DNA of 64,000 nucleotides, taken from Embleya scabrispora (GTDB lineage Bacteria > Actinomycetota > Actinomycetes > Streptomycetales > Streptomycetaceae). Below the pieces are notes generated by a model. The model saw only the letters and a program-made list of their open reading frames with translations, was not told the origin of the DNA and ran no database searches. This document shows, in pieces, positions 1 through 64,000 of the stretch. A program made the translations under genes and the position numbers. Location: NCBI RefSeq assembly GCF_002024165.1, contig NZ_MWQN01000001.1:1302001-1366000 (forward strand), read 5' to 3'. Within the stretch, counting starts at the first letter, position 1, and the number at the start of each line of letters is the position of its first letter.

Positions 1-568
1 GTGGGCACAGCCGGACCCGCAACGCCGCCTCGGTCAGCACGAAATGAAACCGCTTGTCGGGCCGGTACAGGATTTCCTGACGCTGGATGCGGGCTGCCAC
101 GGCCGCATTGATGTCATTGGGCAAGTTCAGCCGCCCGATGCTTTCGGCAAAGCGAGCACGCGCGTACTCCGCCGTTTGCAGGAGGCCCGGGATCACCGTC
201 GCCTCGAAGACCCGGAAAAGCTGCGTCCGCCCGTCCCACCCGAGGTGCTCTTGTTGTCGGGGTTTCAGACCGGTGCGCAGGATGCGTTGCCACTCGGCGT
301 GCTGAACTTCGAGCGTATGCAGGGAGACGAGCAGATCTTCGGTCTCACCTTCGCTGTTGGTCGCCCTCGTCCACCCACGGATGTCGTCGTCGGTCGGCGT
401 CTGCCGACTGTTCTCCAGTTTCGACACCTTCGAAGGCGGCCACGCCAAAGACTCCGCGAGCTGCCGGCCACTCATGCCGGCTTGTCGGCGGAGCTCGCGG
501 AGTCGTTTGCCCAAAGCGTTGCGTGCCGCGTGGACGTCAGACGCGCCCGAGGTGTTGTCCGATGGCAA
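1..568 (-). CDS. XRE-family HTH / DUF5753 transcriptional regulator (3' end beyond window)
   Basis: Read on the minus strand, the frame opens with an XRE helix-turn-helix (about residues 18-70: GKRLRELRRQAGMSGRQLAE, then a VSKLENSRQTPT recognition-helix region). It continues into a DUF5753 domain with the typical VFEATVIPGLLQTAEYARA stretch. About 189 codons are visible and the C-terminus lies off the left edge. No ATG or GTG fits; the best start is TTG at 568, inside the end of the DUF6879 gene (32-nt overlap), and the start is uncertain. Regulators of this type are very abundant in streptomycetes and usually sit beside a small partner gene, as here. Presumed cytoplasmic DNA-binding protein; target unknown. 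Confidence 0.85.
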   Translation of the reverse strand, partial: MPSDNTSGASDVHAARNALGKRLRELRRQAGMSGRQLAESLAWPPSKVSKLENSRQTPTDDDIRGWTRATNSEGETEDLLVSLHTLEVQHAEWQRILRTGLKPRQQEHLGWDGRTQLFRVFEATVIPGLLQTAEYARARFAESIGRLNLPNDINAAVAARIQRQEILYRPDKRFHFVLTEAALRVRLCP

Positions 569-1079
569 AGTCGTCCCGTCGCATCGCGTGGTGCCAGGCA
601 GCATCACGCCAGTAGTTGTGCTTGACGATCTCGTCGGCGTCGTCGACGACTTCGCCGCCGAGAAAGACGTCGTTGTCGTCGAAGAGCATGCGAACCAGCT
701 TGCGCGAGTCGAACAGCCAGTAGTCGTGCCTCGGCAAATCGACGGCGTCGGCCTGGTCGCTCGTCAGATAGCGGATGTCCTCGCCCGCGCCGTTGGTGAA
801 CTGCGCGCACCACACACCGAAGCGGCTGTAGTCGTTCAGGGGCAGACTCACCACGCGAACCCGCGCGAAGCGCCGTCCCTTCGCCGTGACTTCACGCAGC
901 ATGTCCAACCATGTTCGCATCCACGGCAGATCATCCGGCTCGCCTGCGAGAAACCTGCGCATCGACTCGTTCTCGTAGCCGGCGTCGTAGTGGTCGCGAG
1001 CTTCCAGCCGATAGGCCGTGTGCTCGAACGAGTGGAAGAGCCGCCGGATCTCCGGACCCGGCGGGATGAAGGAGGTCAG
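537..1079 (-). CDS. DUF6879 family protein
   Basis: About 180 residues, rich in W, Y, D and R (FHSFEHTAYRLEARDHY near the N-terminus, WLFDSRKLVRMLFDD near the C-terminus), matching the DUF6879 family found beside XRE-DUF5753 regulators in actinobacteria. No biochemical function is established. There is no ATG or GTG at the expected N-terminus. The best start is CTG at 1079, which overlaps the TGA of the upstream gene (CTGA) and has GGAGGACGAG just upstream. A longer reading back to 1208 only runs antiparallel in a shifted frame through the neighbour. It is translationally coupled on both sides. Confidence 0.8.
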   Translation of the reverse strand: MTSFIPPGPEIRRLFHSFEHTAYRLEARDHYDAGYENESMRRFLAGEPDDLPWMRTWLDMLREVTAKGRRFARVRVVSLPLNDYSRFGVWCAQFTNGAGEDIRYLTSDQADAVDLPRHDYWLFDSRKLVRMLFDDNDVFLGGEVVDDADEIVKHNYWRDAAWHHAMRRDDFAIGQHLGRV

Positions 1080-1312
1080 CGCTCGTCCTCCCGCTCCAGG
1101 TAGCGGCGAGCGTACATCCTGAGTACGTCTTCCGGGATCTCGATCAGAGTCTCGTGATCGGGCACCGGCCCGATGTCCGCGAGGGCTTGGGGATCGGTGA
1201 CCCGCCAACCCTGGGCGATGTACGTGACGCGGTCGGCCCGGTCGGTGGCGAAGAGGGTCGGGGAGTTGTCGATCTGGGACTCGGGGTCCTTGCCGAGGAA
1301 TCGAGCGCGCAC
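1076..1312 (-). CDS. small conserved protein, first gene of the DUF6879/XRE locus
   Basis: A 78-residue protein. The GTG start at 1312 follows an AAGGAGG ribosome site at ideal distance. It contains PTLFATDRADRVTYIAQGW and VPDHETLIEIPEDVLRMYARR, a pattern I associate with small proteins encoded next to DUF6879 proteins. No signal peptide, membrane segment or catalytic motif is visible. Its TGA overlaps the CTG start of the next gene, so the three genes form one coupled unit. Function unknown; an accessory partner of the XRE regulator is the simplest inference. Confidence 0.75.
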   Translation of the reverse strand: MRARFLGKDPESQIDNSPTLFATDRADRVTYIAQGWRVTDPQALADIGPVPDHETLIEIPEDVLRMYARRYLEREDER

Positions 1313-1427
1313 GAAGCCTCCTTGCGAGAAACCTGGTGAACCATTCTCGCCCAGAGTCGTCGATCGAGAGCCGACCGTCAACGATTGCGTTCCATGGTGT
1401 TCTGCCACCGCGCTGCCTCGAGCCGGG

Positions 1428-1913
1428 TCAGCCCCGGGAGGCGATGACGCTGGTCTCCGGGAGGCGGATCAGGGGGATTTGGCGGTCGGTGCGGGTTTGG
1501 TAGTTGGCGTAGTAGGCGCGGTCGGCGGTCAGGGCGGACCAGGTCTTCGTGTACTCGTCGCCTTCGAGGATCTCCGGGACGCTCCAGTACGTGGCGTGTT
1601 GCACGCGGACCAGGAGCTGCGGGTTGGCCCTGCGGTCGGACAGGTTCACGAACCAGGACGGGTGCTTGGCGGCGCCGGCGAAGGAGCCGACCACGACGCG
1701 GTGGCCGTTCTCGTCCGCCCAGAAGGGCAGGGCGACCTTGTGCATCCGGCCGCTCTTGCGGCCGACCGTGTGTACGAGGACGTGGTCCATCCCGGCCAGC
1801 AGCCAGACGTCGTCGCCGTCGGACTGTTCCATCTGCGAGACGTGCTCCTTGGTGAAGAGAACGATCTCCTCGGGCGAGGGCTCGATGAATTCGTCGTTCT
1901 TCTGTTCCGCCAT
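1428..1913 (-). CDS. nitroreductase/quinone reductase family protein (Ddn-like, probably F420-dependent)
   Basis: A 161-residue protein of the split-barrel Ddn/FPOR-like family: GRKSGRMHKVALPFW near residue 60 is the family core, followed by VVGSFAGAAKHPSWFVNL and a C-terminal ALTADRAYYANYQ. Known family members use deazaflavin F420H2 to reduce quinones or nitro compounds; F420 use here is inferred. ATG 1913 is chosen because a GGAG lies about 12 nt upstream and the residues before it look untranslated. The gene stands alone, with no obvious operon partner. Confidence 0.85.
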   Translation of the reverse strand: MAEQKNDEFIEPSPEEIVLFTKEHVSQMEQSDGDDVWLLAGMDHVLVHTVGRKSGRMHKVALPFWADENGHRVVVGSFAGAAKHPSWFVNLSDRRANPQLLVRVQHATYWSVPEILEGDEYTKTWSALTADRAYYANYQTRTDRQIPLIRLPETSVIASRG

Positions 1914-2021
1914 GATGGTTTTCGCTCCAGGGAGGACACGCGCGGGAGTTGGGTTGCGCGACTCTAGTCCGGGTCCCGCCAACCATCAATGGCGGCTACG
2001 AGGATCCGGACGTGGCCCGCG

Positions 2022-2861
2022 TCACGGGCTCCGCGTCCCCGTCAGCGCCACCGCCGAGGCCGTTCGGACCAGCGCCGCCACGGCCGTCGAGCGGGACCGT
2101 TCGGGCCAGGCGATCGCCAGGACCGATGGCGGGGCGTCCGCGACCAGCCGGAAGACGACACCCGGGCGGGGGTAGCGCGCGGCCACGGAGAGCGGCAGCA
2201 GCGGGGTTCGGCAGTCCAGCGCGACGAGGGTCAGCAGTTGGGCGAGGTCGCGGCCCGCGTGTCGGTGCTCCTCGATGTACCGATCCACCTCCTCGGGGCG
2301 CAACCCCAGGTCGGTGAGGGTCAGCGACTCCTCGGCCGCGAGCGGGTGTGCGGCGCCGAGGGCGGCCACGCGCGGTTCGGCGATCAGCGTCTCCGCGTCC
2401 AGGCCGGCGCGGTCGAACGGCTCGTGGACCAAGGCCACGTCCGCCTCGCCCCGGCGCAGCAGGTCCGGCTGTTCGCGCCAACCGCACAGCCGCACCTGGA
2501 CCGGCAGCGCTCCCGGTTCCGCGCCGTAGCGAGCGAGCATCGGCTCCAGCAAATCCCCGTCGCCGTCCGCCTTGACTGCCAGCACCAGCTTCGGCGAGGC
2601 GTCGGCGGCGCGCCGCGCCCGACGTCCGGCGGCCTCCAGGGCGTCCAGCGCGGGCCGCGCCTCCGCCAGGAGCACCGTCCCGGCGGGGGTCAGCGCCACG
2701 CTGTGCGTGGTCCGCTCGAACAGGACCGCGCCCAGTTCCGTCTCCAGTGCGCGGATCGCGCGGGACAGCGGCGGCGGGGAGATCCCCAGCCGTTCGGCGG
2801 CGCGCGCGAAGTTCAACTCCTCGGCGACGGCGACGAAGTAGCGCAGCGGGCGGGATTCCAC
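2022..2861 (-). CDS. LysR-family transcriptional regulator
   Basis: A 279-residue protein. The N-terminal winged HTH covers residues 1-60 (LRYFVAVAEELNFARAAERLGISPPPLSRAIRALE), followed by a linker helix and a periplasmic-binding-type effector domain. The GTG start at 2861 has GGAG 7 nt upstream. It is divergent from the NmrA-type gene starting at 2994, the classic LysR arrangement. A near-palindrome TTGCCCAGAGGGTAA (2892-2906) lies between the two starts as a candidate binding site. It probably represses itself and activates the neighbour in response to an unknown ligand. Confidence 0.92.
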   Translation of the reverse strand: MESRPLRYFVAVAEELNFARAAERLGISPPPLSRAIRALETELGAVLFERTTHSVALTPAGTVLLAEARPALDALEAAGRRARRAADASPKLVLAVKADGDGDLLEPMLARYGAEPGALPVQVRLCGWREQPDLLRRGEADVALVHEPFDRAGLDAETLIAEPRVAALGAAHPLAAEESLTLTDLGLRPEEVDRYIEEHRHAGRDLAQLLTLVALDCRTPLLPLSVAARYPRPGVVFRLVADAPPSVLAIAWPERSRSTAVAALVRTASAVALTGTRSP

Positions 2862-2891
2862 GTACTCCGCACTCCCCCTCTCGATTCGGTA

Positions 2892-2906
2892 TTGCCCAGA
2901 GGGTAA
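2892..2906. promoter_or_regulatory. candidate LysR operator between divergent genes
   Basis: TTGCCCAGAGGGTAA is an imperfect dyad (one mismatched pair) in the 132-bp gap between the divergent LysR and NmrA-type genes. Size and position fit a T-N11-A LysR box. The function is inferred from position only. Confidence 0.4.
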
Positions 2907-2993
2907 CAACCGAGAGCCGATCGATCCTTCAGTTCGGGGCCGCCGGCCGCCAGGCTCGTGGGCATCCCCCCGAACACCTCCCCTGGAGATTTC

Positions 2994-3884
2994 GTGATCG
3001 TCGTCACCACTCCGACCGGACAAATCGGCGCACAGGTCCTCACCGGCCTCCTCGACGCCCCGGGTACCGCCCCGGCCGTCCGGGTGATCGCCCGCGACCC
3101 CGCCCGCCTCCCCGCGGACGTACGCGCACGGGTCGAGGTCGTCGCGGGCTCGCACGCCCACCCCGCCGTGCTGAAGGAGGCGTGCGCGGGAGCCGACCGC
3201 GTCTTCTGGCTGGTGCCGCCGACGCCCGGGGCGGCGAGCGTCGACGGCCATTTCCGCGATTTCACCGAACCGCTGCGCGACGTGGTCGGCGGCGACGGCA
3301 TCCGACGCGTCGTCGGCGTCTCCACCCTCGGACGCGGAGTCGCCGAGAACGCCGGGCAGATCTCCGCCTCGCTCGCCATGGACGAGACGATCGCCGCCAT
3401 GGACGTGTACTACCGGGCGCTGTGTCCACCCTTCCTGATGGAGAACCTGCTGCACCAGGTCGAGGCGATCCGCCGCACGGGCATGTTCTTCCTGGCCACC
3501 ACCGAGGACCGGATCCTGCGCACCTGCGCCACCGGGGACGTCGCCGCCACAGCCGTCCGGCTCCTCCTCGACGACGCGTGGACCGGCACGGAGGACGTCC
3601 CGCTGGTCGGCCCCGACGACCTGACCCCGCTGGGCATGGCGGAGGTCCTGTCCGAGGTGCTCGGCCGGCCGATCCGCTTCCGGCGCACGAGCAGCGCCGA
3701 GTACAGGGCGAGCCTGGTCGGCTTCGGCGCGAGCGAGGCATGGGCCCGGGGGCTCGCCGACATGGTGGACTCGCTGGACGCCCAGGGCTACTACGGCGCC
3801 GACGCGGCGAGCACACCCGAGGCCGCGCCGACCACGTTCCGCCGGTGGTGCGAGGAGGTGCTGCGGCCCGCCGTCGTGGCCTGA
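2994..3884 (+). CDS. NmrA/NAD(P)H-binding family oxidoreductase
   Basis: A 296-residue Rossmann protein of the NmrA/atypical SDR family. Beta1 and the dinucleotide loop are at the very N-terminus (VTTPTGQIGAQVL, residues 4-16), followed by VRVIARDP and WLVPPT strands. The C-terminal half carries the NmrA-like substrate part (GTEDVPLVGPDDLTPLGMAE). GTG 2994 is preferred over the GTG at 2958 because CTGGAGATTTC immediately precedes it. Probable role: redox sensor or quinone/ketone reductase, presumably controlled by the divergent LysR. A hinge of unpaired codons separates it from the SDR downstream. Confidence 0.85.
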   Translation: MIVVTTPTGQIGAQVLTGLLDAPGTAPAVRVIARDPARLPADVRARVEVVAGSHAHPAVLKEACAGADRVFWLVPPTPGAASVDGHFRDFTEPLRDVVGGDGIRRVVGVSTLGRGVAENAGQISASLAMDETIAAMDVYYRALCPPFLMENLLHQVEAIRRTGMFFLATTEDRILRTCATGDVAATAVRLLLDDAWTGTEDVPLVGPDDLTPLGMAEVLSEVLGRPIRFRRTSSAEYRASLVGFGASEAWARGLADMVDSLDAQGYYGADAASTPEAAPTTFRRWCEEVLRPAVVA

Positions 3885-3952
3885 CCGAACCCGGCCCGCG
3901 CGCAACGCGCGTGCCGGTGATCACACGCGTTCGAGCCGGTCGGGTGCGGTTT

Positions 3953-3986
3953 CCCCTCGTAGGATCGCGACAAATCCTACGAGGGG
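3953..3986. promoter_or_regulatory. perfect 13-bp inverted repeat overlapping the SDR ribosome site
   Basis: Arms CCCCTCGTAGGAT (3953-3965) and ATCCTACGAGGGG (3974-3986) are perfectly complementary with an 8-nt loop. The right arm contains the purine-rich ribosome site for the SDR start at 3997. It could be an operator, or an RNA hairpin limiting translation. No T-tract follows, so a terminator for the upstream gene is less likely. Confidence 0.55.
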
Positions 3987-3996
3987 GCGGCGGGGC

Positions 3997-4722
3997 ATGG
4001 GCACACGGCGATTCGTGGTGGTCAGCGGCGCGGGCAGCGGTATCGGGCGGGCCATCGCGCGCCGATTCGCCGCGCAGGGCGACCACGTGACCGTGCTGGG
4101 TCGCCGTCCCGGGCCGATCGCCGCCGTCGCCGAGGAGATCGGCGGCGTCGCCGTCGCCGTCGACCTGACGGACCCTCATGCGGTGGAGCGGGCCCGGGAG
4201 TCGCTGCCCGAAAGGGTCGACGTCCTGGTCAACAACGCCGGTCAGCGGCTGCCCGCGCTCGACGAGCCCGACCTGGCCGCCGTCGCCGACCACTGGCGCG
4301 GGATGTACGACCACGTCGTCCTGCCCACCGTGCTGCTCACCGAGGCCCTGCTCCCGCGCATCGCCCGCCCCGGCGGCCGCATCGTGTCGATCGGCTCGAC
4401 CGCCGGACTGCGCGGGAACAACGCGTACGGCGCCGCCAAGGCCGCCGTGCACGCCTGGAACCACACCCTCGCCGCCCGGGTCGGGCCCGACGGCATCACC
4501 GCCAACATCGTCGTCCCGGGCTACATCGCCGACACCGAATTCGCCTTCGACATGGTCCAGGACGCCGCCGAACACGCCCGCCGCGCGGAGGCCACCCTGG
4601 TCAAGCGGATCGGCCGCCCCGACGACATCGCCGCCGCGGTCGCCTTCGTCGCCTCCCCCGAAGCCGGCTACATGACCGGCGAGTTCGTCAACGTCAGCGG
4701 CGGCCACGTGTTGGGCCGGTAA
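3997..4722 (+). CDS. SDR family NAD(P)-dependent oxidoreductase
   Basis: A 241-residue classical short-chain dehydrogenase. It has a nucleotide-binding SGAGSGIG near residues 10-17, NNAG near 79-82, a catalytic Ser in GSTAG (about 134), and Tyr/Lys in YGAAK (144/148). The C-terminal GRPDDIAAAVAFVAS-GYMTGEFVNVSGG is typical of FabG-like members. Length is normal. The start lies just after a perfect hairpin that covers its ribosome site, suggesting controlled expression. Substrate cannot be read from sequence. It converges on the amidohydrolase gene with only 21 nt between stops. Confidence 0.92.
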   Translation: MGTRRFVVVSGAGSGIGRAIARRFAAQGDHVTVLGRRPGPIAAVAEEIGGVAVAVDLTDPHAVERARESLPERVDVLVNNAGQRLPALDEPDLAAVADHWRGMYDHVVLPTVLLTEALLPRIARPGGRIVSIGSTAGLRGNNAYGAAKAAVHAWNHTLAARVGPDGITANIVVPGYIADTEFAFDMVQDAAEHARRAEATLVKRIGRPDDIAAAVAFVASPEAGYMTGEFVNVSGGHVLGR

Positions 4723-4743
4723 CGATTCCCGGGTGACTCCTCG

Positions 4744-5973
4744 TCAGGACCGGGTGAACGCCGGGCTGTTGCTGTCCTCGGGCACCGTCGCCAACGGCTC
4801 CGCCACCTCCGCGTGCGTGGGCCCGACCTCCGCCGCGAGCGCGTCCAGCGCGGCCAGGTCGAAGCCGTACAGCGTGGCCGCGTTGCCGGCCAGGATCGCG
4901 CGCAGTTCCTCGGGTGACGCGTCGTGGAACGAGCGGCGCAGCGACTCGCGCGTGTACGGGTATGTGCCCTCGTCGTGCGGGTAGTCCGCACCCCACATGT
5001 AGCGGTCCACACCCAGTTCGTGCCGCGCCGCGGCCTCCGTCGGGGACGGGAAGCTCGCGCCCACCCAGCAGTTGCGGGCGAAGTAGGCACTCGGTGGTTC
5101 GGGCAGCCGGTCCGCCTCGGTGTACTTGAGCTCGCCGATCCGCCCCGACGCCATCTGCGCGTGATAGGCGTCCAGTTGCCGCAGCAGCGGCGGGATCCAG
5201 GCGGCGCCCTGCTCGGTGATGGCGAACTTCAGCCGGGGAAACCGCGCGAACGCCCCGGACAGCAACATGTGCGTCAGCGGCCGGCGGGAGAACAGCGTCG
5301 CCTCGGCGATCCACAGGAACGTCGCCGCCGGGTAGTCCCCGTAGTCCGGACTACCGGAGCCGCCGTGGTTGACCACCGCCAACTCCAGGTCCTGGCACAC
5401 CTCCCACAGCCGATCCCACTCCGGCGCGTACAGCGGCGGGATCCCGGTCGCGTCCGGCGGCGTGGTGGGGATCAGGATGCCCGCGAGCCCGTTCTCCCTG
5501 GCCCACACCGCTTCCGCCACCGCGTCGTCGACGTCGTTCAGGAACACCTGGGCGAGTCCGGCCCGCCGTACGGCGTTCGCCCCGCCGCACCACTGGGCCA
5601 GCCAGCGGTTGTGCGCCCTGATCCCGGCCAGCCGCCGGGCGTAGGAGTGCGCCGACGACGGCGGCCGCGCGAGCAGTTGCCCCGTCGGGAAGAACGGCGG
5701 CACCGTGTTCGGGAACACCACCTCGGCGACGATCCCGTCGGCGGCCAGTTCGGCGATCCGCCGCTCGTCGTCCCAGTTGCGCGTGCGCCCGTCGCCCTGG
5801 AGGTCGCGGAACGGATTGCGATAGCGCCCCCGCCAGGCGTCGAACTCCTCGTGCCAGGCCGGGTCCAGGAACTCCCGGTAGACGTCCATGCCCGCACCGG
5901 CGTGCCCGTCCGCCGAGATGACGGTGTACCGCCCCGAATCGCCCAACTCACCGGAATCGCCCGACCCGCCCAT
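4744..5973 (-). CDS. amidohydrolase family protein (Amidohydro_2, catalytic-looking member of a pair)
   Basis: A 409-residue TIM-barrel metal-dependent hydrolase or decarboxylase of the ACMSD-like amidohydrolase 2 family. Metal-site signatures are visible: SADGHAG near residue 20 (D-x-H), NHGGSG around 210, and a late catalytic Asp in WGADYPHDEG near 345. The ATG start at 5973 overlaps the TGA of the upstream paralogous gene (TGATG), so the two are coupled and may form a complex. The reaction is unknown; ring-cleavage product decarboxylation or hydrolysis is typical of the family. Confidence 0.88.
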   Translation of the reverse strand: MGGSGDSGELGDSGRYTVISADGHAGAGMDVYREFLDPAWHEEFDAWRGRYRNPFRDLQGDGRTRNWDDERRIAELAADGIVAEVVFPNTVPPFFPTGQLLARPPSSAHSYARRLAGIRAHNRWLAQWCGGANAVRRAGLAQVFLNDVDDAVAEAVWARENGLAGILIPTTPPDATGIPPLYAPEWDRLWEVCQDLELAVVNHGGSGSPDYGDYPAATFLWIAEATLFSRRPLTHMLLSGAFARFPRLKFAITEQGAAWIPPLLRQLDAYHAQMASGRIGELKYTEADRLPEPPSAYFARNCWVGASFPSPTEAAARHELGVDRYMWGADYPHDEGTYPYTRESLRRSFHDASPEELRAILAGNAATLYGFDLAALDALAAEVGPTHAEVAEPLATVPEDSNSPAFTRS

Positions 5974-6866
5974 CACCGCTCCCCCAGCTTGAATACCCGC
6001 ATCGCGTTCTCCCGCAGGAACTTCGCCCGCACCTCGGGCTTGAACGGCACGTCCGGCAACTCGCGGAAGATCCGCTCCAGGGACAACCCCATCGGGTAGT
6101 AGCCCGCGTACATCACCTTGTCCGCCCCACGCGTGTTCGCGTAGTCGACGATCGCCTTCGGGTAGTACTTCGGCGCGAACGCCGAGGTCATGTAGTACAA
6201 CCCCGGCCACTTGAGCATCAGCTTGACCGCCAGGTCCTCCCACGGCTCCGCGCCGTGCCGCATCACGATCCGCAGTTCGGGGAAGTCGTAGCAGACCTGG
6301 TCGAAGTGCATCACGTCCTGGCACGCGGACGGCACGCGCGGACCGGCGATGCCCGCGTTCGACACGATCGGCAGGTCCAGGTCGATGCAGGTCTGGTAGA
6401 TCGGGTAGTAGCGCCGATCGCTCACCGGCACCTGCGGATTGCAGCCTGCCGGGAACGTGGTCACCGCGACGATCCCGTGCTCCTCGTACGCCGCCCGGAT
6501 CCGGCGCACCGCCTTGGTGATGTCGTTCGGATCCACCTCCAGCGTCGGCCGGAACCGCTTCGGATGTGCGGCGATCGCGCGCAGCGCGACCTCGCTCAGC
6601 CCCACCAGGCCGATCTCGACGCCGCACGCGTCCATCTGCCCGAGCGTCACCTCGACCGGATCGGCGCCCTCGTCCAGCCGGTTCGGCACACCCTTGAACA
6701 TGTACTCGGCGGGAAACTCCATCTCGCCGCTCTCCGCGTCGCGCAGTTGCGGCTTCAGGAAGTCGTAGTGGCTCCTGGCCTGCGCACTCGGGAAGCCGAT
6801 CATCAGATCGACCGCACCCAGAGCACCGGCGGACCCGGGCGACCCGGCGGACCCGGCTTCGGACAT
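5973..6866 (-). CDS. amidohydrolase family protein with degenerate metal site
   Basis: A 297-residue barrel protein of the amidohydrolase 2 family (AAHPKRFRPTLEVDP, VMRHGAEPWEDLAVKLML). It departs from the family at the metal ligands: the N-terminal strand reads VDLMIGFPS without an H-x-H, and the late GSDYPH position reads AGYYPMG. It may be a non-catalytic partner of the coupled downstream amidohydrolase. ATG 6866 is chosen for the AGGGGG 8 nt upstream; an earlier start would run through the operator at 6886-6908. First gene of the two-gene unit. Confidence 0.82.
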   Translation of the reverse strand: MSEAGSAGSPGSAGALGAVDLMIGFPSAQARSHYDFLKPQLRDAESGEMEFPAEYMFKGVPNRLDEGADPVEVTLGQMDACGVEIGLVGLSEVALRAIAAHPKRFRPTLEVDPNDITKAVRRIRAAYEEHGIVAVTTFPAGCNPQVPVSDRRYYPIYQTCIDLDLPIVSNAGIAGPRVPSACQDVMHFDQVCYDFPELRIVMRHGAEPWEDLAVKLMLKWPGLYYMTSAFAPKYYPKAIVDYANTRGADKVMYAGYYPMGLSLERIFRELPDVPFKPEVRAKFLRENAMRVFKLGER

Positions 6867-6885
6867 GGCGAACCCCCTGCCCATA

Positions 6886-6908
6886 AAGTTGATTGACTCC
6901 ATCAACTT
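6886..6908. promoter_or_regulatory. MarR-like operator upstream of amidohydrolase pair
   Basis: Outer dyad AAGTTGAT-N7-ATCAACTT (6886-6893/6901-6908) contains the 13-mer TTGACTCCATCAA (6893-6905). The same TTGAC-N3-RTCAA pattern lies in front of the marR gene (35970-35982) and the enoyl-CoA hydratase gene (35279-35291). Proposed site for the MarR protein encoded at 35468-35950. Confidence 0.55.
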
Positions 6909-6948
6909 AACAGCAGCAGGGGGCAACGGCCATAGCCAAACGCGCGCG

Positions 6949-8328
6949 TCAGCGGTTGGTCATCGCCTGCTTGATCAGCGTGCGGCCGAAGTCCCACATC
7001 AGTCCCGTGCCCTTGTGCGCGTCGTCCATGACGTCCACGAAGCCCGCGACGAAGTGGTCCACGTCCTCCTGCCCGATCACATACGGCGGCAGCAGCTTGA
7101 TCACGTCCATGTGGTCGCCCGCCACCTGGGTGAGCACGCGGTGCCGCTGGAACAGCGGTACCACCACCATCTGCGCGAACAACCCGTGCCGGGCCGCCTG
7201 GAGCGCCGTCCACCCGGCGCGCAACTTCAGCGAGCGCGGCTTGCCGAACTCCAGGCCGATCATCAGGCCGCGCCCGCGCACCTCCGCGAACAGCTCGTAC
7301 TTGTCGATCAGCGGGGTCAGCGCCGCCGTGAACGCGTCGCCCATGCGCGCGCTGTTCCCGATCAGGTCCTCGTCGTCGAGCACCGCCAGCGTGGCCAGAC
7401 CCGCCGCCATCGCCTGGTTGTTGCCGCCGAACGTGCAGTCGTGCACGAGCACCCGGTCCATCGTCGAATAGACCTTCTTGAACACCCAGTCGCGGGTCAG
7501 TGTCGCGCCGATCGGCACATAGCCGCCCGACAACGCCTTCGCGATCGTGACGATGTCCGGCTCGACGCCGTCCTCCCACTGGTACGCGAAGAACTTGCCG
7601 GTGCGCCCCATCCCGGTCTGCACCTCGTCGGCGATCAGCAGCGCGCCGTGCTCGCGCAACAACTTCTGCGCGGCGGCCAGCCACCCCGGCGGCGGCGCGA
7701 GCACGCCCTTGCCCAGGATCGGCTCGATGATCAGCGCCGCGACGTCACCTCGCTTCAACTCCCGGGCCAGTGCGTCCAGATCGCCCAGCTTGATGCCCAC
7801 GTCCGGCAGCAGCGGCTCGAAGCCCTTGCGGAACTCGGCCGCGCCGTTGACGGAGAGCGCGCCCGTGGTCAGCCCGTGGAAGGCGTGGTCGATGTAGACG
7901 ATCCGCCGCCGACCGGTGGCGAACCGGGCGAACTTCAGCGCCGCCTCGACCGCCTCGGTCCCGCTGTTGCAGAAGTACACCCGATCCATCCCGGGGGCCC
8001 GGGCGAGCAGCCGGTCGGCCAACGCGGCGGCCAGCGGCGGGGTGTGGAAATGCACGATGTCCGGCAGGTCGAGCGCGATCACATCCTGCATCGCCTTGCG
8101 CACCACAGGATGGTGCCGGCCCACCCCGTAGGTGCCGAACCCGGACAGGAAGTCCAGGTAGCGGTCGCCCTTGTCGTCGTACAGGTACGGCCCCTCGGCC
8201 CGGACATACTTCCGGTCCATGCCGATCGTCCGCAGCACGCGCGGGAGTTGCGGGTTGAGGTGCTTCGCGTGCAGCTCGAAGCCGCGGTCCGCGTACGCCT
8301 CGTACGTCTCACCCAGGTCGAACGTCAT
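6949..8328 (-). CDS. class III PLP aminotransferase of the hopanoid cluster (HpnO-like)
   Basis: A 459-residue acetylornithine/ornithine-type class III aminotransferase: GRHHPVVRKAMQ near residue 75, cofactor-binding NSGTEAVEAALK near 120, IADEVQTGMGRTGKF near 240 and the PLP lysine in TIAKALSGGYVP near 270. In Streptomyces hopanoid clusters a homologue terminates the operon and is thought to aminate the C35 side chain to aminobacteriohopanetriol; that assignment is inferred here. ATG 8328 lies inside the end of hpnG (20-nt overlap) with AGGAGG upstream. Last gene of the operon. Confidence 0.85.
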   Translation of the reverse strand: MTFDLGETYEAYADRGFELHAKHLNPQLPRVLRTIGMDRKYVRAEGPYLYDDKGDRYLDFLSGFGTYGVGRHHPVVRKAMQDVIALDLPDIVHFHTPPLAAALADRLLARAPGMDRVYFCNSGTEAVEAALKFARFATGRRRIVYIDHAFHGLTTGALSVNGAAEFRKGFEPLLPDVGIKLGDLDALARELKRGDVAALIIEPILGKGVLAPPPGWLAAAQKLLREHGALLIADEVQTGMGRTGKFFAYQWEDGVEPDIVTIAKALSGGYVPIGATLTRDWVFKKVYSTMDRVLVHDCTFGGNNQAMAAGLATLAVLDDEDLIGNSARMGDAFTAALTPLIDKYELFAEVRGRGLMIGLEFGKPRSLKLRAGWTALQAARHGLFAQMVVVPLFQRHRVLTQVAGDHMDVIKLLPPYVIGQEDVDHFVAGFVDVMDDAHKGTGLMWDFGRTLIKQAMTNR

Positions 8329-8947
8329 CGCCCGCCGTACCTCCTGACTTGGTTCGCTCGTCGTTGGCCCAGTCAAGCAGGGCCGGGGTGGCGTGGCGCA
8401 ACGTGCGGAACGCCCGGAACCCGTCCACCGCCAAGCGCGGCCGGAGCAGTTCGCGCTCCGGGGTGTCGGTGATCACCCGGATCACCCCGGCCGGCCGCTC
8501 CCCCGCCGCCGCGAGCAGGTACGCCGACTCCATGTCGGCGGCCAGCACGCCCCGTTCGCGGAGCGTGCCCCGGGCCCGACCCTTGACCAGCTTGTCCACC
8601 GTCTCGATCGGGCCGTGATGCAGCGTCAGCTTCGGCGAGACCCGCTGCATCCACTCCAACAGCACCCCGGACGTGGGCAGTTCGACCACCGTCCCGTCCG
8701 AGCCGCGCACCTCGGAGGCGACCACCACGTCACCCACCGCGACCCCCGGTCCCACGCCCGCGCCGAATCCCGCCACCGCCAACGTGCCGAACTCCTCGGC
8801 CGGCAGCGCGGACAGGGCCCGCGCGCGGGCACGAGCCTTGTCCGCTCCCATGCCCGCGCGCACCACGCGCACGTTGAACGCCCCCATCAGCCCCGCCTCG
8901 ACCGCGCGCATCTCGATCCGAAGCGGAGTGACCACCATCAAGGGCAT
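8309..8947 (-). CDS. hpnG: nucleoside phosphorylase family protein, HpnG-like
   Basis: A 212-residue phosphorylase-superfamily protein with the active-site VLAADMESAYLLAAAGE near residue 140 and a glycine-rich AVAGFGAGVGPGVAVGDVV near 60. HpnG removes adenine from adenosylhopane to give phosphoribohopane/ribosylhopane. It starts 3 nt after the squalene-hopene cyclase stop, and its C-terminus overlaps the aminotransferase start. Its substrate is made by the radical-SAM enzyme HpnH, whose gene is not in this window although it normally sits between hpnG and the aminotransferase. Confidence 0.82.
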   Translation of the reverse strand: MPLMVVTPLRIEMRAVEAGLMGAFNVRVVRAGMGADKARARARALSALPAEEFGTLAVAGFGAGVGPGVAVGDVVVASEVRGSDGTVVELPTSGVLLEWMQRVSPKLTLHHGPIETVDKLVKGRARGTLRERGVLAADMESAYLLAAAGERPAGVIRVITDTPERELLRPRLAVDGFRAFRTLRHATPALLDWANDERTKSGGTAGDDVRPG

Positions 8948-8950
8948 GAT

Positions 8951-10864
8951 TCAGCCTGTCGTCCTGGCATACCGGCCGAGCGCCATCACGGGGAAGACGA
9001 GCCGGTACATGTGGTACTTGATGTAGAAGTCGCCGGGGAAACCGGTGCCGGTGAACTGCGGCTCGTCCCAACCGCCCAGCTCGTTCTGATGCTCGGTCAG
9101 CCAGTCGATCCCACGCTGCGCGACCTCGCCGAACTCGCCTGCCGCATGCAGCGCGAGCAGCGCCCACGCGGTCTGCGACGCGGTCGACTCGCCGCGTCCC
9201 GACCAGGCCTCGGCCTCGTCGTAGCTGCGCAGATCCTCGCCCCAGCCGCCGTCCGGGTTCTGCCGCGCCTCCAGCCAGGCCACCGCGCGCCGGATCGCCG
9301 CGTGTCGGGGGTCGACCCCGGCGGTCACCAGCGCCGGCACCACCGCGCCGGTGCCGTAGACGTAGTTCGCGCCCCAGCGGCCGAACCAGGAGCCGTCCGC
9401 CTCCTGATGCTCCATCAGCCACTTGACGCCGTCGGCCACGTAGGAGCTGTAGCGGGCGCCGCCGTCGGCCAGCATCTCCACGATGTGCGCGGTCACGTCG
9501 GCCGAGGGCGGATCGGTGACCGCGCCGAAATCACTGAACGGCAACTTCAGCGGCAGGATGCTGACGTTGTCCGCGTCGAACGCGCCCCACCCGCCGTCCT
9601 TGCTGCGCATCCCGGCGGTCCACCGCTCGGCCCGGTCCAGAACCGCGTCCTTGCGCGCCCCGTCGGGGTGGTCGGTGTAGCGCAGGGCCATCACGATCTC
9701 GGCCGTGTCGTCGGTGTCCGGGTAGTAGTCATTGGCGAACTCGAAGGCCCACCCGCCCGGTTCCAGATGCGGTCGGCGCACCGCCCAGTCGCCGACCTCG
9801 CGGATCTCCTCGTCCATCAGCCACCCGGCCGCCTTGACCACCCTCGGGTCGCCCGCCGGGACCCCCGCGTCCCGCAGGGCGACCAGGGTCAGGCCCGTGT
9901 CCCACACCGGCGACTGGCACGCCTCGAACCGGCGGCGCACCTCGCCGTCCTCGTCGGTGTCCACGATGGTGAAGCCGTCCAGGCCCTTGATGCCCTGGGC
10001 CATCACCGGGTGGTTGAGCGGATACCCCATCAGCCGCAGCGCGATCAGCGAGTAGACCCACGGCGGTTGGATGCCGCCCCAGCCGCCGTCGGCCTCCTGG
10101 CGGCGGATGATCCACTGCTCGGCCTTGCGCATCGCGGCCTGCCGGATCGGCTTGATCGGCCGCTTCCGGTACTGGTGCAGCCCGGCGTCCAGCGCGCGGA
10201 AGACCCGCGACCACGGGTCGGTGGCGGCCGTCTTGCCCACCACCGGCCTGGTCGGGCGCAGTTCGCCCAGGCCGAACGGCGCGGGCCGGACCGGGCGCAT
10301 CGAGCTGACGATGGTCAGCGGCACGATGGTCTGCCGGGCCCAGCAGGCGAAGTCGTAGACGTTGAGCGGGAACCACTTGGGCAGGTAGACGATCTCCGGC
10401 GGCAGCACCGGCAGTTCGTCCCACGACCACCAGCCGAAGAAGGCCAGCCAGAAGCGGGTGAACACCCGCGTCTCGGCCAGGCCGCCGCCGTCGCGGATGA
10501 ACTCCGCCGCCGCCGCCATGTGCTTGGCGTCGGGGTCGTCGCCCGCCAACTTCAGCGCCACGTAGGCCTCGACCGTCACCGACAGGTCGGCGGGCCCGCC
10601 GAAGAAGGTCGACCAGGTGCCGTCGGCGCGCTGGTTGGCCCGGATCCACCGGGCGCTCGCCGCGGTCTGTTCCTCGGTGCGGATGCCCAGGAACTCGCGG
10701 AAGAGCAGATCCTCGGCGTCCATCGTGACGTTGGTCTCGAGTTCCCCCTTCCACCAGCCCGCATCGTCCTGAAGCTCCATCAGATGAGCGACGGCCTTGT
10801 CGAGCGCGTCCCTGACCCTGTCATCACTGACATCGCCGATTCCCGGCTGGGCGGTCACTGTCAT
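8951..10864 (-). CDS. shc: squalene-hopene cyclase
   Basis: A 637-residue monotopic membrane cyclase converting squalene to hopene/hopanol. The catalytic acid motif DTDDTA is near residues 381-386. At least seven QW-type repeats can be seen (QDDAGWW, QRADGTW, QEADGGWGG, SKDGGWGAF, QEADGSWFG, QNPDGGWGE, QNELGGWDE), as expected for the alpha/alpha-barrel fold. Length is normal. It starts 4 nt after the prenyltransferase stop in the hpn operon. Product hopanoids act as membrane sterol analogues in streptomycetes. Confidence 0.97.
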   Translation of the reverse strand: MTVTAQPGIGDVSDDRVRDALDKAVAHLMELQDDAGWWKGELETNVTMDAEDLLFREFLGIRTEEQTAASARWIRANQRADGTWSTFFGGPADLSVTVEAYVALKLAGDDPDAKHMAAAAEFIRDGGGLAETRVFTRFWLAFFGWWSWDELPVLPPEIVYLPKWFPLNVYDFACWARQTIVPLTIVSSMRPVRPAPFGLGELRPTRPVVGKTAATDPWSRVFRALDAGLHQYRKRPIKPIRQAAMRKAEQWIIRRQEADGGWGGIQPPWVYSLIALRLMGYPLNHPVMAQGIKGLDGFTIVDTDEDGEVRRRFEACQSPVWDTGLTLVALRDAGVPAGDPRVVKAAGWLMDEEIREVGDWAVRRPHLEPGGWAFEFANDYYPDTDDTAEIVMALRYTDHPDGARKDAVLDRAERWTAGMRSKDGGWGAFDADNVSILPLKLPFSDFGAVTDPPSADVTAHIVEMLADGGARYSSYVADGVKWLMEHQEADGSWFGRWGANYVYGTGAVVPALVTAGVDPRHAAIRRAVAWLEARQNPDGGWGEDLRSYDEAEAWSGRGESTASQTAWALLALHAAGEFGEVAQRGIDWLTEHQNELGGWDEPQFTGTGFPGDFYIKYHMYRLVFPVMALGRYARTTG

Positions 10865-10868
10865 CTCT

Positions 10869-11897
10869 TCACAACTCCCGAGTGGTGGTGAAGGCCGCGA
10901 GAGAGGTCAGGTCCGTGTAGGTACCTTGCGGGACGTCCAGGGAGTCCAGGCAGGCCATCGCCTGCTCCAGGCGCCGAGCCGCCTCGGTCTCGGTGCGGGC
11001 ACGTCCGCCCGCCTCCTCGACCAGGCGCGCGGCCAGGGCCAGTCCCTCCTCGTTGCGCGGTCCTTCGTCCGTGTAGATGCGCGCCAGCTCACGGCCGGCG
11101 GTCGTGTCGCTCGCGAGCGCGGCGACGACCGGCACGGACTTCTTGCGCCGGCGCAGGTCGTTCCAGGCGGGTTTGCCGGTCACCTCGGGTCGCCCCCAGA
11201 TGCCCAGCAGGTCGTCCACCGCCTGGAAGGCGACGCCGAGGTGGTGCCCGAAGCCGTACAGCGCCTGCACGGTGCGCTCGTCGGCGCCCGCGAGGGCCGC
11301 CCCGATCGCCGACGCGCAGGCCAGCAGGGCCCCGGTCTTGTTGCCCGCCATGGTCAGGCACTCCTCGACGGTGACGTCGAGTCGGGCCTCGAAGGACAGG
11401 TCCTGGGACTGTCCGTCGATCAACCTGGCGGTCGCTTCGGTGAGCAGACGGGCGGCGCGATCGCCGTCCGCCTCGTCGGCGTCCATCAGGACCTGTTCGG
11501 CCAACACGAGCAGTCCGTCGCCGGCCAGGACGGCAAGTCCAGGACCGAAGACCTTCCACGCGGTGGGCCGATGCCGACGTTCCTCGTCGCCGTCCATGAG
11601 GTCGTCGTGGATCAGCGAGAAGTTGTGCACGAGTTCGACCGCGACCGCGCCCGGGACGCCCACGGCGGTCGGCGCGCCGACCGCCTCGGCGGACAGCAGC
11701 GCGAGGGCCGGGCGCAGCGCCTTGCCGCCGTTGCCCGGCAGTTCGCGGCCGGCCTCGTCGGCCCACCCCATGTGGTACGCGGCCACGCGGGCCAGGGGCG
11801 GTTCGAGTCGGGCGGTCGCGACCCGCAGCGCGGGGCGGCTCGCCTCGCGCGCGCGATCGAGCACGGCGGGGGCGATCGATGCGTCGGCGAGCGTCAT
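10869..11897 (-). CDS. polyprenyl (farnesyl-type) diphosphate synthase
   Basis: A 342-residue trans-isoprenyl diphosphate synthase: GGKALRPALALLSAEA near residue 70, first Asp-rich motif HDDLMDGDEERR near 105, GNKTGALLACA near 195 and second Asp-rich motif FQAVDDLLGIWG near 235. It supplies farnesyl diphosphate for squalene synthesis by HpnD/C/E. ATG 11897 overlaps the hpnE stop (ATGA), showing coupling. A longer upstream reading only covers the out-of-frame hpnE tail. Chain length is inferred from cluster context. Confidence 0.93.
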   Translation of the reverse strand: MTLADASIAPAVLDRAREASRPALRVATARLEPPLARVAAYHMGWADEAGRELPGNGGKALRPALALLSAEAVGAPTAVGVPGAVAVELVHNFSLIHDDLMDGDEERRHRPTAWKVFGPGLAVLAGDGLLVLAEQVLMDADEADGDRAARLLTEATARLIDGQSQDLSFEARLDVTVEECLTMAGNKTGALLACASAIGAALAGADERTVQALYGFGHHLGVAFQAVDDLLGIWGRPEVTGKPAWNDLRRRKKSVPVVAALASDTTAGRELARIYTDEGPRNEEGLALAARLVEEAGGRARTETEAARRLEQAMACLDSLDVPQGTYTDLTSLAAFTTTREL

Positions 11898-13267
11898 AGC
11901 GGCGTCGTCCTCTCCGGAATGGCACGGGTGCGGCCGAGATGCGGGAGGGCTTCGCGGGCGGCGGAAAGGCCGCTGCGAACGGCGCCCTCCATCGTCGCGG
12001 GCCATCCGGTGGCGGTCCACGCCCCGGCCAGGGCGAGACCGGGGATCGCGGTCCGGGGGCCGGGACGAAGCCGGCCCGAACCGGGAGCGGGACGGAAGGT
12101 CGCGGACCGTTCCTTGGTGACCACGAACCGCTCCACCCGGGCCTGCCGGGCAGCGGGCAGCACGCGGGCCAGCTCCGGGATGAACCTATCCCGCAGCTGC
12201 GCGCTCGTCAGGTCGATTTCCCGAGTCGCCGCGGACAACGACACCGCCACGTAGCGGCCCGGCGCCAGTCCGTGTCCGGCGCTGCGGTCGAACATCCACT
12301 GGACCGGGCTCCCGACGCCCGCGGTGAGCGGGACGTCCAGGACCGGGCGGTCGTAGACCACGTGCAGGTTCACGATCGGCGAGGTGCCGAGGCCGGTGAG
12401 CAGGTTCGGGTCGGCGAGCACGTCGTCGAGCAGCAGGGCGCCCGCGGGCAGCAGTCGGGCCGCGTCGTAGTGCGGTACGGCCAGCACCACCGCCTCGGCC
12501 TCGATCCGCTCGCCGCCCGCGTGGACGGCGAAGCCGCCGGCGCCGGCGTCGAGCGCGTCGACCCGGGCCCGCAGCCGCACCCGGACCCCCGCCTTGGCCA
12601 GCGCGCGGGCCGAGGCGTCGCCGTGCAGTTCCTGGAGCGGGACCAGGCTCCACCCGATGTCCGCGCCGTCGTTGTGGTCGAGCACGCCGGTGCGGAAGAC
12701 CTTGACCGCCATGGCGAGCGAGGCCTCGGTCGCGGGCAGGTTGAGCGTGGCGATGCCGATCAGGTCCCACATCGCCTCGCGCTCGCGGGCGGTGACACCG
12801 AACCGGTCCAGCCACGCGGCGAAGGTGGCCTCGTCCAGGGCGGGGTCGGCCGGGTCGAGCCGGCGCAGGGCGAGTGCGGCCAGGCCGACCCGGGCCCGGC
12901 CGGCCATGGTCAGCAGGGGATAGCGGGCCAGCGCCGAGGACAGGTGCAGCGGGGCGGGCAGGCCGGAGCGGGCGAGCCGGGTCCGGGTGCCCCAGGGGGT
13001 GCGGACCGGGACGTCCATCCGGCGCTGGAGGTGCACCTTGTCGGCGCTGCCGATGCGCTCCAGGAACGCGATGTATTCGGTACAGCAGCGCAGGAAGACG
13101 TGTTGCCCGTTGTCGAGCCACATGTCGTCGCGGCGCAGCGAGAACGTCGCCCCGCCCAGTCTGGGTCGGCCCTCGAGGAGGGTGACCTCGACGCCGGCGT
13201 CGGCGGCGGTGAGCGCGGCGGTGATGCCCGCCAGGCCGCCCCCGATCACCACCATGCGTGCGCTCAT
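11894..13267 (-). CDS. hpnE: hydroxysqualene dehydroxylase HpnE (FAD-dependent amine-oxidase fold)
   Basis: A 457-residue flavoprotein. The N-terminal dinucleotide fold VVIGGGLAGITAALTAADAG lies at residues 5-24, then LLEGRPRLGGATFS. The C-terminal FAD motif is GLALAGAWTATGWPATMEGAVRSG near 415-440, as in phytoene-desaturase-like oxidoreductases. HpnE reduces hydroxysqualene to squalene, the last step of the HpnCDE route. ATG 13267 is preferred (GGAG 6 nt upstream) over one 6 codons earlier. Cytoplasmic or membrane-associated; coupled to the prenyltransferase gene downstream. Confidence 0.93.
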   Translation of the reverse strand: MSARMVVIGGGLAGITAALTAADAGVEVTLLEGRPRLGGATFSLRRDDMWLDNGQHVFLRCCTEYIAFLERIGSADKVHLQRRMDVPVRTPWGTRTRLARSGLPAPLHLSSALARYPLLTMAGRARVGLAALALRRLDPADPALDEATFAAWLDRFGVTAREREAMWDLIGIATLNLPATEASLAMAVKVFRTGVLDHNDGADIGWSLVPLQELHGDASARALAKAGVRVRLRARVDALDAGAGGFAVHAGGERIEAEAVVLAVPHYDAARLLPAGALLLDDVLADPNLLTGLGTSPIVNLHVVYDRPVLDVPLTAGVGSPVQWMFDRSAGHGLAPGRYVAVSLSAATREIDLTSAQLRDRFIPELARVLPAARQARVERFVVTKERSATFRPAPGSGRLRPGPRTAIPGLALAGAWTATGWPATMEGAVRSGLSAAREALPHLGRTRAIPERTTPL

Positions 13268-13357
13268 GCCTTGCTCCGTACCCACGTGATCAATCCCTGT
13301 ACCGGCCCCTGCGACCGGTTTGTCCCACCGGCTCCGGGCCGGTCGTCGCTCGGTGTT

Positions 13358-14239
13358 TCACCGCCCGCGCGCGAGCAGCGAGCGGGCGCCGACCGGCAGT
13401 CCGGCGAGCGCGCGCGCGGCGATCTCGGCCTTCTCCCACCCCGGGAGGGAGAGCCGACCTATCAGCACCTGGCCCGGCTCCTCGCGGATCCTGGTGAGCA
13501 GCCGGCGGTAGATGCCCGCCATCGCCCCGGTGCTGGCGGCGCTGCGCCGGTCGAGCAGCGGGAGCAGGGTCAGGCCCCGCTCGAAGAGCTGTTCGGCGCG
13601 CTCGGCCTCGAACCGGACCATGTCGTCGAACGCGGCGCTCGGGGTGAACCGGCCGTCCCGCTGCCACGCGTCCTCCAGGCCGAACTTGGCCAGGTCCTCG
13701 CGGGGCAGGTAGACCCGGCCGTTGTCCTTGTCCTCCTTGATGTCGCGGAGGATGTTGGTGATCTGGAGCGCGATGCCCAGGGTGTCGGCCAGGTCGGGCG
13801 CGTGCAGCGGGTCGCGGGAGCCGAAGATGCCCAGCGAGAGCCGGCCCACCGTGCCCGCGACGCAGCGGCAGTAGACCCGCAACTCGTCGAAGGTCTCGTA
13901 CTCGGTCTCGCGCACGTCCATCTCGACGCCGTCGATCAGTTCGTCGAGCGCGGACAGCGGGATCGGGAACCGGGTCGCGGCGTCGGCGAGCGCGACCGCG
14001 ACCGGGTCGCGGTCCGCGCTCAGGTCCTTGAGCTGCTTGCGCATCCGGGCCAGCTCGGCGACCTTGCGGTCGGCGGGCAGGTCGCCGTCGCCGATGTCGT
14101 CGATCTCTCGCGCGAAGGCGTAGACGGCGCTGAGCGCGAGGCGCTTGGGCTCGGGCAGCAGCCTGATGCCGTAGTAGAAGTTGCGCGCCTGATTGCGGGT
14201 CAGGCGCTCGCAATACGCATACGAAGCGTCGACGTCCAT
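13358..14239 (-). CDS. hpnD: presqualene diphosphate synthase HpnD
   Basis: A 293-residue squalene/phytoene synthase family member. Asp-rich motifs are FAREIDDIGDGD near residue 50 and NILRDIKEDKDNGRVYLP near 175; ARNFYYGIRLLPEPKR is the typical N-terminal helix. HpnD condenses two farnesyl diphosphates to presqualene diphosphate. ATG 14239 follows AAAGGGGAACC. It is 10 nt downstream of hpnC and about 90 nt upstream of hpnE. The division of labour between the two paralogues follows the known HpnC/HpnD split. Confidence 0.93.
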   Translation of the reverse strand: MDVDASYAYCERLTRNQARNFYYGIRLLPEPKRLALSAVYAFAREIDDIGDGDLPADRKVAELARMRKQLKDLSADRDPVAVALADAATRFPIPLSALDELIDGVEMDVRETEYETFDELRVYCRCVAGTVGRLSLGIFGSRDPLHAPDLADTLGIALQITNILRDIKEDKDNGRVYLPREDLAKFGLEDAWQRDGRFTPSAAFDDMVRFEAERAEQLFERGLTLLPLLDRRSAASTGAMAGIYRRLLTRIREEPGQVLIGRLSLPGWEKAEIAARALAGLPVGARSLLARGR

Positions 14240-14249
14240 GGTTCCCCTT

Positions 14250-15149
14250 TTACCTCTTTCGTACCAGTACGCCGGACAGCTCGCGCAGCAGGGCGGCCTT
14301 CCCGGGTTTCGCCCGGTGGGCCAGGACGTCGAAACCGACGTCGCCGATCGCGGCCAGGGCCGCTCGTCCACCGGCCACGAACCCGGCGATCGCGAGGCGC
14401 TCGCGCCCTCGCAGTGTCCCCGCGAGCGGTGCGCCGGTGCGCAGCAGCCGCGTCGCGCGGTGTGCCTCGTAAGCGATCAGCCGCCGCACCGAGGGTGTGG
14501 CGGCGGGTGCGGCGAGGTCGGCCTCGGTGACGCCGAACCGGTCCATGTCCTCCCGCGGGAGGTAGATCCGGTCGCGGTCGAGGTCCTCCGCCACGTCCTG
14601 CAGGTGCTCGACGATCTGGAGCGCGGTGCAGATCTCGTCGGAGCGGGCGATGCGTTCCTCGGTGGCGCGGCCGAACACGTGCAGCACGATCCGGCCGACC
14701 GGATCCGCGGACAGCGCACAGTACGCGACCAGGTCGTCGTAGGTCGCGTAGCGGCGGACCACCTGGTCCTGCCGGTTGGCCTCGATCAGACCCAGGAACG
14801 GCTCGATCGGCAGATCGAGTTCGCGCACGCTCGGTTGCAGCCGGCGCAAGACCTCCAGGCGCGGCTCGCCGGTGAAGACCCGGCGCAGGTCGGTCTCGAA
14901 CGCGTCGAGTTGGGCGACCCGATCCCCCTGAGCCTCGTCGCCGATGTCGTCGACCAGGCGGGCGAAGCCGTAGACGGCCAGCAGGTGTCGCCGGTGATCG
15001 GGGCGCAGGATCCCCATCGCCACGGGGAAGTTCTCGTGGCCGGCCTGACGCATGACCACGTCCGGGTCGATGATCGCGGCGTCGATGCCCGCCGTGTCGT
15101 CGTCACTCGCGCCGGGCGCGCGCTCGAGACCGCGGGAATCACTCCCCAT
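14250..15149 (-). CDS. hpnC: hydroxysqualene synthase HpnC (squalene synthase family)
   Basis: A 299-residue squalene/phytoene synthase family protein, first gene of the hopanoid operon. Asp-rich motifs are GFARLVDDIGDEAQ near residue 65 and HLQDVAEDLDRDRIYLP near 190; GHENFPVAMGILRPDHR near the N-terminus is typical of HpnC. It converts presqualene diphosphate to hydroxysqualene. ATG 15149 has AGGGAGAGAT directly upstream; upstream in-frame codons look untranslated. The operon promoter should lie in the 0.56-kb gap before it, but I cannot place it with confidence. Confidence 0.92.
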   Translation of the reverse strand: MGSDSRGLERAPGASDDDTAGIDAAIIDPDVVMRQAGHENFPVAMGILRPDHRRHLLAVYGFARLVDDIGDEAQGDRVAQLDAFETDLRRVFTGEPRLEVLRRLQPSVRELDLPIEPFLGLIEANRQDQVVRRYATYDDLVAYCALSADPVGRIVLHVFGRATEERIARSDEICTALQIVEHLQDVAEDLDRDRIYLPREDMDRFGVTEADLAAPAATPSVRRLIAYEAHRATRLLRTGAPLAGTLRGRERLAIAGFVAGGRAALAAIGDVGFDVLAHRAKPGKAALLRELSGVLVRKR

Positions 15150-15713
15150 ATCTCTCCCTGGGCCCCCGAAAACATCCCCAACATTACAGTTGGCCAGGAA
15201 TTCGTGCCGTCCCGGTCGGTCTGACGGTTCAGCTTGCCCGATCGAAGTCGGATCGATCAAGCACCGAGAACACGCGTGTCATAGCTCACCCGGACTTTTC
15301 CTTCACGAAACACTTTTGTTATCACCACGAACGTCCGGGGCACCTTCGACGATCCCCGTACCACTCAGGACGTCCGGCATGCCCCGGTGGTTTCTGGGCA
15401 CCCGGGGAGGTTTCGTCGCACGATCCCCTCCTTGCGGAGTAGTGCGGAGTTCCGCCTTCCGCATGAGGAGTACGGCGATTATCCGTGCGCAATGGACCAA
15501 GTGGGGTCGATAAAGCGAGTGCTCGGCGAAATGTTGATCAACTTTCCGGATTTGCGGAATACCCGGAGGATAGCGGTGCGCGCCGACACGCCGCCGTACA
15601 CCGAATCGATACCCGAATGCGCGGCCCCCCGCCGAACCGCCTCCATCCGGCCGACTGCTTCGGGCTGCGGCCCCGCCGATCCTCGCCGGAGCGGACCCGG
15701 GCCGGCTCCGGTC
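15150..15713. other. gene-free gap upstream of hpnC
   Basis: No convincing coding frame is visible on either strand. A locally AT-richer patch (about 15290-15330) and two GTCCGG-containing near-repeats (15343 and 15371 regions) may belong to the hpn promoter. The left part of the gap (up to 15713) holds the likely terminator of the importer operon. Confidence 0.5.
15686..15711 (-). terminator. candidate terminator of the ABC importer operon
   Basis: CCGGAGC (15686-15692) pairs with GCTCCGG (15705-15711), with further GC pairing in the loop. It begins 2 nt after the stop of the last importer gene. No U-tract, as is common in streptomycetes. Confidence 0.45.
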
Positions 15714-16691
15714 TCAGGCCGGGTGGTGGCAGGCGACCTCGACGTCGTCCAGGATCTCCCGTACCGGCCGCCGCTCGGCGCACACCTCGGTCGCCAGGGC
15801 GCAGCGCGGGTGGAACGCGCAGCCCGAGGGCGGGTCGAGCGCCGAGGGCACCTCGCCGATCGCGCCCGCGCCGAAGTCGGCCGCGCTCGCCGGGCCGGTC
15901 CGCTCGGGGTCGGGCACGGGCACGCTCGCGAGCAGCAGGCGCGGATACGGGTGGCGCGGCCGGGCCAGGACCGAGGCGGCCGGCCCCAGCTCGACGATGC
16001 GACCCAGGTACATCACCGCTGCCCGGTCGGCGAGCCGGCGGGCGATGTCGATCTCGTGGGTGATCACCACGATCGCCAGGTCCGACTCGGCGCGCAGCCG
16101 CAGCAGCAGGTCGACCACGGTCGCCTTGACACTCGCGTCCAAACTCGCGGTGGGCTCGTCGAGCACCAGCACGCGCGGGCGCACGAGCAGCGCGCGGGCC
16201 AGCACCAGGCGGGCCAGTTCGCCGCCGCTCAGCTCACCGGGCAGGCGGTCCAGGTGCTCCGTCGACAGGCCGACCCGCTCCACCATCTCGGCCACCAGCG
16301 CGTCGCGTTCGGCGCGGCCGGCGCCCAGGCCGTGCACCCGCAGCGGCTGGTCGAGGGCGTGCCGCAGGGTGCGGCGGCGATTGAACGCGGCCCGGGGGTT
16401 CTGTGTGACGAGCTGGATCAGCCGCTGATCGGCGGGGGTTCGCCCGCCGGTCAGCTCGCGGCCGGCCAGTGCGACGGTGCCCGAGGTCGCGGTGTCCAGG
16501 CCCGCGAGCATCCGGGCGACGGTGGTCTTGCCGCATCCGGACTCGCCGACCACGGCCAACACCTCGCCGGCGGCGACCTCGAACGAGACGTCCTCGACGG
16601 CGTGCACCACCCGCGGCGCGGTCCGCCGGCCGAAGGATCGCGGCAGGGTGAACCGACGGGTCAACCCCTGTACGTCGAGCAGCGCGGTCAT
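15714..16691 (-). CDS. ABC transporter ATP-binding protein, Dpp/OppF type
   Basis: A 325-residue nucleotide-binding subunit of a peptide/nickel-type importer. Walker A GESGCGKTT is near residue 50, the Q-loop region TQNPRAAFNRR near 95, signature LSGGELARLVLARAL near 155 and Walker B VLVLDEPTASLDASV near 175. The C-terminal oligopeptide-transporter domain carries CAFHPRCALATEVC. Its start overlaps the stop of the upstream ATPase gene (ATGA). The signature SGGELAR differs from the common SGGQRQR. It works with the other ATPase on the membrane-inner face. Confidence 0.92.
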   Translation of the reverse strand: MTALLDVQGLTRRFTLPRSFGRRTAPRVVHAVEDVSFEVAAGEVLAVVGESGCGKTTVARMLAGLDTATSGTVALAGRELTGGRTPADQRLIQLVTQNPRAAFNRRRTLRHALDQPLRVHGLGAGRAERDALVAEMVERVGLSTEHLDRLPGELSGGELARLVLARALLVRPRVLVLDEPTASLDASVKATVVDLLLRLRAESDLAIVVITHEIDIARRLADRAAVMYLGRIVELGPAASVLARPRHPYPRLLLASVPVPDPERTGPASAADFGAGAIGEVPSALDPPSGCAFHPRCALATEVCAERRPVREILDDVEVACHHPA

Positions 16692-17653
16692 GCCCCGACC
16701 CGCTCACTCGCGAGGTGGCAGCGCACCGTGCCCGCCCCGTGTGCGGTGGGCTCGGGCATACGCTCCCGGCAGACCGGCAGCACCTGCGGGCAGCGCGGCG
16801 CGAACGGGCAACCCGGCAGCAGGTTCGCCCCCTCGGCGGTGCCCTCGATCGCGCGCAGCGGCCGATCCGCCGGCGTGGTCGCGGGCATCGCGGCGAGCAG
16901 CGCCCGGGTGTACGGGTGTCGCGGCGCGGCGAACAACTCCCGCACGGGGGCGGTCTCCACGAGTCGACCGCCGTACATCACCCCGACCCGGTCGCAGATC
17001 GTGGACACCACCGCGAGGTCGTGCGAGACGTAGACCAGGGCCAGTCCGAGCTTGTCCCGCAGGGTCAGCAGCAGGCGCAGCACCTGGGCCTGCACGGTCG
17101 GGTCCAGCGTGGTGGTGGGCTCGTCGGCGAGCAACAGCGCGGGTTCGTGCGCGAGCGCCGCGATGGCGATCACGACCCGCTGGAGCTGCCCGCCGGAGAA
17201 ACCGCCGGGCAGGTCGCGCGGGCGGTCCAGGACGGAGCCCAGGCCGATGCCGGTCAGCGTCTCGCGGACCTCGACGTCGTCCAGCCGATCGCCCAGGTAC
17301 CAGCGCAGTTGGCGTACGACCGGGGTGGTCGGCGCCAGCGAGGTCATCGGTTGTTGCGGTACGAACGCCAGCCGCCGGCCGCGCACCCGGCGCAGGTCGC
17401 GTTCGCGCAGCGCGGCCAGGTCGGCGCCCTCGAACTCGATGGCCCGGGCCCGGCGGTGCGCGCCGGCCGGCAGCAGGCCCGTCAGCGCGGTGCACACGCT
17501 GCTCTTGCCGCTGCCCGACTCGCCGACCAGGCCCAGGATCTCGCCCGGCGCGACGTCGAAGGAGACCCCGCGCACCGCGGGCACCGGGCCGGGATAGGTG
17601 ACGTCGAGGTCGCGCACGCGCAGCAGCGCCGCGCCCGCGGTCGTCTCCGCCAT
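16688..17653 (-). CDS. ABC transporter ATP-binding protein, Dpp/OppD type
   Basis: A 321-residue ATPase: Walker A GESGSGKSS near residue 41, Q-loop FVPQQPMTSLAP near 95, signature FSGGQLQRVVIAIAAL near 145, Walker B LLLADEPTTTLDP near 165, H-loop VSHDLAVV near 195. The C-terminal Cys-rich loop (CPFAPRCPQVLPVC) is typical of OppD/DppD. ATG 17653 overlaps the TGA of the substrate-binding-protein gene. Second to last gene of the importer operon. Confidence 0.93.
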   Translation of the reverse strand: MAETTAGAALLRVRDLDVTYPGPVPAVRGVSFDVAPGEILGLVGESGSGKSSVCTALTGLLPAGAHRRARAIEFEGADLAALRERDLRRVRGRRLAFVPQQPMTSLAPTTPVVRQLRWYLGDRLDDVEVRETLTGIGLGSVLDRPRDLPGGFSGGQLQRVVIAIAALAHEPALLLADEPTTTLDPTVQAQVLRLLLTLRDKLGLALVYVSHDLAVVSTICDRVGVMYGGRLVETAPVRELFAAPRHPYTRALLAAMPATTPADRPLRAIEGTAEGANLLPGCPFAPRCPQVLPVCRERMPEPTAHGAGTVRCHLASERVGA

Positions 17654-19236
17654 CACACGAACCGCAGGTGGTGCGGGTCGAGCCGGCTGATCCGCAACAT
17701 CGTGGGGTCGAGCGGGGACAACTCGGCGCGCTGGGCGAGCGCGAGCTTGGGGTAGACCGGCGGGGTGATCACCGCGTCCTCCGCGAGCAGTCGGTCCACC
17801 CGGGACAGCGCGGCCACCCGCTCGGCGTCGTTCGAGGTCTGCCAGACGGTGTCGATCAGCCGGTCCACCTCGGGGTTGGCGTAGCCGCAGGAGAGCACGT
17901 TGGTGGACCCGGCGGGGGCGAGCGTGAGGTAGTTCGCCGGGCCGGAGGTGAACCCGGAGGAGAAGGTGTTCATCAGCATGTCGTAGTCGCGCGAGAGCCA
18001 CTTGTTCGACCAGGGACCGCCGGCCAACTGCTCGATGGTCACGTCGAGTCCGACCTGCTTCCAGCCGGCGACCAGCACCTGGGCGACGTCGCGGATGCCC
18101 TGGTTGGTACCGATGGTCACGGTGAACGAGCGCTTGCCGGTCCTGGCCCGGGCCAGCAGTTCGCGGGCGCGGGCGAGGTCGGGCGCGGGCGCGAACGGGG
18201 CGAACGCGGCGTCCCAGCCGAGTTCGGCGGGCCCGATCGGACCCTGTCCGATGGTGCCCTCGCCGCCGTACACCCGCTGCAACACGCCCTGGCGGTCCAT
18301 CGACAGCGCGACCGCCTTGCGGAAGTCCGGGTCGCTGAACGGCTCCTTGCGCATCATCACGTAGCTGAGCACGTCCAACGGCGCCTCGGTGAGCACCAGC
18401 GCGAGCGAGCGGTCCTTGCGGATGGTGTCGAAGGTGGCGAAGGACGGCGCGGTGATCAGATCCACCTTGCCCTGACGCAGGCTCAGCACGCGCGTGTTGG
18501 CGTCGGTGAACACGGTGTACTGCATGCCGGCGAACGCGGGCGCGGAGCCGGCCGGGTACTGGCCACCGTGGTAGCGGTCGAAACGGGACAGGGTGAAGCT
18601 CTGGCCGGCCACGAAGGTGTCGAGCCGGTACGGGCCGGTGCCCATCATCGTGTCCTTGCGGGCCACGAAGTCGCGGTGGGTGATCGGCAGGTTGGTCAGA
18701 TGCGAGCGCAGCAGGCCGTACGGCTTGCTCAGCACGATCCGCACGGTGTGCTCGTCGACCTTCTCGAACCGGGAGAGGTAGCCGAGCATGTAGGTGATCC
18801 ACTCGCTGCCGGCCGACAGGTCGAGCATGTGCGCGAGGGTGGCCACCACGTCGTCGGCGGTGAACGGCGTGCCGTTGTGCCAGAGCACCCCCTGACGCAG
18901 CCGGATGGTCCAGGCCAGCCCGTCCTCGCTGATCTGCGGTTCGCCGTCGGCGAGCAGTGGCACCGAGGCGAGGGTGCCGTCGTAGCGGTACAGGCTCTCC
19001 ATGATCGGCTCGGCGATCCAGCGGGTGATCTCCGACCCGGAGTCGAGCGGATTGAGGCTGCTGGGCGCGGAGGCGACGCCGATCCGCAGGATGCCGTCCC
19101 TGTGCCGGTCGGCCACCCGCTTGGTGCCCGAGGAGCCGGAACACGCGGTGAGCACGCCGGTGCCGCCGGCCGCCGCGAGCGCCGCGAGGCCGAGAAAGCC
19201 TCGACGGTTCAGGCCGACTGTGTGCGCCGGGGTCAC
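17653..19236 (-). CDS. ABC transporter substrate-binding lipoprotein, family 5 (Dpp/Opp/heme-peptide type)
   Basis: A 527-residue family 5 extracellular solute-binding protein. The N-terminus has a Tat-like RRGFLG followed by a hydrophobic stretch and a lipobox ending LTAC (about residue 32), so it should be a surface lipoprotein. Core motifs are WTIRLRQGVLWHNGTPFTADDVV near 105 and FSDPDFRKAVALSMDR near 290. GTG 19236 follows AAGGAG with good spacing and overlaps the permease stop. The ligand could be peptide, nickel or heme; the adjacent heme-oxygenase locus makes heme worth testing. Confidence 0.9.
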   Translation of the reverse strand: MTPAHTVGLNRRGFLGLAALAAAGGTGVLTACSGSSGTKRVADRHRDGILRIGVASAPSSLNPLDSGSEITRWIAEPIMESLYRYDGTLASVPLLADGEPQISEDGLAWTIRLRQGVLWHNGTPFTADDVVATLAHMLDLSAGSEWITYMLGYLSRFEKVDEHTVRIVLSKPYGLLRSHLTNLPITHRDFVARKDTMMGTGPYRLDTFVAGQSFTLSRFDRYHGGQYPAGSAPAFAGMQYTVFTDANTRVLSLRQGKVDLITAPSFATFDTIRKDRSLALVLTEAPLDVLSYVMMRKEPFSDPDFRKAVALSMDRQGVLQRVYGGEGTIGQGPIGPAELGWDAAFAPFAPAPDLARARELLARARTGKRSFTVTIGTNQGIRDVAQVLVAGWKQVGLDVTIEQLAGGPWSNKWLSRDYDMLMNTFSSGFTSGPANYLTLAPAGSTNVLSCGYANPEVDRLIDTVWQTSNDAERVAALSRVDRLLAEDAVITPPVYPKLALAQRAELSPLDPTMLRISRLDPHHLRFV

Positions 19237-20159
19237 TGGGTCTCCTTGGGGGTCGGGGTGGAGATGTGTCGTCGGCCCGGGACGCGCCGGACGCTCGGGG
19301 CCGAACGCGCGCGGCGGCCCGGTCGGCCGCCGAGCGTGTCGCCGAGCAGGTTGAAGCCCAGGATGCCGAGCACCAGGACCGTGCCGGGCAGCGTGGCGTA
19401 CCACCAGTCGCCGCCGATGATCTGCCCGCCCGCGTCGGCGATCAGATTGCCCAGGGTGGCATGCGGCGGGGCCACGCCCAGGCCCAGGAAGCTCAGGCCC
19501 CCCTCGGCGAAGACCGCGATGGCCATCGCCAGACAGGCCTGGCCGAGCACCGGCGGCCAGACGTTGACCAGCACCTCGCGGAACAGGATCTCCCGCTCCG
19601 GCACCCCCAGGCCGCGCAGGTTGGCCACGTAGTCCTCCTGCATCTCCACCACGGTCGCGGCGCGCGCGACCCGGGCGAAGTAGGGCACGAAGCCCAGGCC
19701 GATGGCGAACGCGACCCGGGCCCCGTTGCCCACGGTGACCGGCCCGAAGTGCATGTCGGCCGTGCCCATCAAACCGATCAGGAACATGACGAAGACGAAC
19801 TGCGGCAGCGCCTGGAGGGTTTCCACCGCGCGCATCAGCAGTCCGTCGAGCCGGCCGCCGTGCCGACGCCCGGCCAGCACGCCCAACGGCACCCCGACCA
19901 CGATCGCGAAGCCGATCGAGGACAGGCAGATCAGCAGCGAGGTCCAGGCGCCCTCGGCGGTCCGGGCCAGCAGGTCGCGGCCCAGGTGGTCGGTGCCGAA
20001 CGGATGCCCGACCGAGGGCGCCTCGGGCCCGAGGGCGACCAGCGCGGCGGGATCGCCGTGCAGCCGGCCGACGGTGGCGACCAGGAGATAGAGCAGTACG
20101 CAGACCACGCCGATCCACCCGGCCACGCCGAGGTGCGGCGGCCGCGTCCGGGCCCTCAC
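19233..20159 (-). CDS. ABC transporter permease, DppC type
   Basis: A 308-residue permease with the DppC N-terminal region (PFGTDHLGRDLLARTAEGAWTSL near residue 55) and about six membrane segments. The EAA-like loop reads YVANLRGLGVPEREILFREVL near 180. GTG 20159 overlaps the TGA of the DppB-type gene (GTGA), and its own stop overlaps the binding-protein start, so all three are translationally coupled. The C-terminus is a basic cytoplasmic tail of about 25 residues. Confidence 0.92.
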   Translation of the reverse strand: MRARTRPPHLGVAGWIGVVCVLLYLLVATVGRLHGDPAALVALGPEAPSVGHPFGTDHLGRDLLARTAEGAWTSLLICLSSIGFAIVVGVPLGVLAGRRHGGRLDGLLMRAVETLQALPQFVFVMFLIGLMGTADMHFGPVTVGNGARVAFAIGLGFVPYFARVARAATVVEMQEDYVANLRGLGVPEREILFREVLVNVWPPVLGQACLAMAIAVFAEGGLSFLGLGVAPPHATLGNLIADAGGQIIGGDWWYATLPGTVLVLGILGFNLLGDTLGGRPGRRARSAPSVRRVPGRRHISTPTPKETQ

Positions 20160-21139
20160 GCGGTCCGCCCCGCGAGGTCGCCGGTCACGCCCGCGGCGGT
20201 GCGCGGATCGACGAGCGGGTAGAGCAGGTCGACTCCCAGGTTGAGCAGCAGGAAGATCGCCGAGGTCGCGACACACGCGCCGAGCGCGAGCGGATAGTCC
20301 TGTCGCTGGAAGGCGGTGACCATCAGCTGGCCGATCCCGGGGATCTGGAACACGTTCTCGATGAGCACGGTGCCCGACAGCAGGCCGCCGATCAGTACGC
20401 CGGCCACGGTCAGCGTCGGCACCAGCGCCCCGCGCAGCGCCACCCGGCGCAGCGTGAGCAGCCGCGAGCCGCCCATCGCGCGGGCGAACATCGCGTGGTC
20501 GGAGGCCATCGCGTCGGCGAGGCCGCCGCGCAGCGAGCGGGTGAGCATCGCGAAGGTGGCCAGGCCGAGCACGATCGCGGGCAGCACGAGCACCCGGAGG
20601 TTGGCCGCGGGATCCTCGCCGAAGGTGACGAAGCCGCCGGCGTTGGGCAGCAGATCGGGATGGCTGTCGCCGACCACCACGAGGGCGACCACGGCCAGCC
20701 AGTAGCCGGGCAGGGACATCGCGAGCACGGTCAGCACGCGGGTGCCGTGGTCGACCGCCCCGCCGCGGCGCAGCACCGACCACGCGCCCAGGACGACGGC
20801 CGGGATCACCGCGAACACGGAGGCGATCAGCCCCAGTTCGAGCGAGACGGGCAGCGCCCGGCCGATCTGGTCGGCGACCGAGGTGCCGTCGTAGAGCGAG
20901 GTGCCGAGGTCGCCGCGCAGCGCGTCGCCGACGTAGTCGAGGTATTGGGTCACCAGCGGCCGGTCCAGGCCCATCCGGTGTTCGACCGCGGCCCGCGCCA
21001 CCGGATCGGCCGCGACCTGCGGCGCGAGCTGGTTGACCGGGCTGACCGGGGAGGCGTGCAGCAGCAGGAACAGGCCGGTCAGGACGGCGAACATCACCAC
21101 CACGACGCCCAGGACGCGCCGTGCCAGGTAGTTCGTCAT
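20156..21139 (-). CDS. ABC transporter permease, DppB type
   Basis: A 327-residue permease beginning with the conserved YLARRVLGVVVVMFAVLTGLFLLLH membrane helix. It has the DppB-type ASPVSPVNQLAPQV and MGLDRPLVTQYLDYVG segments, six predicted helices and an EAA-like loop near residue 215. ATG 21139 follows GGGGGAGCA. First gene of the importer operon, 148 nt downstream of the heme oxygenase gene on the same strand; a hairpin (21155-21190) lies in its leader. Confidence 0.92.
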   Translation of the reverse strand: MTNYLARRVLGVVVVMFAVLTGLFLLLHASPVSPVNQLAPQVAADPVARAAVEHRMGLDRPLVTQYLDYVGDALRGDLGTSLYDGTSVADQIGRALPVSLELGLIASVFAVIPAVVLGAWSVLRRGGAVDHGTRVLTVLAMSLPGYWLAVVALVVVGDSHPDLLPNAGGFVTFGEDPAANLRVLVLPAIVLGLATFAMLTRSLRGGLADAMASDHAMFARAMGGSRLLTLRRVALRGALVPTLTVAGVLIGGLLSGTVLIENVFQIPGIGQLMVTAFQRQDYPLALGACVATSAIFLLLNLGVDLLYPLVDPRTAAGVTGDLAGRTA

Positions 21140-21154
21140 TGCTCCCCCTGCCGA

Positions 21155-21190
21155 TCCGATGCGCCATCCATTGTCGGACGGCGCATCGGA
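21155..21190. promoter_or_regulatory. 11-bp inverted repeat in the importer leader
   Basis: TCCGATGCGCC (21155-21165) and GGCGCATCGGA (21180-21190) are perfect complements around a 14-nt loop, 16 nt before the DppB-type ATG. It could be an operator, an attenuator or the terminator of the upstream heme oxygenase gene. Position does not decide between these. Confidence 0.5.
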
Positions 21191-21287
21191 CGGTGGGCCC
21201 CCGGGTCGTGCGGTGTGTCCGAAGCGGCGGGTTCGGGACGGCGCCGGAGGCGGTATGCCGACCGGTGTCCCGAGGGCCGCGTTCGGG

Positions 21288-21977
21288 TCAGGCGGCCTTG
21301 CGATAGCGGTCCAGGTCCCGGCCCAGCTCACGCAGGACGGCGCTGTTGATGTCGTACGCGAACAGCACCTCCTGGATCACCAGCTCCTGCTCGGCCTCGT
21401 CCCACGGGGCGTCGTTCATCGCCGCGCGGTACGCGTCCTTCCACACGGTCAGGTCGCCCAGCCCGTCGAAGACGTAGAAGTCGCTGCCCCGGGTGCCGGG
21501 CAGGTCGTAGTGCTTGCGCATCTGCTTGGCGATGAACTGGCCGCCCGACATGTCGCCGAGGTAGCGGGTGTAGTGGTGGGCGACGAAGCCGCCGGCCCAG
21601 TCGTAGCACTTCTCCCGCATCCGGGCGGTGTAGCGCCGGGTGGCCTCGTTGGCGGGCCACCGCTCCTGCCAGCCCTCGCCGGCCAGGAAGAGCATGTCGG
21701 CCTCCAGGATCGCCCGGCGGTCGAGGCGCGCGTCCGCGAACGGGGCGCCGATCGGGTGCTCGCGCATGGTGTCCGCGGCGTCGTCGAGCACCACGTAGGC
21801 CCAGTAGTGCTGGGCCACCATCGCGGTGTAGGCGTCGCGGGTCAGTTCGCCCTTCATCAGCGCCTCCAGGAAGCCCGAGCCCTCGGCCTCCTGGTGGAAG
21901 GCCCACGAGCGCTTGCGCAGCGTCTCGGCGAAGGTCGGGGTGGCACCGGCGGTTTCGGCGGTCTCGGTCGTGGTCAT
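21288..21977 (-). CDS. heme oxygenase (biliverdin-producing)
   Basis: A 229-residue canonical heme oxygenase. The proximal heme ligand is probably His28 in RSWAFHQEAE, and the distal helix carries RYLGDMSGGQFIAKQM (near residue 130-145), the family hallmark. It opens heme to biliverdin, CO and iron. ATG 21977 follows AGGGGAAACCTC. It is divergent from two iron-box-controlled surface-protein genes and lies 148 nt before a Dpp-type importer on the same strand, pointing to heme-iron acquisition. Confidence 0.95.
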   Translation of the reverse strand: MTTTETAETAGATPTFAETLRKRSWAFHQEAEGSGFLEALMKGELTRDAYTAMVAQHYWAYVVLDDAADTMREHPIGAPFADARLDRRAILEADMLFLAGEGWQERWPANEATRRYTARMREKCYDWAGGFVAHHYTRYLGDMSGGQFIAKQMRKHYDLPGTRGSDFYVFDGLGDLTVWKDAYRAAMNDAPWDEAEQELVIQEVLFAYDINSAVLRELGRDLDRYRKAA

Positions 21978-22191
21978 GAGGTTTCCCCTAGGTGCGACAA
22001 GATCTACCGGACACGCACGCATGGGTGCGGACGGTGCGAACTGTGGAGGATCGGGCGCCATTGCCCGTGCGGAGTCGACGCTTCGGCCATGGCGAAGCCC
22101 ATGACAAAGCACCTGCGGGGAATCGGTTCTTCGCCCGTTTCCGCCGGCCCCCGCAGTCTGTGCGGCGCCGTACGGTGCCGTCAATAAGTTA

Positions 22192-22217
22192 CCGACAACT
22201 TGTCGGCACGTTGTCGG
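22192..22217. promoter_or_regulatory. palindrome CCGACAACTTGTCGG with an extra half site
   Basis: CCGACAA-C-TTGTCGG (22192-22206) is a perfect dyad, and TTGTCGG recurs at 22211-22217 as a direct repeat. It lies in the 450-bp divergent gap of the heme locus, about 215 bp upstream of the heme oxygenase start. Likely regulator site; regulator unknown. Confidence 0.5.
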
Positions 22218-22364
22218 CGGGGTCACATTCCCCGAGCCGGCGGGCCGGGAGAAACGCGGGAGCGACCCGGGAGGAACATGGCAACGGGCCTACGGCACCC
22301 GGAGGAACGCGGCGCGGAACCGCCTCGGAACCACCCCCCGGACCTTCCGGCGACCCGCCCCGTC

Positions 22365-22383
22365 TTAGGATAGCCTCACCTCC
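22365..22383 (+). promoter_or_regulatory. iron box (IdeR/DmdR1-type)
   Basis: TTAGGATAGCCTCACCTCC matches 14 of 19 positions of the actinobacterial IdeR/DmdR consensus TTAGGTTAGGCTAACCTAA. It lies 45 nt before the GTG of the first surface-protein gene, in promoter position. Predicts repression under iron sufficiency. Confidence 0.7.
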
Positions 22384-22390
22384 AATCATT

Positions 22391-22408
22391 CCGTACGCAA
22401 GCGTACGG
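22391..22408. promoter_or_regulatory. perfect 18-bp palindrome next to the iron box
   Basis: CCGTACGC-AA-GCGTACGG is a perfect dyad between the iron box and the ribosome site (AGAGGAAACAAC) of the surface-protein gene. Candidate second operator or 5'-leader hairpin. Confidence 0.5.
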
Positions 22409-22427
22409 TCGACCCAGAGGAAACAAC

Positions 22428-23141
22428 GTGAGCCCAGCCCGCACCGGACGCCTCGGCGGCGCCGTCGCCGCCACCGCGACCCTCCTTCTCGCCTGGCTGG
22501 TTCTCGGCCTCGCGGGCCCGGCGCACGCGACCGGCACGCCGGCGGCGGGCAAGGCCACCTTGAGCGCGGTCAAGACCACCGGCCTGAACCCGGCGGGCGA
22601 CGTGGTCAAGCTGGTCGGCAAGGGCTTCACGCCGGGCGTACGGCTGTTCATCCTCCCGTGCGACCCCGCCCAGGGGGCGGGCCGCGCGTGCGACATGGGC
22701 TCGTTCGGCGGCCCCACCGAGGCGGACGCGACCGGCTCGTTCAGCACCGACATCAAGGTGGCCGCCAAGTTCGGCGCGGTCGACTGCCTGAAGACACGAT
22801 GCGCGATCGCCACCTCGAACTCGGCCAACGGCAAGGACCGGACCCAGGAGGTCTACCTGCCGATCGGCTTCGAGGGCGAGGTCGCGGGCCTGCCGGCCAC
22901 GCCGGGTCCGGCCACCGCCGCACCGCAGGCCGGCGCCCCGGGCGCGGGCGGCGCGGCGCAGCCCCCGGCCTCCGCCGGTGTGCCGGGGGCGACCGCCACC
23001 GACTCGGCGAGGTCGTCGGCCGCGGACAAGGACGACGACGACGGCGGCAACACCGGCTTGATCATCGGCGTGGTCGCCGGCGTCGTGGTGGTCCTGGTCG
23101 TCGCCGGCGTCGTGGTCAAGCGCCGCCGCCCGAGCGCCTGA
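22428..23141 (+). CDS. secreted membrane-anchored protein with neocarzinostatin-like Ig domain
   Basis: A 237-residue exported protein. It has a signal peptide (residues 1-35, cleavage near AHA), then a beta-rich domain with VVKLVGKGFTPGVRLFILPCD and two Cys pairs. A Gly/Ala/Pro-rich spacer and an Asp run (DKDDDDGG) precede a C-terminal membrane helix and RRR tail. The fold resembles the neocarzinostatin-like domain; this is an inference. There is no LPXTG, unlike the next gene. The GTG start follows AGAGGAAACAAC and the iron box. Probable role: surface heme binding or relay. Confidence 0.8.
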   Translation: MSPARTGRLGGAVAATATLLLAWLVLGLAGPAHATGTPAAGKATLSAVKTTGLNPAGDVVKLVGKGFTPGVRLFILPCDPAQGAGRACDMGSFGGPTEADATGSFSTDIKVAAKFGAVDCLKTRCAIATSNSANGKDRTQEVYLPIGFEGEVAGLPATPGPATAAPQAGAPGAGGAAQPPASAGVPGATATDSARSSAADKDDDDGGNTGLIIGVVAGVVVVLVVAGVVVKRRRPSA

Positions 23142-23208
23142 TCCACAGGCCCCGCTCCCGCACCTCCCCACCTGCCTCACCAGCCAGTCGTCTTCGTTCG
23201 GAGTCCAC

Positions 23209-23847
23209 ATGCACAAGTCCCGTACGGCCGCGGCCGTCGCCGCGACCGCGATCGCCGGCCTCGGCCTCACCGCGTTCGCGAGCGCTCCGGCCTCGGCCGC
23301 CGACGCGCCGACGATCACCCTGTCCAAGTCGACCGGCCTGGCCGCCGGCGGCGAGGAGATCACCGTCACCGGCAAGGGCTACAAGCCGGGCAAGGGCGTG
23401 TACGTCGCGCAGACCGTGGCCAAGCCCGCCGGCGGCGTGCCGACCCAGTACGGCAACGCGGGCTACGTCCCGCAGGTCGGCCCGGACGGCACGTTCACGG
23501 TCAAGCTCAAGCCGACGCAGAGCTTCGAGGGCAAGGACAAGGCGAAGGTCGACTGCGCCGCCACCGCGTGCTTCGTGGCCACCTTCAACGACCACACCGA
23601 CCTCGCCAACCGCGACCAGGACGTGTGGCTCCCGGTGTCCTTCGCCGGCGCGGCCGGCGCGCCCGCCGCCAAGACGCCGACCGGCACCCCGCCGCAGGCC
23701 GGCGCCACCAACGAGGTCGGTCAGCCGCAGCTGCCCAAGACGGGCGCGTCGAGCACGCAGCTCGGCTACGTGGGCGCGGGCATGCTGGTGGTCGGCGTGG
23801 GCGCGGTGTTCGCGTCGCGTCGGCGCCGCGACTCCGTGTCCGGCTGA
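23209..23847 (+). CDS. LPXTG-anchored cell-surface protein with neocarzinostatin-like domain
   Basis: A 212-residue paralogue of the preceding gene. It has a signal peptide (1-30, ASA cleavage), a beta domain beginning ITLSKSTGLAAGGEEITVTGKGYKPG, and one Cys pair (DCAATACF). A Pro/Thr-rich spacer precedes LPKTG near residue 178, followed by a hydrophobic helix and RRRR, a complete sortase signal. It should be covalently attached to peptidoglycan by a housekeeping sortase encoded elsewhere. Located between the first surface gene and the DUF2470 gene, it fits a heme-capture role under iron limitation. Confidence 0.85.
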   Translation: MHKSRTAAAVAATAIAGLGLTAFASAPASAADAPTITLSKSTGLAAGGEEITVTGKGYKPGKGVYVAQTVAKPAGGVPTQYGNAGYVPQVGPDGTFTVKLKPTQSFEGKDKAKVDCAATACFVATFNDHTDLANRDQDVWLPVSFAGAAGAPAAKTPTGTPPQAGATNEVGQPQLPKTGASSTQLGYVGAGMLVVGVGAVFASRRRRDSVSG

Positions 23848-23903
23848 CACACGTCCCCCACCCCTGCCCCGACCCCACCGCTTACCGCCGGAGGCGAACC
23901 CGC

Positions 23904-24227
23904 ATGAACGAGGCGACCGTCAACCCGTTCGGAGCGGACGCGATCACCGCCGTCTGCAAGCACATGAACGACGACCACCCCGACGACTGCCTGCTGATCG
24001 CGCGCGGTCTCGGCGGCCGGCCGGAGGCCACCTCGGCGACGATGACGGGCCTGGACGGCGACGCGGCCTACTACTCGGCGATCGTGGCAGGCGAGTCGGT
24101 CGAGATCCGGGTGCCGTGGAGCCGGTCGATCACCGAGCGCCGGGACGTCCGGATCGAGGTCGTCGCGCAGTACAACGCCGCGTGCGAGGCCCTGGGCCTG
24201 CCGCCGCGGGGCGAGGGCGAGCACTGA
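23904..24227 (+). CDS. DUF2470 (HugZ C-terminal-like) protein
   Basis: A 107-residue protein consisting of one DUF2470 domain. The core AVCKHMNDDHPDDCLLIARGLGG is near residues 13-35, and the pattern HMN-DH is family-typical. In HugZ-type heme-utilisation proteins this domain forms the heme-binding C-terminal part; here it stands alone without the split-barrel half. ATG 23904 follows GGAGG. Third gene of the presumed iron-regulated unit opposite the heme oxygenase; function is inferred from context. Confidence 0.85.
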   Translation: MNEATVNPFGADAITAVCKHMNDDHPDDCLLIARGLGGRPEATSATMTGLDGDAAYYSAIVAGESVEIRVPWSRSITERRDVRIEVVAQYNAACEALGLPPRGEGEH

Positions 24228-24285
24228 GCCCGAGCGGGAACCGGCGGGCGAAGCGGCCCGACCACCTGTAGGACCTGTGACACGC

Positions 24286-24306
24286 AACAGGTAACAGGTA
24301 ACAGGT
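24286..24306 (+). repeat. three tandem AACAGGT heptamers
   Basis: AACAGGT occurs three times head-to-tail (24286-24306), followed by a degenerate AACAAGC, just upstream of a strong hairpin. No function visible. Confidence 0.8.
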
Positions 24307-24316
24307 AACAAGCATC

Positions 24317-24358
24317 ACGCCGACGGCCCGGGAGGAAGGTCTCCCGGGCCGTCGGCGT
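24317..24358 (+). terminator. strong rho-independent-like hairpin after the heme locus
   Basis: An 18-bp perfect stem (24317-24334 with 24341-24358) and loop GAAGGT follow the DUF2470 gene. No U-tract. Probable terminator insulating the MFS gene. Confidence 0.75.
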
Positions 24359-24434
24359 TGTGGTGTCCGGTGCGTGGGGCTGGGAACGCGCCCACGCCGC
24401 AAATAACCTGTCGGCTACACACGTACGAAAAGAT

Positions 24435-24455
24435 ATACTGAGCTTCGCTCAGTAT
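24435..24455. promoter_or_regulatory. palindromic operator over the -10 of the MFS gene
   Basis: ATACTGAGC-TTC-GCTCAGTAT is a perfect dyad, 35 nt before the MFS start. Its left edge overlaps a TATACT -10-like hexamer (24434-24439), so a bound repressor (TetR-like) would block the promoter. No such regulator gene is adjacent. Confidence 0.55.
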
Positions 24456-24489
24456 CAGATCGCGCCTCCCGATTGAAGGCCCCACCCCT

Positions 24490-25959
24490 ATGCCGCCCAT
24501 ATCCGCGTCACGTCTCAGCCAGAAGGTCGTGGTCGGCGCCGTCTTCGTCGCCGCGATGTTCGTCAACATCCTCGACGTCACCATCATCAACGTCGCGCTG
24601 CCCGCCATCGGCAAGGACCTCGGCGCGTCCCAGGCATCGCTGGCCACGGTCGCCGTCGGCTACCTGGTCAGCCTCGCGGTGTTCATCCCCGCGTCCGGGT
24701 GGCTGGGCGACCGGTTCGGCACCAAGCGGATCTTCCTGATCGCGCTGGCCCTGTTCACCGGCGCGTCCGCGCTGTGCGGCCTGGCGCAGAGCATCGACCA
24801 ACTGGTGCTCTTCCGCATCCTCCAGGGCGCGGGCGGCGGCATGCTGACGCCGGTCGGCATGGCGATGATGTTCCGGGTCTTCCCGCCCGAGGAGCGGGTC
24901 CGCGCCTCGCGCATCCTGATGGTGCCCACCGCGCTGGCCCCCGCGCTCGGTCCCGTGCTCGGCGGCCTGCTCGTGGACAAGGCGTCCTGGCACTGGGTCT
25001 TCTACATCAACCTGCCGGTGGGCGTGGCCGCGTTCGTGTTCGGCCTGATGTTCCTGGAGGAGTACCGCAACCCCAAGGCGGGCCGCTTCGACCTGCCCGG
25101 CTTCGTCCTCTCCGGCGCCGGCTTCGCACTGCTGATGTACGCGCTGAGCGAGGGCGCGACCAAGGGCTGGGGCTCGCCGATCATCCTGTCCACCGGGATC
25201 GCGGGTCTGCTCCTGTGCGTGGCGATGGTCTTCGTCGAACTGCGGGTCAAGGAACCGATGCTGCACCTGCGGCTGCTCCGCGACCGGTTGTTCGTCAGCA
25301 CCAACGTGGTGTCGATGGTCAACTCGGCGGCGTTCCTGGGCGTGCTGTACGTCTTCCCGCTGATGCAGCAGCAGGCGTTCGGGAAGTCGGCCCTGGAGAC
25401 CGGCCTGCTCACCTTCCCGGAGGCGTTCGGCGTGGTGATCGCCACCCAGTGGGTCTCGCGCCTGTACCCGGTGGTCGGCCCGCGGCGGCTGATGGCGGGC
25501 GGCCTGCTCGGGATCGGCGCGTGTGCGGCGTTGCTCGCGCTGGTCGACGGGGACACCGCGGCCGTGTTGATCGTGGTGCTGATGTTCTGCACCGGCGCCT
25601 CGATGGCACACGTGATGATCCCGATGCAGGCGGCGGCGTTCGCGCGGACCGCGCCGGCGGACAACGGCCGCGCCTCGACGATCTTCAACGTGCAGCGCCA
25701 ACTCGGCTCGGCCCTGGGCGTGGCGCTCCTGGCGAGCATCCTGGCCGGCATCGGCACGATGACCGGCCACGGCGGTGGCGCGCCGACCCCGAACCTGCAC
25801 GCGTACCACGTGGCGTTCCTGGTCGCCGCGGCCCTGGCAGTCCTCGGCGCCATCGCCGCCCTGACCATCCGCGACAAGGACGCAGCCTCCACGCTCCGCA
25901 AAAAAACCGAGGTCACCCCGACAACCACGACCCAGCCAACGGAACCGGCAAAGGTCTGA
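24490..25959 (+). CDS. DHA2-family MFS multidrug exporter (14 TM, EmrB/QacA type)
   Basis: A 489-residue exporter. NILDVTIINVALPAIGKDLG in TM1 is the DHA2 hallmark; GDRFGTKRIF is motif A, and FRILQGAGGGMLTPVGMAM plus APALGPVLGGLLVD form motifs B and C of antiporters. About 14 hydrophobic segments can be counted, with a short polar C-terminus. It probably extrudes a lipophilic drug or metabolite by proton antiport. An upstream palindrome over the -10 suggests substrate-induced expression. Single gene between the terminator and a tandem-repeat array. Confidence 0.93.
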   Translation: MPPISASRLSQKVVVGAVFVAAMFVNILDVTIINVALPAIGKDLGASQASLATVAVGYLVSLAVFIPASGWLGDRFGTKRIFLIALALFTGASALCGLAQSIDQLVLFRILQGAGGGMLTPVGMAMMFRVFPPEERVRASRILMVPTALAPALGPVLGGLLVDKASWHWVFYINLPVGVAAFVFGLMFLEEYRNPKAGRFDLPGFVLSGAGFALLMYALSEGATKGWGSPIILSTGIAGLLLCVAMVFVELRVKEPMLHLRLLRDRLFVSTNVVSMVNSAAFLGVLYVFPLMQQQAFGKSALETGLLTFPEAFGVVIATQWVSRLYPVVGPRRLMAGGLLGIGACAALLALVDGDTAAVLIVVLMFCTGASMAHVMIPMQAAAFARTAPADNGRASTIFNVQRQLGSALGVALLASILAGIGTMTGHGGGAPTPNLHAYHVAFLVAAALAVLGAIAALTIRDKDAASTLRKKTEVTPTTTTQPTEPAKV

Positions 25960-26554
25960 CCCGAACCCTCCCCCGAGGCACACACCAAGCAAGCCCACAA
26001 AACCCCAGCCCACCCGGCACGCAACACACGCACCCAACCGGACCGCCCCATCCAGCCCGTCCGGCGCTTGAGGACGCCCGCCGCAGGCGCTACGAACCGC
26101 AGCCGAGGCCACCAAACGCAACCAATCCCAGCCCGCCCGGCACGCGACACACGCACCGAACCCAACCGCACAAACCCAGCCCGTCCGGCGCTTGAGGACG
26201 CCCGCCGCAGGCGCTACGAACCGCAGCCGCGGCCACCAAACGCAACCAATCCCAGCCCGCCCGGCACGCGACACACGCACCGAACCCAACCGCACAAACC
26301 CAGCCCGTCCGGCGCTTGAGGACGCCCGCCGCAGACGCTACGAACCGCAGCCGAGGCCACCAAACGCAACCAATCCCAGCCCCTCCGACGCGCAACACAC
26401 GCACCGAACCCAACCGCACAAACCCAGCCCGTCCGGCGCTTGAGGACGCCCGCCGCAGACGCTACGGACCACAGCCGGGGCCACCAAACGCAACCAATCC
26501 CAGCCCGTCCGGCGCTTGAGGACACCCGTCCCCGGCCGGCCGCCCGGCCCGGGT
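25960..26554. repeat. 124-bp tandem repeat array
   Basis: A unit beginning CAGCCCGTCCGGCGCTTGAG recurs at 26053, 26177, 26301 and 26425 (period exactly 124 bp), with a last truncated copy at 26501 and a half unit from about 26004. Units differ by few bases. CCGTCCGGCGCTTGAGGA-type strings resemble intergenic repeats common in Streptomyces genomes. Long open frames across the array are repeat artefacts. The array separates the MFS gene from the convergent DUF1214-like gene. Confidence 0.85.
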
Positions 26555-27778
26555 TCAGGCACGGAACCGCCACGCCACGTGTTCCGCACGCCTCCGCAAG
26601 GACTCGTGCCGCTCGCCAACCCCGATCGTGCGCGTCGACGGGTGCAAATGCTCCCGCACCGACGTGCGCGGCACCACCACCGCCCGAACCGCCGGCTGCG
26701 CGTACGGGTCGAGCCACCGGTGCGTGGCGAAGACCTCCGCCCGCCCCTCGGTGTCCAGCCAGTTCGGCACGCCCGGATCCACCGCCCCGATCACGACCCG
26801 GATCCGCCCGTCCGGATCGTGCTCGGCCTGCACGTGGTTCAGCGAGGTCTGCCGGTTGGCGAAGTCGAGCGATTCGAACCAGCCCGGGCTGTACAACTGC
26901 AGGTCCCACTGCCCGGAAACCCCGGGATCGGTCTCCACCACAAGCACCTGATCATCCGTCAGCCGCACCCGCGCAAAGCCGTAGACGACCTCCTTGACCC
27001 CACCGGCCACCGTCGAGGGCGTACTGAACGTGTTCACCGGCTGCCGATCCCCCGTCGCCCGCACCCAGTCGTTCCAGACCTCGATCGAGTTCTCCACCGA
27101 GGCCGCCGCACCGGCCAGCATGCCCGCGACCCGCTCCGGGGTGACCCGCTCGGCCGGTCGCCCCTGGGTGTCCAGGCGCTCCAGGGCAAACATCGCGGGT
27201 TGCTCCGGCGTCCAGTCGAAGTAGTAGTCGCGCACATGCAACACCCGTGCGTCCGGCGTGAGTTCGATCCAATTACCCGGCTGCCGGTCGGCACTCAGCA
27301 CGATCTCGACCGTATCGCCCGGCCCCACACCCAGCGCGGTGGAGGATGTCTCCGCCAACACCTCCGTACGCCCAGCGTGCATGTCCCCCGGCTTGACCTG
27401 GAGCACGAACTTCTCGCACGCGTTCATGGTCACGGTGAGGCGATACACGCCGTCCCAGGAGATCGGCGCACGCCGCGCGTTCTGGTCCACGTTCGGACCG
27501 CCCCAGCGGTAGACCAGGTCGTTGTGGGTGAAGAACGCCGGGTTCTCCGGGTCGGTCGCGGCGAGTTGGTAGGTCAGCCAGCAGGCGACCTGATTGGCCA
27601 GGTGCCGAATGCCCTCGGCCCGGTCGGCGTCCGTCGCGCCGGGGAAGTCGGCCTCGAGGATACGATCGCCCAGCGCGGCCATCCGCTCGCAATAGGCGCG
27701 CCAGGCACTGCCGTCGACCACGCCGGAGGCGGAACCATCGGGCCGGGGACGGGGACGGTCGTTCGAGTCCGAGTGCAC
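26555..27778 (-). CDS. DUF1214-like protein paired with a sulfotransferase
   Basis: A 407-residue soluble protein without signal peptide. Two related beta-rich segments are visible: YRWGGPNVDQNARRAPISWDGVYRLT near residue 90, and LDFANRQTSLNHVQAEHDPDGRIRVVIG near 320; the former resembles DUF1214/DUF1254-type proteins. The family assignment is moderate and no catalytic residues are recognised. GTG 27778 is chosen because it begins 1 nt after the sulfotransferase stop. The pair recurs in actinobacteria in my recollection; function unknown. Confidence 0.7.
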   Translation of the reverse strand: MHSDSNDRPRPRPDGSASGVVDGSAWRAYCERMAALGDRILEADFPGATDADRAEGIRHLANQVACWLTYQLAATDPENPAFFTHNDLVYRWGGPNVDQNARRAPISWDGVYRLTVTMNACEKFVLQVKPGDMHAGRTEVLAETSSTALGVGPGDTVEIVLSADRQPGNWIELTPDARVLHVRDYYFDWTPEQPAMFALERLDTQGRPAERVTPERVAGMLAGAAASVENSIEVWNDWVRATGDRQPVNTFSTPSTVAGGVKEVVYGFARVRLTDDQVLVVETDPGVSGQWDLQLYSPGWFESLDFANRQTSLNHVQAEHDPDGRIRVVIGAVDPGVPNWLDTEGRAEVFATHRWLDPYAQPAVRAVVVPRTSVREHLHPSTRTIGVGERHESLRRRAEHVAWRFRA

Positions 27779-27779
27779 G

Positions 27780-29096
27780 TCAGATCTCTTCCGTCGGAAC
27801 CTGGAACCGCTTCTGATAGTCCGCCAGTCGAGAACGCACGTCCTCCCGATCCAGGCCGAGGTCGTCGAACGCATAGGCGTGCCGTCCGTGCCGCCCCTGC
27901 GGGCGCGCGGCCAGATACGCGCGCATCCGGCCCGCCGCGTCCGCGCCGAACTCCAGCCCGAACCCGGCATACAACTCCCGTACCACCGCGATCGGATCGC
28001 GCATGAAATCCGCGTAGGTCGAGTCGTGCCAGTCGGATTCGGTCACCCGGCCCGCGTCACGAAACGCGGTGAGCCGGGCATAGGCGGTGCACCACAGGTC
28101 GCTCTGGGTCCGCGCGACGTCCCGGATGTCGGAACGATTCCCGTACGCGTGGTGAATGGTGGCGATCAGGCTGCTCAGCGAGGCCAGCACGGTGAGCGGA
28201 TCGCGGTGCGTCACCGCCAGGCGCGCGTCGGGGTACACGTCGACCAGCGCGTCCAGGGTCAACAGGTGCGCGGGCGACTTGAGCACCCAGCGGGTCGCCC
28301 CCGGTGTACGTCGCTGCAGGATCTGCAGGACCAGTCGGTGGTAGGCGTACGCGGGCCGCATGTCGCAGTCGGCCAGCCACGCGGCGTACGACGGGATCGC
28401 GAACTGCCCGGTGAAGTCCTCGGAGCGGAACGCGAGCACGTGCGCGCTGATGCACTCCTTGGGCAGCGTGCCGCTCTTCTCGTGGATCGCGTCCATCGCG
28501 GGAAGAGCCGCGGTGACGAAGCGAATCTCCCGCTCGGCGAGCGCGATGCGCGGGTCGGTGTCGCGCGTGGCGGGCTCGGGCGGCGGGACGGGACGCAGGA
28601 ACTCCCAGGTGGTGGGCACCCGGTTGGCCGGATCGCGGGCAAGCAGCGCGTGCAGGATCGAGGTGCCGGTGCGGGGGCCGCCGGTGACGAAGATCGGCCG
28701 CTCGATCGGCTCGTCGCGCACGCCGGGGTCGTCGCGGACGTAGCGGGCGACCTGGAGTCGGACGTCCAGGAGCCGATTCACCCAGGTGTACGCCCACCAG
28801 CGGCCGACCCGGTCCAGGTTCGCCTCGTGTTCGAGGGAGTGGAGGAGGCGGTCCAGGCCCTCGCGGAAGGCGGGGTCGGTGTCGGTGAGGGCGAGGCCGG
28901 CGGTCTCCGGGGTGCCGACCGGGTCCGGGTCCGCGCCCGCGCCCGCGCCGGCCCATGCACCGCCGGCCCGGGCGCGGGCCTCGCCGAGGAGGGTGTCGGC
29001 GTCGAAGGGACGGTCGAGGTCGTCGGTGAGCGGTGGGATGGCGCCGGCCGCCAGGGTCTCGGTCCAGGCGGCGCGTTGTGGTGGTGTCCAGGCCAT
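27780..29096 (-). CDS. sulfotransferase family protein
   Basis: A 438-residue PAPS-dependent sulfotransferase of the Sulfotransfer_3 type. The 5'-phosphosulfate loop FVTGGPRTGTSILHALL is near residues 135-150; the 3'-phosphate-binding part LAVTHRDPLTVLASLSSLI near 295. WVLKSPAHLLTLDALVDVYPDA sits between them, as in this family. It transfers sulfate from PAPS to an unknown small acceptor. The next gene on this strand follows at 1 nt. A divergent APS kinase gene 260 bp away could provide the donor. Confidence 0.9.
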   Translation of the reverse strand: MAWTPPQRAAWTETLAAGAIPPLTDDLDRPFDADTLLGEARARAGGAWAGAGAGADPDPVGTPETAGLALTDTDPAFREGLDRLLHSLEHEANLDRVGRWWAYTWVNRLLDVRLQVARYVRDDPGVRDEPIERPIFVTGGPRTGTSILHALLARDPANRVPTTWEFLRPVPPPEPATRDTDPRIALAEREIRFVTAALPAMDAIHEKSGTLPKECISAHVLAFRSEDFTGQFAIPSYAAWLADCDMRPAYAYHRLVLQILQRRTPGATRWVLKSPAHLLTLDALVDVYPDARLAVTHRDPLTVLASLSSLIATIHHAYGNRSDIRDVARTQSDLWCTAYARLTAFRDAGRVTESDWHDSTYADFMRDPIAVVRELYAGFGLEFGADAAGRMRAYLAARPQGRHGRHAYAFDDLGLDREDVRSRLADYQKRFQVPTEEI

Positions 29097-29226
29097 GGCC
29101 GGTCGGCCTCCCTCACGTTCGGGTGTCGCGTCTCACGTCTCGCGTCTCGCGTCTCGGCGTCTCGGCGGTGCAGGTCCGGGCGGCTGTGGCTCGGTCCCGG
29201 GCGCAGGTTAGCTCTATGTGAAGGTA

Positions 29227-29247
29227 AATCTGAAGGGACGTCAGATT
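29227..29247. promoter_or_regulatory. palindrome between sulfotransferase and APS kinase genes
   Basis: AATCTGA-N7-TCAGATT is a perfect 7-bp dyad in the 260-bp divergent gap. Candidate operator shared by both units. A CGTCTCG-type simple repeat lies at about 29127-29165. Confidence 0.45.
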
Positions 29248-29356
29248 CGGGGGCCGGCTTTTCGGCGTCCGGGTACTGGACCGGGGCCGAGCCGCGCCGG
29301 GTCGCCCCGTACGGTACGAATCCTCGGGTTCATTGCGAACGGGCGGATGGAGAGTC

Positions 29357-29950
29357 GTGAGCGAGCGCAACGTGGTCTGGCACGAGGGCGGAGTGACGCG
29401 CGAGCAGCGTCCATCGCTGGGGGCGACGGTCTGGTTCACCGGCCTGTCGGGTTCGGGCAAGTCGACGGTCGCGGTGATCGCCGAACGGCTTCTGGTCGAG
29501 CGCGGGGTCACCGCGTATCGCCTGGACGGCGACAACGTGCGGCTCGGCCTGAACGGCGACCTGGGTTTCGGCGCCGAGGACCGGACCGAGAACATCCGCC
29601 GGGTCGGCGAGGTCGCCAGGCTGTTCGCCGACGCGGGCGTGGTCGCGATCGTCCCGGTGATCAGCCCGTATCGCGCCGACCGCGACCGGGTCCGCGCGCT
29701 GCACGCCCGGGACGGTCTGCCGTTCCTGGAGGTGTTCGTCGACACCCCGATCGAGGAGTGCGAACGCCGCGACCCGAAGGGCCTGTACGCCAAGGCCCGG
29801 CGCGGCGAGATCGGCGACTTCACCGGCATCTCCGCCCCGTACGAGGCCCCGGAGAAGCCGGAGTTGCGCCTCACCCCGGCAGACGGCGACCCGGAGCAGC
29901 AGGCGGAGCGGCTGCTGGCGCTGCTGGAGACGATGGTGGGCGAGGGGTAG
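29357..29950 (+). CDS. cysC: adenylyl-sulfate kinase (APS kinase)
   Basis: A 197-residue APS kinase: P-loop GLSGSGKS at residues 29-36, YRLDGDNVR near 58 and [22 protein letters not shown] near 137, all diagnostic. It phosphorylates adenosine 5'-phosphosulfate to PAPS. GTG 29357 follows GGAGAGTC; an earlier in-frame start lacks a ribosome site. No sulfurylase or reductase genes accompany it; its neighbour is a sulfotransferase, suggesting dedicated PAPS supply for sulfation rather than assimilation. Confidence 0.95.
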
Positions 29951-30002
29951 TCGGCGGGATCGGCGTCAGGTCACTGGCGAAGGTCGCCGACGGAAAGCGC
30001 CA

Positions 30003-30057
30003 ACGCGGCGTCAGGTCCTGTGGATCCCCCTCGGATCCACGGATCCTGACGCCGCGT
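30003..30057. terminator. nested hairpin between convergent cysC and MFS genes
   Basis: Outer stem ACGCGGCGTCAGG (30003-30015) pairs with CCTGACGCCGCGT (30045-30057). Inner stem GTGGATCC (30020-30027) pairs with GGATCCAC (30033-30040). Well placed as a bidirectional terminator. Confidence 0.7.
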
Positions 30058-30096
30058 CACACACCACGAGCGGGTGTGCGATCGGTGGTGCGGCCG

Positions 30097-31767
30097 CTAG
30101 TGGAGCAGGCCGCCCGTGGCGGGCTTGCGGCCGTGCCGCATGACCAGCGCGATCACCAGCGCCAGCAGGCCGCACACGATCAGGATCCAGAAGCCGGTGG
30201 TGAAGGCGTCCGTGGTGTAGGTGCAGCCGCGCGGGTCGCAGGCGTCCTGGGTGGCCAGGCCCTGTCCGCTCGGCGCCGGACCGGTGATCCGCAGGCGGTT
30301 GTTGGTGAAGATCGGCGACAGCAGCGCGACACCGACCGAGGCGCCGAAGGACTGGGCGACGACCAGCATGCTGGACGAGATGCCCTGCTGCTCCTGCGGC
30401 ACGGCCTCGATGATCAGGTTCGGCGCGGCGGCGTAGTACATCCCGAAGCCGATGCCGTAGACCACGCCGCAGATCAGCATGAGCTGCCACGAGTCGTGCA
30501 TGAACACGTACATGAAGCCGGCCAGGGTGAGCGTCGTGACGCCCACGATCATCGGCATCCGCAACCCGCTGCGCTGCCCCCAGAGGCCGGCCAGCGGGCC
30601 CGCGATCATGCTGGACATCGACTGCCAGATCAGTACGTGCAGGGCGAGGCCGAGGAGGGTGAAGCCGAGCGCGTAGTCGAGCGAGTCGTTGAACGACACC
30701 GCCGCCTTGACCTGGTCGGCGATGCCAGCCCACATCGCCTCGGGCGCGCCCATGGCCTTGGCGCTCTGGACGGCGCCGTCGCCGTACTTGTCGAGCGTGC
30801 TCTGCTTGACGTTGTCCGGGGTCAGGCCCATGTAGCTGGTCAGGTAGTTCTGGATGCCGATGATCATGTTGGCCAGGAACGCGATCCCGAGCACCAGGGC
30901 CACGCGCGGCGCGGTGAGCAGCTTCAGGTCGATGATCGGGTTCTCCACCCGCTTCTCCCACAGCACCCACAGCCCGATCACGGCCACGCCGGCGAGCGCG
31001 TACCCGAATGCCGAGGGCTTGCCCCAGCCCCAGGCCTCCCCCTGGCTGATGTACAGCAGGATCAGCGCGAGCCCGACGCCGAGGATGACCCCGCCGACGT
31101 AGTCCACCTTCTGCGGAACGCGCAGCTTGGACTCGGGCACCACGATCAGCAGGAGCGGGATCAGCACGACCATGTAGACGACCAGGAACCAGAACAACGA
31201 GCGCCAGGAGTAGTGCTCGGTGAGCAGCCCGCCGACGACCGGCGCGAGCGCGGCGGACAACCCGAGCCCGGTGGCCGAGACACCGATCGCGACCGGGATG
31301 AACTTGCGCGGCATCAGGTCGCGAATCAGCCCGTACACCACGGCGGTCATGCCGAAGGCGACCGCCTGGAGCGCCCGGCCGACCAGGAACAGCGGCCAGG
31401 AGCCGGTCACCGCGCAGATCAACGACCCGACCAGGAACGACACGCTGGTCGCGAGCAGCAGCCGCTTCTTGCCGTAGACATCGGAAAGCTTGCCGATCAG
31501 GGGGCTGACCGCGCCGCCGACGAGGCCCAGGATCACGACCATCCACGAAATGCTCTCGCCGACGGACCGGAACGACGGGGCGATCTCCGGCACGGCCGAG
31601 GAGATCATCGCGTACTGGAGCGGCACGACCTCGGAGAACATCACCACGACGGCCAGGACGGCGAACACCCGGCCCTTGGAGACCCCTTCCAGCCGACCGG
31701 TATCGACCGAGGACGGGTCGGATCCGGGCTCCGGCGGCTTCGCCGATACTTCAACGGTCGCAGACAT
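30097..31767 (-). CDS. MFS exporter (DHA2/EmrB-like, large extracellular loops)
   Basis: A 556-residue transporter. SEVVPLQYAMISSAVPEIAPSF in TM1 replaces the usual LDxTIVNVALP; GKLSDVYGKKRLLL is motif A, and LGLSAALAPVVGGLLTEHYSWRSLFW matches motif C. About 14 hydrophobic helices are visible, with a hydrophilic insertion near residues 335-370 and a Cys-containing loop CDPRGCTYTTD near 505 that may form an extracellular disulfide. ATG 31767 follows GGAAAG. A promoter with an overlapping operator lies about 240 nt upstream. Confidence 0.9.
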   Translation of the reverse strand: MSATVEVSAKPPEPGSDPSSVDTGRLEGVSKGRVFAVLAVVVMFSEVVPLQYAMISSAVPEIAPSFRSVGESISWMVVILGLVGGAVSPLIGKLSDVYGKKRLLLATSVSFLVGSLICAVTGSWPLFLVGRALQAVAFGMTAVVYGLIRDLMPRKFIPVAIGVSATGLGLSAALAPVVGGLLTEHYSWRSLFWFLVVYMVVLIPLLLIVVPESKLRVPQKVDYVGGVILGVGLALILLYISQGEAWGWGKPSAFGYALAGVAVIGLWVLWEKRVENPIIDLKLLTAPRVALVLGIAFLANMIIGIQNYLTSYMGLTPDNVKQSTLDKYGDGAVQSAKAMGAPEAMWAGIADQVKAAVSFNDSLDYALGFTLLGLALHVLIWQSMSSMIAGPLAGLWGQRSGLRMPMIVGVTTLTLAGFMYVFMHDSWQLMLICGVVYGIGFGMYYAAAPNLIIEAVPQEQQGISSSMLVVAQSFGASVGVALLSPIFTNNRLRITGPAPSGQGLATQDACDPRGCTYTTDAFTTGFWILIVCGLLALVIALVMRHGRKPATGGLLH

Positions 31768-32087
31768 ACCGGTACTTTCCGTTCTGTGCAGGGACGCGCA
31801 CCGGACACGTGTCACTAGGGCGACACGCCCGGTTTTGTACGGAATATGCGGGGGGCAAAACGCCACTCGGCCTCGATGAGGCCGGCATGTCTCGTGGACA
31901 TCGCCAACCGGATCGGTGCACTCCAGCCGAACTGATTGACAGTGTTTAGCACGCCGGGGAAGTGCGCGGAAGGGTGAGGGCGAGAGAGATGGGAGGTTGA
32001 TCCCGTTTTAGTATACAAATTCCCTGACGGACCGTCAGCTCCCTGTCGGGGTCAGGGTCGGGGTTCGGGGTCGGGAGCATTACGGCC
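31768..32087. other. leader region of the MFS gene
   Basis: Contains the promoter/operator at 32010-32038 and a small hairpin CGTGTC/GACACG (31808-31827) close to the MFS start. A 67-codon frame at 31815-32018 has no family features and is not accepted as a gene. Confidence 0.4.
32010..32038 (-). promoter_or_regulatory. promoter with overlapping palindromic operator (MFS gene)
   Basis: On the minus strand, CTGACG-N17-TATACT forms a promoter. The perfect palindrome CTGACGGACCGTCAG (32024-32038) covers its -35. Variants of the palindrome occur at 38547-38561 and 47019-47033. The start of the MFS gene lies 240 nt downstream, so a long leader is implied. Confidence 0.6.
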
Positions 32088-33284
32088 GTTGCGCCTTGGG
32101 TTGCGGGTGGCCGGTGCGGGGCCGGTCCGAGTCGGTGATGGGCCGCCGCCGGCGTGCGGGGCTCCAAGACCCGGGACTCCCGACGAGACGCACGCATTGC
32201 TCGGCGAAAACCGGCTGGCAGCGGCGGGCGGGGAGGGCGGCCGGGTCGAGTCCTCCGGGGAGCGTTCGCGAGTGGGTCGGCGTTCCCGGCGGGCGTTGGC
32301 ATGTGGGTGTGACGAAGGCTCACGAACCCGGATCGCGATGGGTGATTGAGGGCTTCGAGCTTCGGTGACCTGCGGTTTTGTGGCGTCGGAGGGGAAAGTC
32401 GAGCGTCGAGTGCCGGTTTCGTGTGCTGTGGCCCCTTCGGCGCCGGAGCGGAGACCGGAATCGCCCAATCGGCGTCCGCTTGGAGCCCTGCGACCCCACG
32501 GGGGCCGCCGAGGAGACCGAAAGTGCCCAATAGGCGCCGAACCCGGATCCCGAGGAACCCGAATCAGCCGCCGCTCGCGCTGACCTGCGGTTTTTTCCCA
32601 CGCGAAGGCTCCGGCACCCCACGGATCCGGATTCGTGAACCTTCGTCACCCACATGCCAACGCCCGCCGGGAACGCCCGACCCACCCGGGAACGCTCCCC
32701 GGAGGACCCGACCCGGCCGCCCTCCCTGCCCCCCGCTGCCAGCCGGTTTTCAGTGAGCAAGACGCCCGCCTCGTCGCGATCACCGAGTCTCGGAGCCCCG
32801 AGCGCTGGCGGCGGCCGACCTCTGGCGCCGGACCAACCCCGCACTTGTTACCCGCAACCACACGCGCAACGCCCGCCGAAGACACCCAACCCACTCGGGA
32901 GGGCTCCCCGGAGGACCCGACCCGGCCGCCCTCCCTGCCCCCCGCTGCCAGCCGGTTTTCAGTGAGCAAGACGCCCGCCTCGTCGGGAGCCCCACGCCTC
33001 GGAGCCCCGAGCGCCGGCGGCGGCCGACCTCTGGCGCCGGACCAACCCCGCACCAGCCACCCGCAACCACACGCGCAACGCCCGCTGGAAACGCCCGACC
33101 CACTCGGGAAGGCTCCCCGGCGCACTCGACCCGGCCGCCCCTCCCCGCCGCTGCTGGTGGTGGTGGTGTGTTCCCGGGAACAACAGCCCTGTTTCGCCCG
33201 GCAATTCGACTCCCCCGGCACCCATGACTCCGCGCCCGAAGCGGTCGGACCAGCCAACCCGCTCAGCCGTCCCGGACCGCACGC
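32088..33284. repeat. gene-free repeat island: 209-bp direct repeats plus an inverted copy
   Basis: A module containing CGCCCGC..., CTCCCCGGAGGACCCGACCC and GCTGCCAGCCGGTTTTC recurs with equivalent points at 32661, 32870 and 33079 (period 209 bp; the third copy is partial). A diverged copy runs in the opposite direction at about 32088-32330. The 300-bp spacer between inverted and direct copies carries TGACCTGCGGTTTT twice (32366 and 32581). Several long frames exist but share no family features and mirror each other on both strands. No gene is supported. Confidence 0.7.
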
Positions 33285-34355
33285 TCAGTTCGGTCCGGTT
33301 CGGCTCAGTTCGTGGAACTGTTGTGTCACCTCTGTCCAGCGTTCGATCGATGCCGGGTTCTCGCGCCAAGTGCTCACCGCCGAGTACGCGACCACTCGGG
33401 TTGCGGCTGCTTCGTAGCGGGCCAGGAGGGACTGGGCCAGGGTGTTCCAGGGGGCCGTTACCGTGAGGGTGTCGAGGACCTCGTCGGTGATGGCGGTGGC
33501 CATGGCCTGGCGGTCCTTGGCGGCGAAGAGGCGGTTGAGGCGGGGTTGGAGGTCGTTCCAGCCGTGGGTTTCGAAGACCTTCGAGTAGCCCGGGGTCGAG
33601 CCGTAGAAGGCCAATCGCAGGCGCAGCTTCTCGCGTTCGGACTCGATCTCCTCGTCGGTGTCGCCCGTTGCCGTCATCACCGGGCAGACCAGCGCGAAGT
33701 CGTCGGCCGCGCCGCCGGCGGCCAGTTCGGGGCGGACCACCTCCTCGATGTAGCGCAGGCTGTGCAGCGGGTGGACGTGCAGGCCGTCGGCCACCTCGCC
33801 GATCATGCGCAACATCCACGGGTTGACCCCGGCCAGGTAGATCGGCGGGTCGGCGATCGAGCCGCCCGGCGTCCACTCCGGCGTCATCAGGGTGAACCGG
33901 TAGAAGTCGCCCTTGAACCGCAGCCGTTCCTCGCCCCGGAAGGCCGACCAGATCGCCCGCAGCGCGGCGACGTACTCGCGCAGTCGCGGGCCCGGCCGGT
34001 CGAACTCGGCCGAGTAGCGCCGTTCGATGTGCGGCCGCACCTGGGTGCCCAGGCCCAGTACGAACCGGCCGCCGGTCGCCTCGGCCAACTCCCAGGCCGC
34101 CGACGCGGTGACCATCGGGCTTCGGGCGAACGCGACGGCGATGCCCGTCCCGACGGTCAGGTTCTCGGTGGCCAGCGCCGCGGCGGTCGCGGCGGTGTAC
34201 GCGGTGCGGCCGCCCTCGGTGAGCCACAGGCCGTCGAACCCGGCGCGCTCGGTGGCGGCCGCGGCACGTTGCATGTCGCGGAGGGTGAGGCCGGCCGCCA
34301 TGACATCGAGCTGAGGGGGTGTCAGGCGACGAGGGGTCGGCGGAGAGGGGGTCAC
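33285..34355 (-). CDS. LLM-class F420-dependent oxidoreductase (TIGR03617-like)
   Basis: A 356-residue bacterial-luciferase-like TIM-barrel protein: AAATERAGFDGLWLTEGGRT near residue 35, TENLTVGTGIAVAFARSPM near 65, FVLGLGTQVRPHIERRYS near 100, and DPPIYLAGVNPWMLRMIGEVADGLHVHPLHS near 185. Typical for F420-using LLM enzymes; cofactor choice is inferred. GTG 34355 follows GGAGCACCA. It lies 61 nt after the enoyl-CoA hydratase gene with a repeat between them, probably co-transcribed under MarR control. Substrate unknown. Confidence 0.88.
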   Translation of the reverse strand: MTPSPPTPRRLTPPQLDVMAAGLTLRDMQRAAAATERAGFDGLWLTEGGRTAYTAATAAALATENLTVGTGIAVAFARSPMVTASAAWELAEATGGRFVLGLGTQVRPHIERRYSAEFDRPGPRLREYVAALRAIWSAFRGEERLRFKGDFYRFTLMTPEWTPGGSIADPPIYLAGVNPWMLRMIGEVADGLHVHPLHSLRYIEEVVRPELAAGGAADDFALVCPVMTATGDTDEEIESEREKLRLRLAFYGSTPGYSKVFETHGWNDLQPRLNRLFAAKDRQAMATAITDEVLDTLTVTAPWNTLAQSLLARYEAAATRVVAYSAVSTWRENPASIERWTEVTQQFHELSRTGPN

Positions 34356-34360
34356 TGGTG

Positions 34361-34429
34361 CTCCTGTCGTACCGAGGGGCCTGTCATGCCGAGGGTCCTG
34401 TCGTGCCGAGGTCCTGTCATGCCGAGGGA
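34361..34429. repeat. four short direct repeats between two genes
   Basis: CCTGTCGTACCGAGG-like units (CCTGTC-R-T-R-CCGAGG) occur four times in tandem, period about 17 bp, filling the gap between the enoyl-CoA hydratase and LLM genes. No hairpin or gene is evident. Confidence 0.75.
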
Positions 34430-35256
34430 GCCGGCCGTTCCGATGATTCCGCCGCCAGTACACCGTCCCACGCGCCGGTGACCGTGCCGGTCCAGCGTGG
34501 TGTGCGCCGTTCGGACCACGCGCGGGGGCCCTCGCGTGCGTCGTCGGTGCCCATCAGCACGCGGTGGTAGGCGGTTTCCAGGCGTTCGACCTCGTCGAGC
34601 CCGGCGTCGGCCCACAGCAGCCGCTTGGTGAGCGCCGCCGACACCGGGTGCACGTTGGTCGCGATGTCGCGCGCGATCTCCAGTGCGGCGGGCAGAACCT
34701 CGTCGGCGGGCAACGCCCGTGACACCAGGCCGAGTACGGCCGCCTCGGCGCCGCGGAAGGTGCGCCCGGTCAGCAGGATGTCGGCGGCCACCGCCCGCGA
34801 CGTGGCCGCCGGCACGGTCCAGTGCGACTGGGCGTCGGGGACCATGCCGCGCCGTACCTGTGGAATCGCCAGCTTGGCGTCCTCGGCCACGAGCCGGATG
34901 TCGCACTGCATCGCCAGCGTGAACCCGATGCCGATCGCGTGCCCGTTGATCGCGGCGATCACCGGCTTGCGCACCTCCCACGCGGCCGGCCGCACCGGCG
35001 ACGCGCTGAACTTCCGCGACCGTGCCGCCGCTTCCCCCGGTCCCGCGAAGCTGTCCGCCTCCGGCGACATGTCGGCGCCCGCGCAGAACGCCCGCCCCGC
35101 GCCGGTGAGCACCACCGCGCGCACCGCATCGTCGGCGTCACACCGCGCGTATGCGTCCCCGAGGGCCGAACCCATGCCCCCGGAGAAGACATTGAGTTCG
35201 TCGGGCCGATCCAGCGTGACGACGGCAACCCCGTCGCGGATGTCGAACTTGATCAC
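34417..35256 (-). CDS. enoyl-CoA hydratase/isomerase family protein
   Basis: A 279-residue crotonase-fold protein: VAVVTLDRPDELNVFSGGM near residue 10, oxyanion-hole segments AGRAFCAGADMSPEAD near 55 and AINGHAIGIGFTLAMQCDIRL near 105, then AKLAIPQVRRGMVPDAQSHWTVP near 130. The usual catalytic Glu region reads RGMVPDAQS. GTG 35256 is preferred over a TTG 10 codons earlier because a MarR-type box (35279-35291) sits directly upstream and the family starts here. No ribosome site is obvious, so the mRNA may be leaderless. Confidence 0.9.
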   Translation of the reverse strand: MIKFDIRDGVAVVTLDRPDELNVFSGGMGSALGDAYARCDADDAVRAVVLTGAGRAFCAGADMSPEADSFAGPGEAAARSRKFSASPVRPAAWEVRKPVIAAINGHAIGIGFTLAMQCDIRLVAEDAKLAIPQVRRGMVPDAQSHWTVPAATSRAVAADILLTGRTFRGAEAAVLGLVSRALPADEVLPAALEIARDIATNVHPVSAALTKRLLWADAGLDEVERLETAYHRVLMGTDDAREGPRAWSERRTPRWTGTVTGAWDGVLAAESSERPAPSA

Positions 35257-35277
35257 CCTGGGACGGTAAGCCGGATC

Positions 35278-35292
35278 CTTGACCAAATCAAG
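35278..35292. promoter_or_regulatory. MarR-like operator upstream of enoyl-CoA hydratase
   Basis: CTTGACCAAATCAAG contains TTGAC-CAA-ATCAA (35279-35291). It shares spacing and half sites with boxes at 6893-6905 and 35970-35982. Confidence 0.6.
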
Positions 35293-35467
35293 TGATGGCT
35301 TCGCGCATTCCGCACACCCGCCGCACCCGCCGCACCCGCGCGATTGCCGACAAAAATTGCCGGGGCCCGCCGTCGAATGCCACGAACACAGCAGCAGCTG
35401 CGAACGCCCCGACAGCCGACCCCGGCAATCAATATGGAATATGACGAACAGTCGGACGGTCAGACGG

Positions 35468-35950
35468 TCAGACCGCGCTGTCCTCGACCTCCGCCGCGGG
35501 AATCTCGCCCTGGGCCATCTCTTCGACGAATCGCTGCAGGAGCGTCGCGAACGTCTCGCGATCCTCGTCGCTCCAGCGGTCGAGCATCTCGCTCATCCGT
35601 CGATCCATGACGTCGTTCAACCGACGCCGCACGGAGTCGCCGCGCGGGGTGAGCGAGACGAGGCTGACCCGGCCGTCGTCCGGACTGGGCGAGCGCCGGA
35701 CATAGCCGTCCCGCTCCAACTGGCCGACCTGGCGCGCGGTGGCACCCGGGTCCATGTTCGTCATGCGCGCCAACTCCCCCATGGGGAGCGGGCCTTGCTT
35801 CTCGATTCGGCGCAGCAGCACATAGGCGGGCTGCGAGATGGTCGCGCCCGCCGCGGCGGCCTGGCCCGCGTACACTCGGCGGCTGGCGTGGCGCCGAAGC
35901 AGGGCCTCCAGCGCCCGCTGGATCGCTTCGACGTTTTCGGTGGAGTTCAC
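35468..35950 (-). CDS. MarR-family transcriptional regulator
   Basis: A 160-residue winged-helix regulator: TISQPAYVLLRRIEKQGPLPMGELARMTNMDPGATARQVGQLERDGYVRRSPSPDDGRVSLVSLT spans the DNA-binding core (about residues 37-103), with the wing DDGR. GTG 35950 lies 6 nt after a TATCAT hexamer, suggesting leaderless transcription. Just upstream is the box TTGACTACGTCAA. It probably represses itself, the enoyl-CoA hydratase/LLM unit downstream and, by box similarity, the amidohydrolase pair at 4.7-6.9 kb. Confidence 0.93.
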   Translation of the reverse strand: MNSTENVEAIQRALEALLRRHASRRVYAGQAAAAGATISQPAYVLLRRIEKQGPLPMGELARMTNMDPGATARQVGQLERDGYVRRSPSPDDGRVSLVSLTPRGDSVRRRLNDVMDRRMSEMLDRWSDEDRETFATLLQRFVEEMAQGEIPAAEVEDSAV

Positions 35951-35956
35951 CCCGCC

Positions 35957-35983
35957 ATGATAGCAGTCCTTGACTACGTCAAT
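35957..35983 (-). promoter_or_regulatory. marR promoter and auto-operator
   Basis: The -10 hexamer TATCAT (35957-35962, minus strand) is 6 nt from the GTG. The operator TTGAC-TAC-GTCAA (35970-35982) overlaps the expected -35 region. Confidence 0.6.
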
Positions 35984-36205
35984 TTAATACTGTGCGATAA
36001 CGTGCATTACCCGTATCGGATTCCGGATTCCGCGCCCGAGTGCGGGTGTGTACAGGCGTACCGGAGACGGGGATTTGCCGGGCATTGTCGCGGGCCGGCG
36101 CGGATCGGCGAGGGCTGCGGGCTCGATCCGAGCGGTCGCCTCGGTCCCGACGGAGGAAACGAGACCGAGACGACCTGCCCATGGACTATGTCAGTCGTCC
36201 GACGA

Positions 36206-37033
36206 TCAGACAATGGCAACCGGATTGATGGGACTGCCCGTTGCGCCGGTGACCGGAAGCGGGGATACGCACAGCAGGCACGAATAAGTGCCCGCCTGTG
36301 CCATGCCCTCGGCAAGATCGGTCAACCACAGGTGTTCGAGCAGCGGTACACCCGATTCCACCAGCAACGCGATATGTACCGACAGGAACCGGTCGTCGAA
36401 CGGAATGCACTCGATCGCGCTGTTGTCGGCACCCACGACGCTGATCTCCCGGGCCCGCACGTAGTCGACCGCGTCGAGCGACAGACCGGGCTGCGCGAAG
36501 GACGGCTCGCGGCCGGATGCCTCGATCGCCCGGTATTCGTCGAGGTAGCCGGTCCGCACGAGCAGCGCGTCGCCGGACCGCACCTCGACCCCCTGCCGCT
36601 CGGCGCAACCCGCCAGATCCGCGGCGGTGATCCGGTAGCCGCCCTCCAGATACGGCGTGTCGAAGTGGCGGGGCAGGTCGAGCAGCACCGCCCGGGTCGC
36701 GAAGGCGCCCAGTTTGTCGATCCCGCAGCGGCCGGCGCCGGTGTGTGAGCGGAACGTGTCGGCCGGGAAGCCGTTGTAGAAGCGGCCCTTCGCCTGGACA
36801 TGGCAGAGCGCGTCCATGTGGGTGAGGTTGTGCGACGGGATGATCAGGACGTCCTCGTTGGACCCGACGTCGCCACCGCCCTCGAAACCGTCGTACATCG
36901 CGTCGGTCTGACTCACCAGGGTCAACCGCTGCGGCGAGCCCCGAAAGTCGAAGGCCGGCTGGTTCCCGCGCGCGATGGGCAGCGCCAGGGAGTAGGTCCG
37001 CCCGGTCCGGACCTCGTGCGCGGCGGTTCGCAC
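36206..37033 (-). CDS. cyclase family protein (metal-dependent, kynurenine formamidase-like), N-terminus possibly frameshifted
   Basis: A 275-residue readable part of a cyclase-family hydrolase (PF04199 type): LIIPSHNLTHMDALCHVQAKGRFYNGF carries the H-x-x-x-D-x-x-x-H-like metal motif near residue 70; LVRTGYLDEYRA and VVGADNSAIECIPF follow. The GTG at 37033 is the first usable start, but conserved family sequence (NWGRWGAEDERGALNLI) continues upstream in the same frame without a start. A plausible ATG at 37155 lies in another frame. A one-base indel in a G-run is likely. It hydrolyses an unknown cyclic or formyl amide/ester. Confidence 0.8.
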   Translation of the reverse strand: MRTAAHEVRTGRTYSLALPIARGNQPAFDFRGSPQRLTLVSQTDAMYDGFEGGGDVGSNEDVLIIPSHNLTHMDALCHVQAKGRFYNGFPADTFRSHTGAGRCGIDKLGAFATRAVLLDLPRHFDTPYLEGGYRITAADLAGCAERQGVEVRSGDALLVRTGYLDEYRAIEASGREPSFAQPGLSLDAVDYVRAREISVVGADNSAIECIPFDDRFLSVHIALLVESGVPLLEHLWLTDLAEGMAQAGTYSCLLCVSPLPVTGATGSPINPVAIV

Positions 37034-37155
37034 CCCCTCCGGTTCGATCAGGTTCAGCGCCCCGCGCTCGTCCTCCGCGCCCCAGCGGCCCCAGTTGCCG
37101 GCGGGGGCGGGGCGACGGACGACGCGGCCCCTTCGGTCGAGCGGATCTCCGTCAT
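37034..37155 (-). other. out-of-frame 5' part of the cyclase gene
   Basis: ATG 37155 begins MTEIRSTEGAASSVAPPP, and the frame that continues into the cyclase begins NWGRWGAEDERG near 37100. The two are joined by one extra or missing base, most likely in the GGGGG/GGGG tract at 37103-37112 (plus strand). Either a sequencing error or a real frameshift. Confidence 0.55.
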
Positions 37156-37280
37156 GCCTGCCGCGGTCCTCTCGGTGAACGGGGTAACGGGGTAACGGGA
37201 GAACAGGTGAACGAATGGGCGCATGGACCGATCGGCTCGGCGATCCGGTCGCGCTCGGCGTTCCGGAGCGGGCGACCGGA

Positions 37281-38387
37281 TCAGAACGCGATGACCCCGC
37301 GCGCGATCCGTCCGTGGTGCATGTCGTCGAGGACGTCGTGGAAGCCCTCCGCCGGATAGACCCTGGACACCAGCGCGTCCAGGTCGAACTTGCCCTGGCG
37401 GTACAGCTCGACGACGGTCCGGATGTCCTCGTGCGGACGTACGCCGCCGGCCCGGGTGCCCAGGATGCCCCGGTCGCACTGGAGCAGGTTGGCGATCCGG
37501 ATGCTCGCGGTCGCGGTCTGCGCCGGCTGGCCGACGGCGATCAGCGTGCCGCCCCAGTCCAGCGCCTCCATGGCGTTCTCGAGCACGGCCGGGATGCCGG
37601 TGCACTCGAAGATCCAGTCCACGCCGCCCGCGCCGAACACGCCGACCTTGACCTCGTCGCTGTACGGGAACAGGGTGCGGATCTCGTCGGCGACGTCGAC
37701 GCCCTTGCCGGACTTGACGAAGTCGGTCGCGCCGAACGCGCCGGCCAGTTCGAACTTGCCGGGCACGGTGTCGATGCCGACCACCCGGCCCGCGCCCTTC
37801 AGACGCAGCGCCTGGACGGCGGACAGGCCGACGCCGCCGAGGCCGATCACCGCCGCGGTCTGCCCGGGGAGCACGTTCGCCCGGTTGAGTACGGCGCCCG
37901 CGCCGGTGACCACGCCGCACGGGACCAGGCACGCGGAGGTCAGCGGCACGTCCTTGGGGATGGACACGCACTGGATCTCCTTGACCAGGGTCAGCTCGGC
38001 GAAGGTGGAGGCGCCGGCGAAGTTCCATACCGGCTCGTCGCCGATCGCGAACGGCGTACCACGATTGCCCAGCGTCTGCCGACAGCGGTTCGGGTGTCCG
38101 GTCTGGCAGTGCCGGCACATCCCGCACGCGGCGATCGTGGTGATCACGACGTGGTCGCCCGGCGCGACCGAGCCGACCCCCGCGCCGACCTTCTCCACGA
38201 TGCCGGCGCCCTCGTGGCCGAGCACGGACGGCGTGGGCCACTCGATCACGCCTTCGAGCACGCTGACGTCGCTGTGGCAGACGCCGGTGGCGACGATCCG
38301 CACCAGGACCTCACCGGCCTCCGGATCACGTACGGTGACGTCGTCCCGGATCTCGGCGCCCGTGGCGGTGTGCAGGATCGCGCGCAT
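37281..38387 (-). CDS. Zn-dependent alcohol dehydrogenase (MDR, class III/NDMA-dependent-like)
   Basis: A 368-residue medium-chain dehydrogenase. Catalytic zinc ligands Cys37/His38 are in GVCHSD and His58-Glu59 in LGHEGAG. Structural zinc cysteines are at 88, 91, 94 and 102 (CGMCRHCQTGHPNRC). The NAD fold GLGGVGLSAVQALRLKGAG is near 190. It oxidises an alcohol or aldehyde adduct. ATG 38387 follows GAGGAGACGG. A clear promoter TTGACC-N17-ATAATC lies upstream with a TetR-like palindrome behind it. It precedes the cyclase gene by about 125 nt and may be co-expressed. Confidence 0.94.
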   Translation of the reverse strand: MRAILHTATGAEIRDDVTVRDPEAGEVLVRIVATGVCHSDVSVLEGVIEWPTPSVLGHEGAGIVEKVGAGVGSVAPGDHVVITTIAACGMCRHCQTGHPNRCRQTLGNRGTPFAIGDEPVWNFAGASTFAELTLVKEIQCVSIPKDVPLTSACLVPCGVVTGAGAVLNRANVLPGQTAAVIGLGGVGLSAVQALRLKGAGRVVGIDTVPGKFELAGAFGATDFVKSGKGVDVADEIRTLFPYSDEVKVGVFGAGGVDWIFECTGIPAVLENAMEALDWGGTLIAVGQPAQTATASIRIANLLQCDRGILGTRAGGVRPHEDIRTVVELYRQGKFDLDALVSRVYPAEGFHDVLDDMHHGRIARGVIAF

Positions 38388-38499
38388 GTACCGTCTCCTC
38401 GTTCCGGGCGGACGGCCCGCCGCGAGGTGTTTTCGCCGCGCCCCGGACCGGCCCACCCCAAGCCGAACACTCACATCCTTGGTCACTACAACCGATCTC

Positions 38500-38528
38500 G
38501 ATTATTCATCGGTGTCCGGAGAGGTCAA
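38500..38528 (-). promoter_or_regulatory. promoter of the alcohol dehydrogenase gene
   Basis: Minus strand TTGACC (38523-38528), 17-nt spacer, ATAATC (38500-38505); a good sigma-HrdB-like match about 110 nt before the start codon. Confidence 0.6.
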
Positions 38529-38546
38529 GGCATACCGGGATGGGAT

Positions 38547-38561
38547 CTGACGGACCGTCGG
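38547..38561. promoter_or_regulatory. TetR-like palindrome upstream of the ADH promoter
   Basis: CTGACGG-A-CCGTCGG differs by one base from the perfect palindrome at 32024-32038. It starts 18 bp upstream of the -35 of the alcohol dehydrogenase promoter. Confidence 0.55.
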
Positions 38562-38595
38562 ATCCGTTGCGGGGTGTGTTCGGAGTGCGCCGGAG

Positions 38596-39132
38596 TCAGA
38601 TGACCGTGGGGCTGCGGCGCTCCAGGAGGGTGACGTCGCGCCAGCGGTCGCGGTGGCGGCCGACGCGTTCGCGCACGCCGATGGTGCGGAAGCCGAGGGC
38701 GGCGTGCAGCGCGAGGCTGCCGACGTTCTCGGGGAAGACGCCGGCCTGGATGGTCCACACGCCGGCCGCCTCGGTCGAGGCGATCTGGGCGCCGAGCAGC
38801 GCACGGCCGACGCCCCGGCCGGCCGCGTCGGGGTGGACGTACACCGAGGTCTCCACCACCCCGTGGTAGACCGGGCGGCGCGAGGTCGCGCTCGCGGCCA
38901 CCCAGCCGAGCACCGCGCCCGCGGCCCCGTCGAGCGCGACGAAGCGGTGGTCGGGCAGCTTGCCCTCGTCGAACTCGGCCCAGTCGGGCGCGTGTTCCTG
39001 GAACGTGGCGTTGCCTGTGTCGATGCCGAGCTGATAGATCGCGAGCACCGACTCCGCGTGCTCGGCGCGCATCGGCACGATCGTGACGGCGGCGAAACCG
39101 CGGCCGTCGGGGGCTGGGGCAGTCGAGGTCAT
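38596..39132 (-). CDS. GNAT N-acetyltransferase, phosphinothricin-acetyltransferase-like
   Basis: A 178-residue GNAT protein: AVTIVPMRAEHAESVLAIYQLGIDTGNATF at the N-terminus, acetyl-CoA motif A VETSVYVHPDAAGRGVGRALLGAQI near residue 110-130 and GVFPENVGSLALHAALGFRTIG near 145. This layout matches the PAT/MnaT group acting on phosphinothricin, methionine sulfoximine/sulfone or similar amino acids; the actual substrate is not determinable. ATG 39132 follows GGAGAACGCC. Single gene, divergent from the maleylpyruvate-isomerase-like gene. Confidence 0.9.
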   Translation of the reverse strand: MTSTAPAPDGRGFAAVTIVPMRAEHAESVLAIYQLGIDTGNATFQEHAPDWAEFDEGKLPDHRFVALDGAAGAVLGWVAASATSRRPVYHGVVETSVYVHPDAAGRGVGRALLGAQIASTEAAGVWTIQAGVFPENVGSLALHAALGFRTIGVRERVGRHRDRWRDVTLLERRSPTVI

Positions 39133-39393
39133 GGCGTTCTCCGAGGACGGGACGATCCGGCGAACACGGCCGTCGGCAGCGATCGACGGGACGGTGAGCG
39201 AAGCCACGGGCACACCTCCATCCTCACCCGCGCACCCGCGGGCTCCACACGGGGGTGGCCGCCGGGCGCGGGTCGCGGCCGGGACCGGCCCGGCGCGTCC
39301 CCGTCGACCGCTCGGCGCCTGCGACGACGCGCTCGCGTTCCCGCCGGCGATACTCGCGTGCGTTCCCGGAGTCGCGCCGGTATAACTCGCCGG

Positions 39394-39987
39394 ATGGGAG
39401 CACACGCAGCGCAGGATGTGGAGGCGACGGTCGCGCACGCCGTCGCCGTGTTGGCCGAGGCCACCGAGGGCAATCGGGACTGGTCGCGGCCGGCCGGCGA
39501 CCTCGAGTGGGACTGCTGGTACACGCTGGTCCACGTGGTCGGGGATCTGTACGGCTACGCGGGTCAGGTCGCGTCGGGTCGGATGGACGACTACGTCCCC
39601 ATCGACATCCACGAGGAGGACGACGCGACGCCGGCCCAGATGTTGCACGCGGTCCGCGCCGGCGGCACGATCCTGGCGTCGGTGGTCACCACGCAGCCGG
39701 ACTCGAACCGCGCCTTCCACCCGTACGGCGTCTCCGACCCGGACGGCTTCGCCGCGATGGGCATGGTCGAGGTGATGGTCCACATGCACGACATGGCGGC
39801 CGGACTCGGCCTCGACTACCGGCCCGACCCGGAGATCTGCGCCCGGGTACTGGCCCGGATGTTCCCCGACGCCCCCGCCGGCTTCGAGCCGTGGCCGGCC
39901 CTGCTGTGGTGTACCGGCCGCACCGAGCTGCCGGGCCATCCGCGCCGGGTGGGCAAGTGGCGTTGGAAGGGCACCCCGGACGAGTAG
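39394..39987 (+). CDS. maleylpyruvate isomerase / DinB-superfamily-like protein
   Basis: A 197-residue helical protein of the mycothiol maleylpyruvate isomerase N-terminal/DinB-like superfamily. It has WECD-like helices (DLEWDCWYTLVHVVGDLYGYAGQV), conserved His in VEVMVHMHDMAAGLGLDY near residue 130, and a C-terminal LLWCTGRTELPG motif. The His residues can bind a divalent metal. Such proteins often use mycothiol as a thiol cofactor; the reaction here is unknown. Not obviously in an operon: 132 nt separate it from the next gene. Confidence 0.8.
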   Translation: MGAHAAQDVEATVAHAVAVLAEATEGNRDWSRPAGDLEWDCWYTLVHVVGDLYGYAGQVASGRMDDYVPIDIHEEDDATPAQMLHAVRAGGTILASVVTTQPDSNRAFHPYGVSDPDGFAAMGMVEVMVHMHDMAAGLGLDYRPDPEICARVLARMFPDAPAGFEPWPALLWCTGRTELPGHPRRVGKWRWKGTPDE

Positions 39988-40119
39988 GGCGGGAAACCCT
40001 CGGGAGCGGAATTCGTCCCCGTTCGACGACCCGACCCCGGAACCGGTCCCCGGGACACGGCACCTACGCTGCGGGCTACCAAGCGCCGATGCGCCTCGCG
40101 TTCGCCGAAGGAGCCCGCA

Positions 40120-40473
40120 ATGACCGCACCTTCCCTGGATGGACTTCGCTTCGCCCCGCTCGGTCGTCCCGAGCACGGAGAGGTCGACGCGTCCACGCTG
40201 TTCGCGTACCACGAGGTGGACGGCCGGATCTGGGCCGAGTACGACGGCGGCGACATCGTGCACGGTCACCTCGTCGGTACCCGCGACGGGGACACGCTGG
40301 ACTTTCGCTATGTGCAGCTGAACCGCTCCGGCGGCACCGCCTCCGGGCACTGCGTGAGCGCCGTCGTCGTGTTGCCGGACGGTCGGATCCGGCTGGACGA
40401 GACCTGGGAGTGGGAGTCCCGCGAAGGCAACGGGACGAGCGCGGTGGAGCAGGTCGCCGAGACCGGGAACTGA
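40120..40473 (+). CDS. conserved small beta-rich protein, often mis-annotated as N-acetylglutamate synthase
   Basis: A 117-residue protein with FAYHEVDGRIWAEYDGGDIVHGHLVG, DTLDFRYVQLNRSGGTASGHC and LPDGRIRLDETWEWES. The repeated strand-turn pattern suggests a small beta barrel. Homologues carry the label n-acetylglutamate synthase without support. No catalytic residues or export signal visible. The start is preceded by GAAGGAG. Function unknown. Confidence 0.7.
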   Translation: MTAPSLDGLRFAPLGRPEHGEVDASTLFAYHEVDGRIWAEYDGGDIVHGHLVGTRDGDTLDFRYVQLNRSGGTASGHCVSAVVVLPDGRIRLDETWEWESREGNGTSAVEQVAETGN

Positions 40474-40622
40474 CCGCCGCCGGCGGGTCGGGGCCACGAC
40501 GACAGGGCCGCCCGGAACCGTCGTGCGAAGCCCCCGCGCACCCCTGTCGCCGGCACCCGGCCGGTTGTCGGACGCGGTATCTACCTTGGGCCGCAACGGA
40601 CATCGCGACCGAAGGGGTGGCC

Positions 40623-41189
40623 ATGGGGTTCAACGGGGACATCGTCGTTTTACGTGCGGACACGCCGCTGGCCGACCTGGCGCCGTATGTGGGCGGCGAG
40701 GGCCATCCGGTCTATGCCGAGTGGGCCTACCGCGACGGCTGGCGCGCGGTGCACGTGCGGCACTTCGAGGATCCGTACGCCTTCCAGGGCCCGTGGTTGA
40801 CCGACCTGGCCGCCAGGACCGGCTCCCCCGTGCTGGTGTGCGGGGTGTTCGAGAGCGATGTCGCGCATGTCCAGGGACTGAGCGGGACGGACTTCTGGGA
40901 GGGGTGGCTCGACCCGGGCACCGCCGCCTCGCGGTTGGCGCAGAACCGGTGGCACCGGGGCGGCGGGCGGGGCGACTTCGCCCGGTTCCGGGACGAGGCC
41001 GCCGCGTGGCTGGAGGAGGACCGGCCGCGGGTCGCCGAGGCGGCGGTGCGGTGGGCGGCGGCGGCCGGCTACGAGGTGCGGCCCGAGCCGATCCTGGAGT
41101 TGTTGGGTTTCCGGCGGGATCCATTCGTCGAGCAGTTGTTCTTCACCCTGCTGAACCACCTCGGGCTCACCGAAGTCCCGGTCGGGTAG
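40623..41189 (+). CDS. hypothetical protein (188 aa)
   Basis: Not recognised with confidence. 188 residues, soluble, no signal or membrane segment, rich in W and aromatic residues (VYAEWAYRDGWRAVHVRHFEDPYAFQGPW). The ATG follows AAGGGGTGGCC. The C-terminal part ILELLGFRRDPFVEQLFFTLLNHLGL is hydrophobic-helical. It converges with the HxlR gene at 20 nt between stops. Codon use is like its neighbours and coding potential is clear. Confidence 0.75.
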   Translation: MGFNGDIVVLRADTPLADLAPYVGGEGHPVYAEWAYRDGWRAVHVRHFEDPYAFQGPWLTDLAARTGSPVLVCGVFESDVAHVQGLSGTDFWEGWLDPGTAASRLAQNRWHRGGGRGDFARFRDEAAAWLEEDRPRVAEAAVRWAAAAGYEVRPEPILELLGFRRDPFVEQLFFTLLNHLGLTEVPVG

Positions 41190-41208
41190 GGCGAATTCGT
41201 CCGGTCGG

Positions 41209-41670
41209 TCAGTCCTGGCCGCCCTCGCCGACCCGCTCCACCTCGGTGTCCTCCGGCCGGATCGGGCGGCCGTCCGCCGCACGCACCTCCAGGGTGCGCA
41301 GCGGGCGGCCGTCGCGTCGGTCCAGGAGCCTGGACATCGGCTCGCCGGGCCCGAACCAGTGCGTCTCGCCCCACTGCCGCAGTGCGACGACCACGGGGAA
41401 GAGGTCGCGCCCCTTCGCGGTCAGTACGTATTCGCGGTAGGCGCTGCCGTCCGACGCGGGTACCGTCTCCAGGATCCCGCCCGCCACCAGGGCCCGCAGT
41501 CGGGCGGTCAGGATGTTCTTGGCCACTCCGAGACTGCGCTGGAACTCGCCGAACCGGCGGCTCCCGTCGAACGCGTCGCGCACGATCAGCAGCGACCACC
41601 AGTCGCCGATCGCGTCCACCGATCGCGCCACCGGACAACTGTCCTCGTCCAACCGCGTGCGCTGCACCAT
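41209..41670 (-). CDS. HxlR-family transcriptional regulator
   Basis: A 153-residue winged-helix regulator. The typical HxlR start DEDSCPVARSVDAIGDWWSLLIVRDAFDGSRRFGEFQRSLG (residues 8-48) is followed by NILTARLRALVAGGILE and YVLTAKGRDLFPVVVALRQWG. It is divergent from an MFS gene; an inverted repeat GGTTGCAA/TTGCAACC spans the gap. ATG 41670 follows GAGAGGAC. It probably represses the exporter and responds to electrophiles or ligand, as reported for the family. Confidence 0.92.
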   Translation of the reverse strand: MVQRTRLDEDSCPVARSVDAIGDWWSLLIVRDAFDGSRRFGEFQRSLGVAKNILTARLRALVAGGILETVPASDGSAYREYVLTAKGRDLFPVVVALRQWGETHWFGPGEPMSRLLDRRDGRPLRTLEVRAADGRPIRPEDTEVERVGEGGQD

Positions 41671-41695
41671 GGCCCGTCCTCTCGCTCACCCCACC

Positions 41696-41749
41696 GGTTG
41701 CAACATGCTACCAACATTGCCTATGGTCACCTGGTGGCAACTTGCAACC
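41696..41749. promoter_or_regulatory. HxlR operator region and leaderless MFS promoter
   Basis: GGTTGCAA (41696-41703) and TTGCAACC (41742-41749) form a wide inverted repeat. Within it TTGCAA (41698-41703)-N18-TATGGT (41722-41727) makes a promoter whose -10 ends 6 nt before the GTG at 41734, implying leaderless transcription. The right arm lies inside the first codons of the MFS gene. Confidence 0.55.
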
Positions 41750-42930
41750 GGATATCCCGCGCCCTCACCCTGCTCTTCGCGATCGCCGCCGGCGTCGCGG
41801 TCGCCAACGTCTACCTCGCCCAGCCGCTCCTGGTGACCATGGGCCACGACCTCGGCCTCGCCCCCGGCACGGTCGGCGTCGTGGTCACCCTCACCCAGGT
41901 CGGCTACGGGTTCGGCCTGTTCCTGCTCGTCCCACTGGGCGACCTGATCGACCGCCGCCGCCTGATCGTGGGTCAATTCGCCCTGCTCGCCATCGCGTTG
42001 GTCGCCGTCGGTACGGCCCGGGGGGCCGCCCCGCTGTTCCTGGCGATGATCGCGGTCGGCCTGCTCGCCGTGGTCACCCAGGCGGTGGTCGCCTACGCGG
42101 CCTCGCTCGCCGCCCCCGCCGAACGAGGTCGCGTGGTCGGCGCGGTCACCAGCGGCGTGGTCATCGGCATCCTGCTCGCCCGTACGGTCTCGGGCGTGCT
42201 GGCCGACCTCGCGGGCTGGCGCGCGGTGTACCTGTGCTCGGCCGCGTCGACCCTGGTCCTGGCAACGGCGCTGTACCGCGTACTCCCCAGGCGGCGCGCC
42301 GCAGCTGCGCCGCTGTCGTACCGCGATCTGCTCGGCTCGACCGTGCGGCTGTTCGTCGAGGAGCCGGTCCTTCGCGTCCGGGCCGGCTTCGCCCTGCTGG
42401 CCTTCGCCGCGTTCAGCACCCTGTGGAGCAGCATCGCACTGCCCTTGAGCGAACCTCCACTGTCCCTGTCGCACACCGCGATCGGCGCCTTCGGCCTGGC
42501 CGGCGCGGCCGGCGCGCTGGGCGCGATCCCGGCCGGGCGGCTGGGCGACCTCGGCCACGCACACCGGGTCACCGGCACCGCACTGGTGTTGCTGACCGTG
42601 TCCTGGCTGCCACTCGCGTTCACCCGCCAGTCGTTGTGGGCCCTGGTGGTGGGCACGATCGTGCTCGACCTCGCCGTCCAGGCGGTACACGTCACCAATC
42701 AGAGCCTGATCTACCCGCTGCGTCCGGACGCCGGCAGTCGGTTGATCGGCGGCTACATGATCTTCTACTCGATCGGCAGCGCGGGCGGCGCGATCGCCTC
42801 GACCACGCTGTACGCGGCGGCGGGCTGGACCGCCGTGTGCCTGCTCGGCGCGGGCTTCGGCGCACTCGCGCTGTTGCTGTGGGCAGTGGACCCGACGCGA
42901 CGCGGTCGGCCCGCGCCGGTCGCGGCGTGA
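41734..42930 (+). CDS. MFS transporter (12 TM)
   Basis: A 398-residue transporter: VANVYLAQPLLVTMGHDLGL in TM1, LVPLGDLIDRRRLIVGQ as motif A, SLAAPAERGRVVGAVTSGVVIGILLARTVSGVLADLAGWRAVY as the TM4-5 region, and a second half starting near residue 205. Twelve hydrophobic segments. The pattern is close to DHA1-type sugar/drug efflux proteins. GTG 41734 is chosen over internal starts because it fits the promoter geometry. Likely under control of the divergent HxlR. A strong terminator follows. Confidence 0.9.
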   Translation: MATCNRISRALTLLFAIAAGVAVANVYLAQPLLVTMGHDLGLAPGTVGVVVTLTQVGYGFGLFLLVPLGDLIDRRRLIVGQFALLAIALVAVGTARGAAPLFLAMIAVGLLAVVTQAVVAYAASLAAPAERGRVVGAVTSGVVIGILLARTVSGVLADLAGWRAVYLCSAASTLVLATALYRVLPRRRAAAAPLSYRDLLGSTVRLFVEEPVLRVRAGFALLAFAAFSTLWSSIALPLSEPPLSLSHTAIGAFGLAGAAGALGAIPAGRLGDLGHAHRVTGTALVLLTVSWLPLAFTRQSLWALVVGTIVLDLAVQAVHVTNQSLIYPLRPDAGSRLIGGYMIFYSIGSAGGAIASTTLYAAAGWTAVCLLGAGFGALALLLWAVDPTRRGRPAPVAA

Positions 42931-42975
42931 GCCGCCTCGCGTCGCGCCGACGGTTTCCGTGGCAGTTGAACCCGT

Positions 42976-43015
42976 GCCCGGCCGGCGGGCCCCGGGTGGG
43001 ACCCGCCGGCCGGGC
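42976..43015. terminator. bidirectional terminator between MFS and FAH-family genes
   Basis: GCCCGGCCGGCGGG (42976-42989) pairs perfectly with CCCGCCGGCCGGGC (43002-43015), 14 bp, loop 12 nt, between convergent genes. Confidence 0.75.
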
Positions 43016-43024
43016 GTCGCCGGC

Positions 43025-43999
43025 TCACGCGTCGAAGGAGTCCCTGCGGGTGCGCGGGCGCTTGCGGGCCGCCGGGATGGGCTGCGGCGCCGCGCCCTCG
43101 ACCACCGTGTTGGCCACCGTACCGATGCCCTCGACCGTCAGCGAGACCGTGTCGCCGGCGCGCAGCGACGGCAACTCGCTTCCCCGGCCCCACAGTTCGC
43201 CCAGGCAACCGCCGTTGCCGCAGGTGCCGGTGCCGAGCACGTCGCCGGGCCGGATCCAGGTGCCGCGCGAGGCGTAGGCGACCAGTTCGGCGGGCGGCCA
43301 GCCCATGTTGACCAGCGAGTCCCGACCGATCTCGACGCCGTTGACCGAGGCGCGCATGGCCAGGTCCAGGAAGCCGTCCGCGTCCCGGAACTCCTCGAAC
43401 TCGTCCGCCGTCACCAGCCACGGACCGAGCGTGGTCGCGGTGTCCTTGCCCTTGCACGGGCCGAGGCCGACCCGCATCTCGCGGGACTGGAGGTCACGGG
43501 CCGACCAGTCGTTGAAGATGGTGTAGCCGATGATGTGTTCGGCCGCCTGATCCACCGTCAGGTCCCGGCCCGCCCTGCCGATCACGATGCCGACCTCCAG
43601 TTCGAAGTCGAGCACGGCCGACCCCGGCGGCATCGGGACCGGGTCGTTCGGGCCGATGATCGCGTACGGGTTGGTGAAGTAGAAGGTGGGCAACTCGTAC
43701 CACTCCGGGACCACGACCGCGCCCGGGCCCTGCACGGTGATCATGGCCCCTTCGACGTGTTCCTCGAACGCCACGAAGTCGCGGACCGTGGGCGGCTGGA
43801 GCGGCGGCAGCAGGCGCACGTCGGCGAGCGCGACCGAGGGGCCGGCCAATGCCTGCTCGCCCGCCGCGCGCAGGGCCTCGGCACCACGTTCGATCAGACC
43901 GAGCAGGGTCTCGCCGGCCGGCAGCGGATGTACCGCGTCCTCACCCGGCACCACTCCGGAGTGGATCGAGCCATTCAGGTCGAAGGTCGCGAACTTCAC
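43025..43999 (-). CDS. fumarylacetoacetate hydrolase family protein
   Basis: A 324-residue FAH-fold hydrolase: VRDFVAFEEHVEGAM near residue 72, metal ligands in LDFELEVGIVIGRAG near 130, YTIFNDWSARDLQSREM near 160, GPCKGKDTATTLGPWLVT, and the ending GTGTCGNGGCLGELWGRGS near 255. It cleaves or decarboxylates a beta-diketone-type acid in aromatic catabolism. GTG 43999 follows AAGGAGCACCAATC. Just downstream of the CoA-transferase genes on the same strand (111-nt gap), supporting a catabolic role. Confidence 0.92.
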   Translation of the reverse strand: MKFATFDLNGSIHSGVVPGEDAVHPLPAGETLLGLIERGAEALRAAGEQALAGPSVALADVRLLPPLQPPTVRDFVAFEEHVEGAMITVQGPGAVVVPEWYELPTFYFTNPYAIIGPNDPVPMPPGSAVLDFELEVGIVIGRAGRDLTVDQAAEHIIGYTIFNDWSARDLQSREMRVGLGPCKGKDTATTLGPWLVTADEFEEFRDADGFLDLAMRASVNGVEIGRDSLVNMGWPPAELVAYASRGTWIRPGDVLGTGTCGNGGCLGELWGRGSELPSLRAGDTVSLTVEGIGTVANTVVEGAAPQPIPAARKRPRTRRDSFDA

Positions 44000-44110
44000 G
44001 ATTGGTGCTCCTTGTTCCGGTACGTGCCGAGGACCGGCGACGATGCGTCGGTATCGCTAAATGATCACATCGGCGCCGGTCGATCTCCGCCCCGACCTCG
44101 GCGGACGGCG

Positions 44111-44740
44111 TCAGGTCAGCAGCCGCGCACCGGTCTTCGCGCGCACCTCGTCCTCGGTCACCCCGGGGGCGGTCTCGACCAGGAGCAGGCCGCGATCGGT
44201 CACGTCGAGCACCGCGAGGTCGGTGATGATCCGCCGCACGCAACGTTTCCCGGTGAGCGGCAGGGAGCACTCGTCGACGATCTTGTGCTGGCCCTTCCTG
44301 GTCACGTGCTCCATCAGCACGATCACCCGGCGGGCGCCGTGCACGAGGTCCATCGCACCGCCCATGCCCTTGATCATGCTGCCGGGGACGGTCCAGTTCG
44401 CCAGGTCGCCGGCCACGCTGACCTGCATCGCGCCCAGGATCGCGGTGTCGATGTGGCCGCCTCGGATCATCCCGAAGGAGAGTGCCGAGTCGAAGTAGGA
44501 GGCGCCGGGCAGGACCGTGACGGTCTCCTTGCCGGCGTTGATCAGGTCCGGGTCGACCGCGTCCTCCGTCGGATACGGCCCCACGCCGAGCAGCCCGTTC
44601 TCCGAGTGCAGCACGACGTGTACGCCGGCCGGGATGTGGTTGGGCACGAGGGTGGGCAGGCCGATCCCGAGGTTGACGTAGGAGCCGTCGATCAGCTCTG
44701 CCGCCGCCCGCGCGGCCATCTCGTCCCTGGTCAGGGCCAT
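44111..44740 (-). CDS. 3-oxoacid CoA-transferase subunit B
   Basis: A 209-residue type I CoA-transferase beta subunit: [19 protein letters not shown] near residue 22 and the catalytic Glu in [14 protein letters not shown] near 47; [25 protein letters not shown] near 110 is also typical. It moves CoA between succinyl-CoA and a 3-oxoacid (acetoacetate or 3-oxoadipate). ATG 44740 overlaps the subunit A stop, TGATG. With no other ring-fission genes here the substrate is open. Confidence 0.94.
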
Positions 44741-45525
44741 CAGTCGCGCACCGTTCCGCGCACCGCCGGGGCGCCGTTCGTGGTCTTCTTCTCGATCGGC
44801 TTGTCGGCGACCTGGGCCGGGGTCAGCGCCACCACGCGCTGGACGAACACCCCGGGCAGGTGGACCGCGTCGGGATCGAGCTCGCCCGGCTCGACCAGTT
44901 CCTCGACCTCGGCGATGGTGATCCGACCGGCCATCGCCGCGAGCGGGTTGAAGTTGCGCGCCGACTTGTCGAACACCAGGTTGCCGTGCCGGTCGCCGCG
45001 GGCCGCCCGGACCAGGGCGAAGTCGGTGGTGATCGCCTCCTCCAGGACGTACTCGACGCCGTCGAAGACGCGGACCTCCTTGCGCGGTGAGGCCACCAGC
45101 ACGTTGCCCGCCGCGTCGTAGCGCCATGGCAGTCCACCCTCGGCCACCTGCGTCCCGACCCCGGCCGGCGTGTAGAACGCCGGAATCCCACAACCACCGG
45201 CCCGCAACCGCTCGGCCAGCGTGCCCTGTGGGGTCAGTTCCAGTTCCAGTTCCCCGGAGAGGTACTGCCGAGCGAACTCCTTGTTCTCCCCCACGTAGCT
45301 CCCGGTCGCCCGGGCGATCCTCCCGGCATGCAACAGGATGCCGAGCCCCCACCGATCGACCCCGCAGTTGTTCGAGACCACCCTCAGCCCGGCGGCCCCC
45401 TGCGCATGCAGGGCGCCAATCAACACCGAAGGAATCCCACAGAGCCCAAACCCCCCAACGGCGACCGAGGCCCCATCCCCCACATCCGAAACCGCGTCAG
45501 CAGCCGCCCCGACCACCTTGTCCAC
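44740..45525 (-). CDS. 3-oxoacid CoA-transferase subunit A
   Basis: A 261-residue alpha subunit: [22 protein letters not shown] near residue 20, [16 protein letters not shown] near 50, [36 protein letters not shown] near 80, and [13 protein letters not shown] near 118. GTG 45525 is preferred over GTG 45540 because GGAGACGG sits directly before it; either may serve. Forms the alpha2beta2 transferase with the next gene. Upstream lies a tandem repeat array, so the promoter is unclear. Confidence 0.93.
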
Positions 45526-46016
45526 ACCGTCTCCATTCACCGACCCGCCCCTGGACGCTAACCCCGGACCCCCCAGCCCCCCGCAGCCCCCTTCCACTCA
45601 CCGGAAGCCGGGCCCAAAGGCAGACAGCGTCCGACCGGGCCAAAACCGGCGTTCGAGGCCACCCGGCCGGCGCTAAGGAAGCCGGCGTCCGAACAGACCC
45701 GCCGAAGCCACACACAACAACACCGACCGGGCCAAAACCCCAGCCCGGCCGGCGTTTGAGGCCACCCGGCCGAAGGCCGGAACGGACCCGCCGAAGCCCC
45801 ACACAACAACACCGACCGGGCCAAAACCCCAGCCCGGCCGGCGTTTGAGGCCACCCGGCCGAAGGCCGGAACGGACCCGCCGAAGCCGCACACAACAACA
45901 CCGACCGGGCCAAAATCCCAGCCCGGCCGGCGTTTGAGGCCACTCGGCCGAAGGCCGGACGGATCAGCCCGGCCGGCGCGTGAGGCCGGCCAGGCCGCCA
46001 GGCCGGCCGACCACAC
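45526..46016. repeat. 89-bp tandem repeat array
   Basis: A unit containing GGCGTTTGAGGCCACCCGGCC and CACAACAACACCGACCGGGCC recurs with equivalent points at 45751, 45840 and 45929 (period 89 bp) and a diverged copy from about 45650. It resembles the 124-bp array at 26.0-26.5 kb in its CCGGCG-TTGAGG core. Frames through it are repeat artefacts; no gene. Confidence 0.85.
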
Positions 46017-46952
46017 CTACGCGTAGCACGAGAGCGGCTTGCCCCCGTTGAACGTCACCATGTCCCCGAGCGCGGCGTAGATGTCGATCGCCCCCGCCCG
46101 CTCCACCCCACCCAACTCCGCATAGGCACGGTGCAGGTTGCCCACGATCCGCTCCGAGTCGGACAGCGCCGCGTACTCGCCCAGATCCGTCTCCCGCGCC
46201 ACGCTCAACGGGTCCAGACCCGCCTCGAGACCCTTGCGCGCGGTCTCCAGCACGAACTCGGTGTATCCGATGGCGTAGTCGATCTGGTCCGGACCGCACA
46301 CCTCGCCGTGCCCGGGAACCAGCGTCGCCGCGCCCAACTCCTTTACCTTCTCCAGCACTTCGAGGTAGCCGGCGGGCGAACCCATCAGCAGGAACGGGGT
46401 GCCGCCGTTGAAGATCAGGTCGCCCGTGTACAGGACACTCTGCTCCTCCAGCCACACCACCGAGTCGTTCGAGGTGTGCGCGGCACCGAAGTGCCGGACC
46501 TGGGCCCGCAGATCGCCCGCGTACACGGTGACGCCCTCGGTGAAGGTGAGGAACGGCGGTACCGCCCGCACGCCGCCCCAGCCGACACCCGGCCAGATCG
46601 ACTCGACCTCCATGATCCCGAGGTTCAGTATCTCGGTCCGGGTCTTCTCGTGCGCGACGATCGTGGCCGTCTCGAACAGGTAGTTCCCGTTCGTGTGGTC
46701 CCCGTGGTGGTGCGTGTTGATCAGCGTGCGCACCGGTGCGTCGGTGTGCTTGGCGATCGTCTCCTGGAAGGTCCGGGTGCGGGCCTCGGTGGCGCAGCCG
46801 TCGATCGCGACGACGCCCTCCGGACCGACCAGGAACCCGGTGTTGTTGATCCACCAGGTGCCGTCCGGCTGGATGTACGCGTACGCTCCGTCGGCCACCT
46901 CCTGGACGCGAGGCGGATCCATCCGGCCGTGATCGTGCTGCGACGTGCTCAT
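46017..46952 (-). CDS. metallo-beta-lactamase-fold hydrolase
   Basis: A 311-residue MBL-fold protein with the metal motif THHHGDHTNGN near residues 78-88, GHG (VPGHGEV) near 200, and AAHTSNDSVVWLEEQSVLYTGDLIFNGGTP near 150-170. Substrate classes include lactones, thioesters and sulfates. ATG 46952 follows GGGAGTATCG. A TetR-like palindrome sits about 67 nt upstream, abutting the predicted -35. C-terminal part VERAGAIDIYAALGDMV is alpha-helical. Confidence 0.92.
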   Translation of the reverse strand: MSTSQHDHGRMDPPRVQEVADGAYAYIQPDGTWWINNTGFLVGPEGVVAIDGCATEARTRTFQETIAKHTDAPVRTLINTHHHGDHTNGNYLFETATIVAHEKTRTEILNLGIMEVESIWPGVGWGGVRAVPPFLTFTEGVTVYAGDLRAQVRHFGAAHTSNDSVVWLEEQSVLYTGDLIFNGGTPFLLMGSPAGYLEVLEKVKELGAATLVPGHGEVCGPDQIDYAIGYTEFVLETARKGLEAGLDPLSVARETDLGEYAALSDSERIVGNLHRAYAELGGVERAGAIDIYAALGDMVTFNGGKPLSCYA

Positions 46953-47018
46953 CGATACTCCCGATCGACTGGGGGTGTGCGTTGACGTGCTTACACCGCC
47001 GACCGCCCTCCGCGCAGC

Positions 47019-47033
47019 CTGACGTACCGTCAG
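47019..47033. promoter_or_regulatory. TetR-like palindrome upstream of the MBL-fold gene
   Basis: CTGACGTACCGTCAG differs at one position from the perfect site at 32024-32038. It lies 67-81 nt before the ATG, directly upstream of a TGTAAG -10-like hexamer region (46990-46995). Confidence 0.55.
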
Positions 47034-47091
47034 TTGCCGCGTCCGGGAGGGCTTGTCCCGGGATGTCCCGGGCCCGATCGGCGATGTGCGG

Positions 47092-47631
47092 TCAGTCGAC
47101 CACGCGTCCGGTGAACGCGGCGAGCCGGTCCGCCGCCGGCGCGTCCGGGGCGACCGGCTGCACGGGGCCGAACGCGCGGCCCTCGCCGCGCGCGGCATCC
47201 GGAAGGGTTTGCCGCATACGCTCGAGCAGTTCCTCGGCGAGTTCGGGGTCCAGGTCGCTCGACCGGCCCAGCGCCCGGGCCAGGTCCCACGCGTGCACGA
47301 AGATGTCGCCGGTGGCCAGGCCGAGCAGGAAGCCGCCGGTCCGCTCGCCGAACGGGGTCTTGATGGCGGCGGCGATCCGCTCCGGGGTGAAGGTCGCGAC
47401 CATCGTCTCGACCGCCGCCTCGAAGTCCTCGCGGGGGTCCTCCGAAAGAGGCTCGCTGGGCCCGGTCAACGCCGACGCCAGGCCGCGCTGCGCGCCGGTC
47501 GTGTGCGCCAACAGGGCTCGGACGTCCCATTCGGAACACGGACAGGGCAGTGTCAACTCCGCGTCGCCGACCTCGGCCAGCAGCGGGCGGAAGCTCTCGA
47601 CGGCGCGCCGGTACTGGGTGATCTGGTCCAC
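47092..47631 (-). CDS. TIGR03086-like maleylpyruvate isomerase/DinB-superfamily protein
   Basis: A 179-residue helical protein: CSEWDVRALLAHTTGAQRGLASAL near residue 35 with the conserved W and His, FLLGLATGDIFVHAWDLARALGR near 105 with the second His, and a C-terminal FGPVQPVAPDAPAADRLAAFTGRV ending typical of TIGR03086. A metal-binding, mycothiol-linked role is inferred from the family. GTG 47631 follows GAGGAGCC. Divergent from the FrnE/DsbA gene with a 290-bp gap. Confidence 0.85.
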   Translation of the reverse strand: MDQITQYRRAVESFRPLLAEVGDAELTLPCPCSEWDVRALLAHTTGAQRGLASALTGPSEPLSEDPREDFEAAVETMVATFTPERIAAAIKTPFGERTGGFLLGLATGDIFVHAWDLARALGRSSDLDPELAEELLERMRQTLPDAARGEGRAFGPVQPVAPDAPAADRLAAFTGRVVD

Positions 47632-47921
47632 GAAGGCTCCTCGGGGGGTGACGCCGCGACCACGCGGCGTGATGTCCGGGTGACGGGAGACGAGCAGCGG
47701 ACAGGCTACGCCCAGGCCCCGAAGCCGCGATACGTCGCGGTTGGGGAATGATGACGCCTGCACGAATGTTTTGCCTCGGGTGTCTCCGGCACCGTGATCG
47801 CCGGTACACCCGACCCGCGCCCGTCCCGTACAGCGCCCGAACTTCCCGCGTCCCGGCGCGCCGTCGCGGCCCGACGCCGCGCGCCGACCCCGGGCCCCCG
47901 ATCCGGAAGGCTGGAGAGCAA

Positions 47922-48632
47922 GTGAAGGTCGAGATCTACAGCGATATCGCGTGCCCGTGGTGCTACGTCGGCAAGCGGCGCTTCGAGCGCGCGTTGGCCG
48001 TGTTCCCCGGCGGCGAGGACGTCGAGGTCACGTACCGCCCGTACGAACTGGACCCGAGCACACCCGCGGAGCCGGCCCCGCTGCGCGAGCGGCTGGCGGA
48101 GAAGTTCGGCGCAGACAACCTGGACGCGATGAACGCCCGGCTCGCCGAGATCGGCGAGGACGCGGGCATCACCTTCGACTTCGCCAACGCGCTGGCCGTG
48201 AACACGCTGACCGCACACCGGGTGTTGCGACTCGCGCTGACCGAGTACGGCCCGGCGGCTCAGGCCGCGCTCAAGGACCGGTTGCTCGCCGCGTACTTCA
48301 CCGAGGGCGAGAACGTCGCCGACCATGCCCGCCTGACCGAGTTCGCGGTCGAGGCCGGCCTGGATCGACATCGTGTGGTCGCCTACCTGGCCTCCGACGA
48401 GGGCGTCGCCGAGGTGCGGCGGGAGATCGACGAGGCGCGGGAGATGGGTGTCACGGCGGTGCCGACGTTCGTCTTCGAGGGCACGTGGGCGGTCCAGGGC
48501 GCGGAGGAGTCCACCACCTTCCTCCGGGTGCTCAAGCAGGTGCGGGAGGGGATACGCGAGCGCGACGGCTCGTCGTCCGCCCCGGAGCCGGCCGCGGGCG
48601 ACGCGTGCGCCGACGGCTCCTGCGCGGTGTGA
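47922..48632 (+). CDS. DsbA-family/FrnE-like oxidoreductase
   Basis: A 236-residue thioredoxin-fold protein without signal peptide. The active-site CPWC is at residues 11-14, and cis-Pro loop GVTAVPTFVFEGTWAVQGAEE near 180-200. This matches FrnE, a cytoplasmic DsbA-like oxidoreductase. The C-terminus has two more Cys (ACADGSCAV). GTG 47922 follows GGAGAGCAA. The downstream MFS gene starts at GTG overlapping this gene's stop (GTGA), so the two are co-translated. Confidence 0.92.
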   Translation: MKVEIYSDIACPWCYVGKRRFERALAVFPGGEDVEVTYRPYELDPSTPAEPAPLRERLAEKFGADNLDAMNARLAEIGEDAGITFDFANALAVNTLTAHRVLRLALTEYGPAAQAALKDRLLAAYFTEGENVADHARLTEFAVEAGLDRHRVVAYLASDEGVAEVRREIDEAREMGVTAVPTFVFEGTWAVQGAEESTTFLRVLKQVREGIRERDGSSSAPEPAAGDACADGSCAV

Positions 48633-49867
48633 GCGCCCTGGGGGAACGGGCCGAGACACCGTCCGTCGCGCGGCTGCGTCGCGCGCGGTTCGCGGCGCTG
48701 TTCGTCTTCTTCGCGTTCAGTGCCGCGGTGGCCGACTTCCTGGCCCGGATCCCCCAGTTCAAGGAGGATCTGGACCTGGACGACGCCCAGTTGGGCCTGG
48801 CCCTGCTCGGCTCGCCGGTGGGCGCGCTGGTGGCGGTGCAACTCGCGGGCACCGCCGCCGGGCGTTGGGGCAGCAGACGCGTCGCCCGGGTGTCGGTGAT
48901 CGGCGGCTGCCTGTCCCTGCTGCTGCCGGCGTTCGCGTGGGACCTGCCCTCGCTCGCGGTCGGCCTGCTGGTCCTGGGTGGCCTGATGGGCTTCACCGAC
49001 GTCGCGGCCAACGCCCAGGGGGTGGCGATCGAACAGCAGTTGCGCCGCCCGATCATGAACAGCCTGCACGGCGGCTACAGCCTGGGCGGTCTGTTCGGGG
49101 CCCTGATCGGCTCCGGCGCCGCGGCGCTCGGCATCACTCCGAGGGTGCACCTGTCGATCATGGCCGGCGTGCTCGCGGTCGCGGTCTGGGTCGGGTCGCG
49201 GGCGCTGCTCGGTCCCGCGGACGACCCCCATGTCCGCGCGCCGGAGACCGTACCCGCGCCGGACACGAGCACCGACGCGGACCGCGCGCCCGCCCCGGCC
49301 GAAGGCGGCCTGGGCCGACTGCTCGCGGGCTATCGCGCGGTCGTCCTGCTCGCCCTGATCGGCCTGTGCTCCTTCGTCGGCGAGGGCGCGGTCGCCGACT
49401 GGAGCGGGGTACACCTGCGCGAAACGCTGGACAGTTCGGCGGGCGTCGCCGGTCTCGGTTTCGCGGGCATGTCGGTGGCCATGGCGGCCGGCCGCTTCGC
49501 GGGCGACCACGTGGTGGAACGCTTCGGCCCGGTGCGCGTGTTGCGCGTGGGTGCGCTGATCGCCGCGCTGGGCATGACGATCGCGCTGGTCACCCCCTGG
49601 CCGGCGGTATCGGTACTCGGCTTCACCCTGTTCGGCATCGGCGTGGCCCCGGTCGCCCCGGTGACGTTCAGCGCGGCCGGCAACACCCCCGGGGTTCCGG
49701 CGGCATGGGCCATCTCCCGGGTGACCGGCATCGCGTACATCGGCCTGCTGGCCGGCCCTCCGGTGATCGGCTTCATCGCCCACCACACCAGCCTGACCAC
49801 GGCCCTGGCCATCCCGGCGGTACTCGTGGCCGTCATCGCCCTCACCGCGGGAGCGGTCCGCCGCTAG
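48629..49867 (+). CDS. MFS transporter (12 TM), fused-spacing partner of FrnE-like gene
   Basis: A 412-residue transporter: LFVFFAFSAAVADFLARIPQFKEDLDLDDAQLGLAL in TM1, TAAGRWGSRRVARVSV as motif A, GLMGFTDVAANAQGVAIEQ near residue 115 as in the FucP/BceA-like MFS group, and MNSLHGGYSLGGLFGALIG near 135. A hydrophilic central loop (200-235) separates two six-helix halves. Starts at GTG overlapping the FrnE-like stop. Substrate unknown. An inverted repeat follows the stop. Confidence 0.88.
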   Translation: MSALGERAETPSVARLRRARFAALFVFFAFSAAVADFLARIPQFKEDLDLDDAQLGLALLGSPVGALVAVQLAGTAAGRWGSRRVARVSVIGGCLSLLLPAFAWDLPSLAVGLLVLGGLMGFTDVAANAQGVAIEQQLRRPIMNSLHGGYSLGGLFGALIGSGAAALGITPRVHLSIMAGVLAVAVWVGSRALLGPADDPHVRAPETVPAPDTSTDADRAPAPAEGGLGRLLAGYRAVVLLALIGLCSFVGEGAVADWSGVHLRETLDSSAGVAGLGFAGMSVAMAAGRFAGDHVVERFGPVRVLRVGALIAALGMTIALVTPWPAVSVLGFTLFGIGVAPVAPVTFSAAGNTPGVPAAWAISRVTGIAYIGLLAGPPVIGFIAHHTSLTTALAIPAVLVAVIALTAGAVRR

Positions 49868-50701
49868 GGAGCGTCCCACGGCCGGAGTTCGGCACCGAAC
49901 CGGGGCAAGTCGTGCCCGAAGGGGTCGGGTTCGGTGCCCGTTCGCCGTCGGCCGGGCGCCGACCCCGAGCCGGACCGGCACGCCTCCGGCGGCCCGCCGG
50001 CGCAACACGACAGGCCGTCCCGGCACTTGATCGATGTAGTCACAGGTCGACCAATAGCCGGCGGACGACCGACGCGCGGCCGGCGTGCGACGCGGCGGAA
50101 CCGGTTCCCGCCGGCGGTGCCGACGCGGAGGATCACCGTCCACTCGCGGCCTCGGGCCGCTCGACAGCCGCCTCGCGCCCCCACCCGACATGTGACCCTT
50201 CCGACCCCGGCTCCCCTCGCATCGACCCGAGCCGCTTCCGGTGCCCCCGGCCATGCCGCGCCCATCCGACTTCCGGATAAACGGAGCACAACGATCCGGT
50301 ATATCCCAACGAATGGTTGGCAAACGGGCACTCCTTCCCGGGTGTGGAAATCCGGATATAAACCCGCGACAGCCGACGCCGACCCCAAATCGCTCGATAT
50401 CATGACCTGTATTGTCATGTGGCACAATCCGTTTTGCTTCGCCCAGTTAACTTACGCCTGTCAACATTCGGCACCGTATGCGGGCCGGCGCGCGTATTAC
50501 CCACCGGCAACTGCGAGCACACGTGCGAATGCCGCTAGGCTCTGCCCGTCGTGCACGGAATAGGACGCGATCCGCGTCACCGAAAAGGCAAGACCGGAAA
50601 GTGCGAATCATCGGGAAAATGACGTACTTGACAAGCGGAACAATTGACTCCGCATCCCTGGCTCTCTCCCCCGCCCCCTCCCCCCTCTCGGCACCGATCG
50701 G
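49868..50701. other. 0.8-kb gap upstream of the conservon-like pair
   Basis: No coding frame is convincing; readings on both strands lack family features. The segment 50280-50640 is clearly less GC-rich than its surroundings, suggesting a long promoter/leader region for the kinase. A TTGACA occurs at about 50628. Confidence 0.5.
49890..49938 (+). terminator. candidate terminator after the MFS gene
   Basis: GGCACCGAACC (49890-49900) pairs with GGTTCGGTGCC (49928-49938), 11 bp with a 27-nt loop that can itself fold, 22 nt after the stop. Confidence 0.5.
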
Positions 50702-53314
50702 GTGGTGGACAAACTGAACATCACTCGCAAACTCGTCCTGCTCGTCGCCGTGCCGCTCACCGTGATGGTGGGTTCGGCGGGCCTCGCCGTGTCCACCACG
50801 ACCGGCGAAGCCCTGGACGCGAATCGCCTGCGCTCGCTGACCAAGGTGTCCGCCGAGGCGGGCGAACTCGCGCACCGGCTGCAGAGCGAACGCGCCGCGG
50901 CCACCGCAGTGTTGTGGCCCGACCCCGGCGCGCTGGCGGCGTACCACCAGCGCACCGCCGCGACGGACGAGAGCGCCGCGCGCTACCGCAAGCTGCGCAA
51001 GGACCTCGGCTCGATTCCCGGCAACACCAAGGAACGGTTGCGCAGGGTGGACGCGGGCCTGACCGACCTGACCGCGCTGCGCGAACAGGTCCAGGCGCCC
51101 AAGGGCACCTCGCTGACCGCCGTCGTCTTCCGCTACCGCATCCTGATCGCGGCCACGCTCGACTACCGCGACAGCGTGGCCCAGGCCGGCGGCGCCGGCC
51201 CCGACAACTCGGACCGACTGCGCGCGGCGGCGGCACTGTCCCACGCCACCGAGTGGCTCGGCCAGCAACAGAGCGCGGTGCTCCGTGCGTTGGCCGCCAA
51301 GACGGTCTCGCCGGCCCAACAGCAGGACATCCTGGCCACCCGCACCGGCTACAACGAGAGCGAGTCGTCGTTCGAGTCGCTCGCCGACGCGGACTGGATC
51401 CCCTGGCTGGAACAGGCCCAGACCGGGCCCGAGATCCAGGCCGTGCACCTCCTCGAGGACTCCGTCTCCCGGGTCCGCGCGGACGGCTCCATCTCCATCC
51501 CCCAGGATGTGTGGACCAAGGCGACCAACGACCGCATCGCCAAGATGAGCGATGTGGAGCGCAAGGTCGACGCCTCGGTGCTGTCCTCGGTCAGCGACGA
51601 GCGCGACTCCCGCCGCTGGTGGGCGATCGGCCAGGGCGGCGCGGTGCTGCTCGCACTGATCGCCGCCGTGCTGCTGGTGCTGCGCCTCGGCCGGCCGATG
51701 ACCCGTGAGCTGGTGCGTCTGCGCGACACCGCGCACGACGTGGCCTACTCCGGTCTGCCGGAAGCGGTCGCCAAGCTCCAGCAGGGTCGCTCCCTCGACG
51801 GCGCGACCGCCGAGGAGATGGCCGAACGCGCCGGCACCCCGATCGAGGTGCGCGGCAAGGACGAGATCGCCGAGGTGAGCTCGGCGTTCAACACCATGTT
51901 CACCTCCGCCGTCAAGATCGCCGCCGAACAGGCGGTCCTGCGCGCCGGTATCGCGACCGTGCTGGTCGCCCTCGCCCGCCGCAACCAGCGTCTGACCGAC
52001 GGTCTGGTCAAGGTCCTGGACGAGGCCGAGGCACACGAGCACGACCCGGACCGACTCAAGCGGCTGTACTCGCTGGACCACCTGGTCCAGCGCATGGGCC
52101 GCAACAACACCAGTCTGCTCGTGCTCGGCGGCGAGGGCACCGCGCGCGTGCGCGAGGACGCCCTGCTCCTGGACGTGGCGCGCGCGGCGGTCGGCCGGAT
52201 CGAACGATTCACCCGGGTCGACCCCGGCGCGGTGGACCCGCGCATCCTGATCGCCGGTCGGGCCCGCGACGACGTCGCGCACCTGCTCGCCGAACTCATG
52301 GACAACGCGACCAAGTTCAGCCGCCCGGAGACCTGGGTGGTGCTCCAGGCGAACCGGCGCGGCGACGGCGCGGTACTGACCGTGACCGACAGCGGTGTGG
52401 GCATCACTCCCGAGCGACTGGCCGCGTTCAACGAACGCCTGTCCTCGCCGGCCCAGTTGGACGTGCACGCGGTGCGCACGATGGGTCTGACCGTGGCCGG
52501 GCACCTCGCCTCGCGCTACGGCATCACCATCACCCTGGCGCCCGGACCCCAGGGCGGCACGGTCGCCGAGGTGGGTCTGCCCGAGACGATCGTGGTCTTC
52601 CGCGATCGACCCGGCCGGCACCGCGCGGGCGCGCCGAAGAACGAGGCGCCGGCGCTGCCGAAGCCGACTCCCACGCGCGCGATCGACAGCGGCGTACGTG
52701 CCGGCGGTCACCCCGACCCCGGTCCGTTCGAGCCCGTGCAGAACGTGTTCGCGCCGGTCAAGCCGCAACCGGTCAGCGACGCGAGCGCCCCCGGACCGCA
52801 GGAACCCGCGCCGTCGGGCCTGCGCTTCACCGGCTCCCGGCCGCCCGCTCCGGCCGCGCCCACCCCGCCGACGCTCGCCCCGCCGACCCGCACGCCGGCG
52901 AACCCGGCGGCACCGGCGATCCCGGGCACACCGGCCGGCCCGGCGAACCCGGCACTCCCGGGGACCCCGGCGACGCCGGACCGGTCCGCCGGACGCGGGG
53001 CCGAACCCCTGCCCCCGCGTTCGACCCCGGAGCCCTCGGAGTCCGGCCGCACCACCAACAAGGGCCTGCCGCTGCGGGTACGCCGGGACACCCCGACCGT
53101 GCACCCCGGCACGCCCCCCGCACCCGCCGCGCCGCTGGTCGGCTCGGCCGGGGCACCCGCCCGGGCGAACCCCACGACGCCGGACCGCCGAGACGCCCGC
53201 CAGGTGTCCGCGGCGATGTCGGCCTTCGCCCAGGGCATCGGGCACAGCCGGGCCCGACGCGCCCCCTCGCCCCGCCCCGACGGCGGCGAACCGGATCCCA
53301 AGGAGAGATCGTGA
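50702..53314 (+). CDS. conservon-type sensor histidine kinase with NIT domain (CvnA-like)
   Basis: An 870-residue membrane sensor. TM1 (about residues 8-30) and TM2 (305-327) flank an extracellular nitrate/nitrite-sensing-like helical domain. A HAMP-like linker follows, then the GHKL ATPase: N-box LAELMDNATKFSRP near 525 and G-box DSGVGI near 562. No standard H-box is obvious. The last 230 residues are Pro/Ala/Thr-rich, typical of conservon kinases. GTG 50702 overlaps well with family N-termini. Coupled to the roadblock gene (GTGA). Confidence 0.88.
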   Translation: MVDKLNITRKLVLLVAVPLTVMVGSAGLAVSTTTGEALDANRLRSLTKVSAEAGELAHRLQSERAAATAVLWPDPGALAAYHQRTAATDESAARYRKLRKDLGSIPGNTKERLRRVDAGLTDLTALREQVQAPKGTSLTAVVFRYRILIAATLDYRDSVAQAGGAGPDNSDRLRAAAALSHATEWLGQQQSAVLRALAAKTVSPAQQQDILATRTGYNESESSFESLADADWIPWLEQAQTGPEIQAVHLLEDSVSRVRADGSISIPQDVWTKATNDRIAKMSDVERKVDASVLSSVSDERDSRRWWAIGQGGAVLLALIAAVLLVLRLGRPMTRELVRLRDTAHDVAYSGLPEAVAKLQQGRSLDGATAEEMAERAGTPIEVRGKDEIAEVSSAFNTMFTSAVKIAAEQAVLRAGIATVLVALARRNQRLTDGLVKVLDEAEAHEHDPDRLKRLYSLDHLVQRMGRNNTSLLVLGGEGTARVREDALLLDVARAAVGRIERFTRVDPGAVDPRILIAGRARDDVAHLLAELMDNATKFSRPETWVVLQANRRGDGAVLTVTDSGVGITPERLAAFNERLSSPAQLDVHAVRTMGLTVAGHLASRYGITITLAPGPQGGTVAEVGLPETIVVFRDRPGRHRAGAPKNEAPALPKPTPTRAIDSGVRAGGHPDPGPFEPVQNVFAPVKPQPVSDASAPGPQEPAPSGLRFTGSRPPAPAAPTPPTLAPPTRTPANPAAPAIPGTPAGPANPALPGTPATPDRSAGRGAEPLPPRSTPEPSESGRTTNKGLPLRVRRDTPTVHPGTPPAPAAPLVGSAGAPARANPTTPDRRDARQVSAAMSAFAQGIGHSRARRAPSPRPDGGEPDPKERS

Positions 53315-53736
53315 CCCACCCCACCGCAGCCGATCTCAGCTGGCTGCTCAACGATTTCGCCACGCGGGTGCCCGATGTGCTGCACGCCGTCGCGGTCTCC
53401 GCGGACGGCCTCGTGGTGGCCAACACCAGCACGCTGCCGCAGGACCGCGCCGACCAGCTCGGCGCGGTCGCGTCCGGCCTGGTCAGCCTTCTGGCCGGTG
53501 CCGCACGGCTGTTCGGCACCGACCCGGTGGCCAGCAACCTGACCGAGATGAACGGTGCGTTCATGTTCTCGATGCAGGTCAGCGACGGCGCGTCGCTGCT
53601 CGTGCTGGCCTCGCGCGAGTGCGACATCGGCCAGGTCTCGTTCGAGATGGCCGAGCTGATCAACCAGGTCGGCCCGGCCCTGACCCCCGCGGCACGGGAG
53701 CGCTTCCTGCACGTGCAGCGCGGCGCGCTGAGCTGA
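53311..53736 (+). CDS. roadblock/LC7 domain protein (CvnB-like)
   Basis: A 141-residue roadblock/LC7 protein: LSWLLNDFATRVPDVLHAVAVSADGLVVANTS near residue 7 and GAFMFSMQVSDGASLLVLASRECDIGQVSFEM near 80, the conservon CvnB pattern. Presumed membrane-associated scaffold for the neighbouring kinase and a small GTPase. The GTPase (CvnD) and DUF742 (CvnC) genes normally found downstream are missing; a Liv-type transporter follows instead at 85 nt. Confidence 0.92.
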   Translation: MTHPTAADLSWLLNDFATRVPDVLHAVAVSADGLVVANTSTLPQDRADQLGAVASGLVSLLAGAARLFGTDPVASNLTEMNGAFMFSMQVSDGASLLVLASRECDIGQVSFEMAELINQVGPALTPAARERFLHVQRGALS

Positions 53737-53821
53737 GCCGACCGACGCATCCCCGCGTCCCTCCCGACGCGACCCATCCCATCGATCGACCGCTGTACCC
53801 GTCCGAACCCTGGAGCACGTC

Positions 53822-55036
53822 ATGACCCCGGCAAGTCCCATATCCCGTCGCTCGTTCCGCGTCTCCGCCGCGGGACTGCTCGCCGGCGCGCTCGCGTTCA
53901 CCGCCGCGTGCAGCGGCAGCGCGGCCGACGACAAGAAGGGCGGCTCGTCCTCGGGCACGCTCAAGATCGGCCTGACGATCCCGCTCACCGGTGTGTACGC
54001 GGCGCTCGGGCCGGACCTGCAGAACGGCTTCCAGACCTACCTGGACCAGCACGGCGGCAAGCTGGGCGGGCACAAGGTCGAGCTCGTGATCACCGACGAG
54101 GGCGACGGTCCGCAGACCTCGGTGCCCTCGGTGACCAAGCTGATCAAGCAGGACAAGGTCACCGCGGTGGTGGGTCTGTCCAACGCCGCCACGGTGGCGG
54201 CCAACGTGGACCTGGTGAACGACAACAAGGTGCCCATGATCGGCGCCGTCGGCCGCCCCGGCGAGATCAAGCGGCAGGACTACGTCTGGCACACCAGCTA
54301 CCTCTCCGAGGAGCCGGGTGTGGCGGCGGCGCCGTACATCAAGGAGGCCGTGCAGGGTCCGGTCTACGCGATCGGCCCCGAGTACCAGGGTGGGTTCGAC
54401 CAGCTGCGCGGCTTCACCGAGACGTTCGACAAGCTCGGCGGCAAGCTGGCCAACCCGGACGGCAAGACCAAGTGGACGCCGTTCCCGGCGACCACCAACT
54501 TCCAGCCGTACTTCAACGAGATCAAGAACTCGGGCGCCAAGGCGGTCTACACGTTCTACGCGGGCACCGCCGCGGTGAACTTCGTCAAGCAGTACAAGCA
54601 GTCCGACATCAAGGACATCCCGCTGTACGCGGCGGGCTTCCTGACCGAGGGCGCGGTGCTCGGCGCCGAGGGCGACGCGGCCAAGGGCGTGTTCACCTCG
54701 CTCAACTACACGCCCACGCTGGACATCCCGGCCAACCGCTCGTTCGTCTCGGCCTACCAGGCGAAGTACAACACGCTGCCGACGATGATGTCGGCCACGA
54801 TGTACGACGCGGCGGCCGTGCTGGACAAGGCGATCGCCGCCGCCGGCGACAAGGTCACCCCGGAGGCGGTCAACGCCCAGATCGCCAACACCGGCAAGGT
54901 GGACAGCCCGCGCGGTCCCTGGGAGTTCAACACCAAGTCGCACGCCCCGGTGCAGAAGTGGTACCTGCGTGAGGTCAAGCAGGACGGCACCGCGCTGAGC
55001 AACGTGATGGTCCGCGAACTCGGCACCCTGGGCTGA
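53822..55036 (+). CDS. branched-chain amino acid-type ABC substrate-binding lipoprotein
   Basis: A 404-residue type I periplasmic-binding protein. It has a Tat-like RRSF signal with lipobox AFTAACSG near residue 30 and mature start TLKIGLTIPLTGVYAALGPDLQNGFQTYLDQ. VTAVVGLSNAATVAANVDLVNDNKVPMIGA near 115 and the C-terminal YDAAAVLDKAIAAAG are LivJ/HAAT-like. Ligand may be a branched-chain amino acid, amide or aromatic acid. First gene of the transporter; 85 nt after the roadblock gene. Confidence 0.92.
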   Translation: MTPASPISRRSFRVSAAGLLAGALAFTAACSGSAADDKKGGSSSGTLKIGLTIPLTGVYAALGPDLQNGFQTYLDQHGGKLGGHKVELVITDEGDGPQTSVPSVTKLIKQDKVTAVVGLSNAATVAANVDLVNDNKVPMIGAVGRPGEIKRQDYVWHTSYLSEEPGVAAAPYIKEAVQGPVYAIGPEYQGGFDQLRGFTETFDKLGGKLANPDGKTKWTPFPATTNFQPYFNEIKNSGAKAVYTFYAGTAAVNFVKQYKQSDIKDIPLYAAGFLTEGAVLGAEGDAAKGVFTSLNYTPTLDIPANRSFVSAYQAKYNTLPTMMSATMYDAAAVLDKAIAAAGDKVTPEAVNAQIANTGKVDSPRGPWEFNTKSHAPVQKWYLREVKQDGTALSNVMVRELGTLG

Positions 55037-55066
55037 CGGCGGATCGGGAGCGAAAGGAAGCGTGCC

Positions 55067-55942
55067 GTGGGCTGGTTCGACGACAATTTCATCCCGGCCC
55101 TGGACGGAGTGGCCTACGGGCTGCTGCTGTTCGTCGTGGCCGCGGGCCTGACTCTGGCCTTCGGTTCGGGCGGGGTCCTCAACCTCGCGCACGGCACGCT
55201 CTACGCGTTCGCCGCCTACACCGCCACCGAGGTCGCCGACGGCTCGTGGCTGGGCCTGGTGCTCGCGGTGCTCGCGGGAATCGCGGCGGGCGCGGCCGGC
55301 GGCGGGGTGCTCGCGGTGATGACCGCCCCGATCGCCGGCAGAGGACACATGGCGCAGGCCATGTTGACCTTCGGTGTCGCCCTGGTCGGCGGCGATCTGC
55401 TGATGACCGTATTCGGCAAGGACGACCCGCAGGTCTCGGTGCCCGGTGCGCTGGAGAAGCCGGTATCGATCCTGGGCCACAACTACCCCGGCTACCGGCT
55501 GGCGTTCATCGTGGTCGCCGTCGCGCTCGGCGCGGGCGGCTGGTACGTGCTGGCCCGCACCCGGATCGGCGCGGCCGTGCGCGCCTCCGTGGACGACCCC
55601 GAGATGCTCGCGGCCGGCGGCATCTCGCCCGCCCGGGTGCGCTCGGGCGTACTGATCGCGGCCGGCGCGCTGGCCGGTCTCGCGGGCGGGCTTGGCGCGC
55701 CGATCATCGGCCCGTCCACGTCGGTGGCCAACACCGTGCTTTTGCAGTCCCTGCTGGTCGTGGTGATCGGCGGCCTCGGCTCGGTCGGCGGCGCGCTGCT
55801 CGCCGCGATCCTGGTCGGCGAGGTGCAGACCCTCGGGGTCACACTGATGCCCGACTTCGCGCCGTATCTGATGTACGCCACGATGGCCGTGATGCTGATC
55901 GCGCGGACCGCGCGCTTCGGCCCGACGGGGAGCCGAGTATGA
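55067..55942 (+). CDS. LivH-type ABC transporter permease
   Basis: A 291-residue permease with about eight hydrophobic helices: ALDGVAYGLLLFVVAAGLTLAFGSGGVLNLAHGTLYAFAAY at the N-terminus is the LivH hallmark; RTRIGAAVRASVDDPEMLAAGGISPARV near 160 is the cytoplasmic coupling loop. Stop and start of the fused gene downstream overlap (ATGA). The GTG start follows GAAAGGAAG. Inner membrane subunit of the Liv-type importer. Confidence 0.93.
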   Translation: MGWFDDNFIPALDGVAYGLLLFVVAAGLTLAFGSGGVLNLAHGTLYAFAAYTATEVADGSWLGLVLAVLAGIAAGAAGGGVLAVMTAPIAGRGHMAQAMLTFGVALVGGDLLMTVFGKDDPQVSVPGALEKPVSILGHNYPGYRLAFIVVAVALGAGGWYVLARTRIGAAVRASVDDPEMLAAGGISPARVRSGVLIAAGALAGLAGGLGAPIIGPSTSVANTVLLQSLLVVVIGGLGSVGGALLAAILVGEVQTLGVTLMPDFAPYLMYATMAVMLIARTARFGPTGSRV

Positions 55943-57843
55943 CCACCCTTGCAACGGCCGCCCTGCGCGCGCGTACCGCGCTGCACTCGCCGCGCGGGAT
56001 CCTGGCGGGTCGGATCCTGGCCGTCGCAGCGATCGTGTGGCTGATCGCGGCGCCGTACATGGTCGACCTGTTCACCATCATCCTGCTGTCCCAGGCGCTG
56101 TCCCTGGGCCTGCTCGCGGTCAGCGTCGCGGTGCTCGGCGGCGGCGCCGGGCTGCCCTCGCTCGGCCAGGTCGCGCCCTACGCGGTCGGCGGCTACACGG
56201 CGGCGATCCTGGCCGACCACGGCATGCGGATCGGCGTCGTACACACCCTGGTGGCGGCCGCGGCGGGTGCCCTGTTCAACGCGCTCACCGCGCCGATCGT
56301 GGTCCGCACGCGCGGTGTCACGGTCCTGATGATCACGCTGGCCGTCGGCGAACTGGTGCGCACCGCGGCGGAGAAGTGGAAGTCGGTCACCGGCGGTACC
56401 GACGGCAAGTCCGGCATCCCGCCGATCGAGCCGTTCTGGGGCATGGGCGACCTCGTCGACGACGTGGACACCTACTGGTACGTACTGCTCACCACGCTCG
56501 TGGTGATCGCCCTCACCGCGCTCGTGCTGCGCTCGCCGGCCGGACTGCTCCTCGACGGCGCGCGCGAGAACGAGACGCGGATGCGCGCGACGGGCCACCC
56601 GGTGACCCGCTATCTCACCGTCACCTACATCGGGGTCGGCGCCATCGCGGGTGTCGCGGGCGCGCTGTTGATCTCGATCCAGCGCTACATCTCCCCCGCG
56701 CACATCGGCTTCGACACCTCCTCGCTGGTGCTGCTCGCGGTGGTCATCGGCGGCGGCGCGTCGCTGGTGGGCGCGATGATCGGCGCGGCGCTGATCGTGT
56801 TCACCCGGGACTGGCTGTCCGGTCCGTGGCCGGGGCACGGGCCGCTGCTGCTCGGCCTGCTGTTCCTGATCGCGGTCTACACGCTGCCGGGCGGGCTGGC
56901 CGGGGTGGTCGCGGGCGGGCCGCGCGCTGCGTGGCGAAGTCTGGCCAAGGTGATCCGATCGGACGGGAAGTCCACGGAAGCGGACGAGCCGACGGCGAGC
57001 GAGCCGACGGCGAGCGAACCGGCCGGTAAGCCGGACCTCGCCAAGCGGGCGGCGAGCGGGGCGAGCGGCGCAGGCGCCGCCGACGCCTTGCTCACCATCA
57101 CCGGTCTGACCCGGCGCTACGGCGCGCTGGCCGCGGTGGACGGTCTCGACCTGACCGTGCGTCGCGGTGCCCGGCACGCGCTGCTCGGCCCCAACGGCGC
57201 GGGCAAGTCGACCGTGCTGGCGATGATCGCGGGCGCGAATCCGGTCACCTCGGGCACCATCGTCTTCGACGGTTGCGACATCACCGACCTGGCCCCGGCC
57301 CGGCGCTCCCGCCTGGGCATCGCCCGCGCGTTCCAACAGCCCGCGGTGGTGCCCTCGTTGTCGGTCCTGGACAACGTGACCCTGGCCGCCTGGCGGCACG
57401 CCCGGCGCGGCGGCATCGCGTGGCGCCCGGGCCGCTACCGCGCCCTCGCGGGCGAGGCGGCGATCCATCTGGAGACGGTCGGCCTGACCGCGCGCGCCGA
57501 CGAGATCGCCGGCGAACTCTCGCACGGCTCCCGCCGGTTGCTGGACATCGCGATGGCGCTCGCGGGGCATCCGAAGCTGCTGCTCCTGGACGAGCCGGCC
57601 GCAGGTCTGACCGACACCGACATCGAGTTGCTGGCCGACGTACTCAAGGCACTGCCCGCCGAGGTGACCATGGTCCTGGTCGAGCACAACTTCGCGCTGG
57701 TGCGCGAGGTCACCGACACCGTCACGGTGTTGGCCTCGGGGCAACTGCTCGCCACCGGCACGCCGGACGAGATCGCCGAGGACCGGGCGGTGCGCGACAC
57801 CTATCTGGGCGCGTCCGAGCCCGAGCACCAGGAAGTGGGCTGA
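55939..57843 (+). CDS. LivM-LivG fusion: ABC permease plus ATP-binding protein
   Basis: A 634-residue fusion. Residues 1-345 are a LivM-type permease (LSLGLLAVSVAVLGGGAGLPSLGQVAPYAVGGYTAAILA and RENETRMRATGHPVTRYL loop). A polar linker with a TASEP repeat follows (346-385). Residues 390-634 are a LivG-type ATPase with GPNGAGKST near 416, LSHGSRRLLDIAMALAG near 540 and LLLLDEPAAGLTDTD near 555. It couples transport to ATP hydrolysis with LivF. ATG 55939 overlaps the LivH stop. Confidence 0.92.
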   Translation: MTTLATAALRARTALHSPRGILAGRILAVAAIVWLIAAPYMVDLFTIILLSQALSLGLLAVSVAVLGGGAGLPSLGQVAPYAVGGYTAAILADHGMRIGVVHTLVAAAAGALFNALTAPIVVRTRGVTVLMITLAVGELVRTAAEKWKSVTGGTDGKSGIPPIEPFWGMGDLVDDVDTYWYVLLTTLVVIALTALVLRSPAGLLLDGARENETRMRATGHPVTRYLTVTYIGVGAIAGVAGALLISIQRYISPAHIGFDTSSLVLLAVVIGGGASLVGAMIGAALIVFTRDWLSGPWPGHGPLLLGLLFLIAVYTLPGGLAGVVAGGPRAAWRSLAKVIRSDGKSTEADEPTASEPTASEPAGKPDLAKRAASGASGAGAADALLTITGLTRRYGALAAVDGLDLTVRRGARHALLGPNGAGKSTVLAMIAGANPVTSGTIVFDGCDITDLAPARRSRLGIARAFQQPAVVPSLSVLDNVTLAAWRHARRGGIAWRPGRYRALAGEAAIHLETVGLTARADEIAGELSHGSRRLLDIAMALAGHPKLLLLDEPAAGLTDTDIELLADVLKALPAEVTMVLVEHNFALVREVTDTVTVLASGQLLATGTPDEIAEDRAVRDTYLGASEPEHQEVG

Positions 57844-57847
57844 CATC

Positions 57848-58555
57848 GTGCTGGAGATCGGCGAACTGACGGCGGGCTACCAGGGCGGCTCGGTGCTGCA
57901 CGGGGTCGACCTGAGCGTGCCCGAGGGCACCGTGCACGCGCTCCTGGGCGCCAACGGGGCGGGCAAATCCACCCTGATCCATACCGTCGCGGGCCTGCTC
58001 AAGCCCTCCGGCGGACGGGTCGAACTGGCCGGTGTCGACCTCACCGGGCGCCCGGCGCACCGGGTCTCGCACGCGGGCATCGGCCTGGTGCCGCAGGGCC
58101 GGCGGGTGTTCGCGAGCCTGACCGTCGCCGAGCATCTGCGCCTCGCCCACCGCAAGCACGCCGCGTGGACGCCCGCGCGCGTGTTGGAACTGCTGCCCCG
58201 ACTGGGCGAGCGGGCCGGCAACCGCGGCTCGCAACTCTCCGGCGGGGAACAGCAGATGCTGGCCATCGCCCGGGCGCTGCTCGGCGGTCCGCGGCTGATC
58301 CTGCTCGACGAGCCGACGGAGGGCCTGTCCCCCGTGATCGCCGAGCAGATCCGGCAACTGATCACCACCCTCGCCGGCGAGGGCCTGACGATCCTGATCG
58401 CGGCGCCGCAACTGGGCTTCGTGCAGGGCATCGCGGACCGGCTGACCGTGCTGTCCACGGGCCGGGTCACCGCCCGGATGACCGCGGCCGAGGCGGCGGC
58501 CGACCCGGAGCCGATCCTCGCCGCACTGGCGCCGGGCGTGGCCCACGTGGGCTGA
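57848..58555 (+). CDS. livF: LivF-type ABC transporter ATP-binding protein
   Basis: A 235-residue ATPase: Walker A GANGAGKST near residue 34, signature LSGGEQQMLAIARAL near 127, Walker B ILLDEPTEGLSPV near 150, VPQGRRVFASLTVAEHL near 80. LivF pairs with the ATPase domain of the fused gene. GTG 57848 is 4 nt after the fusion stop. Last gene of the unit; a strong terminator follows. The gene symbol reflects family membership; ligand of the system is unproven. Confidence 0.9.
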   Translation: MLEIGELTAGYQGGSVLHGVDLSVPEGTVHALLGANGAGKSTLIHTVAGLLKPSGGRVELAGVDLTGRPAHRVSHAGIGLVPQGRRVFASLTVAEHLRLAHRKHAAWTPARVLELLPRLGERAGNRGSQLSGGEQQMLAIARALLGGPRLILLDEPTEGLSPVIAEQIRQLITTLAGEGLTILIAAPQLGFVQGIADRLTVLSTGRVTARMTAAEAAADPEPILAALAPGVAHVG

Positions 58556-58563
58556 ACCACGTC

Positions 58564-58592
58564 GCGCCGGTCGGGGTCGCCCCGACCGGCGC
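58564..58592. terminator. bidirectional terminator between LivF and FHA genes
   Basis: GCGCCGGTCGGGG (58564-58576) and CCCCGACCGGCGC (58580-58592) form a perfect 13-bp stem with loop TCG between convergent units. Confidence 0.8.
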
Positions 58593-58600
58593 CGGCGCCC

Positions 58601-59287
58601 TCACAGGTCCACGCGTCGGATCTCCAGCGTGGTCCAGGCCCCCACATGCACCCGGTCGCCGTCCTTCAGGTGCACCGGGTCGCGGCGGACCCGGTCGTAA
58701 CCGGAGTTGATGGTGGTCCCGTTGGCCGATCCGAGATCCATCACCTCCCACGTCCCGTCCCCGCAGCGCAGCAACATCGCATGCCGACGCGAGACGCCCG
58801 GGTCGGTGATCGGGATCTCGGGCGGAGCGGAGCTGGTGCCGGCGTTGCGCCGGCCGATCCGCATCGACTCGCCGGTCAACTCCTGCGTCCACGGCTCCTG
58901 TTCATGCGGGAAGTGCATATTGTGCGCGTCCGGGCCGTCCCATTCGAGCACCCGCAGGAAGTAGTCGTGATCGGGCATGACCCGCACGGTCCACAGGGTG
59001 CGGGTGGTCGGCGGAGGCTCCGGGTCCCGCTTCCCGGACGACCCGTCGTCCGGGGGAGGATCCACCACGTCGACGACGGTCGTCGAGGGGTTCTCGTGCC
59101 CGCAGCCCTCGCAGAACTGGTCGTCGGGGGTGTACTCGGTGGCACAGATCCGACAGATCAGCGTGCCCCAGGGCGGCTGTTCGGAACCCCCGCCGCCACC
59201 GGAGGGCTCCGCGACGGTCATGGTGCGCCCGCACTCGTCGCAGTAGTCCGCGGCGGTGGATTGATGGCCGACCGGACAGATGTGCAT
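58601..59287 (-). CDS. FHA-domain protein with double zinc ribbon
   Basis: A 228-residue protein. The N-terminal zinc-ribbon-like knuckles are CPVGHQSTAADYCDECG and CRICATEYTPDDQFCEGCG (residues 4-70). A Pro/Gly linker is followed by an FHA phosphopeptide-binding domain: MRIGRRNAG near 145, ITDPGVSRRHAML near 165, and DLGSANGTTINSG near 190. It probably reads Thr phosphorylation set by the linked PknG-type kinase. ATG 59287 follows AAGGAGGTCC. Last gene of the operon, 56 nt after the VWA gene. Confidence 0.93.
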   Translation of the reverse strand: MHICPVGHQSTAADYCDECGRTMTVAEPSGGGGGSEQPPWGTLICRICATEYTPDDQFCEGCGHENPSTTVVDVVDPPPDDGSSGKRDPEPPPTTRTLWTVRVMPDHDYFLRVLEWDGPDAHNMHFPHEQEPWTQELTGESMRIGRRNAGTSSAPPEIPITDPGVSRRHAMLLRCGDGTWEVMDLGSANGTTINSGYDRVRRDPVHLKDGDRVHVGAWTTLEIRRVDL

Positions 59288-59343
59288 GAGCGGACCTCCT
59301 TCCTGTTCCCCTACCCGACCCGACGCTCGCGGAGCGGCGATGC

Positions 59344-60642
59344 TCAGTCCCGGGTGGGCGGTCCGACGCGGGCGGTCTTGTGCGACTCCACGTCGATGAT
59401 CATCATGCCCTCCTCGTCGTTGCGCAGCCGACTGGTGCCGTCGGCCTCGACCTCGACGACCCGGCGGAGCAGCTTCGCGGTGTGCTCGTCGCCCGCCTCG
59501 TCGGCCAGTTCGAGGGCCTGGACCAGGCGAGCGGTCGCGGTGGTCTCGTCCCCCCGCGTGCGCGCCTCCAAGCCTTCCTGGACGGCATTGGCCAGTTTCT
59601 CCCGGCCGGTGACCTTGGCGACCTCGGAGTTGATCCGGGTGGACAGCTCCTCGTCGTCGGTCCACTGCGCGAAGACGCCGGCCTTGGCCAGTTCCAGGCC
59701 GCCCGAGCCGTCCGGCAGGACCACCGAGACCTGGCACGGCCGGCGCTTGCCGCCCGGGTTGACCTCGTCCGGCTCGACCTCGAGACAGATGTGGTAGTGC
59801 TTGCTCTCGCCGCCCCACGACCCGGTCGGGTAGTCACCGGCGTTCGGGCCGACGTCGGTACGCCGGGCGGTCAGGTCGTCGATCACCGGGTAGGTCTGCT
59901 TGACGTACTTCACCCGCGCGTTGTTGATGGTGCGCACGCGCAGGGCCACGTCGGCCACGGCCTTGCCCATCGCGTTCTCCATCATCTTGGTGAAGTCCGC
60001 GACCAGGTCTGCCGGTTCGCTCACCAAGCCGATGTCGCCGAGCAGCGCGTTGGAGATCTTGCGCACCTCGTCCACCCGCCAGTCCAGGCCGATGCCGCGG
60101 CAGTCGCAGACGAACACGCCCTCGCAGTAGGCGATCGCCTCGGCCAGGTCCTGCTCGCGCTCGCTCTCGTTCTTGCCGTCGGTGAGCAGGATCGCGTGCC
60201 GGATCGCGTCGCGGTGCGGTTCGAGCAGCCGACGGGCCATCAGCAACCACTGGCCCATGGCGGTGCCGCCGCGGGCGCGGAGCTTGTCCACCTCGCGCTT
60301 GGCCTCCTTGCGGCTGCGGTCGTCGGCCGGTACGAGCACCTCGTCGAACGGGTAGACCATCGACGCCATGCCGGTCCCGGAGACCACCGCGAACAGCGTG
60401 CCGTCGCGCAGCGTGTCGATCGCCGCCTTGGTGGCCTGCTTGGCCGCCTTGAGCTTGCTGGAGGGGAAGTCCATCGAGCCCGAGGTGTCCACCATGATCA
60501 CCTCGGCGCCACGCCTGGCCGAGGCCGTGCCCGTCGGCAGCCCGGAAGCCTTGATGTGGGCCACGGCGTGGACCTCGTGTCCACCCATCGGTAGGTAGGC
60601 GTTCTGGTTGATCTCGATGGTGAATTCGGGGGCGCCTGACAT
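59344..60642 (-). CDS. VWA domain-containing protein
   Basis: A 432-residue soluble protein. The VWA domain starts near residue 47 with an intact MIDAS: DTSGS near 51-55, Thr in RGGTAMGQW, and Asp in LLTDGKNES near 145. The rest is alpha/beta with a C-terminal Glu-rich helix (ALELADEAGDEHTAKLL). It likely mediates divalent-metal-dependent protein contact in a phosphorelay with the kinase, phosphatase and FHA genes. ATG 60642 follows GAAGGAG, 25 nt after the phosphatase gene. Confidence 0.92.
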   Translation of the reverse strand: MSGAPEFTIEINQNAYLPMGGHEVHAVAHIKASGLPTGTASARRGAEVIMVDTSGSMDFPSSKLKAAKQATKAAIDTLRDGTLFAVVSGTGMASMVYPFDEVLVPADDRSRKEAKREVDKLRARGGTAMGQWLLMARRLLEPHRDAIRHAILLTDGKNESEREQDLAEAIAYCEGVFVCDCRGIGLDWRVDEVRKISNALLGDIGLVSEPADLVADFTKMMENAMGKAVADVALRVRTINNARVKYVKQTYPVIDDLTARRTDVGPNAGDYPTGSWGGESKHYHICLEVEPDEVNPGGKRRPCQVSVVLPDGSGGLELAKAGVFAQWTDDEELSTRINSEVAKVTGREKLANAVQEGLEARTRGDETTATARLVQALELADEAGDEHTAKLLRRVVEVEADGTSRLRNDEEGMMIIDVESHKTARVGPPTRD

Positions 60643-60667
60643 GAATCCGACTCCTTCGCGTCTCGGG

Positions 60668-61924
60668 TCAGTCGTGGTGGGGGTCGCGTGCGGCGTCCCC
60701 GGGCGGGAGGTATGGGATGAGGGCGACGGTGATGTTGTCCGCGCCGCCCTGGTCCAGGGCGAACCCGGTGAGCAACCGGGCCGCGGCCAACGGCTGCTCC
60801 AGCGCGTCCGGGAGCACCATCGCGGCCAGCGTCGGTGCCACCGAAAGGTAGTTCCACAGCCCGTCGCTGCACAGCAGCAGCACGCCGGGCCCGGTCGGAC
60901 GCACGCTGGTCACCCGGGGCCGCACCTCGCCGGCGTCGGCGCCGAGCCAGGACACGATCGCGTGCGCGCGCCGATCCGCGTACGCCTCGGCCTCGGTCAT
61001 CGCGCCGAGCGCGATCATCCGGGTCGCCCACGAGTCGTCCTCGGTCAGCAGCGCGGAGGGGGTGCGCCGGTCCTGCTCGTCGTCGGGCCCGGCCGACGCC
61101 TCGACCGCCCCGCGGGGCAGCGTGCTCGCACCGGGCAGCGTGTCGTCGCCGTCCGCCGGATCGTCGGCCCCGCTGCCCGGGTCGGCCAGCCAGTAGGCGC
61201 GGCTGTCGCCCACCCAGCCCACGGTGATCTCGCCGGGCGTCATGATCGCCGAAACCAGCGTGCACGCGGGCGCGTTGCCCTGGTCCTCGGTGCCGGGCAT
61301 CCGGGCCACCGCGCTCGCGGCGGCGGCCACCCCGGCGCTGGTGGCCTTGGCCGGCGCGCACCCTTCGATCAAGGTCGCCGCCATCGTCGCGCACGCGGTC
61401 GTGGCCGCGGTCGCCGAGGCCTCGTCGGGCCGCGGCGAGGAGGACACCCCGTCGCAGACCACCGCCACCACCCGCTTGCTGCCGTCGGGCATCTCGAACA
61501 CGCGCAGCGCCGCGGAGTCCTCGTTGCGCCGGTGGCGCAGCCCCCGGTTGCTCACCATCGCGACCAGGCCGCTCAGGTCGCTTTCCACGTGGTCGCGCGG
61601 GTTGAACGGCCGTCCGCACGCCTCGCACCAGCCGTCCGAGCCGATGGTCGCGGTGCCACAGGCGGAGCAAACCGGTCCGTGTCCGCTGGGCGCGGGTACC
61701 CGCCGCGGCGGCGGACGTTCGGCCACCGGGGTCGGGGGGATGTCCAGGTCGTAGCCGCACGACTCGCAGTAGCGGTCGTCGGCGTCACCGGCCAGACCGC
61801 AGGACGGGCACCCGTCGGGGACGGCCGTCGCGGGCGGCTCGGGCGGCGGGGCGGCCTCGCCCCCGTTCGGGGCGCCCCCGAGCCCGGTCGCGTCCAGTCG
61901 TCCATATCCAGCCACTCTGATCAC
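60668..61924 (-). CDS. PP2C-type serine/threonine phosphatase with two zinc-ribbon modules
   Basis: A 418-residue protein. Two N-terminal Cys4 knuckles are CPSCGLAGDADDRYCESCG (about 40-58) and CSACGTATIGSDGWCEACG (about 88-106). The catalytic PP2C domain has RNEDSAALR near 140, CDGVSSS near 165, GWVGDSRAYW near 240, LLLCSDGLWNYL near 340 and GGADNITVALI near 390, all intact. It should reverse PknG-type phosphorylation. GTG 61924 overlaps the kinase stop (GTGA). Confidence 0.93.
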   Translation of the reverse strand: MIRVAGYGRLDATGLGGAPNGGEAAPPPEPPATAVPDGCPSCGLAGDADDRYCESCGYDLDIPPTPVAERPPPRRVPAPSGHGPVCSACGTATIGSDGWCEACGRPFNPRDHVESDLSGLVAMVSNRGLRHRRNEDSAALRVFEMPDGSKRVVAVVCDGVSSSPRPDEASATAATTACATMAATLIEGCAPAKATSAGVAAAASAVARMPGTEDQGNAPACTLVSAIMTPGEITVGWVGDSRAYWLADPGSGADDPADGDDTLPGASTLPRGAVEASAGPDDEQDRRTPSALLTEDDSWATRMIALGAMTEAEAYADRRAHAIVSWLGADAGEVRPRVTSVRPTGPGVLLLCSDGLWNYLSVAPTLAAMVLPDALEQPLAAARLLTGFALDQGGADNITVALIPYLPPGDAARDPHHD

Positions 61925-64000
61925 ACCCACGTCCACGGTCGCACTTCGTTCGCCCGGTCGACGAGCGCGATGCGCTCCGCATGCGTCGTCACGTGCCGGG
62001 CCAGATCGCGGTAACACTTTTCCAAGGCGAACCGCAGAGGCTTTTCCTTCAACTCGCTGCCGAGCACCCTCGCGGTTCCATCCGCCCCCCCGGCGCCCGA
62101 ATTCCCCCCGTTCGCACCTGCCTTCACCCACTCCAGGGCCGTCTCCAACAACTCCACGGCGAGCCGGTCGTGCGCCTCGCCCTCCAGTCGCAGCGCACCG
62201 AGCCGATCGGACGCGGTGGTCAGGTCCGGCCCCAGCGGCTCGGCGGCGGCCCGGCCGCTGATCCGGGTGCGCAACGCGGCGGTCTGCGCCGCGACATGGT
62301 TGGCCGAGGTGTCCGGCACGCTCTCCAGGATGCGTACCGCGCCCGCCCGGTCGCCGGTCGCGAGCAGGCAACGGGCCAGGCCGAAGGCGGCCGAGACGTA
62401 CGCGTGGTCGGTCGACCAGACGCCGCGGTACTCGGCGGCGGCCTCGGAGTGACGGCCCATCAGTTCGCGGCAGGCGCCCAGCGCGATACGCGGCGCCGGC
62501 TCGCCGGGCAGCGCACCCCGCACCCCGTCGAAGAACTCGTGGGCGCGCGGGAGATCGTGCTGGGACAGCGCCGCCAGCCCCTCGAACCAGGGCAGTCGCC
62601 AGTCGTCGGCGTCGATGTCGGCCAGGAACGCCCGGGCGCGCACCACGTCGCCCTGTTCGATGCACATCCGGACCAGGCGCAGCGTGCCCTCGGCCGAGGA
62701 GATGCCCGCGGCGGTGAGCGCGGAGAGCAGTTCGTCGGGGTCGGTGGTGGCGACCGTGGCCAGCAGGTTGGCGGCCGGGTCGAGGGGGTCGACCCGGGGC
62801 ACCGGCAGCGCGCCGGCGATGACCGAGGGGTCGGGCGCGGGCGCGAGCAGCCCGGGTTCGGTGTTGCGCGCGGCCACCTCGGCGTGCACCACCCGCGTCT
62901 CCGGCCCGAACAGGCCGGACACGCCCGGGCGCGGCTCGCCGGAGCGGATCGCGACCACCTCGCGCAGCACCGCGACGCACTGCTCGGCCATGTCCGCCGC
63001 GGAGGCGAAGCGCTGTTCCGGGTCGGGGTGCGTGGCCCGCAGCAACAGGCGGTGATAGGACTCGAATTCGGTGAACAGCGGCACGTCGGCGGCGGGCGGC
63101 AGGGATGCCTTGTACTTGCGGGTGTAGCCGGCGAAGTAGAAGCTGAGCACCGCCATCGTGCGACCGATGGTGAACAGGTCCGACTCCACCGACGGTTCGG
63201 CCCGCACGGTCTCGATCTCGGGCGCCTGGTAGCCGACCGTGCCGTAGGTGAACTTGCCCGGCCGGGCCAGGTCGGTCACCGCGCCGAGGTCGATCAGCTT
63301 GAGCTGGTCCTCGGTCTGGATCACGTTGTCCGGCTTGAAGTCGCAGTAGACCAGGTTCTGTTGGTGCAGGTAGCCGAACGCGGGCAGGATGTCGATCGCG
63401 TAGGCCAGGACCTGCTCGACCGGCAGCACGGCCTTGGGGTCCACCTCGCGCATCTGCTTGAGCCGGTCCATCAGCGACAGGCCGCCGACGTACTCCATCA
63501 CCAGGTAGGTCTCGTCCTGACCGGTGAGCGGGTCGGGGTGCTGGACCACGGTCTGGATGTGCACGATGTTGGCGTGCTGGATCTGGGTGAGGATGCGCTG
63601 TTCGGCCAGGGCCGCGGCGCGCGAGTCGGGGTCGTCGCTGCCGAGCAGGCCCTTGAGGACGACCCACATGTTGTGCGCGGCGGTGTCCTGGGCGAGGTAG
63701 ACCCAGCCGAATCCGCCGCGGGCGAGGCAGCCGATGATCCGGTATTGGCCGACCATGTCGTCGCGCTGGAGCTTGGGCGCGAAGGAGAACGGCGTGCGGT
63801 CGCGCGGACAGAAGCCGTTGGCCACCCCGGGCCGGCCGCCGCGCCCGCGCCCGACGGGCTGTTCGCACTTGCGGCAAAACCGCTTCTCCTCCGGGATGAC
63901 CGGATTGCGGGCCAGCGCGCTCTCGGGGTTGCGGCGCGGCACGTTCGGCATCTCGACCAGACCGCCGCCCAGTCGCCGACTGGTCCCGGTGCTGCCGCGT
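61921..64000 (-). CDS. pknG: serine/threonine protein kinase PknG-type (5' end beyond window)
   Basis: About 693 residues visible, N-terminus beyond the right edge; the frame continues upstream of 63951 as a typical RRLGGGLVEMP stretch. Then a rubredoxin-like FCRKCEQPVG...GFCPRDRTPFSF region, where the fourth Cys is Asp. Kinase core: G-loop ARGGFGWVYLAQD, Lys in VVLKGLLG, YCDFKPDNV catalytic loop, LIDLGAVTD instead of DFG, TVGYQAPEI. A C-terminal TPR-like domain spans about 400-660. PknG senses amino-acid status in mycobacteria; here it is co-transcribed with PP2C, VWA and FHA genes. Confidence 0.93.
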   Translation of the reverse strand, partial: RGSTGTSRRLGGGLVEMPNVPRRNPESALARNPVIPEEKRFCRKCEQPVGRGRGGRPGVANGFCPRDRTPFSFAPKLQRDDMVGQYRIIGCLARGGFGWVYLAQDTAAHNMWVVLKGLLGSDDPDSRAAALAEQRILTQIQHANIVHIQTVVQHPDPLTGQDETYLVMEYVGGLSLMDRLKQMREVDPKAVLPVEQVLAYAIDILPAFGYLHQQNLVYCDFKPDNVIQTEDQLKLIDLGAVTDLARPGKFTYGTVGYQAPEIETVRAEPSVESDLFTIGRTMAVLSFYFAGYTRKYKASLPPAADVPLFTEFESYHRLLLRATHPDPEQRFASAADMAEQCVAVLREVVAIRSGEPRPGVSGLFGPETRVVHAEVAARNTEPGLLAPAPDPSVIAGALPVPRVDPLDPAANLLATVATTDPDELLSALTAAGISSAEGTLRLVRMCIEQGDVVRARAFLADIDADDWRLPWFEGLAALSQHDLPRAHEFFDGVRGALPGEPAPRIALGACRELMGRHSEAAAEYRGVWSTDHAYVSAAFGLARCLLATGDRAGAVRILESVPDTSANHVAAQTAALRTRISGRAAAEPLGPDLTTASDRLGALRLEGEAHDRLAVELLETALEWVKAGANGGNSGAGGADGTARVLGSELKEKPLRFALEKCYRDLARHVTTHAERIALVDRANEVRPWTWV

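Follow-up and report, generated by a model that had tools for sequence, protein, structure and literature searches.

Conservons comprise CvnA to CvnD with an optional CvnE or CvnF, and signal reception by their kinases is described as largely unexplored, with the ligands of the NIT domains unknown, in the part of the account covered here (PMC13343842). CvnC (DUF742) has been proposed as their transcriptional output (PMC8510531). In the sections of PMC4316618 covered, an LPxR motif is described for conservon kinases, and orphan MglB homologues flanked by conservon genes are read as GTPase loss. A precedent for a substrate-binding protein (SBP) that binds the sensor domain of a kinase is provided by CuaD-CuaS (PMC10384115). 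Here we focused on a window of 64,000 nucleotides from the 10.96 Mb genome of the soil actinomycete Embleya scabrispora, in which a CvnA-type kinase and a roadblock protein precede a Liv-type importer. The locus is best read as a GTPase-less form of a CvnA-CvnB(-CvnD)-SBP(-LivHMGF) system and not as a conservon, whether intact or split.

Locus layout and the conservon genes of the genome

The original prediction placed a conservon-like histidine kinase (HK) and roadblock protein (RB) 85 nt upstream of a Liv operon, and Pfam searches verified both the genes and the gap (Table 1). All genes are on the plus strand, in the order NIT-HAMP-kinase, RB, SBP, LivH, LivM-LivG fusion and LivF, and together they include a complete Liv/HAAT set by Pfam (SBP, two permeases and two ATPases). 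The kinase scored 129.8 bits for NIT and 52.4 for HATPase_c, with HAMP (23.5) slightly below the cut-off, and the SBP has 93-99% identity to two Embleya records. Overlaps of 4 nt join HK to RB and LivH to LivMG; the remaining gaps are 85 nt (RB-SBP), 30 nt (SBP-LivH) and 4 nt (LivMG-LivF). A promoter and terminator between RB and SBP had been named as evidence against the linkage, and neither was detected by a pattern scan, whose patterns miss some actinomycete promoters. Given the overlaps, the short gaps and the terminator-free RB-SBP gap, the genes from HK to LivF fit one operon.

Short same-strand gaps with no terminator found also suit co-regulation only, in which HK-RB controls its own operon, the transported substrate is the NIT ligand, and the SBP makes no contact with HK; sensor-importer operons of this autoregulated kind are common. 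We consider this fairly unlikely, as the cassette lacks both a response regulator and a CvnC through which it could act on DNA (a Pfam scan of the neighboring genes found no response regulator), and in some relatives the SBP alone was retained once the transporter was lost (see below).

The LivM and LivG parts of the fusion are joined by an Ala/Ser/Pro-rich linker; the fusion recurs in Embleya relatives and is present in L016 and L018, and the two are separate genes in L053, L155 and L088. A convergent cluster on the minus strand (58601-63951) adjoins the operon, with FHA/zinc-ribbon, VWA, PP2C-like and PknG-type kinase genes. Among the loci compared, FHA, VWA and PP2C genes next to the cassette were confined to those of Embleya.

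Table 1 Features of the window cassette (positions in the window) and of cassette 2 in the same genome (positions in locus L104)
Feature	Coordinates	Strand	Size and basis
CvnA-type sensor histidine kinase (HK), NIT-HAMP-HATPase_c	50702..53314	+	870 aa; Pfam, motifs, structure model
Roadblock/LC7 (CvnB/MglB-like) protein (RB)	53311..53736	+	141 aa; Pfam Robl_LC7 63.3 bits; tree
RB-SBP intergenic gap	53737..53821	+	85 nt; ribosome-binding site CCCTGGAGCAC; terminator not found
Liv-type substrate-binding protein (SBP)	53822..55036	+	404 aa; Pfam Peripla_BP_6 249.6 bits; PDB neighbours; clade
LivH-type permease	55067..55942	+	291 aa; Pfam BPD_transp_2
LivM permease and LivG ATPase, one fused ORF	55939..57843	+	634 aa
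LivF-type ATPase	57848..58555	+	235 aa; Pfam ABC_tran
Cassette 2 (G000:C2:62841-67390)	6642-11191		followed by a convergent gene
Cassette 2 HK	6642-9134		
Cassette 2 RB-like protein	9131-9643		
Cassette 2 SBP	9749-11191		

Genome-wide searches detected 8 roadblock genes, 7 DUF742 genes and 7 CvnD-type GTPases. Each of the DUF742 and GTPase genes adjoins one of the seven other roadblock genes (7:7:7, seven conservons), and an additional roadblock-like gene, beyond Pfam recognition, is found in a second cassette. The whole-genome search placed no DUF742 or CvnD gene near the window HK-RB, confirming the local absence already noted for this locus; as all 7 CvnC and 7 CvnD genes are beside other roadblocks, the window pair has no dedicated copy of either in the genome. 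The window thus has the CvnA of a conservon (a NIT/HAMP/HATPase kinase with a C-terminal LPxR) and the CvnB (a roadblock/LC7 gene directly after the kinase, with a 4-nt overlap, although its product groups apart from conservon CvnBs), and lacks CvnC (DUF742) and CvnD. Because these two defining features are absent, we did not class the locus as a conservon.

The suggested split conservon with its GTPase elsewhere finds no counterpart in this genome, which has no orphan CvnD or CvnC. The Embleya pair could still borrow, in trans, the CvnC and CvnD that belong to another conservon, given that the genome offers seven of each and that relatives encode the GTPase in cis. This is quite improbable in our view, since every one of these genes already has its own CvnB partner and the RB tree groups the window RB with other SBP-linked RBs, split from conservon CvnBs at 100/100.

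Conservation of the cassette across actinomycetes

The HK-RB-SBP order is kept in Embleya, Yinghuangia, other Streptomycetaceae genera, family f37 and Actinophytocola, and the genes flanking the cassette differ from genus to genus. Among the pooled SBP loci scoring ≥477 bits, 75/77 have an adjacent HK-RB, the exceptions being a contig edge and a divergent HK-RB, and no RB was found beside the slightly more distant SBPs below 477 bits (0/22 loci). The 77 loci were partly found via the RB first, and the SBP-first counts are therefore given separately. The search of 346 Streptomycetaceae genomes returned 30 matches in 26 genomes: 21 with RB directly upstream, two at contig edges, four diverged second cassettes (Embleya), one whose roadblock is diverged yet recognised by Pfam (G010) and two without a roadblock. 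For cassette 1 this corresponds to 21 of 23 matches with RB directly upstream, the other two being those at contig edges. In f37, 85 of 151 genomes had matches; a same-strand HK-RB was present at 52 of the 54 upper-end loci (L176-L229; one runs off the contig, one has a divergent HK-RB) and an RB at 0/20 of the weaker ones (L230-L249).

In the SBP trees, a supported branch separates the linked SBPs from the others (100/99; 99 in the second tree). L231 is an unlinked SBP paralogue nested inside the linked clade that has lost HK-RB. In the phylum sample, the SBP profile detected only distant, unlinked SBPs outside the Embleya genome. The linkage of HK-RB to SBP is well beyond chance expectation, and the proposed tie of the pair to the Liv operon withstood the comparison of gene order across families and differing neighbourhoods. 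The idea that an unrelated sensor pair and an importer lie together by chance has nothing in its favour besides the window itself, and the linkage at 75/77 loci in several families with differing surroundings rules it out for practical purposes, leaving it a negligible probability.

No strong RB match was found in the f17 family sample, which contained none of the known positive genomes, and on this basis the Actinophytocola cassette looks isolated. Its RB (L019) has 72% identity to the Embleya RB, above the RBs of several Streptomycetaceae relatives; this closeness across orders suggests that the cassette was horizontally transferred.

HK-RB plus transporter, all on one strand, were found at 65/77 loci. 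HK-RB-SBP without a downstream LivH was found at 10/77 (L151, L195, L212, L213, L216, L219, L221, L225, L019 and L104; L195 is on a short contig), including Actinophytocola (L019), genome G1166 (L151) and the window's own genome (L104). As an obligatory partner, the importer is ruled out by these ten cassettes. Transporter state required about three changes on the SBP tree by parsimony. The predicted wiring of HK-RB to the importer thus stands in part: given the ten loci without a transporter, the constant partner of HK-RB is the SBP and not the importer, and many relatives keep the GTPase that the prediction noted as missing.

Cassette 2 of the Embleya genome (L104) is diverged, ends with the SBP gene and is conserved in three further genomes of Embleya. 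Its roadblock was missed by Pfam and aligned to the linked RB profile at 97.7% probability by profile comparison; its nearest relative elsewhere in the genome is the window RB, not the conservon CvnBs.

These loci also bear on importer gating, in which HK-RB(-GTPase) would act on LivG/LivF or the permeases, replacing the DNA-binding CvnC output. CvnC, the proposed transcriptional output of conservons (PMC8510531), is missing from 77/77 loci with importer genes in its place, and the one-strand arrangement with a transporter at 65 loci also speaks for gating. The ten loci without an adjacent transporter, the repeated changes in transporter state and the terminal SBP of cassette 2 make it unlikely.

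A CvnD-type GTPase (PF03029) was found between RB and SBP at 19/77 loci, all in f37, and these GTPases have a P-loop of the GxxxxGK[TS] type. DUF742 (CvnC) was detected at 0/77 linked loci with an HMM that was positive in every control conservon scanned. GTPase presence required at least six changes on the SBP tree by parsimony, and the deepest GTPase-bearing loci (L218, L226) branch early. As the GTPase is also common to conservons, ancestral presence followed by losses is the simplest reading, and the ancestral cassette most likely encoded a CvnD-type GTPase that was lost later in some lineages, including Embleya. The GTPase tree is compatible with a single clade of linked GTPases without confirming it (p-AU 0.45). 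The GTPases of L202 (3920-4378) and L206 (5778-6239) are strongly diverged (124-132 bits vs 218-264 in other linked loci) and are possibly decaying.

Kinase tail and candidate ligand of the substrate-binding protein

All 24 linked HKs examined have the LPxR motif, the kinases of cassette 2 and G010 among them. The window HK also has a C-terminal island, RRDxRQVSxxMxAFAxGI, and the related RRDxxxVSxxMxAYAxGI was detected near the C-terminus of 22/24 linked HKs; it is kept from Embleya to Actinophytocola and f37, and the preceding linker is freely variable. In the AlphaFold model of the HK, the NIT bundle is well modelled, followed by the ATPase domain, a Pro/Ala-rich linker that is disordered (636-829) and, at the island, a single helix (830-845; pLDDT below 50). 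We infer that this tail may dock to the RB.

The N-terminus of the window SBP, read by eye, has a Tat-like RRSFR and a lipobox-like TAAC, and the protein is probably a membrane-anchored lipoprotein on the same side as the NIT domain. The best structural match of the SBP model was 4evq (RPA0668 with 4-hydroxybenzoate; Z 42.5, 31% identity), and the six best matches include four further R. palustris SBPs with benzoate derivatives. LivK/LivJ types rank below (Z about 38; 21-22% identity), and sequence profiles concur (4evq 3e-64 vs 2e-26 for a LivJ). None of the linked SBPs in the alignment has an acidic residue at the position of LivJ Glu226, which binds the amino group, and the position of Thr102, another contact residue of LivJ, is Arg. 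With the nearest solved SBPs binding aromatic acids and this glutamate absent, the amino-acid-like ligand originally suggested for both sensor and importer is doubtful. These comparisons instead favour an acid without an alpha-amino group, with aromatic acids as the best guess.

Comparison of the neighboring genes (PIG-L, amidase, P450, aminotransferase, esterase and methyltransferase) revealed no consistent pathway. At three loci from two genera, the gene immediately after LivF encodes a class I SAM methyltransferase and either overlaps or abuts LivF (L155:4469-5257, L157:11971-12783 and L152:11851-12627). The nearest Streptomycetaceae SBPs without HK-RB (L153:8661-10292, L154:8220-9848) lie divergently to a gene for a carboxylesterase, which may hint at the ligand.

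A candidate signalling route and its relation to known systems

In the mechanism that we favour, a lipoprotein SBP on the outside of the membrane would bind a small acid, perhaps aromatic, and pass it to LivHMGF in cassettes that have the importer. The co-encoded CvnA-type kinase would sense the state of the SBP through its extracytoplasmic NIT domain and signal via its flexible C-terminal tail (LPxR and the conserved helix) to the co-encoded CvnB-type roadblock. The next switch would ancestrally have been the CvnD-type GTPase, which roughly a quarter of the sampled relatives retain; the Embleya RB may engage the GTPase of one of the other conservons, or some different target directly. We favour SBP-to-NIT signalling because the SBP is kept with HK-RB after importer loss. 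Against it, co-transcription purely for co-expression would yield the same gene order, and most cassettes keep the transporter, so transport control is possible; we judge the route from SBP to NIT, and from tail to RB, to be about evenly balanced between right and wrong. Still more tentatively, and with doubt prevailing, the cassettes may represent a distinct G-protein signalling class in which a lipoprotein SBP is the receptor of the NIT kinase, CvnC is dispensed with, and the Embleya-type RB signals without a GTPase.

With a conserved SBP as its partner, a CvnA-type kinase gains a ligand receptor that is soluble and can be assayed. Because some natural cassettes have the GTPase or the importer and others do not, the step performed by each part can be dissected, including whether a roadblock protein can signal without a GTPase. 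As the arrangement recurs in several actinomycete families, it provides a way to test what conservon-type sensors detect.

In the conservon literature covered, from which subscription journals are mostly absent, no SBP or importer partner was found; relative to that literature, the locus is a variant built from conservon parts with a new SBP/importer partnership. It shares with the conservon/AGPS systems, such as Cvn8 and Cvn9 of Streptomyces coelicolor, the NIT-HAMP-HATPase kinase, the LPxR tail and the 4-nt overlapping roadblock gene, as far as the covered parts of their descriptions extend (PMC13343842, PMC8510531, PMC4316618), and some SBP-linked relatives also have the CvnD-type GTPase. 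It differs from them in that DUF742 is absent from all 77 loci, the window has no GTPase, an SBP and usually LivHMGF follow, and the SBP-linked RBs are split from conservon CvnBs at 100/100. The orphan MglB homologues are alike in having a roadblock in a conservon-like setting without a GTPase, whereas an SBP or importer partner is not reported for them in the covered sections (PMC4316618). Liv/HAAT importers have the same full LivHMGF set, and the aromatic-acid SBPs of R. palustris (RPA0668, 4evq; RPA0985, 4evs; 4ey3/4eyg) share the SBP fold and are the closest sequences; in contrast to such importers, the Embleya operon is led by HK and RB, and its LivM and LivG are fused. In the CuaD-CuaS-CuaR three-component sensor, the SBP gene is likewise beside the kinase, and the SBP is proposed to present its ligand to the extracellular domain (PMC10384115), whereas in the cassettes described here a roadblock protein, joined in some relatives by a GTPase, is found instead of a response regulator among the neighbours, and the SBP is of the Liv class.
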